A stretch of 64,000 nt of DNA from Dawidia soli. Its GTDB lineage: Bacteria; Bacteroidota; Bacteroidia; Cytophagales; Cyclobacteriaceae. Position 1 is the stretch's first letter. Each line of letters starts with the position of its first letter. Of this stretch, positions 1 to 64,000 are shown in pieces. The position numbers and the translations under genes were made by a program. The notes beneath the pieces are model-generated. The model was not told where the DNA came from, ran no database searches, and saw only the letters and a program-made list of their open reading frames with translations. Location: NCBI RefSeq assembly GCF_018598185.1, contig NZ_JAHESC010000012.1, positions 62,001 to 126,000 on the forward strand, written 5' to 3'.

Positions 1-1
1 G

Positions 2-3000
2 CAGGCGGCGATGGACCGGGTGATCCAATCATGTCTGCAGGCCGGCATCGCGATCGACTACGCAGCGCTCAACCGACCTGCTCCCGCGGCCGAAAACGAC
101 GATACGCCACAACATTCCACCGCGGCCGACGCTTCGCTGGATCTGTTCCTGTCGATCGCCCACAAAGTGACCGACAGCGCACGGCACCTGCTGCATGCGT
201 TCCTCTATGATTACCAGGAGCATGACCCTGCCCTGGCGCTCTATATTGCCTTTCTGAAGCTTTACGGCTATGCCCAGGAGGATCTCAACAAGATCACGGG
301 CAAGCACCTGGACTATTTCTTTTACGAGCTGCTGCAACAGAAGCCGAAGCCGTCTGCGCCGGACGAGGTATATGTATGCGTGCGTTTGTCGGATCACGTC
401 GAAACCGCGGCGATTGAAAAAGGGACGTTGTTCAAGGCCAACGTGGACGAGGAAGGCCTGGACTGTCTTTATGCGGCAAAAGACTACACGTCGCTGAACC
501 ACGCCCAGGTCGTTGCGCTGGGCTCGTTTTACCCTGCGCGGAAAGGCGAGATCGGTATCGAACCGTACTATGAATTCATATCGGCCATCTATGAAACCGA
601 GCTGCTTACTTCTGCCGGGGGTTTTGACTTCAGCACGGCGGCCCGCGCCTTTCCCGCGTTTGGGGAAGCGATGTACAATGCCGCTAAAAAAACCATGCAG
701 CCCAGCGAGATCGGTTTCGCGGTCGCCTCGCCTACTCTGCTGCTGCGCGAGGGGTGCCGGCAAGTAACGGTAGCGTTGCAGTTCGAGCTGAACTCGATGT
801 CGCCGCTGGTTTCTTTTTTTGAGCGATACGCCAACGCCGAAAACCTCAGTGCAAACCATGTATTCTACCGCATCTTTTCGGAAGCTTTCTGCATTTCGCT
901 CACGACACCCGGCGGGTGGCACGAGGTACCGGATTATACCATCCTGCCGCCGGCATGGGGCAGCGGAAAGGTAGAATTCTATTTTGAGCTCCCGCTGGGC
1001 GCGCCTCCGATAACGCCTTTCGGCGAAAACTGGCCGACGGCGGAAACAACGAACTATAACACCCCGTGGCCGGTGATGAAGATCAGCCTGGCCGACCGCA
1101 AGACGATGTATACCTATTCGTATCTGCAGCATTTGGTGATCCAGACATGTTCTATTTCGGTGGCGGTAAGCCAGATCAAAAACCTGGAGGTATATAACGA
1201 CCTGGGCAAAGTAGAGACCAGCGTGCCCTTCTATCCTTTCGGTGCGTTGCCGGTGGTGGGCAGTGCGTTCCTGGTGGGGTACGACGAGCTGACCAAAAAG
1301 CAGATCAGCGATATCGCGTTGGAGATCACCTGGCACAACCTGCCCCGGGTGCCGGGCGGCTTTCGCGAGCACTACGAAACATACGGCGAGCCGATCGACA
1401 ACGACTCTTTCCGGGTAGGCATAACCGGGTTGTCGGATTATGCATTTCACCCCGCGGCGCCGGACAAAATACAGACCTTTCCGCTTTTCGTCACCCAGCA
1501 AAACGACGGCCAGACGATCCAATACAAACCGGCCGCTCAAACGACGTTCGAACACTTCGGTGTGAAGGCGCTGAAGCTTCATGACAATTTCACAACGGAA
1601 CCTCTGGGGCCTTACGACAACACCACCAAAACGGGATACATCAAGGTCGAGCTGATCACGCCCGAAATGGGCTTCGGTCACCAGCAATATCCGTTGCTGC
1701 TGTCGGAAGCTGTTTTGCGAAAGGCCCGCCGCGAAGACACCAAACTGCCGGAGGCTCCCTATACGCCCCAGGTAAAATCGCTCGCCTTGCGGTATCAGGC
1801 CTCGACACAGATAAGCTTTCAAAAAACATCGTCGCTCAAGGCTCATCCCAAAGCCGATGAAAAAACCTATCAGCTCCAGCCTTTCGGTATTCGTACGACC
1901 TTTGCCGGGTGCACGCCGCTGGTGGACGCGTGGCTGCCGCAATATGAGCACGACGGCTACCTGTTGCTGGGGCTCGACACGGTTATACCCGGCGAAGCCG
2001 TAACGTTTTGCTTCGTGCTGGAGCGCAACACGCTTTCAGACCCCACCGACGAGATGCCGACGATCGAGTGGTTTTACGTATCGGACGACACGTGGCACAC
2101 GTTCAACAAAAAGGATATCATTTTCGATACCACGCGCAACTTTACCACTACCGGCATAGTGAAGCTGGTCATGCCGGCAGACCTCGGCAATCAAAACACG
2201 GTGTTACCCGCCGGCGCTTACTGGATCATTGCTGCCTTACAGGGCGACCCCACGGCGACGGGAAAAATACGGGCGATCCATACGCAGGCGATCACGCTTA
2301 CCTGGACAAGCCACAAGCCGGGGGCACAATGGAAAGGCAACCTGCCTTCCAACACCATTGACAGCCTGGCCCTGGCTACTTCCGACATAGCAGGCGTCTT
2401 TCAACCTGCCCCATCCTTCGGCGGGCGAGCCCAGGAAGCTCCCCAGGATTTCTACGTGCGTGTGAGTGAATTTTTAGCGCATAAGAACCGGGGCGTCACG
2501 GCCTGGGATATTGAACGACTGGTGCTCGAGAACTTCCCCGAGGTAAACCAGGTAAAGTGTATCTCGGCCATCGAATATCCTTTCTTTACCGAGGCGGGCA
2601 AGATCATGGTGGTCGTGACGCCGAACGTAGTGACGGGCGACCGATTCGTGCTGCCGCGGTTCAGCCCGGCTGCTCTTGAAGACATCCGAACGTACCTGGA
2701 GCGACGCATTTCTGCATTTGCTTCGATCACGGTGGTTAATCCGACCTACGAGGAGGTCAAGATCACGGCGGATATTGTGCTGACCGACGAGGCCACGACG
2801 GGAGAATACGAGGACGCGCTGTACCGCGATATCCGGAATTACATTTGTCCCTGGTATAGTCGTCCGCAGGAGGACATGGCCTTTGGCGGCTCCCTGGACC
2901 TGGATGAGATCACGGAATTTATGGCTACGCGGCCGTACGTAAAGTCGGTCTCGAAGGTTTCGGTATTGATCCTGCAACACAACAACAAACGCTATACGAT

Positions 3001-3259
3001 CACGGATTCTGCACAGGATACCGAACACAAAAAGCTCTACAGCAGCAAACCCTGGTGTGTGCTGATCCCGATGAAAAAACATCAGATCAAGATGAACCAG
3101 GAAGAGCAGAATCTAACCCCCGAAAAGGCAGCGATCATGAATATGCGCCTGGGGCGAGAATTTGTCATTGCCGGTAAAACCGAAAGCCCGCCGCCGGATG
3201 ATGCCTCGGACGATACCACCGGCGCCAGAGGCTATGTGGAGTTTGATATACCCCTATAA
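2..3259 (+). CDS. eCIS baseplate protein, baseplate-J/Afp11-like (5' partial)
   Basis: Likely the wedge protein of a contractile injection system baseplate, the Afp11/gp6-like J protein that joins the spike hub to the sheath. The reading frame is open to the window edge. The first ATG, at 11, has no visible ribosome site, so the true start is probably upstream and at least 1082 residues are seen. The C-terminal third carries the J-like core: a segment around residues 813-840 resembling the family pattern 'RVSE.L.HK.R.VT..D.E.LVLE.FPEV..VKC', followed by alternating beta strands. The N-terminal two thirds are beta-rich and not recognised. The acidic tail (PPPDDASDD) looks disordered. The following genes, a tail fibre and an Afp12-like protein, support the assignment. 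It could instead belong to a type VI-like or tailocin relative; the eCIS reading rests on the context. Confidence 0.72.
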   Translation, partial: QAAMDRVIQSCLQAGIAIDYAALNRPAPAAENDDTPQHSTAADASLDLFLSIAHKVTDSARHLLHAFLYDYQEHDPALALYIAFLKLYGYAQEDLNKITGKHLDYFFYELLQQKPKPSAPDEVYVCVRLSDHVETAAIEKGTLFKANVDEEGLDCLYAAKDYTSLNHAQVVALGSFYPARKGEIGIEPYYEFISAIYETELLTSAGGFDFSTAARAFPAFGEAMYNAAKKTMQPSEIGFAVASPTLLLREGCRQVTVALQFELNSMSPLVSFFERYANAENLSANHVFYRIFSEAFCISLTTPGGWHEVPDYTILPPAWGSGKVEFYFELPLGAPPITPFGENWPTAETTNYNTPWPVMKISLADRKTMYTYSYLQHLVIQTCSISVAVSQIKNLEVYNDLGKVETSVPFYPFGALPVVGSAFLVGYDELTKKQISDIALEITWHNLPRVPGGFREHYETYGEPIDNDSFRVGITGLSDYAFHPAAPDKIQTFPLFVTQQNDGQTIQYKPAAQTTFEHFGVKALKLHDNFTTEPLGPYDNTTKTGYIKVELITPEMGFGHQQYPLLLSEAVLRKARREDTKLPEAPYTPQVKSLALRYQASTQISFQKTSSLKAHPKADEKTYQLQPFGIRTTFAGCTPLVDAWLPQYEHDGYLLLGLDTVIPGEAVTFCFVLERNTLSDPTDEMPTIEWFYVSDDTWHTFNKKDIIFDTTRNFTTTGIVKLVMPADLGNQNTVLPAGAYWIIAALQGDPTATGKIRAIHTQAITLTWTSHKPGAQWKGNLPSNTIDSLALATSDIAGVFQPAPSFGGRAQEAPQDFYVRVSEFLAHKNRGVTAWDIERLVLENFPEVNQVKCISAIEYPFFTEAGKIMVVVTPNVVTGDRFVLPRFSPAALEDIRTYLERRISAFASITVVNPTYEEVKITADIVLTDEATTGEYEDALYRDIRNYICPWYSRPQEDMAFGGSLDLDEITEFMATRPYVKSVSKVSVLILQHNNKRYTITDSAQDTEHKKLYSSKPWCVLIPMKKHQIKMNQEEQNLTPEKAAIMNMRLGREFVIAGKTESPPPDDASDDTTGARGYVEFDIPL

Positions 3260-3320
3260 TTTGTATGGCTGTAATGTGTATACCCGAATTTTTATTGTAA
3301 ATTAATTATACCGGTTCGTT

Positions 3321-4085
3321 ATGTCAGTCAGAAACAGAAATACACTCAAGAATTTCTTCCGCAACGGGAAGTCGCCTTCCGAAACAGAATTCTCGGACCT
3401 GATAGACTCGACCTGGAACAAGGTTGACGACGGATTAAACAAAACGGAAAACGATGGTCTCAAGCTGGCACCCGTTGGAAACTCCCCGGTGCTGATAAGC
3501 TTTTATGAAAGCATTGCGAGCACGACGTCTGCCTGGAGGCTTACGATAAACCACGAGAACAACAAGGGGATCGCCTTTGTTCAACCCGGCCATGAGTCGT
3601 CGCCCGCCCTTACCTTTAGCGGGGCGGGCAATGTGGGAATAAAAACCTTTACGCCGCAGGCTGAGCTTGACGTGCTGGGTACGATCAGCGCCTCCGGACG
3701 CATGGGCGGGTATAAAACGGGACGTGTTCCGGCCGATGCCACCTGGCATACGATCGTGCCGGGTCTTCAGGGTTTTAATGCCTTTGAAATTGTAGCGGTA
3801 GCCGAAGGGAATCCCGGCGAGGGGAACTATAGCATGGCGCACGCCATCGCGCTCAACGCCCACCAGGGCAGCAAGGGTACGATCAAGGTCATCGGCACGT
3901 CGTATGACTGGTTCGACTTTCGCGACAAGCTTCGTTTTCGCTGGCGGGGGACGTCCACAAACTATGCGTTGCAGATCCGCACCGGCAAACACTATGCGCT
4001 GCGCAAGGACAAAAAATTCAATACCATCAGCTTTCACGTCTGCAAGTTGTGGGACAATACCATCATGAAAAACATAAACGACTGA
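3321..4085 (+). CDS. Short tail-fibre-like protein of the injection system
   Basis: Protein of 254 residues lying between two baseplate genes. The N-terminus (about 1-45; NTLKNFFRNGKSPSETEFSDLIDS) has a form often seen at the start of Bacteroidota fibre proteins encoded near contractile systems. Residues about 103-122 contain a version of the tail-fibre motif 'GNVGI...P.AELDV.G', which normally precedes a trimerising shaft and receptor-binding head. The remaining 130 residues are rich in aromatic and glycine residues and probably form a beta-sandwich receptor- or glycan-binding head. No enzymatic motif is visible. The stop is 2 bases before the next gene's ATG, so the two are probably co-translated. 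The inferred role is target recognition (Afp13-like position), although it is far shorter than Afp13. Confidence 0.6.
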   Translation: MSVRNRNTLKNFFRNGKSPSETEFSDLIDSTWNKVDDGLNKTENDGLKLAPVGNSPVLISFYESIASTTSAWRLTINHENNKGIAFVQPGHESSPALTFSGAGNVGIKTFTPQAELDVLGTISASGRMGGYKTGRVPADATWHTIVPGLQGFNAFEIVAVAEGNPGEGNYSMAHAIALNAHQGSKGTIKVIGTSYDWFDFRDKLRFRWRGTSTNYALQIRTGKHYALRKDKKFNTISFHVCKLWDNTIMKNIND

Positions 4086-4087
4086 AC

Positions 4088-6811
4088 ATGGTAGCGTTAC
4101 CCGGCATACACGCCCACTATATACCTCCCAAAAGCATGGATTATGCCTTGCTGCGCAGCGAGGGCCTGGCGCATGTGCAGGCCCTGGCGGGAAAGATCTG
4201 GACGGATTACAATAGCCATGACCCGGGTGTGACAATCCTTGAACAGTTGTGCTATGCGCTGACGGTGGTGGGGTACAAAACCAACCTAGACCTGCACCCC
4301 CTTGTGTTCGGCGGCGGTGAGGCCGAACTCGAAAGAAGTAATGCGCTCTATGGCCCGCAGGAGATCTTTGCCAGCGGCACGGTAACGTTCAACGACCTGC
4401 GGATATTATTATGTGACCTGCTAAAAAACGAGGGGGTGCACAACGTCTGGTTTAAAAAGGCGGGCGGCAGCACGGCCGGGCTCTATGACGTATACGTTCG
4501 CACATCGGCGTCTCCGGACACCCATGCATCGCTCGAAACCAGGATACGCGAGACCTATGCCGCGCACCGCAGCCTGGGGGAAGACATTCGTCGGGTCATC
4601 ATGCTCAAACCGCTGTATATCGACATTGCTGCATCGATCGAGATCAGCGAAGAAGTTTCGCCCGAGAAAGCGTTGGGCGATATGTTCTATGCGCTGCACG
4701 AATATTTTAATCCGTCGGCCACGCGCCTGCCACTGCAGGAGCTGATCCACCAGGGGCTGGGATACGAGAACATTTTCAATACACCCGCGTTCGAGCACGG
4801 CTTTATCCGCAAGCTGCCGCCTCTAAACGACACCACGGTATTTCCGATCTCAGCCCTGGACGACATCATCAGCAACGTACCGGGCATACGAAGCCTGCGC
4901 AACCTGGTCGTCAGCAAGGACGGCATCCGGATCACGGGAAAATATATCACGGTAGAAGAAGGTCATTTGCCGGAAGTGTCGCTGGAGTCGCACAAGATGT
5001 CCATCGCCGTATACCGCAATCATACAAAAATAGGCTTCGACGCGTACCGGGTAAAGCACTATTACCTGGAGAAGATCGAAATTCAAAACAAGTCGTACCC
5101 GTTCACGCCGTTGCCGGCGGGTAAAAAAGATGCGGACGTGAAACGGCACATCGGCACGTACGTGAGCGTTCAGAACACGTTCCCGATCGTGTACGGCATT
5201 GGTCGGTACGGCCTCCCGGGTCATGTGCCCCGTGCGCGTGTCAGCCAGGCACGGCAGCTGCAGCGCTACTTGTTGTTTTTCGACCAGCTCATGATCAACC
5301 ACCTGGCACAGCTCGAGAACCTGGCGCAACTGTTCAGCTATAACCTCGACAGCGCGCAGGCTACGTACTTTACCAAATTGCCCGGCGCCGGCCCCCTGCA
5401 CGACATACCTGACGTCGAAAAGCTGACAGACAGGTCGCTGGACGAAGGCCGGTTGCGAGCGCTGGTGCACGACAATTACTTCGAGCGAAAAAACCGGGTG
5501 CTGGATCACCTGCTTGCGCGGTTTTCAGAGACGTGCCCCGAGCTACAACACCCTAACCTGTCGGCGTTGCTGGGTGTAACCGAACCGGAGCTGAGCGCCA
5601 CCCTGGCGACGATCAAGTCGACCTTATTACAGCAACTACCCGAGCTTAGCAAACACCGGAACCGCGGGCTGAACTACTTCGCGGCCTATCAACCCGATGC
5701 CTACCCGTTCAAGGCACGCCTGAGCCTGCTTTTAAACCTTCGCCACAGTGCGGCCCAGGACAAAGCCATGCCGTCGCTGACGGCACCCTATCATTTTCTG
5801 ACGCCGGCGGACCCGCGGCAGAAGGGCGGCGGCTCGGTGCGGTTTAAATTGCCCCACCACCCGGAGTGCCGTGATCAGCTGGTCTTTTACGGAGCCCTTG
5901 CCGACAGCTACAGCATCGTTCCTGTCGATGCCACGGTCAAGCCGTATATTGTATTGTTCCATACCCGCCAGGTGCCTCAGGGAACGTTGCTGGCGGACTG
6001 TGCTTCGTTCGACGAAGCGGAAGAATTGATTGCTCAGCTGGTGGCCCGGTTTAAAAAGCTGAACGATCAGGCCAGTGATTTTCACGTTCTCGAGCACGTA
6101 CTGTTGCGGCCGACGCTCGACAAACAATACGAGGTCGAGCTGAAGATCCGCCAAACGCCTTACAGCCTTCACGCTACCGAGCGCGATCACCTGGAGGAGC
6201 AGCGAAACCTGGTGGTCGATGTGGTGGTCTACGGTACGGATATAGCGAACTATACGATCCACCAGGAGGGCTCTTCGTATCGGGTTTACCTGACGGACCG
6301 TCATGGCAACGAACTGGTGAAGCTCAACACGTCGTTCGACGAATATGCGCTCGCCGAAACGTGTATCGAGCAAACCCTTGTCCCGTATTTTCTGGAGCTC
6401 GACCGGAAGGGGCTTACGGGTGTGGCCGATGCAAACTTTGTCCTGACGCAGGAAACGACAGCACACGAGGCATTGCTGACGCCGGAGATCACGTTGGTGT
6501 TTCCCAAGTGGATACCCCGGTTCAACGACCCGGAGTTCCGCATCTTGCTGCAGCAAAGCCTCTGCCGGTGCCTGCCGGCACACCTCCGGGTAAACATCCG
6601 GTGGCTGAACCTGAAAGACATGGCCGCGTTCGAACAAAAATTCAGTGCCTGGCTGAAACTGAAGCGCCTCGTTACGGCAGCAGGAAATCCCATCGCCACG
6701 GCACGCAACCGACACGACCTGCGCGAGCTTCGCGGCAGCATGGCGGACCTTGACAAGCTTTCGGCGGAACTGATCTCTGAATTTGTTGTTAGCAAGCCCC
6801 CCGAAACATGA
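4088..6811 (+). CDS. eCIS baseplate protein, Afp12-like
   Basis: Large (907 residue) structural protein, probably the second baseplate wedge subunit, homologous in role to Afp12/PVC12. The clearest signature is near the N-terminus (about 40-60; YNSHDPGVTILEQLCYALT), which matches the conserved 'DPG.T.LE..AYA' region of such proteins. No signal peptide or membrane segment is present, as expected for a cytoplasmically assembled particle. I chose the ATG at 4088 because it follows the fibre stop by 2 bases; an in-frame GTG at 4049 would overlap the fibre gene and add a poor-looking 13-residue extension. The stop overlaps the next ATG in an ATGA junction (6808-6811), implying translational coupling with the ATPase. 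Confidence 0.68.
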   Translation: MVALPGIHAHYIPPKSMDYALLRSEGLAHVQALAGKIWTDYNSHDPGVTILEQLCYALTVVGYKTNLDLHPLVFGGGEAELERSNALYGPQEIFASGTVTFNDLRILLCDLLKNEGVHNVWFKKAGGSTAGLYDVYVRTSASPDTHASLETRIRETYAAHRSLGEDIRRVIMLKPLYIDIAASIEISEEVSPEKALGDMFYALHEYFNPSATRLPLQELIHQGLGYENIFNTPAFEHGFIRKLPPLNDTTVFPISALDDIISNVPGIRSLRNLVVSKDGIRITGKYITVEEGHLPEVSLESHKMSIAVYRNHTKIGFDAYRVKHYYLEKIEIQNKSYPFTPLPAGKKDADVKRHIGTYVSVQNTFPIVYGIGRYGLPGHVPRARVSQARQLQRYLLFFDQLMINHLAQLENLAQLFSYNLDSAQATYFTKLPGAGPLHDIPDVEKLTDRSLDEGRLRALVHDNYFERKNRVLDHLLARFSETCPELQHPNLSALLGVTEPELSATLATIKSTLLQQLPELSKHRNRGLNYFAAYQPDAYPFKARLSLLLNLRHSAAQDKAMPSLTAPYHFLTPADPRQKGGGSVRFKLPHHPECRDQLVFYGALADSYSIVPVDATVKPYIVLFHTRQVPQGTLLADCASFDEAEELIAQLVARFKKLNDQASDFHVLEHVLLRPTLDKQYEVELKIRQTPYSLHATERDHLEEQRNLVVDVVVYGTDIANYTIHQEGSSYRVYLTDRHGNELVKLNTSFDEYALAETCIEQTLVPYFLELDRKGLTGVADANFVLTQETTAHEALLTPEITLVFPKWIPRFNDPEFRILLQQSLCRCLPAHLRVNIRWLNLKDMAAFEQKFSAWLKLKRLVTAAGNPIATARNRHDLRELRGSMADLDKLSAELISEFVVSKPPET

Positions 6812-9093
6812 AACCCGCGTCTAAAAAACATACGCTTGCCGGCCTGAAGCCTTTTGACGAAGCGGACGCCGAGTACTACTATATCGAAGAAACGCTTACG
6901 GAAAAATTCTTCCGGTACCTGAAGAAGAACCGTTTTGTATTGCTGACCGGCGAGCCCGGCTGTGGCAAAACTTCTTTTATTAACTGTGCCGTGCTGACGG
7001 GCAGCCATCTGAATCACACCGAGCGCTGGATTGGTGCCAAGTTCCGGCCGGGACGAAGCCCCATCAAGAACCTGGCGCGTGCACTGGACGTAGCCCAAGC
7101 CACCAATGCCAAACAAAACGCCGCGCTGGCGATCGAAGCACTCCTGCACGCGAGCAGCAGCGCGCTGACGGAAGTATTTGAAGAATATCCGTTGCCGCAG
7201 AACACGAACTTCCTATTGATCGTCGATCATTTCGAAGACATCTTTTTGTCAGACCGCTCACAAACTGCGACGAGCAAGGCCGCGGCCGCCGCGGAGGCAC
7301 AGAAGCTCATCAATCTGCTGTGGGCATTCGAGCACCACAACACGCGGGCAGTCTATGTCGTTGTTTCTTTCTCGGATCACTACCGCGACCGTGCCGCAGA
7401 ACATCCTAAACTACTGGACCTGTTGCAAAAGCGAAGTTTTCCTTTCGAAGGTATATCCGTACAGGAAACCGATGCCGTGATAGACCGTGCCATTCCGGGC
7501 ATCTGGAAAGGCCACCGGGACATCTCCCTGATCAAAAAAGCGACCCGACAGCGGCTGGATGAAGACCAGGAGCGTCATACCCTCACCCCTGCCTGGCGTT
7601 ACCTGCTGAACCATTCCCTGCAGTATACCTTTGCGTTGTGGCTGCGCGCGTACCAATCCATCCATAAGAAAATAGCAGGCGACCCCTCGTTGAAAGAGGT
7701 CGCAGATCACAAATACCTGCCCTTGCTGGTCAATGATCTGCTGCGCGATGAACTTTCGGTCGTCAATGCTACCGCCAGCAAAAGAGGTAACACCCTTTGG
7801 CTTACGTTGTCCATGCAACAACAGCAAGCCCTTACCCGCGTGGTGAAGACCGCCCGGGAAACCGACAAAAAGCTAACGCTGCAAGGATACCACCAGGTGG
7901 CCGGTAAGCTCATGCGGTCGTTAGCGCTGGAGGTCGAAGAGATCTTCCACGCAAACGCCAACATGGAAACGGTATGTGAGCTGTTTGTCAAAACCCTCAC
8001 CTCGCGTGATGGCACCCTGGAGCCGCTTCGCTATAAAACGATGATCACGTGCCTGGTCGGCAAAAAAGGGATCACCCGCCAGGACGTGAACCGCTTCATC
8101 ACTTGCTTTGGCGACGACGGGCTGGGGCTGGTGCAGGTCATACCCTCTTCGCGTATCGAGGAGAGCCTGAACATGATCCACAACGGGGCGCATATCGATG
8201 ACGACGCCGTGGTATCGATCCGAAACATGAGCCTCGCGGGGGCGTTTCCCAAGGTGGTACTCTGGATCAAGCAGGAAAGTGATTGCATCCAGGAATACCT
8301 CCTTTACGCGCAGGCGGCCGCCGGCAAAACAGCGTCCCATCCGTTGACGCTGGAGCGGTATGCCAATACGATCCTGAGCGGCGAACCCGTCGACAGCTGC
8401 GAATACTCGAAGGTCATTGACAGCTTTCTGCAAAAAGACAGCACGTGGGCAGCGCTCCATACGCCCCCCGGCAGCGGCTTTGCCAGCTTTGACCGAACAC
8501 GGAAGTTTGTTGAGCAGGGCGTAAACCACTGGCGGGATATCAACAAAGCCGAGAAGACGCGTCAGCAGGAAGAAAAGAAGATCAAACGCATCAAGCGCAA
8601 TCTGTTTGTCTCGGCGTTCGTGGGCGTTGCTTTGGTGGCGCTTTACACCTCATTTTCGATCGCCCAGCATAGAATGCTCAAACAATTCGACTGCCTGTAC
8701 GACGACTGCCTGCGTGTAAGCAAAGAGATCAATCTTCAATACATTGATAAGGGCGAGGACTATAAAGTACTGGTGGACGGGTGGACGACCGCTTTGGTCG
8801 AGAAAAGCAACCTGGTGGACAACTGCATCGATTCAATGTATTCGTCCAACGTCGTAAACTTTATCTGGCGCTACCGGCACTGGCAACGGAGACGGGACGC
8901 ATTGTTCGTTGATTCCACACGGATGAATGTATTAAATGACGTGATCGACAAGAATTTTTTATATAAAGCCGGAAGCACCATAGAGATCGTAGAAGGTTAT
9001 AAGATCTTTAATGAAAAGCTTTTGCCTCAAAACGTACCGTATCTCGTGGATTGCAGGAAGTGCGATGAGCCAGGATGGTTTGGTTTTAAATAA
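6808..9093 (+). CDS. STAND-like P-loop ATPase with C-terminal membrane segment, coupled to the eCIS cluster
   Basis: Protein of 761 residues. It has a Walker A motif GEPGCGKT at about 48-55 and a Walker B-like LLIVDHFED at about 136-144. Next come 'VYVVVSFSDHYRD' and a helical region with a spacing that resembles nSTAND-type NTPases rather than classical AAA+ hexamers. A lysine/arginine-rich stretch (about 580-597) leads into one hydrophobic segment (about 597-620), placing roughly 140 C-terminal residues on the other side of the membrane. There is no signal peptide. It is translationally coupled to the Afp12-like gene, and its position matches that of the Afp15 ATPase in the Afp cluster, but the architecture differs. 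A role as a membrane-bound assembly, docking or trigger factor is inference; it could also be a defence-type sensor. Confidence 0.6.
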   Translation: MKPASKKHTLAGLKPFDEADAEYYYIEETLTEKFFRYLKKNRFVLLTGEPGCGKTSFINCAVLTGSHLNHTERWIGAKFRPGRSPIKNLARALDVAQATNAKQNAALAIEALLHASSSALTEVFEEYPLPQNTNFLLIVDHFEDIFLSDRSQTATSKAAAAAEAQKLINLLWAFEHHNTRAVYVVVSFSDHYRDRAAEHPKLLDLLQKRSFPFEGISVQETDAVIDRAIPGIWKGHRDISLIKKATRQRLDEDQERHTLTPAWRYLLNHSLQYTFALWLRAYQSIHKKIAGDPSLKEVADHKYLPLLVNDLLRDELSVVNATASKRGNTLWLTLSMQQQQALTRVVKTARETDKKLTLQGYHQVAGKLMRSLALEVEEIFHANANMETVCELFVKTLTSRDGTLEPLRYKTMITCLVGKKGITRQDVNRFITCFGDDGLGLVQVIPSSRIEESLNMIHNGAHIDDDAVVSIRNMSLAGAFPKVVLWIKQESDCIQEYLLYAQAAAGKTASHPLTLERYANTILSGEPVDSCEYSKVIDSFLQKDSTWAALHTPPGSGFASFDRTRKFVEQGVNHWRDINKAEKTRQQEEKKIKRIKRNLFVSAFVGVALVALYTSFSIAQHRMLKQFDCLYDDCLRVSKEINLQYIDKGEDYKVLVDGWTTALVEKSNLVDNCIDSMYSSNVVNFIWRYRHWQRRRDALFVDSTRMNVLNDVIDKNFLYKAGSTIEIVEGYKIFNEKLLPQNVPYLVDCRKCDEPGWFGFK

Positions 9094-9173
9094 ACAACGA
9101 AAAGAAAATGTTTGAACCGGCGGGTTAATCGATTATTAATTCCTTTTTAAGGCTGCCTTCCTAGTTTGGTGGC

Positions 9174-10451
9174 ATGAAAAAGAAATATACTTTACCCTTA
9201 CTCCTTGTCCTTTTTTCGACGGCGCTCTTTGCGCAATCGCGTCACAGTGCCGCAACGCTCTACCCCTCGTACAAGGGGCTGGTGATGGCGGGCTACCAAG
9301 GTTGGTTCCGGGCGGCCGGCGATGGCAGCACGGCCAAACGGTACGCCTATGGTGACGACAGCCGTTCCGGTGTGGACATGTGGCCTGACGTGAGCGAATA
9401 TGAAAAAACGTACGAGACGCCGTTCAAGCTGGCCGACGGAACAACGGCCCGTTTCTTCAGCTCGCTGGACAAGAGCACGGTCGACCTGCATTTCAAGTGG
9501 ATGCAGCAGTATGGCGTGGACGGTGTTTTTATGCAACGCTTCTTCGACGACGCCCAGCACGAAAACCGCAGAAAAGAATCGTCGCTCATTCTCCAAAACG
9601 CGCTCGAAGCTGCCTCGAAGTACAAACGCGCTGTTGCCGTGATGTACGATCTCTCCGGCCTCAAGGGCTCTGGCCAGGATTGCTCGGCGCTGATCGAAGA
9701 CTGGAAATACCTGATAGACCAACTGAAGGTGACGCAGCAAAAGGGTGAAAAAACGTACTTGCACCATCGCGGTAAGCCCCTGGTCGTGATCTGGGGTCTC
9801 GGCTTCCCCGACCGCCCGTACAACATCCGCAACATCGGCATGGACCGGTTCCTGGATTTTCTAAAGAACGACCCCGTGTACGGCAACTGCTCGGTGATGT
9901 TGGGCGTGCCCACGGGCTGGCGTTCGCTCGACGCCGACTGCGCGCCCGACCCCTACCTGCACGAGCTGATCCGCCGCGCCGACCTGGTGATGCCCTGGGC
10001 CGTGCAACGCTTCTCCCCTTTGCTCCACAACGACATGGACCGCTATCGCGACATTCTTTTACAAGACATGAAGTGGTGCCGCGAAAACAACGTCGACTAT
10101 GTACCGTGTGTTTATCCAGGCTTCAGCTGGCACAACCTGAGCGTGCATGCCTTTCCTGACGACATTAAGCCGGTAGGCTCTATTCCCCGCCAGGGCGGCC
10201 GGTTCTACTGGCAGATGATCTCGACAGCACTGAATGCCGGCGCGGAAATGTTGTATGTTGCCATGTTCGATGAAGTGAACGAAGGCACGGCGATCTTTAA
10301 GGGTTCGGATAACCCGCCCGTTGGCAAGAACACCCAGTTTATCGATATGGATCACAAACCGTCCGACCACTACCTGTGGCTGACAGGCGAAGCCGCAAAA
10401 ATACTGCGGCGTGAGAAACCGCTGGTGTTTACGTTGCCCGAACGAAAATAG
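9174..10451 (+). CDS. Secreted glycoside hydrolase family 71/99-like protein
   Basis: Protein of 425 residues with a clear Sec signal peptide ending near FAQ (residues 1-21), so exported to the periplasm or cell surface. The start of the mature chain (GLVMAGYQGWF) and the block 'DLHFKWMQQYGVDGVFMQRFF' are typical of Bacteroidota proteins grouped with GH71/GH99-like clans (alpha-glucanases and endo-alpha-mannanases with a TIM barrel). A WRSLDADC segment and the late MFDEVNEGTAIF strand supply acidic residues that could be catalytic. The substrate cannot be assigned from sequence alone. It stands convergent to the GH43 gene and is separated from it by a bidirectional terminator, so it is probably transcribed on its own beside the SusCD locus. 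Confidence 0.72.
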   Translation: MKKKYTLPLLLVLFSTALFAQSRHSAATLYPSYKGLVMAGYQGWFRAAGDGSTAKRYAYGDDSRSGVDMWPDVSEYEKTYETPFKLADGTTARFFSSLDKSTVDLHFKWMQQYGVDGVFMQRFFDDAQHENRRKESSLILQNALEAASKYKRAVAVMYDLSGLKGSGQDCSALIEDWKYLIDQLKVTQQKGEKTYLHHRGKPLVVIWGLGFPDRPYNIRNIGMDRFLDFLKNDPVYGNCSVMLGVPTGWRSLDADCAPDPYLHELIRRADLVMPWAVQRFSPLLHNDMDRYRDILLQDMKWCRENNVDYVPCVYPGFSWHNLSVHAFPDDIKPVGSIPRQGGRFYWQMISTALNAGAEMLYVAMFDEVNEGTAIFKGSDNPPVGKNTQFIDMDHKPSDHYLWLTGEAAKILRREKPLVFTLPERK

Positions 10452-10463
10452 AGTTGACCCAAA

Positions 10464-10495
10464 AAACAGGAACGGCCGATGGCTCGTTCCTGTTT
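10464..10495. terminator. Bidirectional terminator between GH71/99 and GH43 genes
   Basis: An 11-bp perfect stem (AAACAGGAACG / CGTTCCTGTTT, 10464-10474 with 10485-10495) followed by a T-rich run lies in the 61-base gap between convergent genes. An A-rich flank serves the opposite strand. Confidence 0.8.
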
Positions 10496-10512
10496 CTTTT
10501 CTTATCGGCAGG

Positions 10513-11460
10513 TTATCTTACCATCTTAATCGTCCCATCTTTGTTGTAAAAGAGCTGGTCGACACAGATCGATCTCAACCAATCGTGGTTGGAAAGCGAA
10601 CTGTTGTGGTAAAAGGCATACCATTTACCTTTGTATTCCACTATGGAACCGTGATTGGTATAGCTGTCGGTGGGCTGCATGTAGATGCCCTGGTATTTCC
10701 AGGGACCCAGGGGGCTTTTGCTGGTGGCATAGCGCATCCTGTTATCGCCTTTAACGCCTTCCTTGTCGTTATTCTCATCGTGATTGTCGGAATACGACAA
10801 GTAATATACGCCCTTATATTTGTGCACCCAGGTCGCTTCGTGAAAATCTTCGAGGCCTTCCATGGTCTTCAGCTCGCCGTCGATCTCCATCATGTTGTCT
10901 TTTAATTTTCCTGCGGCACATGTGCCGCCTCCGCCATAGTAGAAGTAGGCCTGTCCGTCGTCATCGACGAACACGCATGGATCGATCATAGACTCCAACC
11001 CCTCGATATACCCTTGTACCTCAAAATCTTTCGCCGGATATTTACTGGTGGCCACTCCTATTTTCCAGGTTTTGTTCCACTCTGTACCGCTGGGGTGCGG
11101 AAAATAGAAATAATAGGTACCATTCTTATAGGCACAGTCGGGAGCCCACATAAAGCCGCCTTCCGGGCGCCCCCACTTCACCTGGCTGGCGCGCAAGATC
11201 TCACCGTGATCGGTCCAGTGTACCATGTCGTCTGTAGAAAACACGTGGTATTGATCCATCAGATCACACCCTTTCGGGGGTGCGATATCGTGCGATGCAT
11301 AAACATACAAGCGGCCATCCTGCCACACGTGGGCCGAAGGATCGGCGGTATACAGGTCGGTGACAAACGGTTTTTTCTGATCCTGAGCACTGGCATTGAC
11401 CGAAACTAACATCCATGAAATCCCAACCGCAACCAGGGAAGCTCTCACAATTTTCATCAT
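10513..11460 (-). CDS. Glycoside hydrolase family 43 protein (arabinosidase/xylosidase type)
   Basis: Secreted five-bladed beta-propeller enzyme of about 316 residues. The three GH43 catalytic acids are visible in order: the general base Asp in 'ADPSAHVW' (about 40), the pKa-modulating Asp in 'MIDPCVFVDDDG', and the general acid Glu in 'FHEATWVHKY'. Family members release arabinose or xylose from arabinans, arabinoxylans or xylo-oligosaccharides. The signal peptide starts at MMKIV (11460 or 11457) and ends around ASAQ. A longer in-frame start at 11502 would put 14 extra residues before the signal peptide and is less likely. The gene is the last of a minus-strand run with DUF3823, SusD and SusC genes, which supports a role in that glycan locus. 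Confidence 0.87.
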   Translation of the reverse strand: MMKIVRASLVAVGISWMLVSVNASAQDQKKPFVTDLYTADPSAHVWQDGRLYVYASHDIAPPKGCDLMDQYHVFSTDDMVHWTDHGEILRASQVKWGRPEGGFMWAPDCAYKNGTYYFYFPHPSGTEWNKTWKIGVATSKYPAKDFEVQGYIEGLESMIDPCVFVDDDGQAYFYYGGGGTCAAGKLKDNMMEIDGELKTMEGLEDFHEATWVHKYKGVYYLSYSDNHDENNDKEGVKGDNRMRYATSKSPLGPWKYQGIYMQPTDSYTNHGSIVEYKGKWYAFYHNSSLSNHDWLRSICVDQLFYNKDGTIKMVR

Positions 11461-11502
11461 TGATCTTAAAATATACATATTAACTCTAACAAATTTAAAC
11501 AC

Positions 11503-11532
11503 GGTTGTCCGACGCTTTCGCGCCGGACAACC
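11503..11532 (-). terminator. Hairpin between DUF3823 gene and GH43
   Basis: A 9-bp stem (GGTTGTCCG / CGGACAACC, 11503-11511 with 11524-11532) sits between two co-directional genes. On the minus strand it is not followed by a strong U-run, so it may attenuate or protect the mRNA rather than terminate transcription fully. Confidence 0.45.
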
Positions 11533-11548
11533 TTCATAACGACTTACC

Positions 11549-12841
11549 TTAATTTATTTTTTCCAGTTTTAACCACGATGGTCTCACATTTTGTTCGTTG
11601 CTGGTAAAGCTCACAACAAAACCCGCCGATACCTTCCCGGGAGCATCCAACGTGAATTCTATCGTCTTCACTCCGTCGTCTGGCGCCAGGCCGGCGAAGT
11701 TTGCCGAGGCGAGCGCAGAAGCCAGGTTTTCAATATCCGGCAGTGTCTCGCCAACGGCGGCAGCGATATACCGGGGATCGGCGCCGTTGTTACTTTTGAT
11801 GGGGTTATCACCGGCAAGGCTCATGGTAAACCGATATGTACCGGCGGGAAGGTCGAATGTCTGAAAGAGCTTACCGTTTACGATCGGGGTTTCAGCATCG
11901 CTCCACTTTTCGAACCCCAGGCTTTGTTTATCGTTGGCGGCGCCTTCCCAGCCACCATCATAACCGCCTCTGCCATCGCGGGTGCGCATCGCCGGATTCG
12001 TGGTCCAGTCGGCCAGGTTGCCCCAACGGTTGCCATCCCAGTCCGCCTTGGCAAAAGGATATGTTGCGTTCTTGAAGAAGTTGTCGGGCACCTCGTTCGG
12101 ATCGTCCTGTGCATCTGCCGGCACAACAATTTTAACGATCTCCGTGTAGTTGTATTTCCGGTTTGCATCATTCACATTGGCGCCCAAACGCACATAGTAG
12201 GTATAGCCTGGTTTTACCTTCAGCGGACCGATGGTGATTACACTACTGGTTTCGACATCTCCGAATGCTTCCAACCATGACTGGTTATACTGCTTCCGCT
12301 GGTTGTTGTAATCGGGCAGATCGATAAAATTTGTCGCTCCGCAAAACTGGCTGAGACTTAAGAATGGTTTTACCTCTACAAGATTAGGGAGTCCCTGACG
12401 AATCGGGGCTCTCAATACGCAGGTTAGGGTTAACTTGAGTCCGTTCAGCGAGGTCTCGAAGCCTTGCAGCTGTAAGTACGGTGTAACGGTAATATCCTGC
12501 TCGGTATTCCCGCCGAACACTACATCCTGCAGCGTATCGACCGGCCAGAAAGGACCACCATAGGCCAGCATATCATACGTACCGCCAAAAAGTTTACTGT
12601 TGTTGTAGGTACCATCCTGCTTTACGGGTAATGACTGCGCGGTCGGTGCGGACTCCGTCCAGGTCCTCTCCCAAATGCGGATACCCCAGTCTCCTTGTGA
12701 AGTAAGCAGATTCTCTCCCGTGTAGGAGTCGATTATCCGACCCTGAACCCTTGCCTCGGGTTCGTCCCAGTTGTCGACCTCCATACAGGCGGTAATCGAC
12801 ATCACCAGCAATCCCAGCACTATGCGAATTATATTTTTCAT
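11549..12841 (-). CDS. DUF3823 / DUF5013-like surface lipoprotein (SusE-position protein)
   Basis: Lipoprotein of about 430 residues; the lipobox SITAC ends at Cys19. The first part (CMEVDNWDEPEARVQGRI, a 'D..TGE' turn, then the strand pattern 'YNNSKLFGGTYDM') fits DUF3823, which is common immediately downstream of SusD in Bacteroidota loci. The C-terminal ~170 residues (DGNRWGNLADWTTN, GGYDGGWEG, 'LPAGTYRFTMSLAG') resemble DUF5013, a galactose-binding-like sandwich thought to bind glycans. The start at 12841 gives a compact signal peptide; the in-frame ATG at 12865 adds eight unneeded residues. It probably sits on the cell surface, helping SusD capture the substrate. Family membership is from pattern recognition, not a search. 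Confidence 0.75.
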   Translation of the reverse strand: MKNIIRIVLGLLVMSITACMEVDNWDEPEARVQGRIIDSYTGENLLTSQGDWGIRIWERTWTESAPTAQSLPVKQDGTYNNSKLFGGTYDMLAYGGPFWPVDTLQDVVFGGNTEQDITVTPYLQLQGFETSLNGLKLTLTCVLRAPIRQGLPNLVEVKPFLSLSQFCGATNFIDLPDYNNQRKQYNQSWLEAFGDVETSSVITIGPLKVKPGYTYYVRLGANVNDANRKYNYTEIVKIVVPADAQDDPNEVPDNFFKNATYPFAKADWDGNRWGNLADWTTNPAMRTRDGRGGYDGGWEGAANDKQSLGFEKWSDAETPIVNGKLFQTFDLPAGTYRFTMSLAGDNPIKSNNGADPRYIAAAVGETLPDIENLASALASANFAGLAPDDGVKTIEFTLDAPGKVSAGFVVSFTSNEQNVRPSWLKLEKIN

Positions 12842-12865
12842 AGTAATAATCTCAGTAGTTAACAA

Positions 12866-14803
12866 TTAATAAAGTGGATTTTGAGGCAGCAGGTTTCTGT
12901 TCTTACCAATCTCTCCCCAGGGAATCGGCTCGTAGTAACACTGCTTGGACGCGGTCCAGCTTCTGTTTATCCGGTTGATCTCATCCAGGTAGATGTACTT
13001 CCCTTCGTCGGCGACGTAGTAGCTGCTCAGCACTCTGTGGCGGAACTGGTTCAACACCTGGTCGGCGGTCCGCCAGCGGCGGAGATCCCACCACCAGTGG
13101 TTTTCTCCATAGAGCTCGCGTGCGCGCTCATCGCGAATGAACTGCAGTGACTTTTCGATGGAATACGGATAGTTCGCTTTGTTGATGGTGCCGATGTTGG
13201 ATGTCGACTGGTCGAGCGCCGGGCGTGTAATGGTTGCGCCGGCGCGTTCGCGGATCTTTTCGATATAATTGAACGCTTCATCGCGGCTACCGAGCTCATA
13301 AAGCGCCTCGGCGGTGTTCAGGTATATTTCACCCAGGCGGAATACCACCCAATGCTGATCGCTGCGATATTCACGGACATCACTCGTTGCCCTGTCCGGA
13401 TCGACATACTTCCGTATGAAGGCGGATCCCCAGCCGTTGTTTTCTCCACCCTGGTCTTCGAAATTGCCGTGCGCGCCGGTGATATTCAGCGTAGTGCCGT
13501 TGATCTCTGTCGTCCAGCCTCTGCCGCCTAAGATCCGGTTGTTGGGATTGTTGATCGGGGCATTGGGGCTGCCCTGATCTGCGTCGGATGCCAACACGTC
13601 GAAATTTTTGTAGATGCCCCGTTGTATATCGAAGGCCTTCCCGCGCAGGACATCACCATCAAAATACATGGTACCCCGTGCGCGTGGCTCCATGCCATTG
13701 CGGATATCGCCGCGGTGGTCGAAGCGGACCGGCGTTCCGTCGGGATTAACAATGGCGGGCATATCGTAGAGCTCCATAAAATCCAGCGGAGGATAACTTT
13801 CTGCGCCCACGAACGACGACATGTCGGGCTGGGGACACATCAGTGCATCGTAGCTATGACGCAGACGGTTGTTGCCGGGTGCGGTGATATCGTAGCTTTT
13901 GATGAAAATGCTTTCGGAAGATTCCGCATCCAAAAACAGATCGGCAAAGTTCTTGGCCTTATCCGGATACCCCCTGGTGTAGAGGGCATAGGGACCCGTC
14001 TCGACGACTTTGCCGGCATCCACGCAATATTGAAAGAACTCGTCTGCTTTCGAAGCGTCGATGCCCGCCATACCGGCGCTTGTTGCTGCTTCCCCTTGAA
14101 AGCCGAGGTACTGGCTGTACTTCGCGATAGAGCCTGCATAGAGCATGGTGCGCGACAACAACGCTGCCGCCACATATTTGTTTGCGCGACCGGTTTCGTC
14201 TATGTCGGTTGACATATTCTCCATGGCGAACGTCAGGTCCTCATAGATAAATTTCCAGGTATCATATTCTGAATTGCGGGGCACTTCCAGTGTTTCAACA
14301 GGCGCCAGCGGATCCTGTGCCTCTTTGATGATCGGAACACCGCCGTACCGTTTCGCCAGGCCGAAGTAAAAGAACGCGCGTAGAAAATGTGCCTCTCCCA
14401 GCAGGTTGTTATATACCTCTGCCGTGTAGTTCACCTGATATTCCGGGAAACTCTGAATAAAGACGTTGATGTCGCGGATCCGGTCGTACGGCCAATAGGC
14501 AAACCCATCGTTGTCGACCTGCACCCAGGTATTAAAAAATTCACCGCTCATATTTCCCAGGCTGTTCTTACCGGCCTCCCAATAGTTATCCGGGCGATAG
14601 GCATTGTTGGAGTTGGTTCCGTAATACAGGAAATCTTCTATCGGCAGCGCGTTATAAATGGCAGCAAAGTATTTCTTCACACCATACTCATTGCCAAAAA
14701 GCTCGGGCCCACCCAACATGCCTTTGGGCTCCAGGTTCAAATCCTGGCATGAGAAGATCCCAAAGCACAGAATTGATATATACATTAAAAATTGTTTTTT
14801 CAT
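12866..14803 (-). CDS. SusD/RagB-family glycan-binding lipoprotein (locus 1)
   Basis: Outer-membrane lipoprotein of 645 residues; the lipobox ends at Cys19 (FGIFSCQDLNLEPKG). SusD proteins bind oligosaccharides at the surface and cap the SusC barrel. The TPR-like N-terminal features are visible: 'YFAAIYNALPIEDF', 'NNLLGEAHFLRAFFYFGLAKRYGGVPI' (the canonical LRAFFYF..A..YG.VPI signature), and the C-terminal 'ERARELYGENHWWWDLRRW' block that typifies RagB/SusD. The start at 14803 (MKKQF) is preferred over the longer 14836 frame. The gene lies 13 bases downstream of susC and 24 bases upstream of the DUF3823 gene, so it is probably in one operon. Substrate specificity is not readable. Confidence 0.93.
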   Translation of the reverse strand: MKKQFLMYISILCFGIFSCQDLNLEPKGMLGGPELFGNEYGVKKYFAAIYNALPIEDFLYYGTNSNNAYRPDNYWEAGKNSLGNMSGEFFNTWVQVDNDGFAYWPYDRIRDINVFIQSFPEYQVNYTAEVYNNLLGEAHFLRAFFYFGLAKRYGGVPIIKEAQDPLAPVETLEVPRNSEYDTWKFIYEDLTFAMENMSTDIDETGRANKYVAAALLSRTMLYAGSIAKYSQYLGFQGEAATSAGMAGIDASKADEFFQYCVDAGKVVETGPYALYTRGYPDKAKNFADLFLDAESSESIFIKSYDITAPGNNRLRHSYDALMCPQPDMSSFVGAESYPPLDFMELYDMPAIVNPDGTPVRFDHRGDIRNGMEPRARGTMYFDGDVLRGKAFDIQRGIYKNFDVLASDADQGSPNAPINNPNNRILGGRGWTTEINGTTLNITGAHGNFEDQGGENNGWGSAFIRKYVDPDRATSDVREYRSDQHWVVFRLGEIYLNTAEALYELGSRDEAFNYIEKIRERAGATITRPALDQSTSNIGTINKANYPYSIEKSLQFIRDERARELYGENHWWWDLRRWRTADQVLNQFRHRVLSSYYVADEGKYIYLDEINRINRSWTASKQCYYEPIPWGEIGKNRNLLPQNPLY

Positions 14804-14816
14804 AGCGAAGTTCTTT

Positions 14817-17800
14817 TCAGAATTTGACAGTTGCACCGATTGTATAGGTCTTGTTCACCGGATAATTGTAAAACTCGACGTATGCAGGATCTGAAGAGTC
14901 TGACGGTGCCGACGGACGTTCGGGGTCGGTATTTTTAAGCCCTGTAAATGTCAGCAGGTTGTAGCCACTCACATAGAATCTTACATTCTGCATGCCTGCT
15001 TTGGATACCCACGCATTCGGAAGCGTATAGCCGAGCTGGAGTGTCTTCAGGCGCATATACGATGCGTTCTGCACGCCGTTGGTGCCGGTACGGCGGCCGT
15101 CATGACCGGTAACGGGATAGTAGCCACCAATCCATTGTGTACTGGGATTATAAAGATCCGCATTGGGATCTACCGGACGCCACCGGTCCATAAAGTAGTC
15201 CAGGGTATTTTGCCCGCCGAATGGCAGTGCTTCTGTGAGCACTTCCGCATATTGTACGTAAACGCCCCACGCACCTTGAAAATCCATGGCGAGGTCAAGC
15301 CCCTTCCAGTTTGCTCCCAGGGAAATACCATAGTTGAATACGGGGCGGCCGAGGGAGGCTATCGGGTGCTGATCGTTTTCATTTATTACGCCGTCACCGT
15401 TCCAGTCGTTCAGCGCCCAGTCGCCGGGCAATGTATTTTGCCCCACCGGAAGCCCGTAGTTCTGAATTTGTTCGTAGCTGGTGAATTGCGTTTGCGACTC
15501 GTTGCCCCACCAGATATCGTTGTAACGTCCGCTGGTGCGGTTCCTCCACCGGTCGTACGAATTGCCCGCCGGTGTTTCAAGCCATTTGGTCCGCATACTT
15601 TTGGTAGCCGAAAGTTGGCCTCCCACATAGTATTTGATGTCCTGGAATGTATCGTCGTAGCGCAACGATATTTCATATCCGAAATTACGGTCGCTGTTAT
15701 AATTTATTTGCGGCAACGCTGCGCCTACTGTACCCGGAATTACGACATCGCTGACGGCCCTCAACCCCGTGCGGTCACGTCGGAAAATGTCTACACTACC
15801 GGTTAGTTTTTGGTGAAGGAATCCGAAATCAAGGCCGGCGTTATAGGTCTTTGCCGCATACCAGGTCAAGTCCGGATTGGGAATGGGGGAAGCTGTTACA
15901 CCGCCGGTCAATACGCCATCGTAGATCCAGCCCCAGTCGTTACCGGAAAGGTTAAAACCTATTGCGGGCGGATAATTCCAGAAATCACTGTCATCGGCCA
16001 TTTCGCCGTAAGAACCTCTCAATTTCAGGTTGCTGAGAAATGCGAAGTTGTCGCTAATGAAGCTTTCTTCGCTCAGACGCCAGCCGAGGGAGACGGCGGG
16101 AAAGAATCCATACCGGTGGCCGGCCGGAAAACGCGAAGACCCGTCGCGGCGGAATTTGAAATCGAGCAAGTATTTACCTCTGAAATCATAATTCACGGAA
16201 CCGATGAGCGACTTCGTGGCGCGGTCGTACAACGCTCCTGCGTTCGCCCGCTGCTCGTCTGCTTCACCGGCCGACAGCTCTTCTGAATCTATCAGCAACT
16301 TGCGATAGGCGCCGAAACCATCCCAGCTATTATATCGCTCTTCGTAAATAAGAAAGCTGCTGACGTTATGGTCACCAAAAAAGGTATGATTATAATGCAG
16401 GCCCAGCTGCATGTTGGTGCTATACAGCACATCGACCGACCGGGTAATCTCCGAAGGGGTGTTCCGGATGATCGGGGAATATGTATCGACATCCGGATTA
16501 TAGCGATACAATTCATATGCACGTTTATAGGTGGTGTAATCCGGTAAGCTCGGAGAATAATCATAGATGCCCTTTGCCGACAGTCCTTCAATGCCCGGAA
16601 TGTCATACTCGAGGGTCAGCGTTCCATTGAGTTTGCGATCCTTGGTGATGTTATAGCCTACATAATCGGCATCGGTTTGTACGATCATGTTGGCTCCTTC
16701 ATTCAGGAACTGAGCATCGCCGTTGGGATATTCCGGATTGTCATTGGCGTAAAAAGCTGCATCCGGGCGGGTCAGCCAGGTCAGTTTGTATGTGGACCAG
16801 CCTGTTCCGTTGGGTTGGTGTGTATCGACCATGATAGCGCCCAATGACACACGGGCGCTGAGTCTTTTGGTGATCTGAGCGTCGATGTTGGTACGCATGT
16901 TCCAGCGTGAGGAATAATAATCGCCGCTTTTATACGACCCGTCCTGCCGGGAATATCCGAGGTTGAAAAAATACCGTACTTTTTCATTTCCGCCGTTTAC
17001 CGTCAGATCGGTCTGATATTGTGGGGTGGTCTTGTTGAACACCTCGTCAAACCAATTGTATGACTTCCTGGTGCCATTACGGTATTCGTTGATCTGGTCT
17101 TCGGTGAAGATCGGAGACTGGCGCTGGAAGTAGTTTTTGCCAAAGTCCTGCCAGTTTTGCTCATTTCTCAGCGTCATGTAATCCACGGCACCAACGCTTT
17201 TGGGCACATACAAAAATTGCTGCCAGGACATGCTGCTGTTTAAGGTAATGTCCACTTTCCCGTCGGGGTTTACAGTACCTTTTTTGGTGGCCACGACCAC
17301 CACACCGTTGGCTGAACGCAGGCCGTATACGGCGGCGCTGCCGTCTTTTAATATCGTTACGCTTTCGATCTCTTCCGAACTCATGCGGGCAAAGAAGTCT
17401 TTATCACGAACAATACCGTCGATGACAAACAACGGATCGCCCATACCACGAATGTCGATCTGCGTATCGTAGGCACCGGGTGCGGCACTTTTCTGCACGA
17501 TGCGGACGCCCGGCAATTTGCCGGTCATCGCGTTCAGCACGTTTTCGTTTTTGGTGCGGACGATATCCTTGTTGTCGATCACCGATACGGCGCCGGTCAG
17601 GGTTGCTCTTTTCTGCGTATTGTAGCCCATCACCACCACTTCGCCGAGGCTCATGACGTCAGCCACCATGGAAACGTCGACCGTGGAGAGGGCTCCTACC
17701 GTGACCCGTTGCGTTTGGTAGCCGATGAAGCTGAAGATCAATACGGATTCATCCGAAGGGGCAACGATGGTGTATTTGCCGTCGGCGTCTGTCATGCCAC

Positions 17801-18041
17801 CGACGGTAGTTCCTTCGACGACAACACTCACACCGGGAAGCCCTGCACCTTCTTCGTCGAGCACTCTACCGGTAATTTGTCTGCCTTGCGGTGCCACATC
17901 GACAGCGCCTTCATTTCCGGCAGTCACTGTATTTCCGTTCGTCGCTCCGCGGGAGACCGACGCCACCTCCGCCGACGCCACCGTGCACCAGGCTAGAGAA
18001 AAAAGCAAAAACAGGTAGATTTTACCCATAGATTTGAACAT
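14817..18041 (-). CDS. SusC/RagA-family TonB-dependent outer membrane transporter (locus 1)
   Basis: Protein of 1074 residues with a signal peptide (to about 24), a short low-complexity stretch, a carboxypeptidase-regulatory-like domain ('GRVLDEEGAGLPGVSVVVEGT...TDADGKYTI'), and a TonB plug containing 'GEVVVMGYNTQKR', 'LTGAVSVIDNKDI' and the SusC signature 'PLFVIDGIVRD'. A 22-strand barrel follows, ending in aromatic VKF. It imports oligosaccharides using proton-motive force through TonB, working as a pair with the SusD gene immediately downstream. The divergent XylR-like regulator across a 632-base gap is the probable controller. The N-terminus lacks a STN domain, so anti-sigma signalling through this receptor is not expected. 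Confidence 0.95.
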   Translation of the reverse strand: MFKSMGKIYLFLLFSLAWCTVASAEVASVSRGATNGNTVTAGNEGAVDVAPQGRQITGRVLDEEGAGLPGVSVVVEGTTVGGMTDADGKYTIVAPSDESVLIFSFIGYQTQRVTVGALSTVDVSMVADVMSLGEVVVMGYNTQKRATLTGAVSVIDNKDIVRTKNENVLNAMTGKLPGVRIVQKSAAPGAYDTQIDIRGMGDPLFVIDGIVRDKDFFARMSSEEIESVTILKDGSAAVYGLRSANGVVVVATKKGTVNPDGKVDITLNSSMSWQQFLYVPKSVGAVDYMTLRNEQNWQDFGKNYFQRQSPIFTEDQINEYRNGTRKSYNWFDEVFNKTTPQYQTDLTVNGGNEKVRYFFNLGYSRQDGSYKSGDYYSSRWNMRTNIDAQITKRLSARVSLGAIMVDTHQPNGTGWSTYKLTWLTRPDAAFYANDNPEYPNGDAQFLNEGANMIVQTDADYVGYNITKDRKLNGTLTLEYDIPGIEGLSAKGIYDYSPSLPDYTTYKRAYELYRYNPDVDTYSPIIRNTPSEITRSVDVLYSTNMQLGLHYNHTFFGDHNVSSFLIYEERYNSWDGFGAYRKLLIDSEELSAGEADEQRANAGALYDRATKSLIGSVNYDFRGKYLLDFKFRRDGSSRFPAGHRYGFFPAVSLGWRLSEESFISDNFAFLSNLKLRGSYGEMADDSDFWNYPPAIGFNLSGNDWGWIYDGVLTGGVTASPIPNPDLTWYAAKTYNAGLDFGFLHQKLTGSVDIFRRDRTGLRAVSDVVIPGTVGAALPQINYNSDRNFGYEISLRYDDTFQDIKYYVGGQLSATKSMRTKWLETPAGNSYDRWRNRTSGRYNDIWWGNESQTQFTSYEQIQNYGLPVGQNTLPGDWALNDWNGDGVINENDQHPIASLGRPVFNYGISLGANWKGLDLAMDFQGAWGVYVQYAEVLTEALPFGGQNTLDYFMDRWRPVDPNADLYNPSTQWIGGYYPVTGHDGRRTGTNGVQNASYMRLKTLQLGYTLPNAWVSKAGMQNVRFYVSGYNLLTFTGLKNTDPERPSAPSDSSDPAYVEFYNYPVNKTYTIGATVKF

Positions 18042-18215
18042 TTAGGTTTTGGTTATTTGAAACTATGATACCGTTTGCGATCAGGATTCAATCGTTAGCG
18101 GTTCGTCAAACCTAGGCTGGCGCAATTAATTTTCACTTAAATCCCTATTAATTCGGCTTTTAACCCATTAATGCGGTAGCTTTTTCAAAAATTTTCAAAA
18201 TCGGAGGTGTTGGGT

Positions 18216-18230
18216 GGGTCGAATCGACCC
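18216..18230. promoter_or_regulatory. Operator-like palindrome in the divergent region
   Basis: Seven-base perfect arms around one central base (GGGTCGA A TCGACCC), just after two phased TTTTCAAAA repeats. The binding protein is unknown; the adjacent XylR-like regulator is the first candidate. Confidence 0.35.
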
Positions 18231-18621
18231 GATTACGCGAGCAAAAAAACGGGGAGTGATGAGGAAATCTTTCAAAGCCCCCTGCAAACCCGATACCCCA
18301 TCGGAAAGTCGCGCCGGAGAACGCATTAATATCTTATTAATTAAGAGTGTCCGGGGATTATGGGCTGTTGTGAAGCTTACGGTGCCGTCTGGGTAGGAGT
18401 TAATACAATGTTCACACAGCGATTACGCCCATGACACAGAAAAAATCTTCCTTTATGCCGCGGGCCTTTCAAACGCTCTTACCGCTGCTGCAGCGCCGCT
18501 GATCTTTCCTTTGCCACTATGCCCACTACCACAAAGCCCACCGCTGTTGCGGCGAACACTACCGGAACTCCGTTTAAACCAGTATATTTTATAAACCAAC
18601 CGTTTTGAGCGAAGACACACG

Positions 18622-18651
18622 TTGAATACCATGACATCAGTATTAGATTTT
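18622..18651 (+). promoter_or_regulatory. Candidate Bacteroidota-type promoter of the XylR-like regulator
   Basis: A TTG at 18622-18624 and TAGATTTT at 18644-18651 (consensus TAnnTTTG) are separated by 19 bases, close to the spacing of Bacteroidota sigma-ABfr promoters. The -7 element ends 22 bases before the ATG. Confidence 0.35.
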
Positions 18652-18673
18652 CACCAAACCTTCAATAATACTC

Positions 18674-19852
18674 ATGATCAAGATCATTCTGCTATGCGAT
18701 TTCGGCGAGGAGTATGGCAAGAGCCTGCTTCGCGGCGTCACCCGGTACTCGAAAGATCACGGTCCCTGGGCCTTTTGCCGGATGCCTGCATACTTTCGTG
18801 AGCACCTGGGCATCGACGGTATATTGCAATGGGCGCGGGAATGGGGAGCGCACGGCATCATCGGCCAGTTCTATCACACCGAAGAGATCCTGAAATTCAC
18901 CCGGGCAGGAATCCCTGTGCTGGCCCAGGACTTCAAAGAGCGTTTTACGGACATTCCCAACATCACCGGCGACTATCACGCGGCGGGGAGAATGGGGGCT
19001 GAATATTTTCTAAAAAAAGGATTCAGCCATTTCGCCTTTTACGGTTTTCAGCACATCGTTTGGTCGCGAGAACGCGCGGAAGGTTTTGAAGAACGTCTGC
19101 AGCAAGCGGGGCATACGGTGCATTATTACGAGCATAACGAAGGCGCCCCGGCAGATATCTGGTATTATAAGCCCTCCGTGCTGATCCAGTGGCTGCGATC
19201 ACTGCCCACACCGATAGCGCTGATGGCCTGTGATGACAACCAGGGGCATCATATCACCGAGGCCGCGCGCCACGCGGGCATCCGTATTCCCGAAGACATG
19301 GCGGTGCTGGGGGTGGACAACGACGAGATGGTTTGCAACCTTTCCGACCCTCCCCTTTCCAGTATCGGCCTTGACACGGAAAAAAGCGGTTACGACGCTG
19401 CCCGCGTTATGGAACAAATGATCCATGCAGGCACCTTCTCCGGCCCCGACATCGTCGTACGGCCGACGCAGGTCATTTCCCGGCAATCGACCGACATCTT
19501 TGCCAGCCAGGACAAATACATTGTCAGCGCGCTGAAATATATACACGACAATCTGGACAAAAACCTCAACGTGGAGCAGGTACTAAAAGAAGTGCCCTTA
19601 TCCCGCCGGTCGCTTGAAAAACGCTTTATCCAGATTACGGGGTATCCTGTATACGAATACATCTATAATCAACGCATCGAACGGTTTACGCAAAAGCTAC
19701 TGGAAACAGACATGACCATTTTTGAAATTGCGATCGATCTGGGACTAAGCGACAGCAAGAACATTGCACGCCAGTTCAAACAAATCAAAGGCGTTACTCC
19801 CATGGAGTATCGCAAAAAATATATGCTGGCGAAACAAAGGGCCACGGCGTAG
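18674..19852 (+). CDS. XylR-like regulator: LacI-type sugar-binding domain fused to AraC-type HTH
   Basis: Protein of 392 residues. Residues about 1-270 are a periplasmic-binding-protein-like sensor ('GKSLLRGVTRYSK', 'GIIGQFYHTEE', 'AGIPVLAQDF', 'AILGVDNDEMVCNLSDPPLSSI'), as in E. coli XylR. Residues about 282-392 are an AraC HTH ('NLNVEQVLKEVPLSRRSLEKRF', 'IFEIAIDLGLSDSKNIARQFKQIKGVTPMEYR'). It should bind DNA as a dimer and respond to a cytoplasmic sugar such as a pentose. It is divergent from the SusC gene, the normal arrangement for a local regulator of a glycan locus with a GH43. The pentose ligand is inference from family and context. Confidence 0.88.
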   Translation: MIKIILLCDFGEEYGKSLLRGVTRYSKDHGPWAFCRMPAYFREHLGIDGILQWAREWGAHGIIGQFYHTEEILKFTRAGIPVLAQDFKERFTDIPNITGDYHAAGRMGAEYFLKKGFSHFAFYGFQHIVWSRERAEGFEERLQQAGHTVHYYEHNEGAPADIWYYKPSVLIQWLRSLPTPIALMACDDNQGHHITEAARHAGIRIPEDMAVLGVDNDEMVCNLSDPPLSSIGLDTEKSGYDAARVMEQMIHAGTFSGPDIVVRPTQVISRQSTDIFASQDKYIVSALKYIHDNLDKNLNVEQVLKEVPLSRRSLEKRFIQITGYPVYEYIYNQRIERFTQKLLETDMTIFEIAIDLGLSDSKNIARQFKQIKGVTPMEYRKKYMLAKQRATA

Positions 19853-19855
19853 TGT

Positions 19856-19880
19856 GCCGGCCCGTTCTTTCCTGGCCGGC
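19856..19880. terminator. Hairpin between convergent regulator and PhoPQ-related genes
   Basis: GCCGGCC / GGCCGGC arms (19856-19862 with 19874-19880) in the 35-base convergent gap, followed by a GGCTTTGTTATTTT tract on the plus strand. Confidence 0.55.
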
Positions 19881-19887
19881 GGCTTTG

Positions 19888-21258
19888 TTATTTTAAGAAT
19901 ACTTCGTCGTTATCCATCACAAACATGCGGGTGCTTTCGGTGTATTCACCACCTTTGGGGTCTTTGTATTTCAGGTCCAGGTAAAATGCCCGGTACCCCT
20001 TCTGCGGGTATGGCGTCGTTGTGGTGATCACCGCCGTCCTCTTTTTAAGTCCCAACGATTGTCCCTTCCAGGGATCGTTTCTGAAATCCGTGTCCTCAGA
20101 CGCTGCCGACCAAAGTATCACATCCACTAATACATCCGGTGTTACGGTTACGTTAAGGATCACACCTTTTTTCGCGGGGGTTGCGCTCCATTGGCAGGCC
20201 GGATAGGGCTGATGCGCCAATGTCATCCCCAGGAATGCGCTGAGGGCCTGGAAGGCTTGTTTCTTGTCGCCCAGGTCATGCCCTACGTTCGGCACATAGT
20301 GTATGAAGTTGAGGCCTGGTATGCTGTCGATGTAATGCTTTACCGCGTCGACCGTCCAGTATTCATCGTTCGTGCCCATGAAGATCATTTTCGGCATCGT
20401 CAATTTTTTACGGTACGCATAGGGGTCGACCATGGCCGTAATGGCATCTCCTTTTTCAGAATGAACCGTTTGCGGAATACCCAGCCTGACGTAGTCCTGG
20501 ATCTGCTCGCTATATCCCTTCAGCATCTTGACCTGGTAGTCGAGGTTTACGGGCATATTGAGCACGTCGATCACCATCGGGGCAATGGCCGCCACCCGTT
20601 TGTCGCTGGCGCCGGTCAGCCACGTGGTCCACCCACGTTTGGAGAATCCTGTCACCACAAAACGGTTTATATCGCGCTGCAACGTTTTCTTCGAAAACTC
20701 CTGAACCGCGTCCATGGCGCGCACCACACCTTTGACCATCGGGAACAAAAGCGGCCAGGAGTAGTCGCCATCTTCCTTGAACTGATGCAGCGTATAGGAG
20801 ATCAGGGCGTCTTCGGTCAGATCGCCCACCAACGGCTGGTTGGGTGTCTGGCGCAGAATAGCAACCACCGCGTGGTTCGCGGTCGCCATATCGGCGAGGC
20901 TCAGCGCCAGCTTATCGTCAGGCCCCCGCCACTCGGGCTCGCCTTTTTTATTAGATCCCCCGGTAATAAAAAGCAGCGCCCCGTCGTGGCGGCAATCTGC
21001 CGGCACCAGCACGGAGAGCTGGTGGGTCCACTGATATTCATGCCACTGTTGCGACACCAGCCGAATGTTATATACCTGGACTGTTCCCCGGGCATACGTA
21101 TCTTTCACTTCCCACCGGTACGATTTATCGCCGTTGCCAAGATATGCCTCCAGCGCCGTGGCGGCGCTCAGGGTGGATTGTGCCGGCAGGGTTTGCGCGA
21201 AGAGTAAGATGGTCAGCAACGTCAGGGCCACGGCGGCCCATACTTTATTTTTGATCAT
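19888..21258 (-). CDS. PhoPQ-activated pathogenicity-related family protein (secreted alpha/beta hydrolase)
   Basis: Protein of 456 residues with an N-terminal signal peptide (to about 27, LPAQ). It matches the PhoPQ_related family, whose members have an alpha/beta-hydrolase fold. A plausible triad is visible: Ser206 in 'VTGFSKRGW' (nucleophile elbow), Asp298 in 'MGTNDEYWTVD' and His327 in 'PNVGHDLG'. The 'WRGPDDKLA' and 'RQTPNQPL' blocks are also typical. The C-terminal ~110 residues form a beta-rich domain. Members are named from Salmonella PqaA; the enzymatic substrate is generally unknown. It is 54 bases downstream of a metallophosphoesterase gene on the same strand, so it is probably co-transcribed. 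An esterase acting on a decorated glycan would fit the neighbourhood but is inference. Confidence 0.85.
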   Translation of the reverse strand: MIKNKVWAAVALTLLTILLFAQTLPAQSTLSAATALEAYLGNGDKSYRWEVKDTYARGTVQVYNIRLVSQQWHEYQWTHQLSVLVPADCRHDGALLFITGGSNKKGEPEWRGPDDKLALSLADMATANHAVVAILRQTPNQPLVGDLTEDALISYTLHQFKEDGDYSWPLLFPMVKGVVRAMDAVQEFSKKTLQRDINRFVVTGFSKRGWTTWLTGASDKRVAAIAPMVIDVLNMPVNLDYQVKMLKGYSEQIQDYVRLGIPQTVHSEKGDAITAMVDPYAYRKKLTMPKMIFMGTNDEYWTVDAVKHYIDSIPGLNFIHYVPNVGHDLGDKKQAFQALSAFLGMTLAHQPYPACQWSATPAKKGVILNVTVTPDVLVDVILWSAASEDTDFRNDPWKGQSLGLKKRTAVITTTTPYPQKGYRAFYLDLKYKDPKGGEYTESTRMFVMDNDEVFLK

Positions 21259-21312
21259 AGCAGTGACATTCGTCTATGTAATGTGGTAAAAGTACGATTA
21301 TACAAGTATCCG

Positions 21313-22692
21313 TCACAATCGTTCGGGGGTATCGGGGATACGGTTCACCAATTTATTGATCCCCTGTTTCGATTTTACCAGGTCGAATGCGTCGTACAGC
21401 TCGCCGCGGGCCGTATACGATCCGAACGACAACGTATTGCCCTCGATCGAAATGATCTGAAAAAGTTGAGTGTTCCGGGCTTTGCGTTGCATCCATGGAT
21501 CGTTCGACAATTCATACATCTTGGGGCCGCTCACCGAGACCACGTATACCGTACCAGACGTTTTGTCTTTGACCGTATAGCCCGTCGGCACGTTTTTCAC
21601 CATGCCTCGTCCATAGGCATGGTCATGTCCCTGCAGTACGATATCGACATGGTGTTTATCGAAGACCGGCTTAAAATGCCGGCGCAGGTTTTCGTTGTCA
21701 CGGTTGGGCGAAGTAGAGAATACGGGGTAATGAAATGTAATCGCCGTCCAGGGCCGCGGGTCATGTGTCAGCACCGAGTCCAGCCACGCCACCTGCTGCT
21801 CGCGGTATACGGGCGACTCGTCAATTTGCTCTGCATCGAGCGAGATCACCTTCAGGTTTTTATAGTTCACCGCATAGCACGTTTCCTCCAGGCCCTTGGG
21901 TCCATTGCGCGGCAAATTGAACTGCGGGCGCCACTGCGGTGACAGTTTGACGCCCTTTCCATACTCGTGGTTTCCGGGGGTCATCATGCTGGGCACGGTG
22001 GCGTGAATATAACTGCCTGCATAGAACCACTCACCCCACTCGATGTCGCGGTCGAAGCGGTTGATCAGGTCCCCCGCGTGCAGCATGAAGTCGACCTGCG
22101 GCACCGTTTTGTAGGCCTCGCGGATAATACGCGACCACATCGACTTCAGGTCGTTCTGCGCGTCGCCAAAATAGAGAAAGGAGATCTTGTTGTGCGCGGC
22201 GTCGGGCATGCGCACCTGGAACCACTCACTCCAGGCGGCTTCGCTCCCCACCCGGTATACATATTGCTCACCGGGCGTAAGTTTTTCCAGGCGCCCGGAG
22301 AAGTAATGTGCCGTAACCACCGGTTCTTCTTCGCGCCGCACCTGGAGATACTCACGTTGCGCCGGCTGTCGTGTGACCTTGTCGCGGAATTCCGGTCCTG
22401 CGGTCGCTACCGCATACTCTATAAAGCCGGCCGCGACGGTGGTATCGGTCCGCCAGTTTACGGCCAGGCACGTTTCGGGTGTTTCCGAAAGGTTCAGGAT
22501 TATCCGACCGGGTTCCGGCGTGGGAAACAGCAGCGTCGGAGGCAGCACAACAGCATGGTTGTGCGTGTGACCGTGATGCGCGCCGGTGTAGTCGTGATAC
22601 TCGGCATCCGCTCCGCGTACGTAAATATACCGGACAAAGCCGGCAGACAGGATAAAAACCGCTGCCAGCACTACAAACCACTTCTTATACAT
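21313..22692 (-). CDS. Metallophosphoesterase with N-terminal Fn3/purple acid phosphatase-like domain
   Basis: Protein of 459 residues with an N-terminal hydrophobic signal or anchor (about 5-22), then a His-rich linker (residues 34-46, HHGHTHNH core). A purple-acid-phosphatase-type fibronectin domain (about 60-160) and the calcineurin-like catalytic domain follow. Metal ligands are in standard order: GDAQND (176-181), HAGDLI (205-210), GNHEYG (240-245), FHYPV (320-324), GHDHAYG (355-361). It should hydrolyse phosphomonoesters, or possibly diesters, in the periplasm with a dinuclear metal centre. It starts just after the terminator that ends the SusCD transcript, so it begins a new unit with the PhoPQ-related gene. 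The His-rich linker might store or deliver metal. Confidence 0.88.
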   Translation of the reverse strand: MYKKWFVVLAAVFILSAGFVRYIYVRGADAEYHDYTGAHHGHTHNHAVVLPPTLLFPTPEPGRIILNLSETPETCLAVNWRTDTTVAAGFIEYAVATAGPEFRDKVTRQPAQREYLQVRREEEPVVTAHYFSGRLEKLTPGEQYVYRVGSEAAWSEWFQVRMPDAAHNKISFLYFGDAQNDLKSMWSRIIREAYKTVPQVDFMLHAGDLINRFDRDIEWGEWFYAGSYIHATVPSMMTPGNHEYGKGVKLSPQWRPQFNLPRNGPKGLEETCYAVNYKNLKVISLDAEQIDESPVYREQQVAWLDSVLTHDPRPWTAITFHYPVFSTSPNRDNENLRRHFKPVFDKHHVDIVLQGHDHAYGRGMVKNVPTGYTVKDKTSGTVYVVSVSGPKMYELSNDPWMQRKARNTQLFQIISIEGNTLSFGSYTARGELYDAFDLVKSKQGINKLVNRIPDTPERL

Positions 22693-22730
22693 GAAAAGCA
22701 GAATTTTGAATCATGAATTTATATAAAAAA

Positions 22731-22753
22731 TAGCGGGGCCATAGCCCCCGCTA
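22731..22753 (-). terminator. Terminator of the second SusCD operon
   Basis: TAGCGGGG / CCCCGCTA arms (22731-22738 with 22746-22753). On the minus strand the stem is followed by TTTTTTATATA, a convincing intrinsic terminator after susD (locus 2). Confidence 0.85.
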
Positions 22754-22777
22754 CACCTGTATACTACCAGACAAATG

Positions 22778-24424
22778 TTACCAGGGCTTTGATGTTCCTT
22801 GTAATAACCACTGCTTGGACCAGGCGCTGTTGGCGCCGTCGGCCTGGGTGTACTGTGTGGTCTCCAGCCTTTCCAGGGCCTTTGCCGTATTGGCGGCATT
22901 CATTTCGATCTCGTCCTGCATATAATAAAACCGCACGGGGAGTGCATCCCTGGCGGCAGCTGGCCCGGCATGCAGAACCGGTAAGCCGGTACGGCGGTAG
23001 TCAAACCAGGACTCTGTCGTGGCCGACCAGCTGGCGATCCATTTTTGTGTCATTACTTTTTCCAGTTGCTCGTCGGTATCGCCCGACAGGATCACAGACG
23101 GCTGCATTACATAATCATCGTATGTATTGTCTACGCCCCACGTTTCAAAGGACGCGCGGATACCCGCCAAATAGTGCTCACTTGCATTCCCCGTGGCCCA
23201 ACCTTTCAGCGTCGCTTCGGCCAGGAGAAAGCGTACTTCGGCGGCAGAGATCAGCCTGGCTTTCAACAGCGGGCCGGCAGCTTCCGCGTAAATGGGGCTG
23301 AGGTAAGAAACGTGGGGGTTGTTCGACGTTTGGCCGGGTGTAGGGTTGAGGTTGTAGCCCGAGGGCTGGTTCGAAACGCTCGGCGGTATACCGACATACT
23401 CCGGGTCGGTATCAATCGACTTTGTTCCCACGACGTCGGGCGACAGGTAGCGCACACCGTCCTCGATCTGATCCGTGCCTGCGGGAAGACCCGGGTCGAC
23501 CACCAGGGGAATCTCCACCTTGCTTGCCCATACACCGAGTCGTGCGTCGTCCAGTGCTTGTAAGGCGTCGACCAGTGTAGCACACATCCTGTTGCGGCGG
23601 TAGTTGCTGCCGCTGGCATCGAAGACCGCGTTCGACGGCCAGGAGTCGCCCTCACTATTGCCGGCATAGGACAGGGTGGCGTCTTCCCCGGCAGAGGTTA
23701 TCAGCGGGTAATCATCGGGATGCGCAAAGATCTTCTCGACCCCCTGACGGGAAACGTCCGGAAGCTTGGACGAGAGGCGCATATAATAACGCAATAACAA
23801 AGAGTTGGCCATTTTTCGCCATAGGGCGGGATCCATATGCATCGACGCGTACGGCACGTCGTCGTCTTCGTACAGGCCGATATATTCTTGCCTGTCTTTT
23901 GACAGCAGCGTGTTGGCTGTTTCGAGGTCGGCAATAATGCCGCGATAGATCGTCTCCTGATCATCGAATGCGGGCAGCTTGTTCTCTACTCCCGGGAGGT
24001 CGCCATTCAGGGCGTGCGTATAGGGTGCGTCGCCCCAAAGATCGGTGATGAGCCCGAACATCATCGATTTCATGATCAGCGAAACACCCTGGTGAAATTC
24101 CATTCCCAACTCGGTCGAGCGCTCGTACAGAACTTTGTTGTCGCGCAAGACGCCGTAATAGGGCGTCCAGCTCTGGTTCGTCCAGGCGTAATCGTTATGT
24201 TCGTCGAACCATGCGTCGAGCTGCGTATGCTGCATCACTCCGGCAATGTTTCCGAAACCGAGATTGAGGTATAGCTTCGACGCTTCGGTCACAACGGTTG
24301 GTAATACCAGGTTCGGATTGATCACGCCGGGCTCTACGCCGTTCGGGTTTTCGTTGAGCTCGGTCAGGTCATCACACGAGAGACAGACCATCAGTATACT
24401 TATTGCAAAATATTTTAGTTTCAT
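22778..24424 (-). CDS. SusD/RagB-like nutrient-binding lipoprotein (locus 2)
   Basis: Lipoprotein of 548 residues with the lipobox ending at Cys17 (MVCLSCDDLTELNENPNG). The early 'NENPNGV' motif, 'LLLRYYMRLSSKLPD' and the short overall length fit the SusD-like_2 subgroup rather than the classical SusD of locus 1. It probably binds the substrate at the surface and closes the SusC barrel encoded 11 bases upstream. The C-terminal region keeps 'QKWIASWSATTESWFDYRRTGLPVL', the usual conserved block. No glycoside hydrolase lies in this transcript. The subgroup occurs with peptide-, nucleotide- or glycan-type SusC partners, so its ligand need not be a polysaccharide. Confidence 0.9.
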   Translation of the reverse strand: MKLKYFAISILMVCLSCDDLTELNENPNGVEPGVINPNLVLPTVVTEASKLYLNLGFGNIAGVMQHTQLDAWFDEHNDYAWTNQSWTPYYGVLRDNKVLYERSTELGMEFHQGVSLIMKSMMFGLITDLWGDAPYTHALNGDLPGVENKLPAFDDQETIYRGIIADLETANTLLSKDRQEYIGLYEDDDVPYASMHMDPALWRKMANSLLLRYYMRLSSKLPDVSRQGVEKIFAHPDDYPLITSAGEDATLSYAGNSEGDSWPSNAVFDASGSNYRRNRMCATLVDALQALDDARLGVWASKVEIPLVVDPGLPAGTDQIEDGVRYLSPDVVGTKSIDTDPEYVGIPPSVSNQPSGYNLNPTPGQTSNNPHVSYLSPIYAEAAGPLLKARLISAAEVRFLLAEATLKGWATGNASEHYLAGIRASFETWGVDNTYDDYVMQPSVILSGDTDEQLEKVMTQKWIASWSATTESWFDYRRTGLPVLHAGPAAARDALPVRFYYMQDEIEMNAANTAKALERLETTQYTQADGANSAWSKQWLLQGTSKPW

Positions 24425-24435
24425 ACGGTCGCGTT

Positions 24436-27400
24436 TTAGAAAGTGAGACTTACTTTAAAACCAGTGGAAATTGTCCAGGGGTTGACGTTGTACCGTTCAA
24501 TTCCCTGCTTGAACTGGATCCCATTTCCCTGCGCACCCGACTCGGGTTGGAACGCCAGCTCAGGATCCACTCCTACCGCGGCGGCCGTCCAGAGCATGAT
24601 GTTCCGGGCGTAGACCGACAGCGAGGCGTTGCGGATGCCGATGGATTGTACCAGGGGCGCCGGCAGCTGGTAGGCGAGGGAGATCTCGCGGAGCTTGATG
24701 AAGGATGCATCGAACATGGCAGCGCCCATAAAATCCCAGGGATAGTTATCGGCATAGGGAATATACTTCGTCCCATCGCCTCCCAGGTTTTCGGTATAGC
24801 CGATGATATTTCCGTCACCGTCATACTGCGCGATCACTCCGGGATTGAAGACACCGTCGTTAAGCGTCACTCCGTCTTCAAGCTCCAGTGAATGCCCGCC
24901 ATACGCCGCCGTAGGACCGCCGACGATGTTGATACCGTCGGTGATCAATGTTCCCTGGTTTGCCACCAGCCAATCGCGTAGCGCCTGCCCTGTGCGATTA
25001 CCCGGATTGATCAGCAGATCGAGAAATCGCTGGGTCTTCAAATCGGACTCTGCATATCGATATGTTTGCGAGATAAAATCTCCGCCCTTGCGCCAGTCGA
25101 AAGACATATTCAACGTGAAGGCCTTGTACGCCACGGTGGTTTGCAGGCCCATGGTGAAGTCGGGATTAAAATTGCCGATCTTGTTCTTGACATTGCTGCT
25201 TCTGATCACCTGCCAGGTACCTTCGTCGCTCAGGAGCGGGTAGCCATAGTACGGAGAGGTCTTATCTTCAACCGTCACCATTTTGCTGTCGTAGATGTCG
25301 CCGATCGTTTCGCCGACATAGGTCCTCACCTCGGCCCGGCCGTCGCTCCAGAAAGAATAGAACGGAAGCTCCTCCGGCAGCTCAACGATCTTGGTGCGGT
25401 TGCGACTGTAGTTCACGGAAACGTCCCAGCGCAAGTCACCTTTTTGAACAGGCGTGCCGCCCAAAGCAAACTCCCAGCCGCGGCTCTGCAAAAGGCCGGC
25501 GTTTATCTTTTGCTTTTCGAATCCCGACGACGGCACCATGTCTGTGAGAATGATCTGGTTCTTGTTGTCCGTCGTATAGTATGTCCCTTCGAACCGTATG
25601 CGGTTGTCCAGCAGGCCAAACTCCGCTCCCACTTCCGTGGACGTAGAAATCTCAGGTTTTAACGCGGGTGTGAGCAGGTCCGCAGGTCTCGTTACCCGTG
25701 GTGTGCCGTCCCATGCGCTGGCGGTATTCATGATATTGATCAGCTGGTAAGGGCCGGCGTCATTGCCCACCTGCGCCACTGCGCCCCGTAACTTGAGCAT
25801 GCTCACTTGCTCCGGCATGGGCAGCATCTCGTTCACCAGCACACTGAGGGAGGCGGATGGATAGAAGTAAGAATTTTCCCCTTTCGGCAATGTGCTCGAC
25901 CAATCGTTACGCGCGGTAAGATCCAGGTAGACCATGTCTTTATACCCCAGGTTCACCAGGCCATACGCGCTGTAAATACCTTTCTCGCCGAAATAGTTGC
26001 TGTAATCGAGGTTGTCGACGGCAATATTCTGAATGGTAAATATTCCGGGCGTGATCAGACCGGCACCGGGTTTGCTCGACGTGGATACATTGCCCGACTT
26101 TTGATACATCGTGTTCCCTCCTACGGATGCCGTGACATGCCACGGTGCAAAATCTTTTTTATAGGTGACCAGAAAGTCGGCATTCCGTTCGAACCGGTCC
26201 ATATTCATCACGCCATAGGCTCCGCCGGGCTCGCCGGTGTAGCTGTTGGCTATTTTGGACTCCCGCTGTTCGCGATACGTATCCATCGAATAACGTCCCA
26301 TCAGGCTGAAAGCGTCCGTGATCTGCCATTCGGCTTTGACGTTGCCATATACCCGATCGCGCACAAAGCTGTTGTTCACTTCATACGCCAGGAAATAGGG
26401 ATTGTTATATTCGCCCGCGCCATTATCCTGTGTAAGCTGTTGTAACCCTTCCTGGCCCTTTACCCAATAGTTCCGCAGGTCGTGGATGTCGATGTGCGGC
26501 GATACGTAGTACGCCCACTGAATGGGGTTTGCACCGCGGTTGTTTGCGGGGCGATTGTTCGAATTACTCCGGGTGAAGCTCAGGTTGGTGCTCACCTTCA
26601 CTTTCGGATGCAGCTGCACGCCGGTACTCAGGTCCAGGGAATTCCGGAACAGATCGGAATTGGGGATGATCCCCCGGTTGGACATGTTTGTGTAGGCAAT
26701 GCTATAATTCAGTTGCTCGGTGCTGTTCGCGATAGCAATTGAGTTTGTCGACGTGATACCGGTCTGTACAAAGTCCTTCACATTGTCGGGGTGCGACACC
26801 AGCTCCGTGGGAATGGGGTTGCCGTTCGCGTCGAGCGGGCTGTTCCACTGAATGGCTTTGTAGCCTTTATCAAGCTCCGGACCATTGCCGGCCACCGACT
26901 CCTCGTCGATCGTCAATACGCCCGAGGGATTGTTGTCGGGCGTATACGGACGGACACCGATGGCAAATTTGCTGTGAAACGGAAGGAACTTGTACGGTAT
27001 GTCAAAGGCGTTGTTGGAGGATACGTTTATGGTCATACGCTTAGCCTTCGATCCGGATTTGGTGGTGATCAATACCACGCCGTTTCCGGCTCTCGAGCCG
27101 TACAATGCGGCCGCGCTGGCGCCTTTCAGCACCGATACCGATTCGATATTATCGGGATTAATGTCCGAGATAGCATTGCCATAGTCCACGCGATTGTCGC
27201 TTCCAAAGCCCCCGATGTTATTAAGACCGCTCGCCACGGGCACACCGTCTACGACAAACAGTGGTTGGTTATCATTGCTCAGGGACTTGGCACCCCGTAT
27301 GATCATGCTCACAGACGAGCCCGGACCGCCCGTAGATGATATTGCGACACCCGGCACCCGCCCGGCAAGGCCGTTGAGCACGTTCTCCTGTGGTATCCGG

Positions 27401-27837
27401 CTCAGGTCTCCGCCGCTCACTTTTCCCACGGAATAGCCCAGGGAGCGCTCTTCGCGTTTAATGCCCAGGGCCGTTACAACAACTTCGTCCAACGCTTCGG
27501 AATTCGGTAGCAACGTCACGTCCAATGTCGTCCGGTCGCCGACCACAACTTCCTGCGTGGTGAACCCGATATAGGAAAAAATAACAACGGCGTCACTATT
27601 AGCCACGGACAATGTATACCGGCCGTCGGCATCCGTCATGGTACCCAACTGGGTGCCCTTGACATACACATTTACGCCGGGCAGCGCGGTGCCGTCTTCC
27701 GCAGACGTTACCCTTCCCGACACCGTAACATCGTTTGCGGCCAACACCATCCCGGCATTCACCATCAGCATCATGACCAGGACCAGCAACCGTGCACGTC
27801 GCCGCCCTTGGCTTTGTTTGTAAAAGTGTAATTCCAT
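24436..27837 (-). CDS. SusC/RagA-family TonB-dependent outer membrane transporter (locus 2)
   Basis: Protein of 1133 residues: signal peptide (to about 33), carboxypeptidase-regulatory-like domain ('GRVTSAEDGTALPGVNVYVKGT', 'TDADGRYTLSV'), plug with 'DEVVVTALGIKREERSLGYS', the 'ENVLNGLAGRVPGV' block and 'PLFVVDGVPVASG', then a beta-barrel ending 'FKVSLTF'. The 'ALGIKREERSLGYSVG' version of the TonB-box region marks a common SusC subfamily distinct from locus 1. It imports the ligand captured by the SusD-like_2 partner downstream. Two 12-mer direct repeats 20 bases apart lie just upstream (27848-27879) and may be an operator. No extracytoplasmic sigma or anti-sigma gene is nearby. Confidence 0.95.
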   Translation of the reverse strand: MELHFYKQSQGRRRARLLVLVMMLMVNAGMVLAANDVTVSGRVTSAEDGTALPGVNVYVKGTQLGTMTDADGRYTLSVANSDAVVIFSYIGFTTQEVVVGDRTTLDVTLLPNSEALDEVVVTALGIKREERSLGYSVGKVSGGDLSRIPQENVLNGLAGRVPGVAISSTGGPGSSVSMIIRGAKSLSNDNQPLFVVDGVPVASGLNNIGGFGSDNRVDYGNAISDINPDNIESVSVLKGASAAALYGSRAGNGVVLITTKSGSKAKRMTINVSSNNAFDIPYKFLPFHSKFAIGVRPYTPDNNPSGVLTIDEESVAGNGPELDKGYKAIQWNSPLDANGNPIPTELVSHPDNVKDFVQTGITSTNSIAIANSTEQLNYSIAYTNMSNRGIIPNSDLFRNSLDLSTGVQLHPKVKVSTNLSFTRSNSNNRPANNRGANPIQWAYYVSPHIDIHDLRNYWVKGQEGLQQLTQDNGAGEYNNPYFLAYEVNNSFVRDRVYGNVKAEWQITDAFSLMGRYSMDTYREQRESKIANSYTGEPGGAYGVMNMDRFERNADFLVTYKKDFAPWHVTASVGGNTMYQKSGNVSTSSKPGAGLITPGIFTIQNIAVDNLDYSNYFGEKGIYSAYGLVNLGYKDMVYLDLTARNDWSSTLPKGENSYFYPSASLSVLVNEMLPMPEQVSMLKLRGAVAQVGNDAGPYQLINIMNTASAWDGTPRVTRPADLLTPALKPEISTSTEVGAEFGLLDNRIRFEGTYYTTDNKNQIILTDMVPSSGFEKQKINAGLLQSRGWEFALGGTPVQKGDLRWDVSVNYSRNRTKIVELPEELPFYSFWSDGRAEVRTYVGETIGDIYDSKMVTVEDKTSPYYGYPLLSDEGTWQVIRSSNVKNKIGNFNPDFTMGLQTTVAYKAFTLNMSFDWRKGGDFISQTYRYAESDLKTQRFLDLLINPGNRTGQALRDWLVANQGTLITDGINIVGGPTAAYGGHSLELEDGVTLNDGVFNPGVIAQYDGDGNIIGYTENLGGDGTKYIPYADNYPWDFMGAAMFDASFIKLREISLAYQLPAPLVQSIGIRNASLSVYARNIMLWTAAAVGVDPELAFQPESGAQGNGIQFKQGIERYNVNPWTISTGFKVSLTF

Positions 27838-28237
27838 ATATAATCAGGTTTGGTTTACGTGTATTAAGTTTGAGTTACGGCAATTATGAAACGATGATCA
27901 TTTCTTAAAGCGGAAGTAACGATACGATCGCGTCATCTATACTTCTCCGGCAGCCGCTATATATTCTTCTTCCAACGGCCAAATATAGCGACGGATGATG
28001 CGCACTGTGCGCGCATTTTGCGTTAACCAGTTCGGTCTTTGCGCAAGAAATTGGAATTGACCTCAGCTCACTACGGCGCGGGGTTGCGCAGCACGAATGG
28101 CAGTGCGCAGACAAATTAACAGTTTACATGACACCTGTCGGTCATCGCAGACCGATCGCGGTCGGCTCGCGACGATTGATGAGCGCCGCCGCGCCAGCAA
28201 GGCGATGTTCTCATTCCTATGATCATACGTTGTTCCG
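27838..28237. other. Upstream region of susC (locus 2), 400 bases
   Basis: No credible gene. Next to the susC start it carries GTTTGGTTTACG (27848-27859) and GTTTGAGTTACG (27868-27879), 10 of 12 bases identical and exactly 20 bases apart. A GC-rich stretch with minor self-complementarity follows at about 28070-28210. Nothing else is recognised. Confidence 0.55.
27848..27879. promoter_or_regulatory. Paired direct repeat upstream of susC (locus 2), operator candidate
   Basis: Two near-identical 12-mers start 20 bases apart (two helical turns), ending 31 and 11 bases from the susC start codon (27837). The spacing is typical of tandem binding of an activator dimer, but the position within the probable leader would also suit a post-transcriptional element. 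Confidence 0.35.
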
Positions 28238-30505
28238 TTATGGTTTAACGACGTCGGGTGTGCCAATAACACCCAGGTAGCGGCCCAGCCAGTACGGCAG
28301 CAGCCAGATGTCACCGGCGCTATACTCTGTTGCACCGCCATTGCCGCCGTCGAGCCCGAAGCGATTGGCATTGTGCCGGCATATCTCCAGCTCATCGGGC
28401 GGTAATACCTCGGCTGTATGTTGGTTTCGGAAGTTGGTGTCTATCTTCATAATGTCGCCGCGGTCGCTGTTCTTCACCTTCCAGCTGACCAGGTCGAGCG
28501 GATATTCCTGCAAGTACCAAACTGCCTCGTCGAGGTCGAATTGTTGTGCCCCCGTAACGGCCGTCATAATATTCCAGAGGGCATCTTTCTCGGGACGCTC
28601 AGCCTGCCAATGGTCGATGATCGCCTCCCGGAAATTTGCTTGCAAGGTATCGTTGAAGGCATACCGGTAGAGTCCCCAATAGCCCAAAAAGTACATCTCG
28701 TCATCGGAGTGGTTCCAGGCCTCCGACAACATTTTACTCCAATCGTCTGCTGAAGCGGGTGCCGTGGTGATCTCGCGCATCGGTCGCATGAGGTTTTCAT
28801 AGTACCCCTGGCGGGTCATCAGCTCAAAGGCCTTTTCTTTATACACTTCCCTGTGGGTGAAATAATACGCTGTTTGCAACATGGAGATGATGTTCGAGGA
28901 GTTGATCTTCCGATCGCCCACCATTGCCGGACGGGCATTGACGTACTCGGGGTTCCACTTGCCCCACGTCGTAGGTTTGCCATCCCAGTCCACCAGGTAC
29001 ATATTGTTATCGAGTACGTGCTGCATCAATGAGTCCATGAGCACAACGGCGCGTTTCTTCAAGTCCTCGTCGCGCATCAGCTCGGCCATCACCCCGTATA
29101 CAAACATGTGGCCGATGGCCTCGTCGCTGCTGGTGGTGGACTTCCAGTCCCATTCCGGGTCTTCCGCTCGGCGCCAGGGCTCGCTGTCGTATTTATACCC
29201 CCGTCGCTCGAAGGAACGGGAAGGAAAGCCGTGCATCGGGTTGATGGTATACAGGCGTTCCAGGGCGTCCATCGATTCGCGGCAATTCTCCAGGGCATCG
29301 TCAGCACCGGTCACGGTGTGTCTGAACACCTCTGCCGCCAGGTACATACACGTCCACAGCCCATCGTTGTCCGAGTCGTCCAGGGTACCGGTGCCCAGAT
29401 TGCCGGCTTCTAAATTTTCCAGCGTGGCGTTAAATCCATGACGGATGTGCCGCCTGCGTACCTGCTGCCCGAAGTACGCGGCTTTGTCGGCGAGCGTCAT
29501 TGATTTGAAGCAGATCTCCCCCAGCCCGCGGTCGGTCAGTACCAGAACGGAGCTGTCGGCTCCCGGGGCGAGGTCGATCACGGTATCGGAAGGCAGCCAA
29601 CGTTTGCAGGCATAGTAGTTACATTTTCCATCCGGGCGGATCATAAAGGCTCCGCGTACCGAGCCGAACCAAAGCTTACCGTTTATTTCTTCCACTGCAG
29701 TCAAATCCGCACACGGAAGTTTACGCTGCAATGTCCCACGCTGCCGGCCGCTCGCAGCGTCCAGCGTGAAGTACCCGGCATGGGTACCCACCACCCATTC
29801 ACGTGCGTTGTTTGTCAGCGCCAGACACGTCAGGCCCTTACCGGTATAAAATGTCGTCACCGTGTGTTCGGTAGCCGAAAAAACGGAGATCTCCGAAGGA
29901 CTTAATAACATAAACGCATTCCTGCGCGCATCATATACGATGTCGATCAAGCCCGCGGGCGCACTTCCTTCCCATGCTATTCCGTCGTTCAGGTACTGCA
30001 GCTTCTTTCCGTCCGACACCAGGAAAGAAAAATCCTTGCCGCCTGCAAAATGTTTCGCATTCGGCAGCGTATGCTTTTTATAAAGCGTACCGGCCCAGGC
30101 ATTGCTGAACACGGCTTTGTCGTCCAGGTATACCCGTTGTTGTCGGTATGTACTGATGGCACGGATCTTTTTATCGCGTAAAGGACGGAAAGACTTATCA
30201 GCCACCAATGTGCCGGGGTACAGAAATTCTCCCGCGTACGGTTGCAGCAGGCCCCGCGAGGACAAGATCTGGACCGCGCCGTTGCGATCGGTCGCCACGT
30301 GACTCAACGCTAGTGTTGTGTCGGTCGCAGAATACTTCTTACTGTAGTCTTGCCGGAAGGATACATCTTCAAAGACGGGCTGGCGGGCGGCCGCGGGTTG
30401 ATCGGGCGTACAGGCCACGATCGACAGCCCACCGGCCAGTATCAGAGAACACGATGCGAAGCGCCTCATTTGTTGAATTTTAGCGGTGGATCGGAATGCT
30501 ATCAT
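28238..30505 (-). CDS. Lipoprotein with predicted N-terminal beta-propeller and C-terminal alpha/alpha-barrel-like region
   Basis: Protein of 755 residues, not recognised as a named family. A lipobox (LSIVAC, Cys32 counting from 30505) anchors it. Residues about 60-360 show repeated strand patterns of a sensor-type propeller ('LVADKSFRPLRDKKIRAIS', 'DLTAVEEINGKLWFGSVRGAFMI', 'VIDLAPGADSSVLVLTDRGLGEI'). Residues about 370-750 are helical, with 'DSDNDGLWTCMYLAAEVFR', 'PMHGFPSRSFERRG' and 'STTSSDEAIGHMFVYGVMAEL', like alpha/alpha-toroid glycosidases. The ATG at 30505 overlaps the upstream stop as ATGA, hence this start; a start at 30469 would give a shorter signal peptide. It follows a phosphoesterase gene, so a role in glycan breakdown is plausible but unproven. 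Confidence 0.6.
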   Translation of the reverse strand: MIAFRSTAKIQQMRRFASCSLILAGGLSIVACTPDQPAAARQPVFEDVSFRQDYSKKYSATDTTLALSHVATDRNGAVQILSSRGLLQPYAGEFLYPGTLVADKSFRPLRDKKIRAISTYRQQRVYLDDKAVFSNAWAGTLYKKHTLPNAKHFAGGKDFSFLVSDGKKLQYLNDGIAWEGSAPAGLIDIVYDARRNAFMLLSPSEISVFSATEHTVTTFYTGKGLTCLALTNNAREWVVGTHAGYFTLDAASGRQRGTLQRKLPCADLTAVEEINGKLWFGSVRGAFMIRPDGKCNYYACKRWLPSDTVIDLAPGADSSVLVLTDRGLGEICFKSMTLADKAAYFGQQVRRRHIRHGFNATLENLEAGNLGTGTLDDSDNDGLWTCMYLAAEVFRHTVTGADDALENCRESMDALERLYTINPMHGFPSRSFERRGYKYDSEPWRRAEDPEWDWKSTTSSDEAIGHMFVYGVMAELMRDEDLKKRAVVLMDSLMQHVLDNNMYLVDWDGKPTTWGKWNPEYVNARPAMVGDRKINSSNIISMLQTAYYFTHREVYKEKAFELMTRQGYYENLMRPMREITTAPASADDWSKMLSEAWNHSDDEMYFLGYWGLYRYAFNDTLQANFREAIIDHWQAERPEKDALWNIMTAVTGAQQFDLDEAVWYLQEYPLDLVSWKVKNSDRGDIMKIDTNFRNQHTAEVLPPDELEICRHNANRFGLDGGNGGATEYSAGDIWLLPYWLGRYLGVIGTPDVVKP

Positions 30506-32310
30506 TTTTGCTTTTTACGAATGGTGAACGAATCTTTCAATATACCCTTGTCGTCAAAGGTGCGATAGTTCAAGACATTGCCCACGATATCTACCCGCTG
30601 GTAAAAATATCCGTCTTTGTATCGCATGGCGGCGTAAGGTTCGGTACCGATATCGTCGTGCTCGCTGGGAATGCTGATCGAAATGGTGTAGACGGTGCCC
30701 TGATCAAAATTATCGACCACCTTTCCTCCTGCCATCGGGTGAGACCGCATATAATAATGAATATGGCCGCCCATCACCAGGTCCACATGGTACTTGTCAA
30801 ACAGCGGTACCCAGGCCTGCTGAATATCCTGGTAGGGTTCTTCGAAGTTGTACGGCGGAAAATGAAACATGGCAAACTTCCAGGAGGCCTTCGAGCGCTG
30901 AAGTTTCTCTTCGATCCAGGCGGTATGGTCGGTCACGTCGGAGGTAGCGTCGATCATAAGAAAGAGCGCGTCACCATACTCGAACGCATACGATGCCTCC
31001 GGCTCGACCCGTGGCGGGCCGTTGCGGGGCAGGCTAAAAAGATCATAGTACAACTGGGCGCCCAGGCCATCCTGACGGTCGTGGTTACCGGGTACGGGCA
31101 TCAGAGGTTTCCGGGAAAATGCATCGCCCGCGTACTGAAACAACCGGTCCCATTCGTCGCGATACAGGCCGGTGCTGACGATGTCGCCTGCAATGGAGTA
31201 AAAAGTAATGTCTTTATGCTGCTGATCCGCCCGTGTTATCATTCGCCCGGAATCGGGAAAGCAATGGGTGTCACCGAACCAAATAAAAGAAAATCCCTTG
31301 GCGTAGGCCCCGGCCGTTTCGAAGGTCGCAACAGGTGACCGATCCTTTCCCTCCGTGCCAACCGTGTAGCCATAGGTTGTGCCCGGTGTCAGCGCCTGCA
31401 GCTGTGCGGTGTGCCGTTGGACGTACCGATCATTGTACAGCATCCGGTCTTGCAGCGTACTCGAAGCCGCTTTTGCTACCAATGTGTCCGTTGTACCGGT
31501 GATCCAATATTTTACGGTGCTCCCGGTCACCGCCGGGCGCGTACGCCATTGGATGTCCACGGTTGTCTGAGGGTCGCCACTCCAGGTCAGCATGACCTGA
31601 TCCGGCCTGACGGATGAAGGGAAGAGTGTCTCGCGAAACGCGCCGACGACGTGCGCCTCGCGCGCCCGTCCTCTTACCGTAGTAAAAAGGGGTTGCCCTG
31701 CGAGCTCCGGCGGTACGACCGTCAACACCAGGCCGGGCCAGTCGTGGTATGTAAACGCTCCCACCTTCATGGGCACGGTGGGGAACTGCTCCGGAAACGC
31801 GTCCGTGATCTTCAGCTCATCCCCGGCATTCACCGGCCCTACGGAAACAAAATATACCGGCCGATGTTTATCGAATCCATTGATGCCAAGCTGCACCCAC
31901 CCGGGCTCGAATCGTTTTTGCCATACCTCGTACTCATATTCTTCGTTTTTGACGATCTTTCCCGACCGGGAAAAACCGGCTTCCTCCAGCCAGAAGGGTA
32001 TCGTCTGTTGCTCCTTATGCCGCATGAGCGACACGACCACGGGTACATTTACCCGAAAGTATTGATACCGTGTCGACAAGACCTTCTTCTCTTCGGATGT
32101 AAGGAACCCCAGCATAAAAGCGTCATCGATGCTATCGTATTGTATGGCCGGTATCTGTGCATACAATCTCGTGATGACGCTGTCCATTACTTCGCGCACC
32201 GACAACGCCGGTATTGTGTCGGATTTTCCGCCACAAGCATACAACAGGGGCCCCCATAGTAAACACATACATACCCTACGTAAAGACCCGTTTATCGTCA
32301 TACCAATCAT
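30502..32310 (-). CDS. Metallophosphoesterase lipoprotein with Fn3/purple acid phosphatase-like domain
   Basis: Protein of about 602 residues with the lipobox GPLLYAC (Cys26 from the chosen start; starts at 32301 or 32391 are possible). An N-terminal ~180-residue region unique to this protein is followed by a purple-acid-phosphatase fibronectin domain ('VMLTWSGDPQTTVDIQWRTR', 'LTPGTTYGYTVG'). The calcineurin-like domain has metal-binding motifs WFGDTH, IAGDIV, PGNHDR, FHFPPYN and GGHIHYY. It should hydrolyse phosphate esters on the cell surface or in the periplasm. It differs from the other phosphoesterase at 21313 in length, anchoring and N-terminal domain, so it is not a recent duplicate. 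It is translationally coupled (ATGA) to the propeller/barrel gene. Confidence 0.85.
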   Translation of the reverse strand: MIGMTINGSLRRVCMCLLWGPLLYACGGKSDTIPALSVREVMDSVITRLYAQIPAIQYDSIDDAFMLGFLTSEEKKVLSTRYQYFRVNVPVVVSLMRHKEQQTIPFWLEEAGFSRSGKIVKNEEYEYEVWQKRFEPGWVQLGINGFDKHRPVYFVSVGPVNAGDELKITDAFPEQFPTVPMKVGAFTYHDWPGLVLTVVPPELAGQPLFTTVRGRAREAHVVGAFRETLFPSSVRPDQVMLTWSGDPQTTVDIQWRTRPAVTGSTVKYWITGTTDTLVAKAASSTLQDRMLYNDRYVQRHTAQLQALTPGTTYGYTVGTEGKDRSPVATFETAGAYAKGFSFIWFGDTHCFPDSGRMITRADQQHKDITFYSIAGDIVSTGLYRDEWDRLFQYAGDAFSRKPLMPVPGNHDRQDGLGAQLYYDLFSLPRNGPPRVEPEASYAFEYGDALFLMIDATSDVTDHTAWIEEKLQRSKASWKFAMFHFPPYNFEEPYQDIQQAWVPLFDKYHVDLVMGGHIHYYMRSHPMAGGKVVDNFDQGTVYTISISIPSEHDDIGTEPYAAMRYKDGYFYQRVDIVGNVLNYRTFDDKGILKDSFTIRKKQK

Positions 32311-32684
32311 ACTATTTTTTACTAATGTATACCGCTGCTGCCGGTGGGATTCCGTGCAATGCGTAAACGCCGGGCATATTCTTGCGAACATGTCCCGATC
32401 TACACGCCCATTCGATGGCCGCGCGTATCAAAGATAGCGGGGAGGGACCGGGCACATGTTTAACTTTGCGCAAGGGAAGGTTCAAAAAACGTCAATTTTC
32501 ACTAGCACCGAGGATAACTTTATTTCCAACGGGCGACACACAATGATTGAATAATCACCTTCGCGGGGCGACACCCCGGTAATGGTCCCTTCTATTCCCT
32601 TTAGACTACAACAATCTGACTTTCGGCTACGTGCGCGTGCGCGTTGCCGGCGACTTTTGTATCAACAAAAGACAAAAACAAAAT
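32311..32684. other. Divergent gap between phosphoesterase and NmrA-like genes
   Basis: About 374 bases with no convincing gene. It must hold both divergent promoters. A GC-alternating patch (TACGTGCGCGTGCGCG) lies near 32629-32644. No clear operator was found. Confidence 0.4.
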
Positions 32685-33590
32685 ATGAACATCGTACTAA
32701 CAGGATCAATAAGCAATGTGGGCAAACCGCTCGCTCAGGAATTGGTCAAAAAAGGTCATTCTGTTACTGTCATTACCAGTAAAGCGGAAAGAATAGAAGC
32801 TATCGAGTCTCTTGGTGCAACCGCTGCTGTAGGCAGTATGTTTGACGCCGACTTCCTTGCCGCAACGTTTACGGGCGCCGACATCGTGTACCTGATGGAG
32901 ACACTCGATGCTGCCGGAGATTTCTTTGACAAAGACGTAGATTTCATAGGTGCCATCAGCCAGATCGGCGAGAACTACAAGCAGGCTGTTCTGCGCGCCG
33001 GTGTATATCAAATCGTCCATTTGAGCAGCATCGGTGCGCATAAGAAGCATGGATATGGCATTCTGGAATTTCATTACAACGTAGAGACCATCCTGGGACA
33101 GCTTCCCCGGGATGTCAGCATCAAGTTCATTCGTCCGGTGGGGTTCTTCACCAATTTGTTCGGGTTAATCCGAACCATCAAAACAAAGGGTGCGATCATT
33201 TCCAACTATGGAGGCTATAAGAAAGAACCTTGGGTAGCCCCTGCAGACATCGCCGCCGTCATCGCAGAGGAAATGGAGAACCCGTTTGCCGGCCGAACGA
33301 TCCGCTACGTTGCAAGCGATGAAGTTTCGCCCAATGAAATAACCCATGCTTTAGGCAAGGCCATCGGCAAGCCTGACTTACAGTGGCAAGTCGTTCCTGA
33401 TGAGCAGCTGCTGAACAACTGGCTGAGTATCGGATTCAATTCCCAAATCGCGCATGGCTTTGTGGAATTGCAGGCAAGCCAGGGAAGCGGCGTGTTATAC
33501 GAAGACTACTATCGCCACGAGCCCACGTTGGGCAAGGTGAAACTGGACGCGTTTGCCAAACAGTTTGCTGCAGCGTACAACGCGGAATAA
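32685..33590 (+). CDS. NmrA-like NAD(P)-binding protein (atypical short-chain dehydrogenase)
   Basis: Protein of 301 residues with an N-terminal Rossmann fold. The dinucleotide motif reads 'LTGSISNVGKPLAQELVKKGHSVTVIT' (a GxxxxxG variant of GxxGxxG), and 'ATAAVGSMFDADFLAATFTGADIVYLM' follows as in NmrA and NAD(P)H-binding quinone-reductase-like proteins. It probably senses or uses NADP(H), with no clear catalytic Tyr-Lys pair for classical SDR activity. I chose the ATG at 32685, preceded by an A-rich leader, over a GTG at 32631. An AraC-type regulator gene follows on the same strand after a terminator, a pairing often seen for quinone or electrophile stress genes. Confidence 0.82.
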   Translation: MNIVLTGSISNVGKPLAQELVKKGHSVTVITSKAERIEAIESLGATAAVGSMFDADFLAATFTGADIVYLMETLDAAGDFFDKDVDFIGAISQIGENYKQAVLRAGVYQIVHLSSIGAHKKHGYGILEFHYNVETILGQLPRDVSIKFIRPVGFFTNLFGLIRTIKTKGAIISNYGGYKKEPWVAPADIAAVIAEEMENPFAGRTIRYVASDEVSPNEITHALGKAIGKPDLQWQVVPDEQLLNNWLSIGFNSQIAHGFVELQASQGSGVLYEDYYRHEPTLGKVKLDAFAKQFAAAYNAE

Positions 33591-33609
33591 GCATAAACAA
33601 CCGTCACTG

Positions 33610-33637
33610 ACGCACGGGGATTCAACTACCCGTGCGT
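33610..33637 (+). terminator. Terminator after the NmrA-like gene
   Basis: ACGCACGGG / CCCGTGCGT arms (33610-33618 with 33629-33637) followed by TATTTAATTA. Confidence 0.75.
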
Positions 33638-33775
33638 TATTTAATTATCGATTCAATGGAATTAAGGCTGAAATGAACCAGCCAATCTTCGTAAATTTAA
33701 AAATGAATCGTGACACCGAACAAACGAATCACGTCCGCACCGTTGCAGGATAATTATCAGGCAATCGAACTCATT

Positions 33776-34696
33776 ATGACAAAAGCTAAAACCCAGAGGG
33801 TAAAAACGCTAACCGAATTTCACCGGCTCAGAGGCTTGCCTAAACCAGAGCACCCCTTGATCAGTGTTATTGATTATTCAAAAATCGTACGCCCGCCGGA
33901 GATCAGTCAAGTCAATTGGGTACTTGATTTCTATAACATTTCACTCAAGCGAGGCATAAATGCCAAGATGAAATATGGACAGCAGGAGTATGATTTCGAC
34001 GAAGGTGTGATGTTCTTCATCGCGCCTAACCAGGTTTTCAGAATTGAAGCTGAACCCGGCGCAACGACAGATCAGTCGGGCTGGATGCTCCTGATCCATC
34101 CTGATTTCTTTTGGAATACGGGCCTGGCAAAGTCAGTCAGGCAATATGAGTTCTTCGACTATTCGGTGAACGAGGCATTGTTCGTGTCGGAAAAAGAAGA
34201 AACAATGATCCATCAGATCATTCAAAATATCCGGCTGGAATATCATTCCAATATCGACAAGTTTAGCAAACAGATCATCGTCTCACATATTGAAACCCTC
34301 CTGAGCTATGCCGAACGTTTCTATAACCGACAGTTCATCACCCGGGAGAAATCGAATCATCAGATATTAAATCGCCTGGAGAAACTACTTTCGGATTATT
34401 TCGACCATGAGAAAGTAAGCGCGAAAGGATTGCCTGTTGTCCAGGACATCGCTTTCGCGTTAAATGTTTCGCCCAAGTACCTCAGCACCTTACTCAAGGT
34501 GCTGACCGGAAAAAACACGCAGCAGCATATCCATGAAAAATTAATCGAGAAGGCCAAAGAGAAATTATCGACAACCCATTTGTCGGTCAGCGAAATTGCC
34601 TATGACCTCGGATTCGAGCATCCGCAGTCTTTCAGTAAGTTGTTCAAAACGAAGACCCGCCAATCTCCTTTGGAGTTCAGAGCTTCTTTTAACTAA
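33776..34696 (+). CDS. AraC-family transcriptional regulator
   Basis: Protein of 306 residues. The N-terminal ~190 residues form a cupin-like ligand-sensing domain ('YGQQEYDFDEGVMFFIAPNQVFRIE'). The C-terminal ~100 residues are an AraC double HTH ('VQDIAFALNVSPKYLSTLLKVLTGKNTQQHIHEKLIEKAKEKL' and 'VSEIAYDLGFEHPQSFSKLFKTKTRQSPLEFR'). I start at the ATG at 33776; a GTG 66 bases earlier would add a poorly conserved extension. Flanking genes are NmrA-like upstream and a siderophore receptor downstream, either of which may be its target. The gene is clearly more AT-rich than the rest of the window (21 and 26 G+C in two sampled 60-base lines, against 39 of 60 in a DnaE line), which suggests recent acquisition. 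Confidence 0.9.
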   Translation: MTKAKTQRVKTLTEFHRLRGLPKPEHPLISVIDYSKIVRPPEISQVNWVLDFYNISLKRGINAKMKYGQQEYDFDEGVMFFIAPNQVFRIEAEPGATTDQSGWMLLIHPDFFWNTGLAKSVRQYEFFDYSVNEALFVSEKEETMIHQIIQNIRLEYHSNIDKFSKQIIVSHIETLLSYAERFYNRQFITREKSNHQILNRLEKLLSDYFDHEKVSAKGLPVVQDIAFALNVSPKYLSTLLKVLTGKNTQQHIHEKLIEKAKEKLSTTHLSVSEIAYDLGFEHPQSFSKLFKTKTRQSPLEFRASFN

Positions 34697-34859
34697 AAGT
34701 TCATGGGAGAACACTGACAGTTCCGTCGTCGTTAATAGAGATCCGGATCTGTCAACATCCCTCTACCTCGCAGGTCACTTCCGTGGGGTGCTAATTACCT
34801 TATGAAGGGTAGTGATTTTTTATCGGTAAGGGTATTTTTTATAGAAACAGGAACCAAGT

Positions 34860-34891
34860 GTTTATAGACTCGCATTCTCATAACATCTTTG
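34860..34891 (+). promoter_or_regulatory. Candidate promoter of the TonB-dependent siderophore receptor
   Basis: TTTA (34860-34863) and CATCTTTG (34884-34891; consensus TAnnTTTG with one mismatch) are separated by 20 bases, giving an expected leader of about 60 nucleotides. No Fur box was identified with confidence. Confidence 0.35.
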
Positions 34892-34958
34892 TGCGACAGG
34901 CAAGTCGATAAGCCAAATGATCTAATCTTATTTCTTTCATCCCCTCCTACCTATAACA

Positions 34959-37286
34959 ATGAAAAGTATATTTTCAGCAGTCTTTGTACTGCTTTCATCT
35001 TTCCTTTTTGCGCAGAACAAGTCAGACGTCAAGGGGACTGTCCGGACTTCCGACGGACAACCCGCCTATAATGTCCATGTACGATTGAAGAACACCAATA
35101 AAGTGACAATCGCGGATGCCACCGGAACATACATGTTCAAAAATATAGACGCAGGGTTCTATACTATTGTTACGTCTTATGTCGGACTGGAGCCCAGGGA
35201 AACTCCTATAGAAGTAAAATCAAACGAAACCACGGTAGTCCCGGAAATTATCCTGAACGAGAATTCGACTTCCCTGCAGGAGATTATCGTCACCGGCGAG
35301 CGAAATAAGCTAAGCGAAAAGGAGTCCAACTATGTCTCCCGCATGCCTCTCAAAAACCTGGAAAATCCACAAGCATATTCTATCGTCAATGCCCGGATTA
35401 TTGAACAACAGGTACTGACGAATTTCGACGACGCGCTAAAGAGTGCTGCCGGGGTGGTCTCCGGCGGATCACAGCCGGGCGTACGATCCTACTCCTATCT
35501 GCGTGGGTTCGATGAGCAAGCATTTTTTCGAAACGGAAAAATGCTTGGCAACTGGACTGAAAACGACATGGCGAACATCGACTACATCGAAGTCATCAAA
35601 GGCCCGTCGGGCACACTCTTTGGTGGTCATGGCCGGGCCAATTATGGCGGCGTAGTAAACCGTATTACTAAAAAGCCCTTCGACACCTGGGGTGGAAACG
35701 TGAGCCTCACCTCCGGCAACTACGCGTTCAATCGCCTCACCGCGGATATCAACACCCCGTTGGCGAAGGATGGTTCACTCCTGGGAAGAGTGAATACGGC
35801 TTACCGAAAAGAAAAGAGCTTTCAGGATTATGGATGGGCTGAGAGCTTCTTTATTGCGCCGGCATTTTCCTATAAGGCCAGCAATAAACTCACCCTTACC
35901 CTGGAAGCCGACCTCTTCAAGATCAAGGGCACCGAACGGCCCTTCGTCTCGGCCACCGGTATAACGAGCACAGATCAATTGAACGAAATCTCCAACGTAT
36001 CCTTTACCACCAACGAAATCATTTACAACAAACAATCCTCCATACTGGCTGTCGATGCCGTGTATACGATAAGCGACAATTGGTCATCCACGACCTCGTA
36101 CGCGTATTCCTATAGCCTGTATGCTCCCGACTATACAAGTGTTTTTATCAACGGAAACATGGCTGAGCGATCTGTCGGGTATGCACGCTACGATTATGAT
36201 TACACCAGCGTACAGCAGTATTTCAATGGCGATTTTAAGGTTGGCGGCCTGCGAAATCGTCTGTTGGTTGGGCTGGATTACCTGGGCGAACGCGGTATCT
36301 ATGCCGGCGGTTCTGCCCTTTACGATACCTTCGATTATCACAACGTGGCGCCTTACCTGACTGAACAGGATTTTGATACAACGATCGTATCGGCCACACC
36401 CTGGAAAGGAGTTGAAGAATCGGACCGGTACAGTATCTATGCGTCCAATGTCCTGGATATCACCTCTCAGTTACACGTCATGGCCAGCGTACGATACGAG
36501 TATTTTAAGACAAAAACTCCCAGCACTACGAAGATTAACGCGAACGACTCCGCCTATACGTTCAATCAGGGTGCCTGGACGCCTAAGCTGGGTATAGTCT
36601 ATGAAGTATTGCCCAGCCGGCTGTCGGTGTTTGGCAACTATATGGGCGGGACAAAGAACATCAACAACTTCATGCGAAACGACGGGGCCGGCAACGGCGT
36701 GTTTCAGAAAGCTGTGGCGGAACGAGCCACGCAATGGGAAATTGGGATCAAATCTGTTTTGGTTGACGACCGGTTTTCTTTCATGGCAAGTTATTTCGAT
36801 ATAACGGTCGACAACAGGTTACGGTCTGACCCCACCAATCCGCTATTCAACCTGCAGGACGGCACCCAGGAAAACAAAGGCTTTGAAGTAGAATTCTTTG
36901 GCAATCCCGTGGCCGGCCTCAACATCATGGCCGGTTATGCCAATCTGGACGCAAAATATACAAATGGAACCAACGAGGGAAAACATGTGGCCTTTACGCC
37001 GAAAAATACTGTAAACTACTGGTTGAGCTATACCTTTCAACAGGGAGAAATAAAAGGTCTTGGTTTTGGATTTGGCGGAAACTACCGCAGTGACAGCTAT
37101 CTGACGACGGAGAACCTGGTGGAGATTCCAGCGGTTCACACCCTGCATGCGACGGTATTTTATGAACAGGAGAAATACCGGATTGCCGTAAAAGCGGACA
37201 ACCTGACAAATGAAACCTACTGGAGCAACTTTCTGAGCCCGCAGGCACCGCGGATCATCCGGGGGTCGTTGACGGTGAAGTTTTGA
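34959..37286 (+). CDS. TonB-dependent siderophore receptor
   Basis: Protein of 775 residues with a signal peptide (to about 18, FLFAQ) and a carboxypeptidase-regulatory-like domain ('GTVRTSDGQPAYNVHVRLKNT', 'GTYMFKNIDAGFY'). The plug starts at 'LQEIIVTGERNK' and includes 'PQAYSIVNARIIEQQ' and 'IEVIKGPSGTLFGG', and a barrel follows, ending 'IIRGSLTVKF'. The 'P.A.S.V....I..Q' and 'GPSG.L.G' patterns place it with FhuA/FpvA-type ferric-siderophore receptors rather than SusC, and there is no SusD partner. It imports an iron chelate, energised by TonB. Expression is probably iron-responsive or controlled by the upstream AraC regulator; the sequence does not show which. Confidence 0.9.
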   Translation: MKSIFSAVFVLLSSFLFAQNKSDVKGTVRTSDGQPAYNVHVRLKNTNKVTIADATGTYMFKNIDAGFYTIVTSYVGLEPRETPIEVKSNETTVVPEIILNENSTSLQEIIVTGERNKLSEKESNYVSRMPLKNLENPQAYSIVNARIIEQQVLTNFDDALKSAAGVVSGGSQPGVRSYSYLRGFDEQAFFRNGKMLGNWTENDMANIDYIEVIKGPSGTLFGGHGRANYGGVVNRITKKPFDTWGGNVSLTSGNYAFNRLTADINTPLAKDGSLLGRVNTAYRKEKSFQDYGWAESFFIAPAFSYKASNKLTLTLEADLFKIKGTERPFVSATGITSTDQLNEISNVSFTTNEIIYNKQSSILAVDAVYTISDNWSSTTSYAYSYSLYAPDYTSVFINGNMAERSVGYARYDYDYTSVQQYFNGDFKVGGLRNRLLVGLDYLGERGIYAGGSALYDTFDYHNVAPYLTEQDFDTTIVSATPWKGVEESDRYSIYASNVLDITSQLHVMASVRYEYFKTKTPSTTKINANDSAYTFNQGAWTPKLGIVYEVLPSRLSVFGNYMGGTKNINNFMRNDGAGNGVFQKAVAERATQWEIGIKSVLVDDRFSFMASYFDITVDNRLRSDPTNPLFNLQDGTQENKGFEVEFFGNPVAGLNIMAGYANLDAKYTNGTNEGKHVAFTPKNTVNYWLSYTFQQGEIKGLGFGFGGNYRSDSYLTTENLVEIPAVHTLHATVFYEQEKYRIAVKADNLTNETYWSNFLSPQAPRIIRGSLTVKF

Positions 37287-37313
37287 GGATCTTTACGCGG
37301 CTCTAAATAACAG

Positions 37314-37338
37314 AGGCCAGAAGCAGTGCTTCTGGCCT
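37314..37338. terminator. Bidirectional terminator between siderophore receptor and S24 repressor genes
   Basis: A near-perfect stem AGGCCAGAAGCA / TGCTTCTGGCCT (37314-37325 with 37327-37338) in a 69-base convergent gap. Confidence 0.75.
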
Positions 37339-37355
37339 TCTCTATCGCGCTAACG

Positions 37356-38141
37356 CTATACTTTCTTTTTCTTCCCGCCTTCGCTTTGGAGGCGAACGAG
37401 CTGCAACGCCAACTGATCCGAAAGCGCCACGTTGTCGCTCGGTCCCTCGGGAAACTGGCTGGAGTAAAATCCTTTTGCTGCCCACAGTTCGAGCACGTCC
37501 GTGGACGCGACGGCGTATGGGGCGTATTGGCGGTTGTCGGACACCAGCAGGATCTTGCCTTCTTCGTCGTTGAAATTGAAGACGCGTTTAAAGACGATGC
37601 CTTCCTGGTTGGTGACCAATATATAGAGCTTGCCGTTCTTGATGGTGGCGACGTCTTCGACGTGCTCGCCGAAAATGATGCTGCCGGGCTGGATGGGAAG
37701 CATGGAGTCACCCTGGATCTCGAAGGCACGGTAGGTGCGGTTACGATTCAGCACGGGCAGGTTGATCTTGGGCAGGTCGCGGACGAATTCGGGGTCCTGG
37801 TAGCCGTTGAGGTAGCCGGCGGAGGCCTTTTGCATGACCAGCTCGACATTTTCCTTGCCGCTGGCGTCCATGGTAATGGCTAACACTTCTTTGCCGCGGC
37901 CGGGGCGCAGGTTCTTACGATCCTTTTCGGAGATCTTGCTAAGGTCCTGGCTGACGAGCGCGTCGAGGCTTACCTGGAAAATGCGCGTAAAGTCGAGCAG
38001 GGCGGGCAGCGGTGGGGTTGCGCGTTCCTCTTCATAAGCACCGATGGTGGCTTGTTTGAGGCCGAGCTTTTCTGCGAGTTGCTTTTGTGTCAACCCTTTC
38101 TCAGCGCGTAAGAACTTCAGATTCTGATTTACAGTGGCCAT
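37356..38141 (-). CDS. XRE-HTH / S24 peptidase self-cleaving repressor (LexA-CI-like)
   Basis: Protein of 261 residues. An HTH_XRE domain (about 8-62; LTQKQLAEKLGLKQATIGAYE) is joined to a LexA-type autoprotease domain. The expected cleavage site is Ala108-Gly109 (KASAGYLNGY). The nucleophile is Ser146 (EIQGDSMLPI) and the general base Lys185 (IVFKRVF), all in canonical order. Such proteins repress damage genes until RecA filaments stimulate self-cleavage. It faces away from the polymerase IV gene across 311 bases, which makes the mutagenic operon its likely regulon. It is not typical LexA, whose HTH is winged; here the HTH is XRE/CI-like, as is common in Bacteroidota. Confidence 0.9.
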   Translation of the reverse strand: MATVNQNLKFLRAEKGLTQKQLAEKLGLKQATIGAYEEERATPPLPALLDFTRIFQVSLDALVSQDLSKISEKDRKNLRPGRGKEVLAITMDASGKENVELVMQKASAGYLNGYQDPEFVRDLPKINLPVLNRNRTYRAFEIQGDSMLPIQPGSIIFGEHVEDVATIKNGKLYILVTNQEGIVFKRVFNFNDEEGKILLVSDNRQYAPYAVASTDVLELWAAKGFYSSQFPEGPSDNVALSDQLALQLVRLQSEGGKKKKV

Positions 38142-38258
38142 AGTTATCTACGGTAAGTGTATCGATGGGGTAAGGAAATGTATAGGACGTTCAGCACGTT
38201 CATTTATAGATCGATTTACACGATATCATTGACATTCACAATGCGTTAACAAAAACCA

Positions 38259-38283
38259 CCTCCACCAGCGTCGCTGGCGGAGG
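38259..38283. repeat. REP-like palindrome in the repressor/dinB gap
   Basis: CCTCCACCAGCG-T-CGCTGGCGGAGG: 12-base arms with one mismatch and a one-base loop, flanked by CCA and CAGG. The G+C-rich, self-complementary form resembles dispersed intergenic palindromes of Bacteroidota genomes. Copy number cannot be judged here. Confidence 0.55.
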
Positions 38284-38404
38284 CAGGTTTCCTAATGTTT
38301 CACGTCACCACAACGTGTCACTGTTCCACAAAAGAATATCTACAAGATGGCAAAATCAGCGTATTCTGTTTGTTTCCTACAATGATGGAACAAAGCTAAA
38401 AAAA

Positions 38405-38431
38405 TTAGTTCAAAAACAAAAATCGAACTAA
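38405..38431. promoter_or_regulatory. Inverted-repeat operator candidate upstream of dinB
   Basis: Perfect 7-base arms TTAGTTC (38405-38411) and GAACTAA (38425-38431), centres 20 bases apart, lie 21 bases before the dinB ATG, with a further TTAGTT at 38437-38442. This position would block transcription, which fits a binding site for the divergent S24 repressor. Confidence 0.55.
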
Positions 38432-38452
38432 TATTTTTAGTTATTTCGAGTC

Positions 38453-39640
38453 ATGGATCGCAACATCATCCACTTTGACCTCGACGCTTTCTTTGTGGCG
38501 GTAGAATGTAAAAAGAACCCGTCGCTGAAAGGCCTTCCCCTGATCGTCGGGGGCAGCAGCCGTCGCGGGGTTGTCGCCGCCTGCAGCTATGAGGCGCGGC
38601 GCTTTGGTGTGCATTCCGCCATGCCCATGTACCTGGCGATGCAGCTCTGCCCCGATGCCCGCGTCATCTCCGGGGATATGGAGGCCTACAGCCAGAATTC
38701 ACACCTTATTACAGAGATCATCGCCGACAAGGCCCCGCTTTTTGAAAAGGCTTCCATCGACGAGTTCTATATAGACGCCAGCGGCATGGACCGGTATTTC
38801 GGCGCCTTCAAGTGGGCGGTGGAGCTGCGCCGGCATATCATAAAAGAGAGCGGCCTTCCCATCTCCCTGGGCCTGTCGGTCAACAAGCTGGTTTCCAAAA
38901 TCGCCACGGCCGAGTTCAAGCCCAACGCACAAAAGCAGATCCCGGCGGGCACGGAAAAGGACTTCCTGGCGCCCCTGGGCGTGGAGAAGATCCCGATGAT
39001 CGGCAAACAGACGGCGACCTTCCTCTATGATATGGGAGTACGCACTGTAGCGACCCTGCGCGAGATGCCGATGAACTTCCTGATCAGCGCGTTTGGCAAG
39101 AATGGTGTTTCGCTTTTGAATAAGGCCAACGGCATTGACGACTCCCCCATCGTGCCGTATAGCGAGGCCAAGTCTATTTCCACCGAATCGACGTTCGATG
39201 CCGATACCATGGATACGGCCAGGCTCAAGTCCATCCTGATCGCCATGGTGGAAAAGGTAGCCTTCCAGCTGCGCGACCAGGGCAAGCTGACGTCGTGTGT
39301 CACCGTCAAGGTGCGCTATACCAATTTCGATACCGAAACCAAGCAAGTAAAGATACCCTATACCGCGTCGGACCACGTGCTGTTACAAACCGTCACGGCG
39401 CTGTTCGACAAACTTTATAACCGACGCATGCTGATCCGCCTGGTGGGCGTACGGTTGAGTGGGCTGGTGCACGGCAGCCACCAGATCGACCTGTTCAGCG
39501 ACACGGCGGCCTCGGTCAACCTCTACGAGGCGATCGACTTCATCAAACACAAGCACGGCGCGGAGAAGCTGATCCGGGCGACGACCCTCGATGTCAGTCG
39601 CCGCGTGCGCATGGAGATGAACATGTTCAAAGGAAAATAA
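38453..39640 (+). CDS. dinB: DNA polymerase IV (Y-family)
   Basis: Protein of 395 residues with full Y-family architecture. The catalytic acids are Asp9/Asp11 region in 'HFDLDAFFVAVE' and Asp103-Glu104 in 'ASIDEFYID'. The palm/fingers motif 'SYEARRFGVHSAMP', thumb HhH 'IPMIGKQTATFLYDMG' and little-finger domain follow. A beta-clamp-binding pentapeptide, QIDLF, is visible near the C-terminus. It performs error-prone lesion bypass in the cytoplasm. It is the first gene of a tightly spaced plus-strand run (gaps 17, 47 and 29 bases) with an RNA-ligase-like protein, RecQ and an alternative DnaE. Its promoter region contains a probable S24-repressor operator. Confidence 0.95.
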   Translation: MDRNIIHFDLDAFFVAVECKKNPSLKGLPLIVGGSSRRGVVAACSYEARRFGVHSAMPMYLAMQLCPDARVISGDMEAYSQNSHLITEIIADKAPLFEKASIDEFYIDASGMDRYFGAFKWAVELRRHIIKESGLPISLGLSVNKLVSKIATAEFKPNAQKQIPAGTEKDFLAPLGVEKIPMIGKQTATFLYDMGVRTVATLREMPMNFLISAFGKNGVSLLNKANGIDDSPIVPYSEAKSISTESTFDADTMDTARLKSILIAMVEKVAFQLRDQGKLTSCVTVKVRYTNFDTETKQVKIPYTASDHVLLQTVTALFDKLYNRRMLIRLVGVRLSGLVHGSHQIDLFSDTAASVNLYEAIDFIKHKHGAEKLIRATTLDVSRRVRMEMNMFKGK

Positions 39641-39657
39641 TTAAACGACGAAGCGAT

Positions 39658-40194
39658 ATGAAACTCACGACAAAAACCGGCACCTCCGTAAAAGAATTAT
39701 CGTTCATTATCTCTCCCCCGCCGCACATCCGCAGCGACGCGTTTGTGTTAAAAGACGACGTCCACTACCTCATCGGTCATCCGTTTACCGACCGGTACTC
39801 ACGAGCACACATTTCATTGTTTAAATATAACGACGAGCACATGGACGACATGATCCGTTATGTCGCGGCCAAGGCCACCTATATGCGTCCGTTCAATGTC
39901 TTTGTAAAAGACCTGGCCGCGTTCCACCATGGCCGTTACCGCACCCTTTACCTGGACATTGTCAACAAATACCCCATACGCGACATGTTTGAAAAACTTG
40001 TGCGCGAAGATGCACACTTCACGCCCCACATCACCATCGCGCGGATGCTGTCACAGGAGGATTTTGAAAAATGCTGGCCGCACCTGGAAAACCTGCGCTA
40101 CAGCCAGCATTTCCTGTGCGACCGCATCACGGTACTGGCGCGTGGCGACGGGCATTGGACACACTATCACGACATTATGCTCGGCGCCGAATAG
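39658..40194 (+). CDS. 2'-5' RNA ligase family (2H phosphoesterase superfamily) protein
   Basis: Protein of 178 residues with two H-x-[ST] motifs, His51-Ile-Ser53 (RAHISLF) and His124-Ile-Thr126 (TPHITIA), separated by about 70 residues as in LigT-like 2H enzymes. These act on 2',3'-cyclic or 2'-5' phosphodiester bonds of RNA or nucleotides; the cellular substrate is unknown. Its position between dinB and recQ, with a 17-base gap after dinB, implies coregulation with the DNA damage response. Similar small 2H genes near Y-family polymerase genes are, from memory, recurrent in Bacteroidota, but that should be checked. There is no signal peptide. Confidence 0.85.
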   Translation: MKLTTKTGTSVKELSFIISPPPHIRSDAFVLKDDVHYLIGHPFTDRYSRAHISLFKYNDEHMDDMIRYVAAKATYMRPFNVFVKDLAAFHHGRYRTLYLDIVNKYPIRDMFEKLVREDAHFTPHITIARMLSQEDFEKCWPHLENLRYSQHFLCDRITVLARGDGHWTHYHDIMLGAE

Positions 40195-40241
40195 CCCGGG
40201 TCACTCCTCTACATCATTTCCCAATTCGTTACCTTTATGCT

Positions 40242-42380
40242 ATGAACCCGTTAGAGATCTTACAGAAACATTTCGGCTACTCCTCCTTCCGATTGGAGCA
40301 GGAGGCCATCGTCCGGGCCGTGCTGGCACAGCGCGACACACTTGTGCTGATGCCCACGGGCGGCGGTAAATCGTTGTGTTACCAGGTGCCCGCGTTGTGT
40401 TTTCCGGGCCTGACCGTTGTCATTTCCCCGCTCATCGCGTTAATGAAAAACCAGGTGGATGCGCTGCGTCTGAATGGCGTTCACGCGGCTTTCCTCAATT
40501 CCACGCAAACGCCGTCCGAGCAAAGCGCCGTTGTAGACGCGGCGCGTGCCGGCACGCTGAAGTTATTATACCTGGCGCCGGAGAGTACGTTCCTGAAAGA
40601 GCTGCCGCGCTACGCGGTCAGTTTGCTGGCCATCGACGAGGCGCACTGTATTTCCCACTGGGGGCATGACTTCCGGCCGGAGTACCTCAACCTGGCGCAG
40701 CTGCGCACCCTGTTGCCGAAGGTGCCGGTCATTGCGCTGACGGCTACCGCGGACCGGCAAACACGCAAGGATATTGTCGACAAGCTGTCCTTACAAAACC
40801 CCGCGATGTTCGTATCGAGCTTCAACCGCGCCAACATCCGGTACACCGTTGAATCAAAACAGCAGAGCGGCGAAAAGCTGCTGCAATTCCTCCGGTCGCG
40901 AGGTGACGACTCGGGCGTGATCTATTGTATGTCGCGCAACAGCACCGAAGAGATCGCGGCCTTCCTGACACGCGCAGGCTTTGAAGCGCTGCCCTACCAC
41001 GCCGGGCTGGACCGCACAGTGCGAAGCCGTCACCAGGATCAGTTCCTGCGGGACGAGGTGAAGATCATTGTCGCGACGATCGCCTTCGGCATGGGCATCG
41101 ATAAATCCAACGTGCGCTATGTGGTACACATGGACCTGCCCAAAAGCATTGAAGGATATTACCAGGAAACGGGCCGGGCCGGTCGCGATGGCCTGGACAG
41201 CGAAGCGCTGCTGTTCTACTCCTATGGCGATGTGACCAAGCTCAAACGGTTGGCCCACGTGCCCGACAACGAGGCGCAGACGGAGATCGCCTACAACAAG
41301 CTCGATCAGATGGCGGCCTATGGCGACCTGCGCAGTTGCCGGCGCCGCTACCTGCTGCAATACTTCGACGAGCCCGCGCCGGCGCACTGCGGCAACTGCG
41401 ATGTCTGCCTGGCGGAACACGAGCAGATCGATGCCACGATCCTGTCGCAAAAGGTACTCTCGGCGGTCAGCCGGTTGCAGGGACGCTTTGGCGCAGGCTA
41501 CGTGATCGATTTTTTGCGCGGCTCGCAGGCGACCCGGATCCAGGAGTTTCACAAGAAGCTGCCCACGTACGGCATCGGCGCGGACGTGAGCAAGAATGAC
41601 TGGCACGATGTGATCCGCGAGCTGATCGCACAAGGCTACCTGGCCAAGGCCGATGGGCAATATCCACTGCTCCAGCTCACCGACCGCAGCGACGACGTAT
41701 TGCGTCGTGCCACTACGGTATTGTGGCGCCGGCCGCTGGCACGTGCCGTCGAGCACGAGCCTGCCACCGTAGAAGAAGCCGCGCCGGCGTATGATACTTC
41801 GTTGTTCCAGCAGCTAAAAGACCTGCGGCGCCGGCTGGCGGCAGCCGACAATGTACCGGCCTATATTGTCTTATCGGATGCCACCTTACAGGAGCTCGCC
41901 TCCTATTTGCCGCACGGCCGGGAGGAGTTCAGCCGCATCTCCGGCTTTGGCCAGCAAAAGCTGGAGCGCTATGCGGATGCGTTCGGTGAGATCATTACGA
42001 ACTACTGCGCCCGGCAGGGACTTACCTCCCGCATACACCTCAAGACCCGCAAGCGTTCCCAAAAGACTTCGAACGAGCGCGACAACGACACCAAGCAGCA
42101 GACGCTCGATCTGTTCAATAAGGGCTACGCCATCGAGGCCATTGCCGCGGCGCGTGAGCTGAGCCCGGTCACGATCGAAAATCACCTGGCGTTTTATGTG
42201 CAGCAAGGACGTGTCCCCCTCGAGTCCCTGGTCGAGAAGGCGAAACTTCCGGCCATTCGCGCCGCCATCAAGCAGAGCGGAGGGCTGATGTTAACACCGA
42301 TCAAAGACATTCTCGGTGACGCTTATAGCTATCGCGAAATACGCATGACGGTTGCCGCGCTGAATGCGCGTGGTCAGTAA
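40242..42380 (+). CDS. recQ: ATP-dependent DNA helicase RecQ
   Basis: Protein of 712 residues. Helicase motifs include motif 0 (FRLEQEAIV), Walker A PTGGGKS (38-44), DEAH box 132-135 (AIDEAHCISHWGHDFRPEY) and motif VI 'QETGRAGRDG'. The zinc site is 'CRRRYLLQYFDEP...CGNCDVC'. A winged-helix RQC region, an HRDC domain ('LQELASYLPHGREEFSRISGFG') and a C-terminal HTH_40-type segment ('LFNKGYAIEAIAAARELSPVTIENHL') follow. It unwinds forked or recombination DNA 3' to 5'. I start at the ATG at 40242, which is followed by normal RecQ sequence (MNPLEILQKHFGYSSFR); the longer upstream frame overlaps the previous gene. It lies between the translesion polymerases, suggesting a stalled-fork role. Confidence 0.95.
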   Translation: MNPLEILQKHFGYSSFRLEQEAIVRAVLAQRDTLVLMPTGGGKSLCYQVPALCFPGLTVVISPLIALMKNQVDALRLNGVHAAFLNSTQTPSEQSAVVDAARAGTLKLLYLAPESTFLKELPRYAVSLLAIDEAHCISHWGHDFRPEYLNLAQLRTLLPKVPVIALTATADRQTRKDIVDKLSLQNPAMFVSSFNRANIRYTVESKQQSGEKLLQFLRSRGDDSGVIYCMSRNSTEEIAAFLTRAGFEALPYHAGLDRTVRSRHQDQFLRDEVKIIVATIAFGMGIDKSNVRYVVHMDLPKSIEGYYQETGRAGRDGLDSEALLFYSYGDVTKLKRLAHVPDNEAQTEIAYNKLDQMAAYGDLRSCRRRYLLQYFDEPAPAHCGNCDVCLAEHEQIDATILSQKVLSAVSRLQGRFGAGYVIDFLRGSQATRIQEFHKKLPTYGIGADVSKNDWHDVIRELIAQGYLAKADGQYPLLQLTDRSDDVLRRATTVLWRRPLARAVEHEPATVEEAAPAYDTSLFQQLKDLRRRLAAADNVPAYIVLSDATLQELASYLPHGREEFSRISGFGQQKLERYADAFGEIITNYCARQGLTSRIHLKTRKRSQKTSNERDNDTKQQTLDLFNKGYAIEAIAAARELSPVTIENHLAFYVQQGRVPLESLVEKAKLPAIRAAIKQSGGLMLTPIKDILGDAYSYREIRMTVAALNARGQ

Positions 42381-42409
42381 TCTTATTTTCACCACCACCC
42401 CCGTTGAGC

Positions 42410-45400
42410 ATGTACCTGAACTGTCACACCGCGTTTAGTTTTCGATACGGCACATTGACGGTCCAGAAGCTGTTTGAAGAAGCCCAGCGGTGCGGCGTCC
42501 ATAAACTGGTACTGACCGAGATCAACAATACCGCGTCTTACCTGGAGATGCTGCGGTTGTGTCACGCGTACAAGCCCGGCGCCGGTGGACTGACACACTA
42601 TGGAAAAGAGCCATACGTACTCGACATCGCCGTGGGCGTGGAATGCCGCGGCGACGAGAATACGCTGCTATACATTGCCATTGCCCGCAACAACGCCGGC
42701 TTTGAAGAGCTCAACCGATTCCTGTCCCGCTACCATCGCGAAGGCAGGACACTGCCGCCACGGGCGCCAGTGTTTGACAACGTTGTGATCATATATCCCT
42801 TCGGGCGGTACGCGCCGGAGCTGCTACGGCCGCAGGAGTACGTCGGTGTGCGACCGCAGGATCTCGGGCCGCTGACATTGTATGCCCCCTACCACGAGTA
42901 TAAACACCGGTTTGTTGCGCTGTGCCCGGTGACGTTTTCCGGCAAGACCGATTTTAACATGCACCGCCTGCTGCGGGCGATGGCCAACAATACCCTGTTG
43001 AGCAAGCTCCCGAAAGCGCAGGAAGCGCAACCCGATGAGATCATGTTGCCGCCGGCGGAACTGCGGGCACGGTATACGCGCTTTCCCGACCTGGTCGCGA
43101 ACGCGGAAGCGCTGCTGGCACAATGCTCGCTGGACCTGCGCCCCGGCGGCGATAAGAATAAAAAGCACCTGCGCGGCAGCCGGGCAGCAGACCTGGCCTA
43201 CCTTACCGCAGAGGCCTGGAAGGGATTTGCGCGCCGGTATCACCACGCCGACGAGGCCATCGTGCGGGCACGGATCGAAAAGGAGCTCGACATCATCGAC
43301 AAAAAGGCTTTTGCTTCCTATTACCTGATCGCCTACGAGCTGACTCAATACGCCACGCAGCGCGGATACGACTATGTGGGCCGCGGCAGTGGTGCCAACA
43401 GCGTGGTGGCGTATTGTCTGGGGATCACCAACGTTGATCCGATCAAGCTGGACCTCTACTTCGAGCGGTTCCTGAACGAAGAACGCGCGTCACCTCCCGA
43501 CTTCGACCTGGATTTTTCGTGGGACAACCGCGATGAGATCTATCAGCACCTCTTTGACCTTTATGGCGAGGAGCACGTCTGTTTACTCGGCACGCACGTG
43601 ACCTACCAGCGACGCTCGCTGTTGCGGGAGCTGGGCAAAGTGTTTGGTTTGCCGAAGGACGAGCTCGAAGCGCTGGCCGACCGCAACGAATATACACCTG
43701 ATCGTGAAGACATCGCGCCGCTGATCCTGCGCTATGCAGAGCGCATGAAAGACCTGCCGTCAAACATGTCGATCCACGCGGGTGGCGTGCTGATCACGGA
43801 AGAACCGATCTACCGGTATACTACGCTGGAGTTTCCTCCCAAAGGTCTGCCGGTGTCACATTTTGAAATGCACAACGCCGAAGACTTCGGCATCTTTAAA
43901 TTCGACATTCTCAGCCAGCGAGGCCTGGGCCACCTCAAAGAAACCGTGCGGCATGTGAAACGCAACCAGGGCCGGGACGTGGACATCTACCAGTTCGAGG
44001 CCTTTACACAGGACGAAGGCATCAAGGACCTGATGCGTACCGGTCGGACCATGGGTTGTTTTTATGTGGAGTCGCCGGCCATGCGGATGCTGCTCGGCAA
44101 GTTGCGCTGTGACGATTACCTCACCCTGGTGGCCGCCAGCTCGATCATACGGCCGGGCGTTGCCAGCTCGGGCATGATGCGCACCTACCTGGAGCGCTTT
44201 CACGCCGTGCGCCGCGGCCAGGCGTATGCGTCCATTCACCCCATGATGGACGAGCTCATGCGCGATACGTTCGGTGTGATGATCTACCAGGAAGACGTGA
44301 TCAAAGTGGCGCACCACTTTGCCAAGCTTACGCTGACGGAGGCTGATGTCCTGCGCCGCGGCATGTCGGGAAAGTATCGCTCACGCGAAGAATTCCAGCG
44401 GGTAGCCGACCGGTTTTACGCATCGTGCCGTGCGCAAGGCTATGACGAAGCGGTGATCAAACGGGTCTGGTATGAAATTGAGAGCTTTTCCGGATATTCC
44501 TTTGCGAAAGGGCACTCGGCGAGCTATGCGGTCGAGAGCTATCAAAGCCTTTTCCTCAAGGCGCATTACCCACTGGAGTTCATGGTGGGCGTCATCAACA
44601 ACTTCGGTGGCTTTTATAAGACAGAGTTTTACTTTCATGAGGCCCGGATGCTCGGTGGACAGATCGCGCCGCCGTGCGTGAATCACAGTGGCTACCTGAC
44701 GACCATCGAAGGGCAACAGCTCTACATCGGGTTTGTGCACGTGAAGAGCCTGGAGGAAAGGATTGCGCGGGAGATTCAAGTGGAGCGGGCGCGTCACGGG
44801 GTGTATACCAGCCTCGATAATTTTCTACAGCGTCTGCCGCTGGGGTTGGAACAGGTGCGGGTGCTGATCCGGATGGGGTCGTTCCGGTTTACGGGCAAAA
44901 GCAAACAGCAGCTGCTCTGGGAGGCGATGTTGTTCTTCGGGCAATCGCGCACGAAGCAGCCGGCGGGCATGCAGACGTTGTTTGACACGGCGCCGAAAGA
45001 ATATCCGTTACCGACGCTGCAGCGCAATGCGCAGGAAGATGCCTTTGATGAGATCGAGCTGTTGGGATTTCCGTTGTGTGATCCGTTTCAGCTGGTGTCG
45101 GGCGGACATACGGGCGATACGACCGCCGGGGAGCTGGCGAACCGCGTGGGGAAGCGCGTGTCGATCCTGGGATATGTGGTCACGACAAAGAACGCCTGGA
45201 CGCAAAAGCACGAGATGATGTACTTCGGGACATTTTATGACCTGCAGGGTGAAGTGTTTGATACCGTACATTTTCCAATCGTGGCCCGGCAGTTTCCGTT
45301 CCGCGGGCGGGGGTTTTACTTTATCGAGGGGAAAGTCGTGGAAGATTTTGGGGTGCCTATGATCGAGGTGATGGGATTCGAGAAGGTGCCGATGATCGAT

Positions 45401-45451
45401 AAACGGGCCGAGCTCCCGGAGCTGCCAGGCGCAGTTGCGGGAAGGGAATAG
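42410..45451 (+). CDS. DNA polymerase III alpha subunit-like, alternative DnaE (error-prone type)
   Basis: C-family polymerase of 1013 residues. Catalytic acids are present in 'PDFDLDFSW' (about 363-371; compare PDIDIDF) and in 'FKFDILSQRGL', so polymerase activity is expected. The N-terminal PHP domain (MYLNCHTAFSFRYG) has lost most of the metal-binding His residues of the canonical motif, so proofreading is unlikely. Length is about 150 residues below replicative DnaE; the C-terminal OB-fold region remains ('VSILGYVVTTKNAWT...MMYFGTFYDLQG'). I start at the ATG at 42410, two codons after an in-frame TTG. It is probably the error-prone DnaE2-like partner of dinB in this operon, rather than the essential replicase. 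Confidence 0.88.
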   Translation: MYLNCHTAFSFRYGTLTVQKLFEEAQRCGVHKLVLTEINNTASYLEMLRLCHAYKPGAGGLTHYGKEPYVLDIAVGVECRGDENTLLYIAIARNNAGFEELNRFLSRYHREGRTLPPRAPVFDNVVIIYPFGRYAPELLRPQEYVGVRPQDLGPLTLYAPYHEYKHRFVALCPVTFSGKTDFNMHRLLRAMANNTLLSKLPKAQEAQPDEIMLPPAELRARYTRFPDLVANAEALLAQCSLDLRPGGDKNKKHLRGSRAADLAYLTAEAWKGFARRYHHADEAIVRARIEKELDIIDKKAFASYYLIAYELTQYATQRGYDYVGRGSGANSVVAYCLGITNVDPIKLDLYFERFLNEERASPPDFDLDFSWDNRDEIYQHLFDLYGEEHVCLLGTHVTYQRRSLLRELGKVFGLPKDELEALADRNEYTPDREDIAPLILRYAERMKDLPSNMSIHAGGVLITEEPIYRYTTLEFPPKGLPVSHFEMHNAEDFGIFKFDILSQRGLGHLKETVRHVKRNQGRDVDIYQFEAFTQDEGIKDLMRTGRTMGCFYVESPAMRMLLGKLRCDDYLTLVAASSIIRPGVASSGMMRTYLERFHAVRRGQAYASIHPMMDELMRDTFGVMIYQEDVIKVAHHFAKLTLTEADVLRRGMSGKYRSREEFQRVADRFYASCRAQGYDEAVIKRVWYEIESFSGYSFAKGHSASYAVESYQSLFLKAHYPLEFMVGVINNFGGFYKTEFYFHEARMLGGQIAPPCVNHSGYLTTIEGQQLYIGFVHVKSLEERIAREIQVERARHGVYTSLDNFLQRLPLGLEQVRVLIRMGSFRFTGKSKQQLLWEAMLFFGQSRTKQPAGMQTLFDTAPKEYPLPTLQRNAQEDAFDEIELLGFPLCDPFQLVSGGHTGDTTAGELANRVGKRVSILGYVVTTKNAWTQKHEMMYFGTFYDLQGEVFDTVHFPIVARQFPFRGRGFYFIEGKVVEDFGVPMIEVMGFEKVPMIDKRAELPELPGAVAGRE

Positions 45452-45599
45452 TCTCGGAAAATGGGGGTCTTGGACGGAAAAAGCAGTGTAAAAACACACC
45501 AAACCGCAACCGGAATCGGAGTCGCATTCGTTTGCGATTTTTTAAAAAAAGTTGCACAAACGTTGCGGAGAATCCCGGAAGAGTTCCTAAACTTGTGCT

Positions 45600-46646
45600 A
45601 TGAAGTACAATCAGGTTACCATTAAGGACATTGCCCGCGAGCTGGGCATATCTCCTTCGACCGTTTCCCGAGCGTTGAAAGACCATCCGGACATTAGTCC
45701 GGAAACGAAGAAAGCTGTCAACGAGCTGGCCGAGAAACTGAATTATCAACCCAACATAGTCGCGCTAAGCCTGCGTCAAAGCAAGACCAATACGATCGGG
45801 GTGATCATCCCGGAAATTGTTCACTTTTTCTTCTCGACCGTGATCAGCGGTATAGAAGATGTGGCCTACAGCGCCGGGTACAACGTCATTATCACACAGT
45901 CGAACGAATCCCTGCAACGCGAGAAGACCGACATCAAGGCGTTGTTCAACAGCCGTGTGGACGGCATGCTGATCTCCCTGTCGCGCGAAACAAACAGCTT
46001 TGAACACATCGACGCCACGATGGCGAAAGGTGTTCCGATGGTGTTCTTTGACCGCGTATATGACTCGGCAAACTCCAGCAAAGTGATCGTAGACGACCTG
46101 AGCGGCGCGAAAGATGCTACCCAGCACCTGATCGACCAGGGTTGTAAGCGCATTGCCCACCTGGAAGGCCCGCCGAACCTCGATATCACCAAACAGCGTT
46201 TGGAAGGTTTCCGCGAGGCGTTAAAAGAAAACAACCTGCCGGTGTACGACGACTTGATCGTCAGCTGCCCGCAAGGCACGATCGAAGAAGGCAAGGCTGC
46301 GGCAGAAAAACTGCTGAAGATGGCCAATCCGCCGGATGCGATCTTCTCAACAAACGACCCCGCCGCGATGGGTGCCATGCAGGCTATCAAAGAGGCCGGT
46401 CTGAAAATACCACAAGATATTGCCGTGGTAGGTTTCAGCAACTGGTTCTTCAGCTCGCTGATGGATCCGCCGCTGACGTCGGTTGATCAGCCCGGTTTTG
46501 AAATGGGTCAGGAAGCAGCCAAGCTGCTGATCCGTCAGATCGAGGTGAAGTCGAAGGAACATATCGATCCGACGCCCGAGACGAAGCTGCTCAAGACCCG
46601 CCTGGTCGTGCGCGACTCTTCGTTGAAGTCAGGGAAGAAAAAATAA
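45600..46646 (+). CDS. LacI-family transcriptional regulator
   Basis: Protein of 348 residues with an N-terminal LacI HTH and hinge helix (VTIKDIARELGISPSTVSRALKDHPDISPETKKAV). A periplasmic-binding-protein-like effector domain follows ('IGVIIPEIVHFFFSTVISGIEDVAY', 'IDQGCKRIAHLEGPP', 'PDAIFSTNDPAAMGAMQAIKEAG', 'DPPLTSVDQPGFEMGQEAAKLLI'). It should bind a sugar or sugar derivative and repress or activate local transport and hydrolase genes. The downstream GH31 and SLC45-like genes point to an alpha-glucoside such as maltose as effector, by inference. It is followed by a strong terminator, so it is transcribed separately from GH31. Confidence 0.93.
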   Translation: MKYNQVTIKDIARELGISPSTVSRALKDHPDISPETKKAVNELAEKLNYQPNIVALSLRQSKTNTIGVIIPEIVHFFFSTVISGIEDVAYSAGYNVIITQSNESLQREKTDIKALFNSRVDGMLISLSRETNSFEHIDATMAKGVPMVFFDRVYDSANSSKVIVDDLSGAKDATQHLIDQGCKRIAHLEGPPNLDITKQRLEGFREALKENNLPVYDDLIVSCPQGTIEEGKAAAEKLLKMANPPDAIFSTNDPAAMGAMQAIKEAGLKIPQDIAVVGFSNWFFSSLMDPPLTSVDQPGFEMGQEAAKLLIRQIEVKSKEHIDPTPETKLLKTRLVVRDSSLKSGKKK

Positions 46647-46675
46647 GTCTTTTGAGTTTTTGAAGTTTAGGAAAG

Positions 46676-46700
46676 GCCGCCTGAAAGGGCGGCTTTTTTT
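46676..46700 (+). terminator. Terminator after the LacI-family gene
   Basis: GCCGCC / GGCGGC stem (46676-46681 with 46688-46693) followed by seven T residues. Confidence 0.9.
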
Positions 46701-46759
46701 ATTATCTTCCGTGTGTCTGCCTGGGATCAGGCATAGTAGTCGCAGTCTTCGACCACACT

Positions 46760-46841
46760 TAAAGCATAGTTAAAGCATACTTAAAGCAGCCGCCTCTATC
46801 GTGCCTTAACTGTGCTTTAAGTATGCTTTAACTATGCTTTA
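46760..46841. repeat. Perfect 29-bp inverted repeat built from 11-bp TTAAAGCATA units
   Basis: The left arm 46760-46788 and right arm 46813-46841 are exact reverse complements with a 24-base loop. Each arm is itself nearly three tandem copies of an 11-base unit (TTAAAGCATAG / TTAAAGCATAC / TTAAAGCA). It lies between a LacI-type regulator and its presumed target, GH31, so either an operator array or a cruciform/RNA hairpin is possible. Confidence 0.85.
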
Positions 46842-47096
46842 TCCATGCCGTATACGTGGCTTTGACTGGGCTTTAGCCCGCTGTCCCGGACGGTTGCTGT
46901 CGACGTGAATCGGTGATCCCGGCGCGGTGTTACGCGAAACGCCGGCGTGCCACCGTGCCAGCTTCTGAGGGTTTCAGCCGGTTGCGAGGTGATCGCTCAC
47001 TAGTTACCGCAATCGATTTCTGTTTTTTAGTCTGGTTGTGCCGTAGGTTTGTTGGTGTGAATTAATTTTACTTGACACGGTAAACGCCACGATCAC

Positions 47097-49505
47097 ATGA
47101 CCCTTAAGATGAAACGTACGCTCAATCAGAGCCTGGGAGATATTACTTCCTGGCAGCGTGAAGCTGCCGGTGTGCAGGGAGAAACCAGCTATGGTAAGTT
47201 CCGTGTACAATGCTACAACGACCACATCGCACGTATCAGCGTGACACGCGACGAAGCCTTTGAAGATTTTTCGTATGCCGTCGTCGCTTCGCCGCTGGGT
47301 GCTCCTACCCTGACGGAACTATCGGGATTTCTGGAATTGCGCACAAACGCCTTCGTGCTCAAGATCAGTACCGCGCCGGTGCGTTTTAGCTTTTACACCC
47401 TGCAAGGCCAGCCCATCAATGAAGACGATGCTGCGTTTGGCACGAGCTGGAACGGCGAGCAGGTGACGACGTACAAGAAGATGCAAGCGGGGGAACGCTT
47501 CATCGGCCTGGGCGAAAAGACAGGGCCGCTCGATCGTAAAGGACAAGGGTATCAAAACTGGGCGACGGATAGTTTTGCCTATTCTCCCGGCCAGGACCCG
47601 CTGTATTGCTCCATTCCCTTCTACATCGGCGTACACAACGGGGTGGCCTATGGGATCTTCTTCGATAACAGCTTCAAATCGTTCTTCAACTTCGGGGCGT
47701 CGAACAATCGCTTTGCCAGCTTTTATGCCGACGCGGGCGAGATGAATTATTACTTCATCCACGGCAGCTCGGTTGCGGAGATCATTCGGCACTATACACA
47801 CCTGACGGGCCGCATGGAGCTGCCGCCGCTGTGGAGCATCGGCTATCAGCAATGCCGTTACAGTTATTACCCGGACAAGGAAGTGTTGAACCTGGCACGC
47901 ACGTTTCGCGAGAAGGACATTCCGGCCGATACGATCGTGTTCGACATTCACTACATGGACCAGTATAAGATCTTTACCTGGAACAACCGCGACTTTGCCG
48001 ACCCTGAGATCCTGCTGACGCAACTGCGCGACATGGGCTTCCACGTGGTCGTGATGTGCGACCCGGGCATCAAGGTCGAAGAAGGGTACGCTACGTATGA
48101 CGCGGGCATGCGTGAGAACATCTTTATTCAGTATCCCGATGGCACGCCCTACACGGGGCAGGTATGGCCGGGGTGGTGCCACTTTCCCGACTTTTCCAAC
48201 CCGCGGGCGCGCGCCTGGTGGCAGGAGCAATTCAAGGAATATGTGGCCCTCGGCGTCGACGGCTTCTGGAACGACATGAACGAGATCGCCACGTGGGGCC
48301 AGATGCTGCCCGAGCTCATGACGATGGACTTTGAGGGCCAGCAGGCCACCATGCGCCGCGGCCGGAACCTCTACGGGCTGCTCATGGCCCGCAGTACGTA
48401 CGAAGGGACCAGGGCGCTGCTGGGCGGGCGGCGACCGTTCAACCTGACACGCTCGGGCTATGCGGGTGTGCAGCGCTATGCCGCGGTATGGACGGGCGAC
48501 AACGTGGCCTACGACGAGCACATGCTGCTGGGCGTGCGCCTGGTGAACAGCATGGGCCTGTCGGGCATTGCCTTTGCGGGATACGATGTGGGCGGCTTTG
48601 TGGGCGATGCCAACTCCAAGCTGTTTGCCCGCTGGGTGTCGATCGGTACGTTCTCGCCGTTCTTCCGCGGGCACTCGATGATCAACAGTCGCGACTCCGA
48701 GCCGTGGGCGTATGGCGAAGAGGTGGAGCAGATCTCGCGCAACTACATCAAGCTGCGGTACCAGCTCCTGCCCTATCTCTACTCGCTCTTCCACGAAGCC
48801 AGCGAAACGGGCATGCCCGTGCAGCGGTCGCTGGCGATCGACTATACACACGACTGGAAAGTATACGACGGCCAGTATCACAATCAATACCTGCTCGGCC
48901 CGTCGTTGCTGGTGGCTCCGGCCGAAAGCACGAAAGAGTTCATCAAGGTATATTTGCCGGAGGGCGACTGGTACACGCTGTATACCGGTCACAAACACGC
49001 CGGCCACGCCGAGGTCATTACCGAATGCCCCGTGCATCGCCTGCCGGTATTCGTCAAGGCGGGAGCGCTGATTCCCCTAAAGCCGGCGGCGCCCAATACA
49101 CAGACCGTCAGCGAGCTGCTGACGCTGCATGTGTATACGGGCAAACATGATTCGACGTTTGTCTATTATGAGGACGACGGGGCGACGTTCGATTATCAAG
49201 CGGGGATTTATGCCAAGCGTCAACTGGCCTACTACGCGGCGGAGCGCAAGCTGGTGCTGGGCACCACGGAGGGCACATACGTTTCGCCGGTGAAGAAGCT
49301 CAAGATCGTGTGGCACGGGCTGGACGAGCATCCCACCGAGGCCCTGGTACAAGGCGAGCCCATCGTGATCCATCCGGATGTGAGCCAGTTCCTGGGCGCG
49401 CTGGAGAAGTTCGATCCGTTCTTTGATCCCGAGCCGGCACCCCAGGAGGCCGTCTATAGCGCGGAGATGGCGTATCCCGCCGGGGAGATCGTGATCCGGT
49501 GGTAA
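47097..49505 (+). CDS. Glycoside hydrolase family 31 (alpha-glucosidase type)
   Basis: Protein of 802 residues. An N-terminal beta-sandwich with 'GLGEKTGPLDRKGQ' leads to a TIM barrel ('PPLWSIGYQQCRYSYYPDKEV', 'PADTIVFDIHYMD'). The nucleophile Asp is at about 393 in 'FWNDMNE' and the acid/base Asp at about 468 in 'WTGDN'. C-terminal beta-sandwiches carry 'PVFVKAGALIPL'. No signal peptide is evident, which suggests a cytoplasmic enzyme acting on imported disaccharides or oligosaccharides. It is followed 34 bases later by a sugar symporter, so an alpha-glucoside uptake-and-hydrolysis pair is likely. Xylosidase activity also occurs in GH31 and is not excluded. Alternative start: ATG at 47109. 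Confidence 0.92.
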   Translation: MTLKMKRTLNQSLGDITSWQREAAGVQGETSYGKFRVQCYNDHIARISVTRDEAFEDFSYAVVASPLGAPTLTELSGFLELRTNAFVLKISTAPVRFSFYTLQGQPINEDDAAFGTSWNGEQVTTYKKMQAGERFIGLGEKTGPLDRKGQGYQNWATDSFAYSPGQDPLYCSIPFYIGVHNGVAYGIFFDNSFKSFFNFGASNNRFASFYADAGEMNYYFIHGSSVAEIIRHYTHLTGRMELPPLWSIGYQQCRYSYYPDKEVLNLARTFREKDIPADTIVFDIHYMDQYKIFTWNNRDFADPEILLTQLRDMGFHVVVMCDPGIKVEEGYATYDAGMRENIFIQYPDGTPYTGQVWPGWCHFPDFSNPRARAWWQEQFKEYVALGVDGFWNDMNEIATWGQMLPELMTMDFEGQQATMRRGRNLYGLLMARSTYEGTRALLGGRRPFNLTRSGYAGVQRYAAVWTGDNVAYDEHMLLGVRLVNSMGLSGIAFAGYDVGGFVGDANSKLFARWVSIGTFSPFFRGHSMINSRDSEPWAYGEEVEQISRNYIKLRYQLLPYLYSLFHEASETGMPVQRSLAIDYTHDWKVYDGQYHNQYLLGPSLLVAPAESTKEFIKVYLPEGDWYTLYTGHKHAGHAEVITECPVHRLPVFVKAGALIPLKPAAPNTQTVSELLTLHVYTGKHDSTFVYYEDDGATFDYQAGIYAKRQLAYYAAERKLVLGTTEGTYVSPVKKLKIVWHGLDEHPTEALVQGEPIVIHPDVSQFLGALEKFDPFFDPEPAPQEAVYSAEMAYPAGEIVIRW

Positions 49506-49539
49506 AAATCCGTATATTCAATCGTTTGAACCTGACCTG

Positions 49540-50883
49540 ATGCAACCTACCGCCGTCCTTTCCAAGCCCCGTTTGTCGTTCTGGCAAATCTGGAACATGA
49601 GCTTTGGCTTTTTTGGTATCCAGTTCGGCTTTGCCTTGCAGAACGGCAATGCCTCGCGCATACTCGGCATCTTCGGGGCCGACGTGGAGCATCTGTCGTG
49701 GTTCTGGCTGGCGGCGCCGCTGACGGGCATGATCGTGCAGCCCATCATCGGCTATTACTCCGACCGTACCTGGACACGGCTCGGGCGGCGGCGCCCGTAC
49801 TTCCTGGGTGGCGCACTGGCCGCCTCCCTGGCCATGTTGTTCATGCCGAACGCCAACGTGCTGGTACATGCGTTGCCCACGTTATATGCCGCAGCCGGCA
49901 TTCTGATGATCATGGACGCTTCCTTCAACGTTGCCATGGAGCCGTTCCGCGCGCTGGTGGCCGACCTGCTGCCTTCCGACCAACGTACGCTGGGCTTTTC
50001 TATTCAGACATTTCTGATCGGCCTGGGCGCTGTACTAGGCTCGTTCCTCCCTTCTATCCTTGCTTCCTTCTTTGGGCTCGACGAAGCGTTGCCGAAAGGC
50101 GAAGTGCCCTTTTATCTTTCTCTCTCTTTCTATATCGGTGGCGCGGTGTTTCTGCTCGCCATTTTATGGACGGTGCTCACGACGCAGGAGTCACCCTACC
50201 AGCATCAGGAAGCAACGGAGGGGCAAGGGCACGGGCTGCGCCAGATTGCGGCTGACTTTGCCGCCATGCCCCGCACGATGCGGCAACTGGGCCTGGTACA
50301 GTTCTTCTCCTGGTTCGCGCTGTTCTCGATGTGGGTGTTCAGTACGCCCGCCATTGCGACACACGTGTATGGGTTGGCTGCCAGCGACACATCATCGGTG
50401 GAGTACCAGCGTGCCGGCAACTGGGTCAGCTCGTTGTTTGGTGTTTACAATGCTGTGTCGGCGGTGTATGCGTTGCTCCTGCCCTACCTGGCGTTGAAGC
50501 TGGGCCGCCGGGCCACGCATTCGTTCTCGCTGACGGCCGGCGGCCTGGGGCTTATTTCCATCTATTTCATTCACGATCCTGCATGGCTGGTATTATCGAT
50601 GGTGGGCGTCGGCATGGCGTGGGCCAGCATCCTGGCGATGCCCTATGCCATCCTGGGTGGCGCGCTACCGGCCCATAAGATGGGGCTTTACATGGGGATC
50701 TTCAATTTCTTCATTACCCTGCCGCAAATCGTAAACGGCATTATCGGCGGCCCCGTAGTGAAATACCTGTACGGTTCGCAGGCCATCTATGCGCTGGTCA
50801 CTGCGGGTGTCTGTCTGCTGCTGGGGGCCGTCAGCGCGCGGTTTATTGATGACTCCGACGACCATACGCAGCGGGCTGTATAA
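49540..50883 (+). CDS. MFS sugar symporter (SLC45/GPH-like)
   Basis: Protein of 447 residues with about twelve hydrophobic segments. The loop after TM2 contains 'GYYSDRTWTRLGRRRPYF', matching the RxGRRRP signature of sucrose/maltose-type SLC45/SUT proton symporters. Other family features are 'GFFGIQFGFALQNGNASRIL' in TM1 and 'SMVGVGMAWASILAMPYAILGGALP' in a late segment. It is predicted to import a disaccharide such as maltose across the inner membrane. Its position immediately after GH31 supports alpha-glucosides as substrate. The exact sugar cannot be assigned from the sequence. Confidence 0.88.
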   Translation: MQPTAVLSKPRLSFWQIWNMSFGFFGIQFGFALQNGNASRILGIFGADVEHLSWFWLAAPLTGMIVQPIIGYYSDRTWTRLGRRRPYFLGGALAASLAMLFMPNANVLVHALPTLYAAAGILMIMDASFNVAMEPFRALVADLLPSDQRTLGFSIQTFLIGLGAVLGSFLPSILASFFGLDEALPKGEVPFYLSLSFYIGGAVFLLAILWTVLTTQESPYQHQEATEGQGHGLRQIAADFAAMPRTMRQLGLVQFFSWFALFSMWVFSTPAIATHVYGLAASDTSSVEYQRAGNWVSSLFGVYNAVSAVYALLLPYLALKLGRRATHSFSLTAGGLGLISIYFIHDPAWLVLSMVGVGMAWASILAMPYAILGGALPAHKMGLYMGIFNFFITLPQIVNGIIGGPVVKYLYGSQAIYALVTAGVCLLLGAVSARFIDDSDDHTQRAV

Positions 50884-51029
50884 AAGGCGGGCCGATACGT
50901 TCGGCATGCAGCCTGTCTTGGGCAGCCACCCCGCCAAAGCGATCTAAAAGGTGTTTTTCCGGGTCAAAAATTACATCGCCGTACCGGACAGGTGTCACAT
51001 TGCTGTTTACTTTTTCGTGCCCGGCTGAT

Positions 51030-51037
51030 TAACTTTG
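51030..51037 (+). promoter_or_regulatory. Bacteroidota -7 promoter element (TAACTTTG)
   Basis: TAACTTTG matches the TAnnTTTG consensus exactly and lies 42 bases before the ATG of the following lipoprotein gene, with a T-rich stretch (51005-51016) at about the -33 distance. Confidence 0.5.
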
Positions 51038-51079
51038 GTCTATTATTTGACTGACCTCTCTTATACACCTACCATATCT

Positions 51080-52231
51080 ATGCAAACCGGACGTTTACGT
51101 TTCACACCTCTTTTTCTCCTTATCGCCCTTGTTTATTTTTCCTGCGGCTCGGCCAAGAAGGCGTACGAGCGCGGTGATTATTACGGCGCCGTCATGAAGG
51201 CCGTGAACAAGCTGCGCAGCAATCCTGATCACTCCAAATCGCTGGACGCGCTCAAGAACGCGTATCCGCTGGCGGTCGAGTATTTCCAGACCCAGGCCCA
51301 GAACGAGATCGCCTCGAACGCTGCCTTTAAGTGGAAGAACTCCATTCAGTATTACAACTCCATCAACCAGATGTACGACGCCATCCGTGCGTGCCCGGGT
51401 TGTATGAAGGCTGTCAAGAACCCGATAAACGTTTATGCCGAGATCGGTCCGCTGAAAGAGAAGGCGGCCGAAGAAAGTTACAACGCGGGCATAGACGCCC
51501 TGATGAAAGGCAACCGGAACGAGGCCAAGAAAGCCTACTACAGCTTTGCCGACGCCCAGAGCTTTGTGCCGGGCTATAAGGACGTGATCGAATACCTGGA
51601 CAAAGCGAAGGAGGAAGCTACGCTGATCGTGGTGCTGGAGCAGATCCCCGTGCCGGCGCGTTACAACCTGAGCGGTGGTTTCTTCCAGGATAAGATCGAA
51701 GAATTTGTCCGCACCAACTATACGGAACAGACCTTTATCCGTTTCTATACACCCGAGGAGATGAAGACGATCCGCCTGAAGCGCATCGACCAGATCATGC
51801 GTGTGCAGTTCGATGATTTTTCGGTGGGCAATTCAAACATGAAAGAGAAGGAAGAGACCTTCACAAAAGACAGCGTGAAGGTGGGCGAAGCCAAGGTCGC
51901 CGGCAAGACCGTGCCGGTATACAACACGGTTAAAGCCAAATACACCACCTACCGCAAGGAGATCGTTTCCTCGGGGCTGCTCAGCATGGTGGTGATGGAC
52001 GGTAAGACCAACGGCGTACTGGCGCACCAGAAGTTCAACGGTCAGTATGTGTGGGTAAGCCAGTGGGCCCGCTTTAACGGCGATGACCGCGCGCTGACCA
52101 GCCAGCAGATCGCCCTAACCAAACAACGTGAGCAACAGCCGCCGGTGGCCCAGGACCTGTTCCTGGAGTTCACCAAGCCGATCTATAACCAGCTGATCCC
52201 GGCCATCAAGGGATTCTATCAGAACTACTAA
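51080..52231 (+). CDS. Lipoprotein of unknown function with TPR-like N-terminal half
   Basis: Protein of 383 residues with a lipobox ending at Cys22 (ALVYFSCGSAKKAYERGDYYGAVMKA). The first ~200 residues are helical with TPR-like spacing ('YNAGIDALMKGNRNEAKKAYYSFADAQSFVPGYKD'). The second half is beta-rich ('TFIRFYTPEEMKTIRLKRIDQIMRVQFDDFSVG', 'YTTYRKEIVSSGLLSMVVMDGKTNG'). I do not recognise a named family. I chose the ATG at 51080 because it is followed directly by the signal peptide and preceded by a good promoter element. It stands alone, 196 bases after the MFS gene and 91 before msrA. An envelope-maintenance role is possible but not shown. Confidence 0.8.
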   Translation: MQTGRLRFTPLFLLIALVYFSCGSAKKAYERGDYYGAVMKAVNKLRSNPDHSKSLDALKNAYPLAVEYFQTQAQNEIASNAAFKWKNSIQYYNSINQMYDAIRACPGCMKAVKNPINVYAEIGPLKEKAAEESYNAGIDALMKGNRNEAKKAYYSFADAQSFVPGYKDVIEYLDKAKEEATLIVVLEQIPVPARYNLSGGFFQDKIEEFVRTNYTEQTFIRFYTPEEMKTIRLKRIDQIMRVQFDDFSVGNSNMKEKEETFTKDSVKVGEAKVAGKTVPVYNTVKAKYTTYRKEIVSSGLLSMVVMDGKTNGVLAHQKFNGQYVWVSQWARFNGDDRALTSQQIALTKQREQQPPVAQDLFLEFTKPIYNQLIPAIKGFYQNY

Positions 52232-52254
52232 CGCCGTTCCTGGCGTATACGGTC

Positions 52255-52297
52255 TTTGCCCGGGTTCCCTTTTTCTGAAAACGGGGATCCGGGCAAA
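52255..52297 (+). terminator. Terminator-like hairpin after the unknown lipoprotein gene
   Basis: TTTGCCCGG / CCGGGCAAA arms (52255-52263 with 52289-52297), partly extended inward, followed by CCATTTTTA. Confidence 0.6.
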
Positions 52298-52322
52298 CCA
52301 TTTTTACCGTATTTAGGTTTTT

Positions 52323-52988
52323 ATGACTAAACACGGACTCCTTATGAAATTCGGATTATGGGCAACGATCCTGGCACTGCTGGTCGCCGGGAGCTCGTGC
52401 GGACAAAAGCAAAAACAAGCGACAACGATGACAAACAAACCTGTAAAAGAGGGCCTGGCGGTAGCAACCTTCGGGTCCGGTTGTTTCTGGTGTACAGAAG
52501 CTGTCTTTCAAAACCTGGAAGGTGTCGAACGGGTAGAGTCGGGCTACTCCGGCGGTAAGGTAAAGAACCCTACTTACAAAGAAGTGTGCAGCGGACTCAC
52601 CGGCCATGCCGAAGTGATCCAAGTGTACTACGACCCGGCAAAGGTCGGCTATGACGAGCTGCTGGAAGTGTTCTGGAAGACGCATGACCCCACGACGCTG
52701 AACCGTCAGGGTGCCGACGTGGGCACACAGTACCGTTCGGCGATCTTTTATCACAACGATGAGCAGAAGCAGCTGGCGGAGAAGTATAAACAAGAGCTGG
52801 ATAAATCCGGTGCGTTCGATGCGCCGATCGTCACCGAGATTGCACCGTTCGAAGTATTCTATAAAGCGGAAGACTACCATCAGAACTATTACAACCTGAA
52901 CGGCAGCGCACCCTACTGCTCGTTCGTTATCCAGCCCAAGGTGGAGAAGTTCAAGAAGGTGTTTAAAGACAAGCTGAAAAAATCTTAA
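52323..52988 (+). CDS. msrA: Peptide-methionine (S)-S-oxide reductase, lipoprotein form
   Basis: Protein of 221 residues. The catalytic motif is GSGCFWCTE (Cys54 nucleophile), with 'GYSGG', 'YKEVCSGLTGHAEVIQVYYDP' and 'DPTTLNRQGADVGTQYRSAIFY', all typical of MsrA. It reduces methionine-S-sulfoxide in proteins. Unusually for a textbook MsrA it carries a lipobox (LLVAGSSC, Cys26), so it probably repairs envelope proteins in the periplasm and would need an electron donor there. No DsbD- or thioredoxin-like gene is adjacent. ATG at 52344 is an alternative start with the same lipobox. Confidence 0.92.
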   Translation: MTKHGLLMKFGLWATILALLVAGSSCGQKQKQATTMTNKPVKEGLAVATFGSGCFWCTEAVFQNLEGVERVESGYSGGKVKNPTYKEVCSGLTGHAEVIQVYYDPAKVGYDELLEVFWKTHDPTTLNRQGADVGTQYRSAIFYHNDEQKQLAEKYKQELDKSGAFDAPIVTEIAPFEVFYKAEDYHQNYYNLNGSAPYCSFVIQPKVEKFKKVFKDKLKKS

Positions 52989-53081
52989 CTTTTTTTAAAC
53001 CTGATGAAACCTCGCACTACGGTCTCCGTTAGTATACAGTGAGTAGAGTAATTCTTCTCATAGGTTTAGGTTTAGGTAAAC

Positions 53082-53110
53082 AAAAGAGCCCAGAGACGCT
53101 GGGCTCTTTT
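53082..53110. terminator. Bidirectional terminator downstream of msrA
   Basis: Twelve-base perfect stem AAAAGAGCCCAG / CTGGGCTCTTTT (53082-53093 with 53099-53110) with A and T flanks. Confidence 0.85.
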
Positions 53111-53534
53111 GCATTTATATAGTTTCCCATTCTTCGGTTATATATCATCTCTATATTCCATCTATTGGGCCTTTCGAACACTTTACCGAAGAATGTACTG
53201 AATCGTCTACATTCCACAATACGTGTATGCACACCTCCGGCGGCATGCCTGGGCATGATTTTCGGTACCCTATAATTTACACGGGTGCGTGCATCGTGTG
53301 TTCATGTGTATACCGGACTTCACCGGCATCGTTGCCGCTGCGTGGCAAACGTAGGGGCTATGCTTTTTCTGGACGGCGGAATGAGGTTCGCCTCTTCTGA
53401 GGGTCGTTCGTCTGCCGTATATTGATCTTATCCGGAAGATCTCTGTATGCTATCTTTCTTATGCAAACGGTTTGCTGCGCTGATCCCGACTCCTGGTTGG
53501 ATCTTGCGACAAACACGATACCGTTCTAAAAGCA

Positions 53535-53568
53535 GAAGCCCGAAGCTCTTGGTAGAACTCCGGGCTTC
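53535..53568 (-). terminator. Terminator of the HAMP-GAF-PAS sensor gene
   Basis: GAAGCCCG / CGGGCTTC arms (53535-53542 with 53561-53568); on the minus strand the stem is followed by TGCTTTTAGAA. Confidence 0.65.
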
Positions 53569-53597
53569 CGTATCCTGACGATTGTCAGCGGTATGTC

Positions 53598-55541
53598 TTA
53601 CTTCAATTCGTAGGCGATCTCCATGATCTTCACCACCTCGCCCGAGCGGTTCTTGATCGGCGAGAAAGTCGAACGGATATTGATCAGCTCACCTTTCCGG
53701 TTCTGGCGTTTGAAGGCGCCCTTCTTGGGATAGCCGTTGGCCAGATCTCTCCAGAACTGACGGTAGTCTTCGCCGTTCTTCTCTTCTTTGGATGCCAGGA
53801 TGCGGTGATGCTCGCCGAGCACTTCGTCCTGCGTGTATCCAAAGAGCTCCAGGAAGTTGCTGTTCACTTTTACGATCGTACCATCGGGGTTGTAGTCTGC
53901 TACGGCCAGCGAACCGTGGATGGCGTTGAGCGTGCTTTCGGTCTCGCCCTGGCTGCGCTGCATTTCTTCCTGGGTGGCTTGCAGCTCTTCCATATTCTGG
54001 CGCATTTCTTCCTCCTGCGCGCGCATCTGTTCGGTCATCTCCTGCGACTCTTCCAGCAGGCGCTGGGTGCGGGCGTTGATCTTCACGGACGAGATGGTCG
54101 ACGCAATGCTCTCGGCGATCTTCTGTACAAATTCGATCTCGAAGTCGCGGAACTCTGTAAATGAAGCGATCTCCACGACACCAAAGATCTGGTCGTTCAC
54201 CTTCAGCGGTACGATGACCACGGCGGTGGGATTGGCATCCCCCAAACCAGACACGATGCGTACGTAGTTCTGCGGCACTTCCGTGAGGTATACGGTGTCG
54301 CCTTCCTGCCAGGCCTGACCGGCCAGGCCTTCGCCGCGGTGAATCTTATGGTTGAGATATTTCTTTTTATCCCAGGCATAACATGCCTTCATGGACATGG
54401 TCGGCTCTTCGTCTGCTGCGGTGTCGTCCACAATATAGAGGGCGCCCTGGTTGGCTTTGAGGTATTTTACCAGGTTGCCGATAATCTCGTCGGCCAGTTT
54501 GTTCAGGTCGCTGTTGTTGGTACGAAGGATCTCGCCGAATTTGGCCTGACCTTCTGTTGCCCAGTTACGCTTCTTATCATCTTCGGCCACCTTCGAGAGG
54601 TTGTCGCGCATGTTGATCAGGGCGTTACCCAGTACGTCGTGCTCGCTGAGCGGCTGGAACTCCGTCTGATAGTTGCCGTTACCGATGTTTTCGGCAAAGA
54701 GGCTGGTGGATTTCAAGCCGGTAACAAGGTTGTCCATGGCCACGGCCATTTCGCCGATCTCGTCGTTGCTGACATTGGCTTGTTTATCTTCTACGAGCTC
54801 ACCACGGCCGAGCTTCACGACCACGTTCTTGAGGAAGTTCACCGGGCGGGTAATGGCGCGCATCAGGAAGATGGCGCTCAGCAGGCCGATCACGATGATG
54901 CCGGCGCCGAGAATAAGTGTATAGTTACGCAGGCTCTTGATCGAGCTGATCACATCCTGGTCGGATTGATCGGTCACCTTGCTTTGCTGGGCGTCGATAT
55001 GGTTCAGGCGACGGATCAGATCGGAAGTACGCGGAATGATCTGGCTTTCGATCACGTCTTCGGCCAGGAGCTTGGTGATGGGGTCTTCGTAGTTCTCAAA
55101 CGACTGGAGGGGAGCCATGATGGACTCCTTCTGAATGTTGATGAGTGTATCGAACTTGAGGAATACGGTATCCATGGCGCGGCGTTGCTCTTCCGACTCC
55201 CACTTGGGCATGAGCTTGGTGAGCTTGTCGTAGAGGGCCGGGTAGTCGGTCTTCTGAAGTGCCTTGAGGGCTTCTTTATCTTCCTGGTTGGTTTGCAGGT
55301 ACACCCAGTTGGTGACGAGCATTTTGGACCGCGTCACCAGGAGGACAAAGTCCTGAATGGCCTCTTGTGACGGACGGTAGTTTTCGCTGGAGCTGTTAAC
55401 AACGCTGTCGATCCCGTTACCCTTCCAAAAAATGATGGCGCCATTGACAATGAACAGCGCGATCAGAATGATGAAACCACCGAGTATCTTGTTGCCGATG
55501 GTTAATCGAAGACGCAACTTCTTCTGTTCTTTTTCTTCCAT
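53598..55541 (-). CDS. Membrane sensor: TM - periplasmic helical domain - TM - HAMP - GAF - coiled coil - PAS, no output domain
   Basis: Protein of 647 residues. TM1 lies at about 20-39 and TM2 at about 207-229. Between them is a helical extracytoplasmic domain of about 165 residues like four-helix-bundle chemoreceptor sensors. A HAMP (about 230-285) and a GAF domain (about 325-470; 'GALYIVDD', 'GEGLAGQAWQEGDTVYLTEVP', 'ASFTEFRDFEIEFVQKIAESIASTI') follow. Next comes a Glu/Gln/Met-rich coiled coil (about 485-530) and a C-terminal PAS domain. It ends after the PAS with no histidine kinase, GGDEF, phosphatase or methyl-accepting domain, and a proper terminator follows. It lies 8 bases downstream of yfiR, so it probably passes a periplasmic signal through partner proteins. 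Confidence 0.82.
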   Translation of the reverse strand: MEEKEQKKLRLRLTIGNKILGGFIILIALFIVNGAIIFWKGNGIDSVVNSSSENYRPSQEAIQDFVLLVTRSKMLVTNWVYLQTNQEDKEALKALQKTDYPALYDKLTKLMPKWESEEQRRAMDTVFLKFDTLINIQKESIMAPLQSFENYEDPITKLLAEDVIESQIIPRTSDLIRRLNHIDAQQSKVTDQSDQDVISSIKSLRNYTLILGAGIIVIGLLSAIFLMRAITRPVNFLKNVVVKLGRGELVEDKQANVSNDEIGEMAVAMDNLVTGLKSTSLFAENIGNGNYQTEFQPLSEHDVLGNALINMRDNLSKVAEDDKKRNWATEGQAKFGEILRTNNSDLNKLADEIIGNLVKYLKANQGALYIVDDTAADEEPTMSMKACYAWDKKKYLNHKIHRGEGLAGQAWQEGDTVYLTEVPQNYVRIVSGLGDANPTAVVIVPLKVNDQIFGVVEIASFTEFRDFEIEFVQKIAESIASTISSVKINARTQRLLEESQEMTEQMRAQEEEMRQNMEELQATQEEMQRSQGETESTLNAIHGSLAVADYNPDGTIVKVNSNFLELFGYTQDEVLGEHHRILASKEEKNGEDYRQFWRDLANGYPKKGAFKRQNRKGELINIRSTFSPIKNRSGEVVKIMEIAYELK

Positions 55542-55549
55542 AGGTTAGT

Positions 55550-56053
55550 TTAGATCATGATGCCCAGCCGGGTCAGCTCATTGCTGACCTTTAAGTTTTG
55601 CCTGTTTACCGCCGCCTGGTTTAGTTCGAAAGCCAATTTACCATCTTTGACGATAAAGTTTATATCGCTGCCTTTGACGCCAAGTCCAGGCTCTTCGGTC
55701 ACGATCAGGATGGACTGGCTGGCGACCTTGGCGAGTACGTTGTCAATCAGTGCCGACTTGTTCGAAGGCACGTAGAGGATATTGCACCGGCGGATCTCGC
55801 CCGGGCTATTGATCCTGGTCACCTTGATGGTGCGATCACCTCCTACCTTTTTCGCGGCCGCCATGTTCTTCAGCTCGTCGTAGATCGGCGAGTCGCCCAA
55901 CACCAGGATCTCGAAGTCACCCTGGTTATAAGCATCCGGCCATTGCACGTAGCGTGTGAAGCTGTAAATGAAAACGGATTGGAACTTGTGTGTTTGGGTG
56001 AATCCTGGCAGAAAGGCAAAAAAGAAGAGTAGAGTGGATAGAGTCTTTCTCAT
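55550..56053 (-). CDS. YfiR-family (DUF4154) periplasmic protein
   Basis: Protein of 168 residues with a signal peptide (to about 20, GFTQT) and the family pattern 'KFQSVFIYSFTRYVQWPD', 'FEILVLGDSPIYDEL', 'CNILYVPSNKSAL', 'GKLAFELNQAAVNRQNLKVSNELTRLG'. In Pseudomonas YfiR binds the periplasmic domain of the diguanylate cyclase YfiN and restrains it. Here the partner encoded 8 bases downstream is instead a HAMP-GAF-PAS sensor without a cyclase domain, so this YfiR may gate that sensor. I start at 56053 (MRKTLS); the longer frame to 56107 adds no useful signal sequence. Confidence 0.88.
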   Translation of the reverse strand: MRKTLSTLLFFFAFLPGFTQTHKFQSVFIYSFTRYVQWPDAYNQGDFEILVLGDSPIYDELKNMAAAKKVGGDRTIKVTRINSPGEIRRCNILYVPSNKSALIDNVLAKVASQSILIVTEEPGLGVKGSDINFIVKDGKLAFELNQAAVNRQNLKVSNELTRLGIMI

Positions 56054-56562
56054 GCTTTGGTAAGTATACTGCTTCTTTGATACGCTTGCAAAAATATGCC
56101 CGTTCATAATCTAAAATGTTTAAAATTTCGCCGATTTCTAACGTCTGAGGGTATTGCGAGAACTTGGTCGATTTCTATGACTGTGCAATTCCCGGCGTTT
56201 CTCGTGAGGCGCGCAGACCGTCTGCCTTTGGTGTAAAGCAAAGCGGATGCCATCCGGGCCACCCGCCGCTGCTTTCTGTTAGCATTTGGTATGTTGCCCG
56301 CAGGTATCGATTAAAGTTACTAAATCGCCCGGACGTGGAAAATCCCTTTTGTTACGCGTTTTAACACGATGGCTTTTGTAAAAATTGTCAATAAACGTAC
56401 AGAAGGTACGTAGTGCTGAAGCTACGATGGGCCCGCCTTCGCTAAAGCTATGGCGGGCAGGCAGGCCACCGTGGTAAACGCTATGGACGAGATGTGAGTG
56501 GTGTATCGGGTGGTAGAATCTGCGGGATAATCGTTAGCTTCGCGCAAAATTTTTTATCAGTC
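56054..56562. other. Divergent gap between yfiR and lhgO
   Basis: About 509 bases with no supported gene. It includes REP-like palindromes at 56409-56458 and must contain both promoters. Nothing else was recognised. Confidence 0.5.
56409..56458. repeat. Pair of REP-like palindromes upstream of lhgO
   Basis: CGTAG-N8-CTACG (56409-56426) is followed directly by GCCCGCC-N14-GGCGGGC (56431-56437 with 56452-56458), with an inner GCT/AGC pair, then GGCAGG. The form resembles dispersed intergenic palindromes in Bacteroidota; only one copy is in this window. Confidence 0.5.
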
Positions 56563-57759
56563 GTGCAGTACGATGTTATCATTATCGGTGGTGGTGCCGT
56601 GGGGCTTGGCACCGCATTGCAGATCCTGCGTCAGCAGCCGAAGGCCCGGGTGGTGGTGATCGAAAAGGAGACGGCCGTGGCCCGTCACCAGACCGGCAAC
56701 AACAGCAACGTCATCCACTCGGGTATTTATTACAAACCGGGAAGCTTGAAGGCCCGCAACTGTATCCATGGCTATGAGCTGCTGCTCGATTTCTGCCGTG
56801 AGCATGACATCCCCCATACCCTGTGCGGCAAAGTGATTGTTGCAACAGAGGAGAAGGAACTGCCCCTGCTCCAGAACATCTTCGACCGGGGCCAACAGAA
56901 CGGCCTGGCCGGCTTAAAGATGCTGACGGGCGACCAGGTGCGCGAATACGAACCCCACGTAGCGGGTATTGCCGGCATCCACGTGCCGCAAACGGGCATT
57001 GTGGACTACCGCGTGGTAGCCGAAAAGTACGCCGAGGTGATCCTCCGCCAGGGCGGCCAGATCAAGCTGGGTGAAAAGGTGATCGACATCCGTACGAGCC
57101 ACGATGCCGTAGCGGTGGTTACGCCGGCGGCTACCTATACCGGCAAGCTGGTGGTGAACTGCGGCGGTCTGTACTCCGACAAACTGGCACGCCTGACGAC
57201 TCCCGGTCTGAACGTGCGCATCATCCCTTTCCGCGGCGAGTACTATAAGCTTAAAAAAGAAAAAGAGTACCTGGTCAAGACCCTGGTTTACCCGGTGCCC
57301 GACCCGAACTTTCCCTTCCTGGGTGTACACTTTACGACCATGCCGGGTGGCGGCGTAGAGTGCGGCCCCAACGCCGTGCTGGCTTTCCGACGGGAGGGCT
57401 ACACTAAAACCGCCATCAACCTGCCGGAGCTGGGCGAGACGCTGGCCTGGCCGGGGTTCCGCAAGATCGTGGCCAAGTACTGGCAGACGGGCATGGGCGA
57501 GATGTATCGCTCCTGGTCCAAGGCAGCTTTTACCAAGGCCTTGCAGAAGCTTATGCCGGAGATCCGCGAAGAAGACCTGGAAGAAGGTGGTGCCGGCGTA
57601 CGTGCGCAAGCCTGCGACCGCACGGGTGGACTACTCGATGATTTTATGATCCTGGAAGAAGCCCGGGCCATACACGTATGCAATGCCCCTTCGCCCGCCG
57701 CAACCTCCTCCCTATCCATTGGCGAGACGGTTTCGCAACTGGCGTTGAAAAGACTTTAA
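56563..57759 (+). CDS. lhgO: L-2-hydroxyglutarate oxidase
   Basis: FAD-dependent oxidoreductase of 398 residues of the DAO fold. The N-terminal FAD-binding motif is 'YDVIIIGGGAVGLGTA', followed by 'ARHQTGNNSNVIHSGIYYKPGSLKA', 'TGIVDYRVVAEKYAEVI' and the late 'GAGVRAQACDRTGGLLDDF', all characteristic of LhgO/L2HGDH. It oxidises L-2-hydroxyglutarate to 2-oxoglutarate, probably passing electrons to the respiratory chain. I chose the GTG at 56563, giving MQYDVIIIGGG and normal family length; an upstream GTG at 56494 would add 23 residues of unlikely sequence. It stands alone, with no csiD-like gene next to it. Confidence 0.93.
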   Translation: MQYDVIIIGGGAVGLGTALQILRQQPKARVVVIEKETAVARHQTGNNSNVIHSGIYYKPGSLKARNCIHGYELLLDFCREHDIPHTLCGKVIVATEEKELPLLQNIFDRGQQNGLAGLKMLTGDQVREYEPHVAGIAGIHVPQTGIVDYRVVAEKYAEVILRQGGQIKLGEKVIDIRTSHDAVAVVTPAATYTGKLVVNCGGLYSDKLARLTTPGLNVRIIPFRGEYYKLKKEKEYLVKTLVYPVPDPNFPFLGVHFTTMPGGGVECGPNAVLAFRREGYTKTAINLPELGETLAWPGFRKIVAKYWQTGMGEMYRSWSKAAFTKALQKLMPEIREEDLEEGGAGVRAQACDRTGGLLDDFMILEEARAIHVCNAPSPAATSSLSIGETVSQLALKRL

Positions 57760-57781
57760 ATTAATAGACGGCCCTCGCAGA

Positions 57782-57813
57782 AAGAAGCCTTCCGTTGTAG
57801 CGGAAGGCTTCTT
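57782..57813. terminator. Bidirectional terminator between lhgO and the lipoprotein array
   Basis: Thirteen-base perfect stem AAGAAGCCTTCCG / CGGAAGGCTTCTT (57782-57794 with 57801-57813) with a six-base loop and T-rich flanks. Confidence 0.9.
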
Positions 57814-57836
57814 TGCTTTTATGCATGCGGTTCGAT

Positions 57837-58841
57837 CTAAAACTGATCGGGCCATACCTCCCACGCCAGGCTGTCGCGCAATACGCGCAGCTCGTCCTTG
57901 GCGGTGTTGGAGATGGGTGCAATGAAGGTAGCGCCATACGGCTGCTGGCTGAGGTACATCTGACCGCCGGTACGGTTCTCGGCTAGTGATGCCGTGTATA
58001 CCTGGTGAATGACGTTGTTCAGGCTGGACGCGGAGAAGCCCGAGTCGAGGAACAGGCGCACGCTGAGCAGGTCGTTGTCGGCCGGCACCGTGATGTAGCG
58101 CGTTCTGCTGGCACCGAGCTCGATGGTCTGCAACAGCGTGTTGTTGGAGAAGTCGATGTACGTGGGCGATTGTGCAAACGCGTTGGCAAAGCTCTGGAGG
58201 TTGCCGACATGATCGAGCGCAATGTCGGAGATGCCGCCGTAGTCATAGAAGAATCCGAGTGTTTCCACCTTGTCCAACTCGCCGGTAATGCTTACAAAGT
58301 AATAGCCGGGTGTATCATAGAGGTGTGTCAAATAACATCCACATGTCGTCGCTTCAATGGGGGAACCGTCACCCCAATCGATGGAGAGGGCGGCATCGGA
58401 GGCCCCGAGGTCTAGCTGCACTTCCTGCTGACCGCCTGTTACAAAGGTAAGCGCCGGTACCAGGTCAATGTCAGCCAATCGCCCACCTTGTTCCTTTCGC
58501 AGCGAGCGCATGGTGAAGGTCCTGACGACCTTCTGAAAAGCGTCTGCTTTCACGACCAGCGAATAGACCTTGTCCTGATCGCCGTTGAATGCGATGCGAT
58601 CCTTCAGTTTTTTCAGCAATTGACTGTAAACGGTGTCTTTTCCGTCGAGGACATATACTTTGGCAACCACTTCCGATGAAGCGGCCGGCCGCTTTCCATA
58701 GACAGCCGGGGCATTCAGCTGAATGGAAATACCTTCGGCGTCCGCCGCCGTCTTTACGCTTTCGTCTTCCTTACAGCCCGACAATGCAAGCGCTATTGCC
58801 GTCGCCGCGATGATACCATTCGTCCAGTTGATTTTCTTCAT
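57837..58841 (-). CDS. DWGDG-motif lipoprotein, array member 1 (shortest)
   Basis: Lipoprotein of 334 residues (lipobox LALSGC, Cys23), not matching a named family. It shares with the three following genes a 'D.KDTVYSQLL..' regulatory-like module, the DWGDG motif in 'ALSIDWGDGSP' (PKD-like turn) and a segment with leucine/isoleucine periodicity ('LDHVGNLQSFANAFAQSPTYIDFSNNTLLQTIELG'). The C-terminal tail 'ELRVLRDSLAWEVWPDQF' is also shared. It lacks the ~120-residue N-terminal module present in the other members, so it is a truncated or ancestral form. It is probably surface-exposed, perhaps an adhesin or ligand-binding protein; the function is unknown. Confidence 0.8.
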   Translation of the reverse strand: MKKINWTNGIIAATAIALALSGCKEDESVKTAADAEGISIQLNAPAVYGKRPAASSEVVAKVYVLDGKDTVYSQLLKKLKDRIAFNGDQDKVYSLVVKADAFQKVVRTFTMRSLRKEQGGRLADIDLVPALTFVTGGQQEVQLDLGASDAALSIDWGDGSPIEATTCGCYLTHLYDTPGYYFVSITGELDKVETLGFFYDYGGISDIALDHVGNLQSFANAFAQSPTYIDFSNNTLLQTIELGASRTRYITVPADNDLLSVRLFLDSGFSASSLNNVIHQVYTASLAENRTGGQMYLSQQPYGATFIAPISNTAKDELRVLRDSLAWEVWPDQF

Positions 58842-59023
58842 ACGCTTGTTTTTAAGTAATGTTTATATGCTGATGGGTGTGGGGATGTCCAACGTGCGGG
58901 GTGTACACCTGTCCCATAAAAAAAAGGGCCTGACATTCCGCACCTTCCGGTCTGATCTGTCGCCGTTACTTCTGCTCCACACGGCGTGGAGCAGAAGCTT
59001 TGCTACGGCGGCTCTATGTGTCG

Positions 59024-60454
59024 TTACTCGTCGATCGATGTCGGCCAGATCTCCCAGCCATAGGTGTCGCGCAAGGCGCGCAGCTCCTGGAAGGATTGCG
59101 GCGAAGGCCATGCGATAAAGCCCCAGGTGCTATACGGCGTGTCGCTGAGGTACAGCCAGCCACCGTGCGCACCGGTCGTTACGGCATTTACGTACGCCGC
59201 GTGGATGACCTCGTCCATCGAAGCGGGTGAGAAGCCCACCTGGGCCACAAGGTCTACGGCAAACAACGGCGGCGCTTCCGGCAACACGAACGAGCGAACA
59301 TCGCTATAGGCCATATGAATGGATGCGATGTGCGGGTTATGGCTGAAGTCGATCACCTGCGGCGAGTCGGCAAAGGACAACGCGAATAGCTGAAGCGCGG
59401 GCAGATAGTCGAGTGTGAGCGAACGCAGGGCGCCGTCGTCGTAATAATACTCGACGCCGGACACACTGCTCAGGTCGCTGCCGTAGACGCTGACAAAGAA
59501 CTGGCCTTCGCGTCCGTACGCGTGCGTTAACCGGTTTGTGATATCGCGGATGTCGGCTACCGGCACCACGTTGCCATCACCCCAGTCGATAAACAGGTTG
59601 TCGGCCGGCCCCTGCAGGCGGAAGGCGAAGTCGTTGCCCCAGCGGGTTACGAACGTAAACGCCTGCTCGAGTGTGACGGTCAGCGGACCGCCCGACAGGC
59701 TCGGGATCAGTTCCTGTAGTACAAAGGGCACCACCTGTTTGCGATAGCCCGGCTGTACCAACACCAGTTCATAGGGCCGCTCCTGGTTGCCCACAAAGGC
59801 GATGTCGTTCGTACCGGCCGGCAACTGCTGGCTGTAGATCGTATCGGTGCCGTCAACAATATAGGCGTGGACCGACGCGAGCACCAGCGTCTCCCCTTCC
59901 GGCTTAAACACCGACAGTTTGAAATACGGGAAGGGCGCCACCGTAATGTTGAAGCTGGCGTAGCCGAAGTCCTCCGGGGTATATCCGTCGGCAACGGGCA
60001 ACACCTCTACGCCCAGCTCGGTAACGTCTTCGTCATATACCGTGAAGGGTACCGGCAACGGGTCGTCTACCCACTGTGCGAGCGACGAGCCTTGTTTCGG
60101 GGTGGCGTACGACACCTGGCTGTCGGCTACGATAAACTCCGTGAGCGTGTAGTTACCCGGTGCCAGTGACAGCGGCTGACTGACGACGCTCTCACCCAAC
60201 GTGATGAGTGTGACCTCCTTCAGGTCAAACACCACGTCACCGGCAGCGTTTACGACGGTGACATACAACTTCGCGCCCGAAGGCAAGGCGGACGCCTTTC
60301 TTCCGGTGGTACTACCGTCTTTCCCCGGCTGGGGCCGGATCGCAAAACGAACGTCGCCGGGCCGGGCCGGACTTTTCTCATCATCCTGACACGATGGAAA
60401 GAGCATCGCGCATGCAAGCATGCTCAAGCAAAAGAACCAACTGACTTTTTTCAT
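59024..60454 (-). CDS. DWGDG-motif lipoprotein, array member 2
   Basis: Lipoprotein of 476 residues (lipobox LFPSC, Cys22). Module A (about 30-160) begins 'PARPGDVRFAIRP' and has 'LPSGAKLYVTVVNAAGDVV', 'LSLAPGNYTLTEFIVADSQVSYATPKQGS' and 'LAQWVDDPLPVPF'. Module B has 'DGTDTIYSQQLPAGTNDIAFVGNQERPYELVLVQPGYRK'. Module C carries DWGDG, then leucine-periodic repeats ('LRSLTLDYLPALQLFALSFADSPQVIDFSHNPHIASIHM'). The tail is 'ELRALRDTYGWEIWP'. Each module recurs in members 3 and 4, marking tandem gene duplication. Probably surface-anchored; no catalytic motif is visible. Confidence 0.82.
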   Translation of the reverse strand: MKKVSWFFCLSMLACAMLFPSCQDDEKSPARPGDVRFAIRPQPGKDGSTTGRKASALPSGAKLYVTVVNAAGDVVFDLKEVTLITLGESVVSQPLSLAPGNYTLTEFIVADSQVSYATPKQGSSLAQWVDDPLPVPFTVYDEDVTELGVEVLPVADGYTPEDFGYASFNITVAPFPYFKLSVFKPEGETLVLASVHAYIVDGTDTIYSQQLPAGTNDIAFVGNQERPYELVLVQPGYRKQVVPFVLQELIPSLSGGPLTVTLEQAFTFVTRWGNDFAFRLQGPADNLFIDWGDGNVVPVADIRDITNRLTHAYGREGQFFVSVYGSDLSSVSGVEYYYDDGALRSLTLDYLPALQLFALSFADSPQVIDFSHNPHIASIHMAYSDVRSFVLPEAPPLFAVDLVAQVGFSPASMDEVIHAAYVNAVTTGAHGGWLYLSDTPYSTWGFIAWPSPQSFQELRALRDTYGWEIWPTSIDE

Positions 60455-60502
60455 ACGATTTAGGGGTTGAATGTTAAGGGTTATGCGGTATTACCGTGAT
60501 CG

Positions 60503-61936
60503 CTAAAATTCATCCGGGGAGATACTCCATCCGTAGACATCACGCAGCGCGCGAAGTTTCTCCAGCGCATCGGACGAAGGTGTTACGATCAAACGGCGTG
60601 GGACCGTATACATCGTCTCGAGGGCCAACGTGCCTACGGGCATGCGGCCCTCTACCGCCGCCCGGTAGGACACATCGATAATATGGTCGAGAGAGCTTTG
60701 CTGGAACGTGTCGTTGTTCCCCATCAGAAGGATATAGCGCACGGTCGCATCTTCTGCCAGCACGATCGAACGGGCATTGGCGATGATCATCTCGATCTCG
60801 TGCAATACGGGATTATGGGAAAAATCTACGACGGGAGGCGCTGCGGCAAATCCCTGTCTGAATCTCCTCAGCGCCGGCAGGTTGTCGAGGGTAATTTCCT
60901 TCAGTGATCCGAAATCATAGAAGAATCCCAGCTCCTCAATGTGGTTCAGGTCGTTTCCATACACGCTGACGAAATAATGATCTTTGTCGCCCGTGTATTC
61001 GTGCTCGACCTGATCGGCTATTACCGGAACGAGCGGCTCGATGGTGCCGTCACCCCAATCTACCGTCAGCTCGTCCAGCGAGCTTCCCACCACGCTGAAC
61101 GCCGCACCACGATTATAACGCGTCACAAATGTAAACGCCGGCCGAAGGGCTATCTCCAGGGCCTTCTTGCCCGAGCTTATCAGCGTTTCCAACAACGTCG
61201 GAAGCGTAAAGTCCACGGTATACCGGGCATATCCGGGCTGCTCCAATACCAGCTGATAGATCGCTTCCATATCTCCCACGAATGCGATCGCGTTTATACC
61301 CGCCGGCAGCGCCTGGCTAAAGACCGTGTCGGCCCCTTGAAGTATTGACGCACGTACGGGTATAAACGCCAACCCGTTTTCGTTCAGCGTGAATACCGAG
61401 AGATTAAAATAGGGATATGCTGCTACTTGTATCCCGAAACCTACATATCCGAAGTCCTGCGGTGCGTTGGTCTCGTCAAACGGCAACACCTGCACCTGGA
61501 GTCCGGCAATGGTATTGTCCTCGACGGTGAATGCGATCGGTAGCGGGTCCTCCACCCACTGTGCCAGCGGCGACCCTTCCTGCGGCGCGACATATGACAC
61601 CTGGTCGCCGGCCACGATGAACCTGGTTAAAATATAGTCTCCCGTATTGAGTGCTAACGGCTCGCTTACAGCATAGCCGCCCATGTTGACCAGTGTTACC
61701 TCCCGCAGCGAATAGACTTCTTCGCCGGCTGTAGTTGCAATAGAGACGTACAGCTTCGCCCCTTCAGGAAGGCTTTGTGTGACCCGACCGTCGGGGGCAT
61801 CGGCCGAAACCCGGTGCTGCAGCGTAAACCGGACAGTGCCCGGCCTGGCGGGGTTATTATCATCTTCCTGGCAAGACGACAGGAACGCCGCGTATGTCAG
61901 CAGGGTAAGGCAAAAGACCTTATGTATTATTTTCAT
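60503..61936 (-). CDS. DWGDG-motif lipoprotein, array member 3
   Basis: Lipoprotein of 477 residues (lipobox FLSSC, Cys22) with the same module order A-B-C and tail ('KLRALRDVYGWSISPDEF') as member 2. Distinct features are the DWGDG sequence 'ELTVDWGDGTIEP' and the segment 'LGFFYDFGSLKEITLDNLPALRRFRQGFAAAPPVVDFSHNPVLHEIEM', closest to member 1 in that region. I start at 61936 (MKIIHK); an ATG at 62008 would put a 24-residue polar extension before the signal peptide. It ends 48 bases before member 2 begins, so the pair may share a transcript. Confidence 0.82.
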   Translation of the reverse strand: MKIIHKVFCLTLLTYAAFLSSCQEDDNNPARPGTVRFTLQHRVSADAPDGRVTQSLPEGAKLYVSIATTAGEEVYSLREVTLVNMGGYAVSEPLALNTGDYILTRFIVAGDQVSYVAPQEGSPLAQWVEDPLPIAFTVEDNTIAGLQVQVLPFDETNAPQDFGYVGFGIQVAAYPYFNLSVFTLNENGLAFIPVRASILQGADTVFSQALPAGINAIAFVGDMEAIYQLVLEQPGYARYTVDFTLPTLLETLISSGKKALEIALRPAFTFVTRYNRGAAFSVVGSSLDELTVDWGDGTIEPLVPVIADQVEHEYTGDKDHYFVSVYGNDLNHIEELGFFYDFGSLKEITLDNLPALRRFRQGFAAAPPVVDFSHNPVLHEIEMIIANARSIVLAEDATVRYILLMGNNDTFQQSSLDHIIDVSYRAAVEGRMPVGTLALETMYTVPRRLIVTPSSDALEKLRALRDVYGWSISPDEF

Positions 61937-62607
61937 AGTCTGATCATGTTTATGTTTTGACGGATCGTAATAAGGCTGATGAAGTGTGTTAAAGCTGTCT
62001 TTTTTCATAACGTCGTTAAAAGGATAATTTTAGAAAATATAGAACACGCACGCACGTACCTCGCGCGCGCCGAAAAATGGCGAGTATAAAGGCATACAGC
62101 AGCCATCACAGCACATGGAGTGTGCTGCTTGCCTTGACATGGCTACCGATACATCTGTCTACTGACGCTGTGGAAAAATTTCGGGTAAGACAGGATCCTC
62201 TTCCGAAGAGCGGAAGACCCGGGCGGGTGAAACAAGATCAAGATGCCAACTATAGCTTTTCATATCGTAGGGATTTAAGTATCCATCGTTTGTAGTACGG
62301 CCACGCCTGAGGGAAGAGATACGCCACGGTATACCTATACACTGCCTGTTCCTCTTTTGAGGAAGCGTTTCTACAACCAGTCTATATGCGAGGAGCTCCC
62401 GGGAAGTTTGTTCAACGTTCTTTACACTTCAATACTTTCTTGCGGTACTTCAGCGAGAGCATGTAAATGTATCACTAATTGCCATCAATTGTTAACCTGA
62501 ATAAAGAAAAAATATTGGGGAAATATAATGGAAAGGCTCCGCCCCCATGCGTGTGGGGGCAGAGCCTTTCATTCCGTACGTACATTCCGTACGTTGTAAA
62601 TGCTATG
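61937..62607. other. Gap between array members 3 and 4 (671 bases)
   Basis: No supported gene. It contains an alternating purine-pyrimidine tract (62044-62059) and CGCGCGCGC (62062-62070), a TCTTCCG/CGGAAGA hairpin (62199-62217) and the member 4 terminator (62531-62570). Plus-strand frames here look non-coding. Confidence 0.5.
62531..62570 (-). terminator. Terminator of array member 4
   Basis: Long stem GAAAGGCTC-C-GCCCCC / GGGGGC-A-GAGCCTTTC (62531-62546 with 62555-62570, one mismatch); the minus-strand exit is A/T-rich. Confidence 0.85.
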
Positions 62608-63999
62608 TCAGAAATCGTACGGCCAGACCAGCCATCCGTGCAGGTCCCGCAGCTCGCGCAGCATCGCCAGTGACTCTTCGGTGACGGGTCCCACGAATTC
62701 CCCCGCGCCTTCGGGCATCGTACTGAGGTATAGAAAGCCCTCGTATCCATAGGTCATTTGTCCACGGTAGGCGGCTTGGATGGCAGCGTTCAACGATGCT
62801 TCTGACGTTCCCGCGTTGCCGACCAGGTCTACAAGACTCAGGCGCGCGTCTTCCGGCAGATCGAACGAGCGGATGTCACTATGAGGAAATGAGATCAGGC
62901 TGATCCGGGGATTGTGTCTGAAATCCACATATACCGGCGATCGTGTCTCGGCTGCCGCGAAGATCAGAAGATTGGGCAGGTTCACGAGTGAAATTTCCGT
63001 CGTAGGCCCATTCCCGTACGATTCCAATGCCGAGATACTCTCCAGGTCGCCGTAGATACTGACGAAGTGCAGCAGATGATCATCGGTGTAGTAATGCACA
63101 AAGGATCCGAATATGCTGGAGGTCATCGGCTCCACGACACCGTCACCCCAGTCGATCGTCAGGTCCTCCCCATTGCCCGTCAACCGGAACGTATAGAAAT
63201 ACGTACCGTAGGCGGTGAACGTCAATGCCGGCGTGAGTGTCACCGAAAGGGGCGCGCCATCCAGCGCTTCCAGCAGCTCGCCCAGCACAAATGTCTGGGT
63301 ATGCTGGCGGTACGAGGGCTGCGTCAGCGACAAGGTATACGTCCGCGAAGGATCACCGACAAAGGCTATCGCGTTCGTGCCGGCGGGGAGCGTTTGTTTG
63401 TAGACCGTATCGGCACCGTCGAGTATGCTGGCGCGCACCGGCGAGAACACCGGGGTGTGGCTGCTATCGTAGGCAAACACCGAGAGCCGGAAGTACGGAA
63501 AGGGCGCGACGTTGACGCGAAAGGTAACATAACCAAATTCATCGGCGCTGTGTTCACCGGTGGCGAGCACCTGTACATCCTGTCCCGTCACGGCGTCCGC
63601 CGTGACGGAGAAAGATGCCGGCAGTGGGTCTGCTACCCAGGCAGCCAAGGGCGAGCCTTCTTTGGGCGTGGCGTAGAGCGTCGTACCGACAGCATCTGTT
63701 ACCAGGAAATCTGTGAGCGTGTAGGTACCGGGTGGCAGCGGTAAAGGCTCGCTGACATAGTCCTCGCCGAGGGTAAGCAACGCGATCTGCTTCATTGTAT
63801 ATACTTCGTGACCACCCGCATCCGCGATCGTTACGTACACGGACGCACCGGCCGGCAGGACGGCTCCCACCCGGCCGTGGCTTGCTTCTCCGACCGCGCG
63901 GGCATCGATGGTAAAACGTACATTTCCCGGCACGGCCGGGCCTTGTGCTTCATCATGACATCCCGAAACGAGGACCGTCAGAACGGACAGCATGACGAA
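62608..63999 (-). CDS. DWGDG-motif lipoprotein, array member 4 (5' end outside window)
   Basis: At least 463 residues. The frame is open to the window edge, and the first visible ATG (63993) falls inside the signal peptide (MLSVLTVLVSGC), so the real start is probably a few codons beyond the window. Modules match members 2 and 3: 'GPAVPGNVRFTI', 'LPPGTYTLTDFLVTD', 'YATPKEGSPLAAWVADPLPASF', 'DGADTVYKQTLPAGTNAIAFVGDPS' and 'LTIDWGDGVVEP'. The leucine-periodic part has 'VDFRHNPRISLISFPHSDIRSFDLP', and the tail is 'MLRELRDLHGWLVWPYDF'. It has its own terminator and a 671-base downstream gap, so it is transcribed apart from member 3. Confidence 0.8.
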   Translation of the reverse strand, partial: FVMLSVLTVLVSGCHDEAQGPAVPGNVRFTIDARAVGEASHGRVGAVLPAGASVYVTIADAGGHEVYTMKQIALLTLGEDYVSEPLPLPPGTYTLTDFLVTDAVGTTLYATPKEGSPLAAWVADPLPASFSVTADAVTGQDVQVLATGEHSADEFGYVTFRVNVAPFPYFRLSVFAYDSSHTPVFSPVRASILDGADTVYKQTLPAGTNAIAFVGDPSRTYTLSLTQPSYRQHTQTFVLGELLEALDGAPLSVTLTPALTFTAYGTYFYTFRLTGNGEDLTIDWGDGVVEPMTSSIFGSFVHYYTDDHLLHFVSIYGDLESISALESYGNGPTTEISLVNLPNLLIFAAAETRSPVYVDFRHNPRISLISFPHSDIRSFDLPEDARLSLVDLVGNAGTSEASLNAAIQAAYRGQMTYGYEGFLYLSTMPEGAGEFVGPVTEESLAMLRELRDLHGWLVWPYDF

Positions 64000-64000
64000 T

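Follow-up and report, generated by a model that had tools for sequence, protein, structure and literature searches.

Examination of the window, that is the 64,000-nucleotide stretch of a Dawidia soli contig analysed here, revealed an array of lipoprotein genes whose products join a predicted two-domain stalk to a head that combines a PKD-like domain with a short leucine-rich repeat (LRR). Neither the family nor its array has been described, although known types of building block make them up. We infer surface exposure and ligand binding for these proteins, and we favour, with moderate confidence, their being surface adhesins or ligand-capture lipoproteins.

An array of eight paralogous lipoproteins

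Four open reading frames on the minus strand (57837-58841, 59024-60454, 60503-62008 and 62608-63999) code for homologous lipoproteins, named A1 to A4.

57837..58841, minus strand: A1, array member 1, a lipoprotein with stalk domain 2 and the PKD and LRR head, without domain 1
59024..60454, minus strand: A2, array member 2, a full-length lipoprotein; structure model pLDDT 80.8
60503..61936, minus strand: A3, array member 3, a full-length lipoprotein; the reading frame opens at 62008
62608..64000, minus strand: A4, array member 4, a full-length lipoprotein clipped by the window edge

A2 matches A3, A4 and A1 with E-values of 2.3e-123, 4.9e-117 and 1.2e-48, which excludes chance similarity by far, and all four members carry the lipobox cysteine, the DWGDG motif, the repeats and the shared tail, as an earlier note on this DNA had claimed in describing them as tandem paralogues. 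The same note was right that A1 lacks the N-terminal module, since this member covers positions 1-38 and 179-467 of the family profile, keeping the second ('regulatory-like') module. Judged by the distance to the lipobox, A3 likely starts at 61936, codon 25 of the listed frame, and the start of A4, which groups with member 5 outside the window, likely lies 23 bases beyond the edge. The array does run past that edge, as had been suspected: it has eight members, with four further full-length copies upstream, and the genome also holds five dispersed relatives outside it.

The members in the window are 35-46% identical to A2 (35-49% across the array copies) and are therefore not assembly duplicates; the array and its orthologues are also present in a second assembled genome, that of Parachryseolinea silvisoli. 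An assembly artefact, for which identical copies would have spoken, is thus ruled out. No Pfam or NCBIfam model matched any of the four window members at its cut-off, and the curated Pfam cut-offs were reached by none of the 12 LRR-type genome members. The family is therefore still unnamed, as first proposed, whereas its domains proved to be of known types. In the open-licence literature, no description was found of PKD and LRR surface lipoproteins in Bacteroidetes or of Cytophagales LRR lipoproteins, and nothing was found on Parachryseolinea.

Two intergenic features lie between A4 and A3.

62009..62607, minus strand: A4-A3 intergenic stretch, 79% identical to the corresponding P. silvisoli stretch across some 590 nt
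62531..62570, minus strand: strong intrinsic-terminator-like hairpin just after A4 (17 pairs, 11 of them GC), a pattern match only

The conserved stretch is possibly a leader or promoter region; a structured RNA was considered for it and set aside, there being no Rfam match at E <= 1. Terminator-like pattern sites numbered 14, against 11.2 expected in shuffled sequence, and by eye the A7-A6 gap also holds a hairpin with six T a few bases on. Eighteen inverted-repeat pairs were found, 16 of which are just 75-87% complementary, the cleanest being the hairpin after A4. None of them resembles an invertible promoter by eye, and a phase-variable array was accordingly rejected. The Bacteroidota-type promoter pattern is -33/-7, and its full form is absent from both arrays, a result of little information as only 0.2-0.3 occurrences are expected by chance.

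Export signal, stalk and head

The lipobox cysteine stands at the aligned position in 44 of 44 sequences (an alignment-based count), and in 41 of them at least two acidic residues follow at +2 to +6. Acidic residues occur at +3 in 33/44 and at +4 in 40/44, against 12.5% in the remainder of these proteins, a baseline drawn from the same proteins and not from known periplasm-facing lipoproteins; counted from the alignment rows, +2 is polar or basic in 34/44. In the lipoprotein export signal of Bacteroidetes, as defined in genera other than this host's, the cysteine is immediately followed by a polar or basic residue and then by two or more acidic ones (PMC5080379). The family fits this description, with its lipobox cysteine, polar or basic residue and acidic residues, and by analogy the proteins are probably on the outer cell surface. 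The earlier 'surface-protein array' is thus borne out in its signal, and the location itself follows by inference.

The domains of A2 are arranged as follows.

about 60388-59981, minus strand: domain 1 (border by eye)
about 59980-59669, minus strand: domain 2 (border by eye)
about 59668-59450, minus strand: PKD (border by eye)
about 59449-59039, minus strand: LRR and cap (border by eye)
59027..59671, minus strand: whole head, a PKD-like domain and then a short Internalin-J-type LRR with C-terminal cap; model pLDDT 92.8, pTM 0.89

On the structure models, the stalk appears to consist of two beta-sandwich domains, the first DUF4458- or fimbrillin-like and the second transthyretin/CarboxypepD-reg-like. 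The N-terminal module is weakly DUF4458-like: this model (PF14660) gives a weak match in 4 of 20 stalk relatives, with a best score of 20.2 bits in relative L075 against a cut-off of 22.4, and is absent at E <= 0.1 from the 12 genome members. Domain 1 aligns over 31-154 with BF2867 of B. fragilis, a putative cell adhesion protein (PDB 4h40) that we take to be fimbrillin-like (Z 6.8, rmsd 3.7 Å, 110 residues), but this Z is below 8 and the protein is not among the sequence-profile matches. For domain 2, the model aligns with the TTR-like domain of carboxypeptidase D (Z 7.9, rmsd 2.5 Å, 75 residues) and with transthyretin (Z 7.2, rmsd 2.7 Å, 80 residues), a Z below 8 being one that may reflect merely a common arrangement and a Z of 8-9 being modest by the tool's own note. 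CarboxypepD_reg has no sequence match in any member, though that model does match TonB receptors within the same window, and PEGA scores weakly in a single relative.

Among PDB entries, the profile built from the 20 stalk relatives matches best with BT_0210, an LRR protein of B. thetaiotaomicron (4ecn) that presumably carries a DUF4458 domain, with an E-value of 0.006 for the whole sequence and of 0.15 for the N-terminal stretch alone. It aligns with residues 31-472 of the A2 model at Z 8.1 over 250 residues, with an rmsd of 16.6 Å. The similarity is weak, however, and the chain is larger (876 aa); unlike BT_0210, the present family has a PKD-like domain ahead of a short LRR, and its stalk is common to non-LRR heads. 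A Foldseek search with the whole model gave just two matches at E <= 0.001, the streptococcal ancillary pilin 4oq1 (6.3e-5) and the archaeal S-layer protein 8qox_B (8.5e-4); kinship with either was rejected at TM-scores of 0.15-0.19, and both were read as common beta-sandwich stalks.

In the head, the DWGDG motif marks a PKD-like domain, and the '[ILV]DF..N' repeats are, by their sequence profile, Internalin-J-type LRRs; the shared tail ('LR.LRD..[GA]W...P') forms the last part of the LRR head in the model. The W, G and D of the PKD-like domain are invariant in 12 heads, the model has the strands of a beta-sandwich, and the head profile matches the PKD-type domain of 4xed (E 0.0017). The family resembles PKD domain proteins (PF00801/PF18911) in having WGDG and then H.Y, but differs in that none of the 12 LRR-type genome members scores as high as the Pfam cut-off, the best reaching 18.9 bits for PKD against 23.5 and 18.5 for PKD_4 against 27.

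The head profile matches Internalin-J (E 5.3e-16), in keeping with a repeat unit of some 21 residues and the pattern L..LD.S.N..L, and it also matches InlB (E 0.009). The model has an LRR solenoid fold, with an alpha/beta C-terminal cap, and aligns with InlB at Z 9.2 (rmsd 3.5 Å, 148 residues). Nearly all of the top 50 rows of a structure search with it are LRR proteins, and Foldseek alone gave no head match at E <= 0.001. With single sequences, Pfam LRR_4 matches only A8, at 20.2 bits against a cut-off of 27. By eye, the LRR is short, with 3-4 repeats. Despite the likeness to Internalins J and B of Listeria (3bz5, 2uzx), the LRR here is short, follows a PKD-like domain and is carried by the stalk of a Bacteroidota lipoprotein; listerial internalins are Gram-positive proteins with longer LRRs, a different N-cap and a different anchor.

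Turnover and divergence between two species

P. silvisoli also has eight members, in a syntenic array but as a different set, and keeps the tail of an A4-like member as a relic (tblastn E 1e-6); members have thus been both gained and lost between the two species. The orthologue pairs A2-S2, A3-S3, A6-S6 and A7-S5 have high support in the stalk tree and in the head tree alike, so that no recent wholesale head swapping is seen among them. Only the head tree pairs A8 with S7 (support 0.64); the stalk tree groups A8 with A6-S6 (support 0.11). In domain 1, A6 shares 77% identity with A8, against 69% with its orthologue S6, and the synonymous distances give no clear sign of conversion. These trees leave out C59, which has the N-terminal module only and was omitted from the second alignment onward; the stalk tree also excludes C39, A1, S1 and S4, and rows with less than 60% coverage of the region were dropped automatically (stalk tree, 38; head tree, 44).

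In the comparison with P. silvisoli, heads have changed more quickly than stalk domain 1, which in full-length array pairs always ranks first or close to first in conservation. As a general rule, a conserved stalk with a variable head is only partly true: in A3-S3 (56%) and A8-S7 (65%), the divergence of domain 2 roughly matches or approaches that of the heads, and identity in the dispersed pair C78-S_C7b is low over the whole length (62, 47, 41 and 43%). Of the array members, A1 has changed least between the two species, with a dN/dS of 0.14 against its orthologue. For five array pairs (A2, A3, A6, A7 and A8 with their orthologues), synonymous distances over the whole gene are 1.19-2.06, near saturation, as compared with 0.45-0.90 for five flanking genes and 0.56 for A1; either old paralogy with loss or imported alleles could account for them.

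Pairwise dN/dS of head and stalk in eight family pairs was 0.04-0.35 (two domain values were not computable), none being above or near 1 in this pairwise comparison. The claim that the array is 'diversifying' therefore stands for gene turnover and for the faster head, but not for positive selection. The family values are mostly higher than those of the five flanking genes (0.02-0.08), and a genus relative (G002) has no family member, so the function is dispensable. Both observations would suit a structural surface coat or matrix component without a specific ligand, the copies of which differ by relaxed drift only; this seems very unlikely to us, because the WGD core, the LRR frame and the cap residues are invariant over 12 aligned heads (four from the window and eight from P. 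silvisoli), which argues for a maintained function.

Tandem paralogy, gain and loss of members and the greater divergence of heads than of the first stalk domain are also what would be expected of a self/non-self or defence array, in which surface receptors, decoys or immunity lipoproteins directed against contact toxins, phages or neighbours turn over between strains. We consider this unlikely, given that the flanking ORFs scanned contain no toxin or phage family, that dN/dS is low and that A1 changes little between species. Moreover, 50,697 phage and 72,556 plasmid records contain no relative of A2 at E <= 1e-5, and the array was likewise rejected as phage or plasmid cargo.

Possible roles at the cell surface

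As surface adhesins or ligand-capture lipoproteins, the proteins would be anchored in the outer membrane by the acylated cysteine and routed to the cell surface by the acidic stretch right behind it, as suggested by the signal tested in other Bacteroidetes. The two beta-sandwich domains would build a stalk presenting the PKD-like domain, fused to the short Internalin-J-type LRR and its alpha/beta cap, with the LRR as the likely binding face. Tandem duplication would have enlarged the array and deletion reduced it, and with heads changing more quickly than stalk domain 1, a single cell could present a small set of related binding heads. Several observations were counted against this reading, namely the modest Z values, the small binding surface that a short LRR offers, the flanking ORFs scanned without a SusC/SusD-like or hydrolase gene, the dispensability of the family and the lack of any pairwise dN/dS near 1.

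Elsewhere in the family, the same stalk carries other heads: 9 of 11 stalk-only relatives have Laminin_G_3 (5), CBM96 (2) or FG-GAP (2), all above the Pfam cut-off. The CBM96 and Laminin_G_3 heads would agree with nutrient capture, in which the proteins would hold a glycan or peptide on the cell surface to be imported or digested, as Sus-like surface glycan-binding lipoproteins do. Such a role is nevertheless improbable for the array, as the flanking ORFs scanned include no SusC/SusD pair or hydrolase, the TonB-dependent receptors with a CarboxypepD-reg domain in the window lie more than 20 kb away, and LRR heads typically bind proteins.

A family unnamed in curated libraries thus has domain identities and is tied to a stalk bearing several kinds of heads within the same taxonomic family. 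The two syntenic eight-gene arrays, with their orthologues, gains and deletion relic, offer a natural comparison for deciding between adhesins, nutrient catchers and recognition receptors among Bacteroidota surface LRR sets. Beyond the adhesin or ligand-capture reading, it is conceivable, albeit quite unlikely, that in one taxonomic family of the Cytophagales a standard two-domain stalk serves as a platform for exchanged heads (PKD-LRR, LamG, CBM96, FG-GAP), and that in this genus the PKD-LRR form has turned into a repertoire of receptors, multi-copy and turning over, that recognise neighbours, prey or phage. LRR-based recognition sets elsewhere are loosely comparable to such a repertoire.

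Layout of the array and its surroundings

ORF calling in the window (G000:C26:62001-126000, from a genome of 7.48 Mb) revealed a run of paralogous lipoprotein genes interrupted by one long gap:

57837-64000, minus strand: four paralogous lipoprotein ORFs
599-nt gap after member 4: strong terminator-like hairpin

The array extends beyond the window edge as far as about position 131,847 of the same contig and totals eight members (A1 to A8), of which seven (A2-A8) are full-length and A1 lacks the first module. Intergenic gaps are 17-182 nt, save the 599 nt after member 4, or 671 nt if measured to the likely start of member 3. This conserved 600-base gap holds a possible 34-residue ORF (62159-62263, minus strand) with a counterpart at the equivalent place in Parachryseolinea silvisoli (66% identical over 29 residues); the best match in 37 other genomes searched had an E value of 0.14. 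Only one difference separates the two species in its first 39 bases, and conservation may therefore reside in the DNA rather than in a peptide.

The flanking ORFs scanned encode an MFS transporter, a FAD-dependent oxidoreductase, a ThiF-rhodanese protein, a sodium:solute symporter, a DUF5777 barrel, a YfiR-like protein and a GAF/PAS sensor; one ORF of 398 residues gave no match in the domain scan. The YfiR/HmsC-like (DUF4154) gene lies immediately upstream of the GAF + PAS sensor-like gene (53598-56107, minus strand), and the latter is kept in P. silvisoli. The other end of the window (11-9093) encodes a Baseplate_J-like protein of 1082 aa and, farther downstream, one with an nSTAND1 NTPase domain, which may be the terminal part of a gene cluster for a contractile injection or phage-tail-like system.

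Five dispersed relatives are found on other contigs of the source genome. One of them (L018:1202-2275, contig C59) carries the N-terminal module alone; its tail resembles YD repeats by eye, but a Pfam scan found nothing at E <= 0.01.

Domain architecture and export signal

No Pfam or NCBIfam model reached its cut-off in the four window proteins, and no Pfam model did so in the eight LRR-type members encoded elsewhere in the genome. A profile of the 12 genome members matched Internalin-J in the PDB, over the Internalin-J LRRs (E 4.4e-15), and the PKD-type domain of 4xed (E 0.0093); restricted to the head (PKD-like domain, LRR and C-terminal cap), it gave E values of 5.3e-16 for Internalin-J, 0.0017 for 4xed and 0.009 for InlB. 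The AlphaFold2 model of member 2, built with 11 aligned relatives, had a mean pLDDT of 80.8, with most of the head at 90 or more, and the head modelled by itself reached a pLDDT of 92.8 and a pTM of 0.89. VIA-align superposed this head on InlB over 148 residues (Z 9.2, rmsd 3.5 A), followed by almost exclusively other LRR proteins; Foldseek alone returned nothing at E <= 0.001.

The head stands on a stalk of two domains. The model gives the second a transthyretin/carboxypeptidase-regulatory-like fold, with a Z of 7.9 and an rmsd of 2.5 A over 75 residues for the carboxypeptidase D domain and a Z of 7.2 for transthyretin. This fits the "regulatory-like module" of the earlier note; the CarboxypepD_reg models give no sequence match to the domain. 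Assignment is least secure for the first domain, which has a pLDDT of 44-85 in ten-residue blocks and weak DUF4458 matches in 4 of 20 relatives (best 20.2 bits, cut-off 22.4). The best PDB match of a profile of these 20 relatives was the Bacteroides LRR protein BT_0210 (4ecn; E 0.006 for the whole sequence, 0.15 for the N-terminal stretch alone), which ranked second in the structural comparison, with a Z of 8.1 but an rmsd of 16.6 over several domains. The match to a well-described family of known function that the earlier note named as a refutation exists for the individual domains; the complete family has none.

All 44 aligned members possess the lipobox cysteine, and in 41 of them two or more of the residues from +2 to +6 are acidic. 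An acidic residue occurs at +3 in 33/44 and at +4 in 40/44, against 12.5% in the remainder of the same proteins; by manual count, +2 is polar or basic in 34/44 rows. PMC5080379 reports that in Capnocytophaga a polar or basic residue followed by two acidic ones after the lipoprotein cysteine suffices for surface delivery, and that Bacteroides and Flavobacterium have related signals. Because the acidic post-cysteine signal resembles the one described there, we infer that the array lipoproteins are probably surface-exposed.

Distribution, modularity and putative function

The family survey covered 295 genomes from 84 genera of what we take to be the GTDB family Cyclobacteriaceae (NCBI places Parachryseolinea in Fulvivirgaceae, Cytophagales), with about five candidates scored per genome. 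A whole-profile match (E <= 0.001) was obtained in 143 genomes and 44 genera. Near-full-length matches, counted by eye among the matches listed, occur in at least 19 genomes and seven genera; in many other rows the match is confined to the first 260-280 positions, that is, the stalk. Eleven such stalk-only proteins were scanned for other heads: five carry Laminin_G_3, two CBM96 and two FG-GAP repeats, each scoring above its cut-off; in the remaining two no known head was seen. These heads are of carbohydrate- or protein-binding type. Within the genus, the modules combine as domain 1 + domain 2 + head, domain 2 + head (A1 and its orthologue), domain 1 + head, and signal peptide + head. In a phylum-wide sample of 395 genomes, the head profile was found at E <= 1e-6 in 13, with a near-whole-length match in only two, both from the same family as the source genome; the remaining rows match the PKD or LRR part only, mostly within large open frames.

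Given lipoproteins that combine an export signal with a stalk and an LRR head, and stalk relatives whose heads are of binding type, we hold with moderate confidence that the proteins most likely serve at the cell surface in adhesion or the capture of a ligand. The main rivals are nutrient capture and a recognition or defence repertoire. Among the flanking ORFs scanned, which were the larger ones, there is no SusC/SusD pair, toxin or phage gene; TonB-dependent receptors are present elsewhere within the window.

Array turnover and divergence

A syntenic array of eight members (S1 to S8) is present in P. silvisoli (contig NZ_JAIOAO010000007.1). Four orthologue pairs (A2-S2, A3-S3, A6-S6 and A7-S5) are recovered in stalk and head trees alike; the head tree, the only one to allow a test of A1-S1, is also the only one to show A8-S7, at a support of 0.64. 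S8 has no counterpart in the source array, and the A6 and A7 types stand in opposite order in the two species; S4 is a short form. The gap before S4 retains the 21 C-terminal residues of an A4-like protein (67% identity; tblastn E 9.8e-7) and, by eye, a second tail-like stretch (DWKIWPLEF); both are deletion relics. Elsewhere in the genus, the two genes that border the array are separated in G001 by about 1.2 kb, which holds a pair of unassigned ORFs and no array, and in G002 and G006 by about 70 kb, a profile search of the G002 genome finding zero family members; in G003 and G005 the two genes are on separate contigs, so that the arrangement between them is not readable.

Among the orthologue pairs, the five of full-length members (A2, A3, A6, A7 and A8) show 69-87% identity in domain 1 and 49-79% in PKD and LRR. 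The contrast is clear in A2 and A8 (86% versus 49-66% in head parts), moderate in A3 and A7 and slight in A6 (69% versus 62-63%). Domain 2 gives no uniform picture (77-87% in A2, A6 and A7, 56% in A3, 65% in A8), and A1 is the exception, with 82-94% in all parts. Pairwise dN/dS of head and stalk in eight family pairs is 0.04-0.35 (two domain values were not computable), against 0.02-0.08 for five flanking genes; the family therefore evolves faster than its neighbours, yet under constraint. Whole-gene synonymous distances are larger in the same five full-length pairs (1.19-2.06) than in the flanking genes (0.45-0.90) or A1 (0.56). This excess hints that the paralogy is old or that alleles were imported, but the distances are close to saturation.
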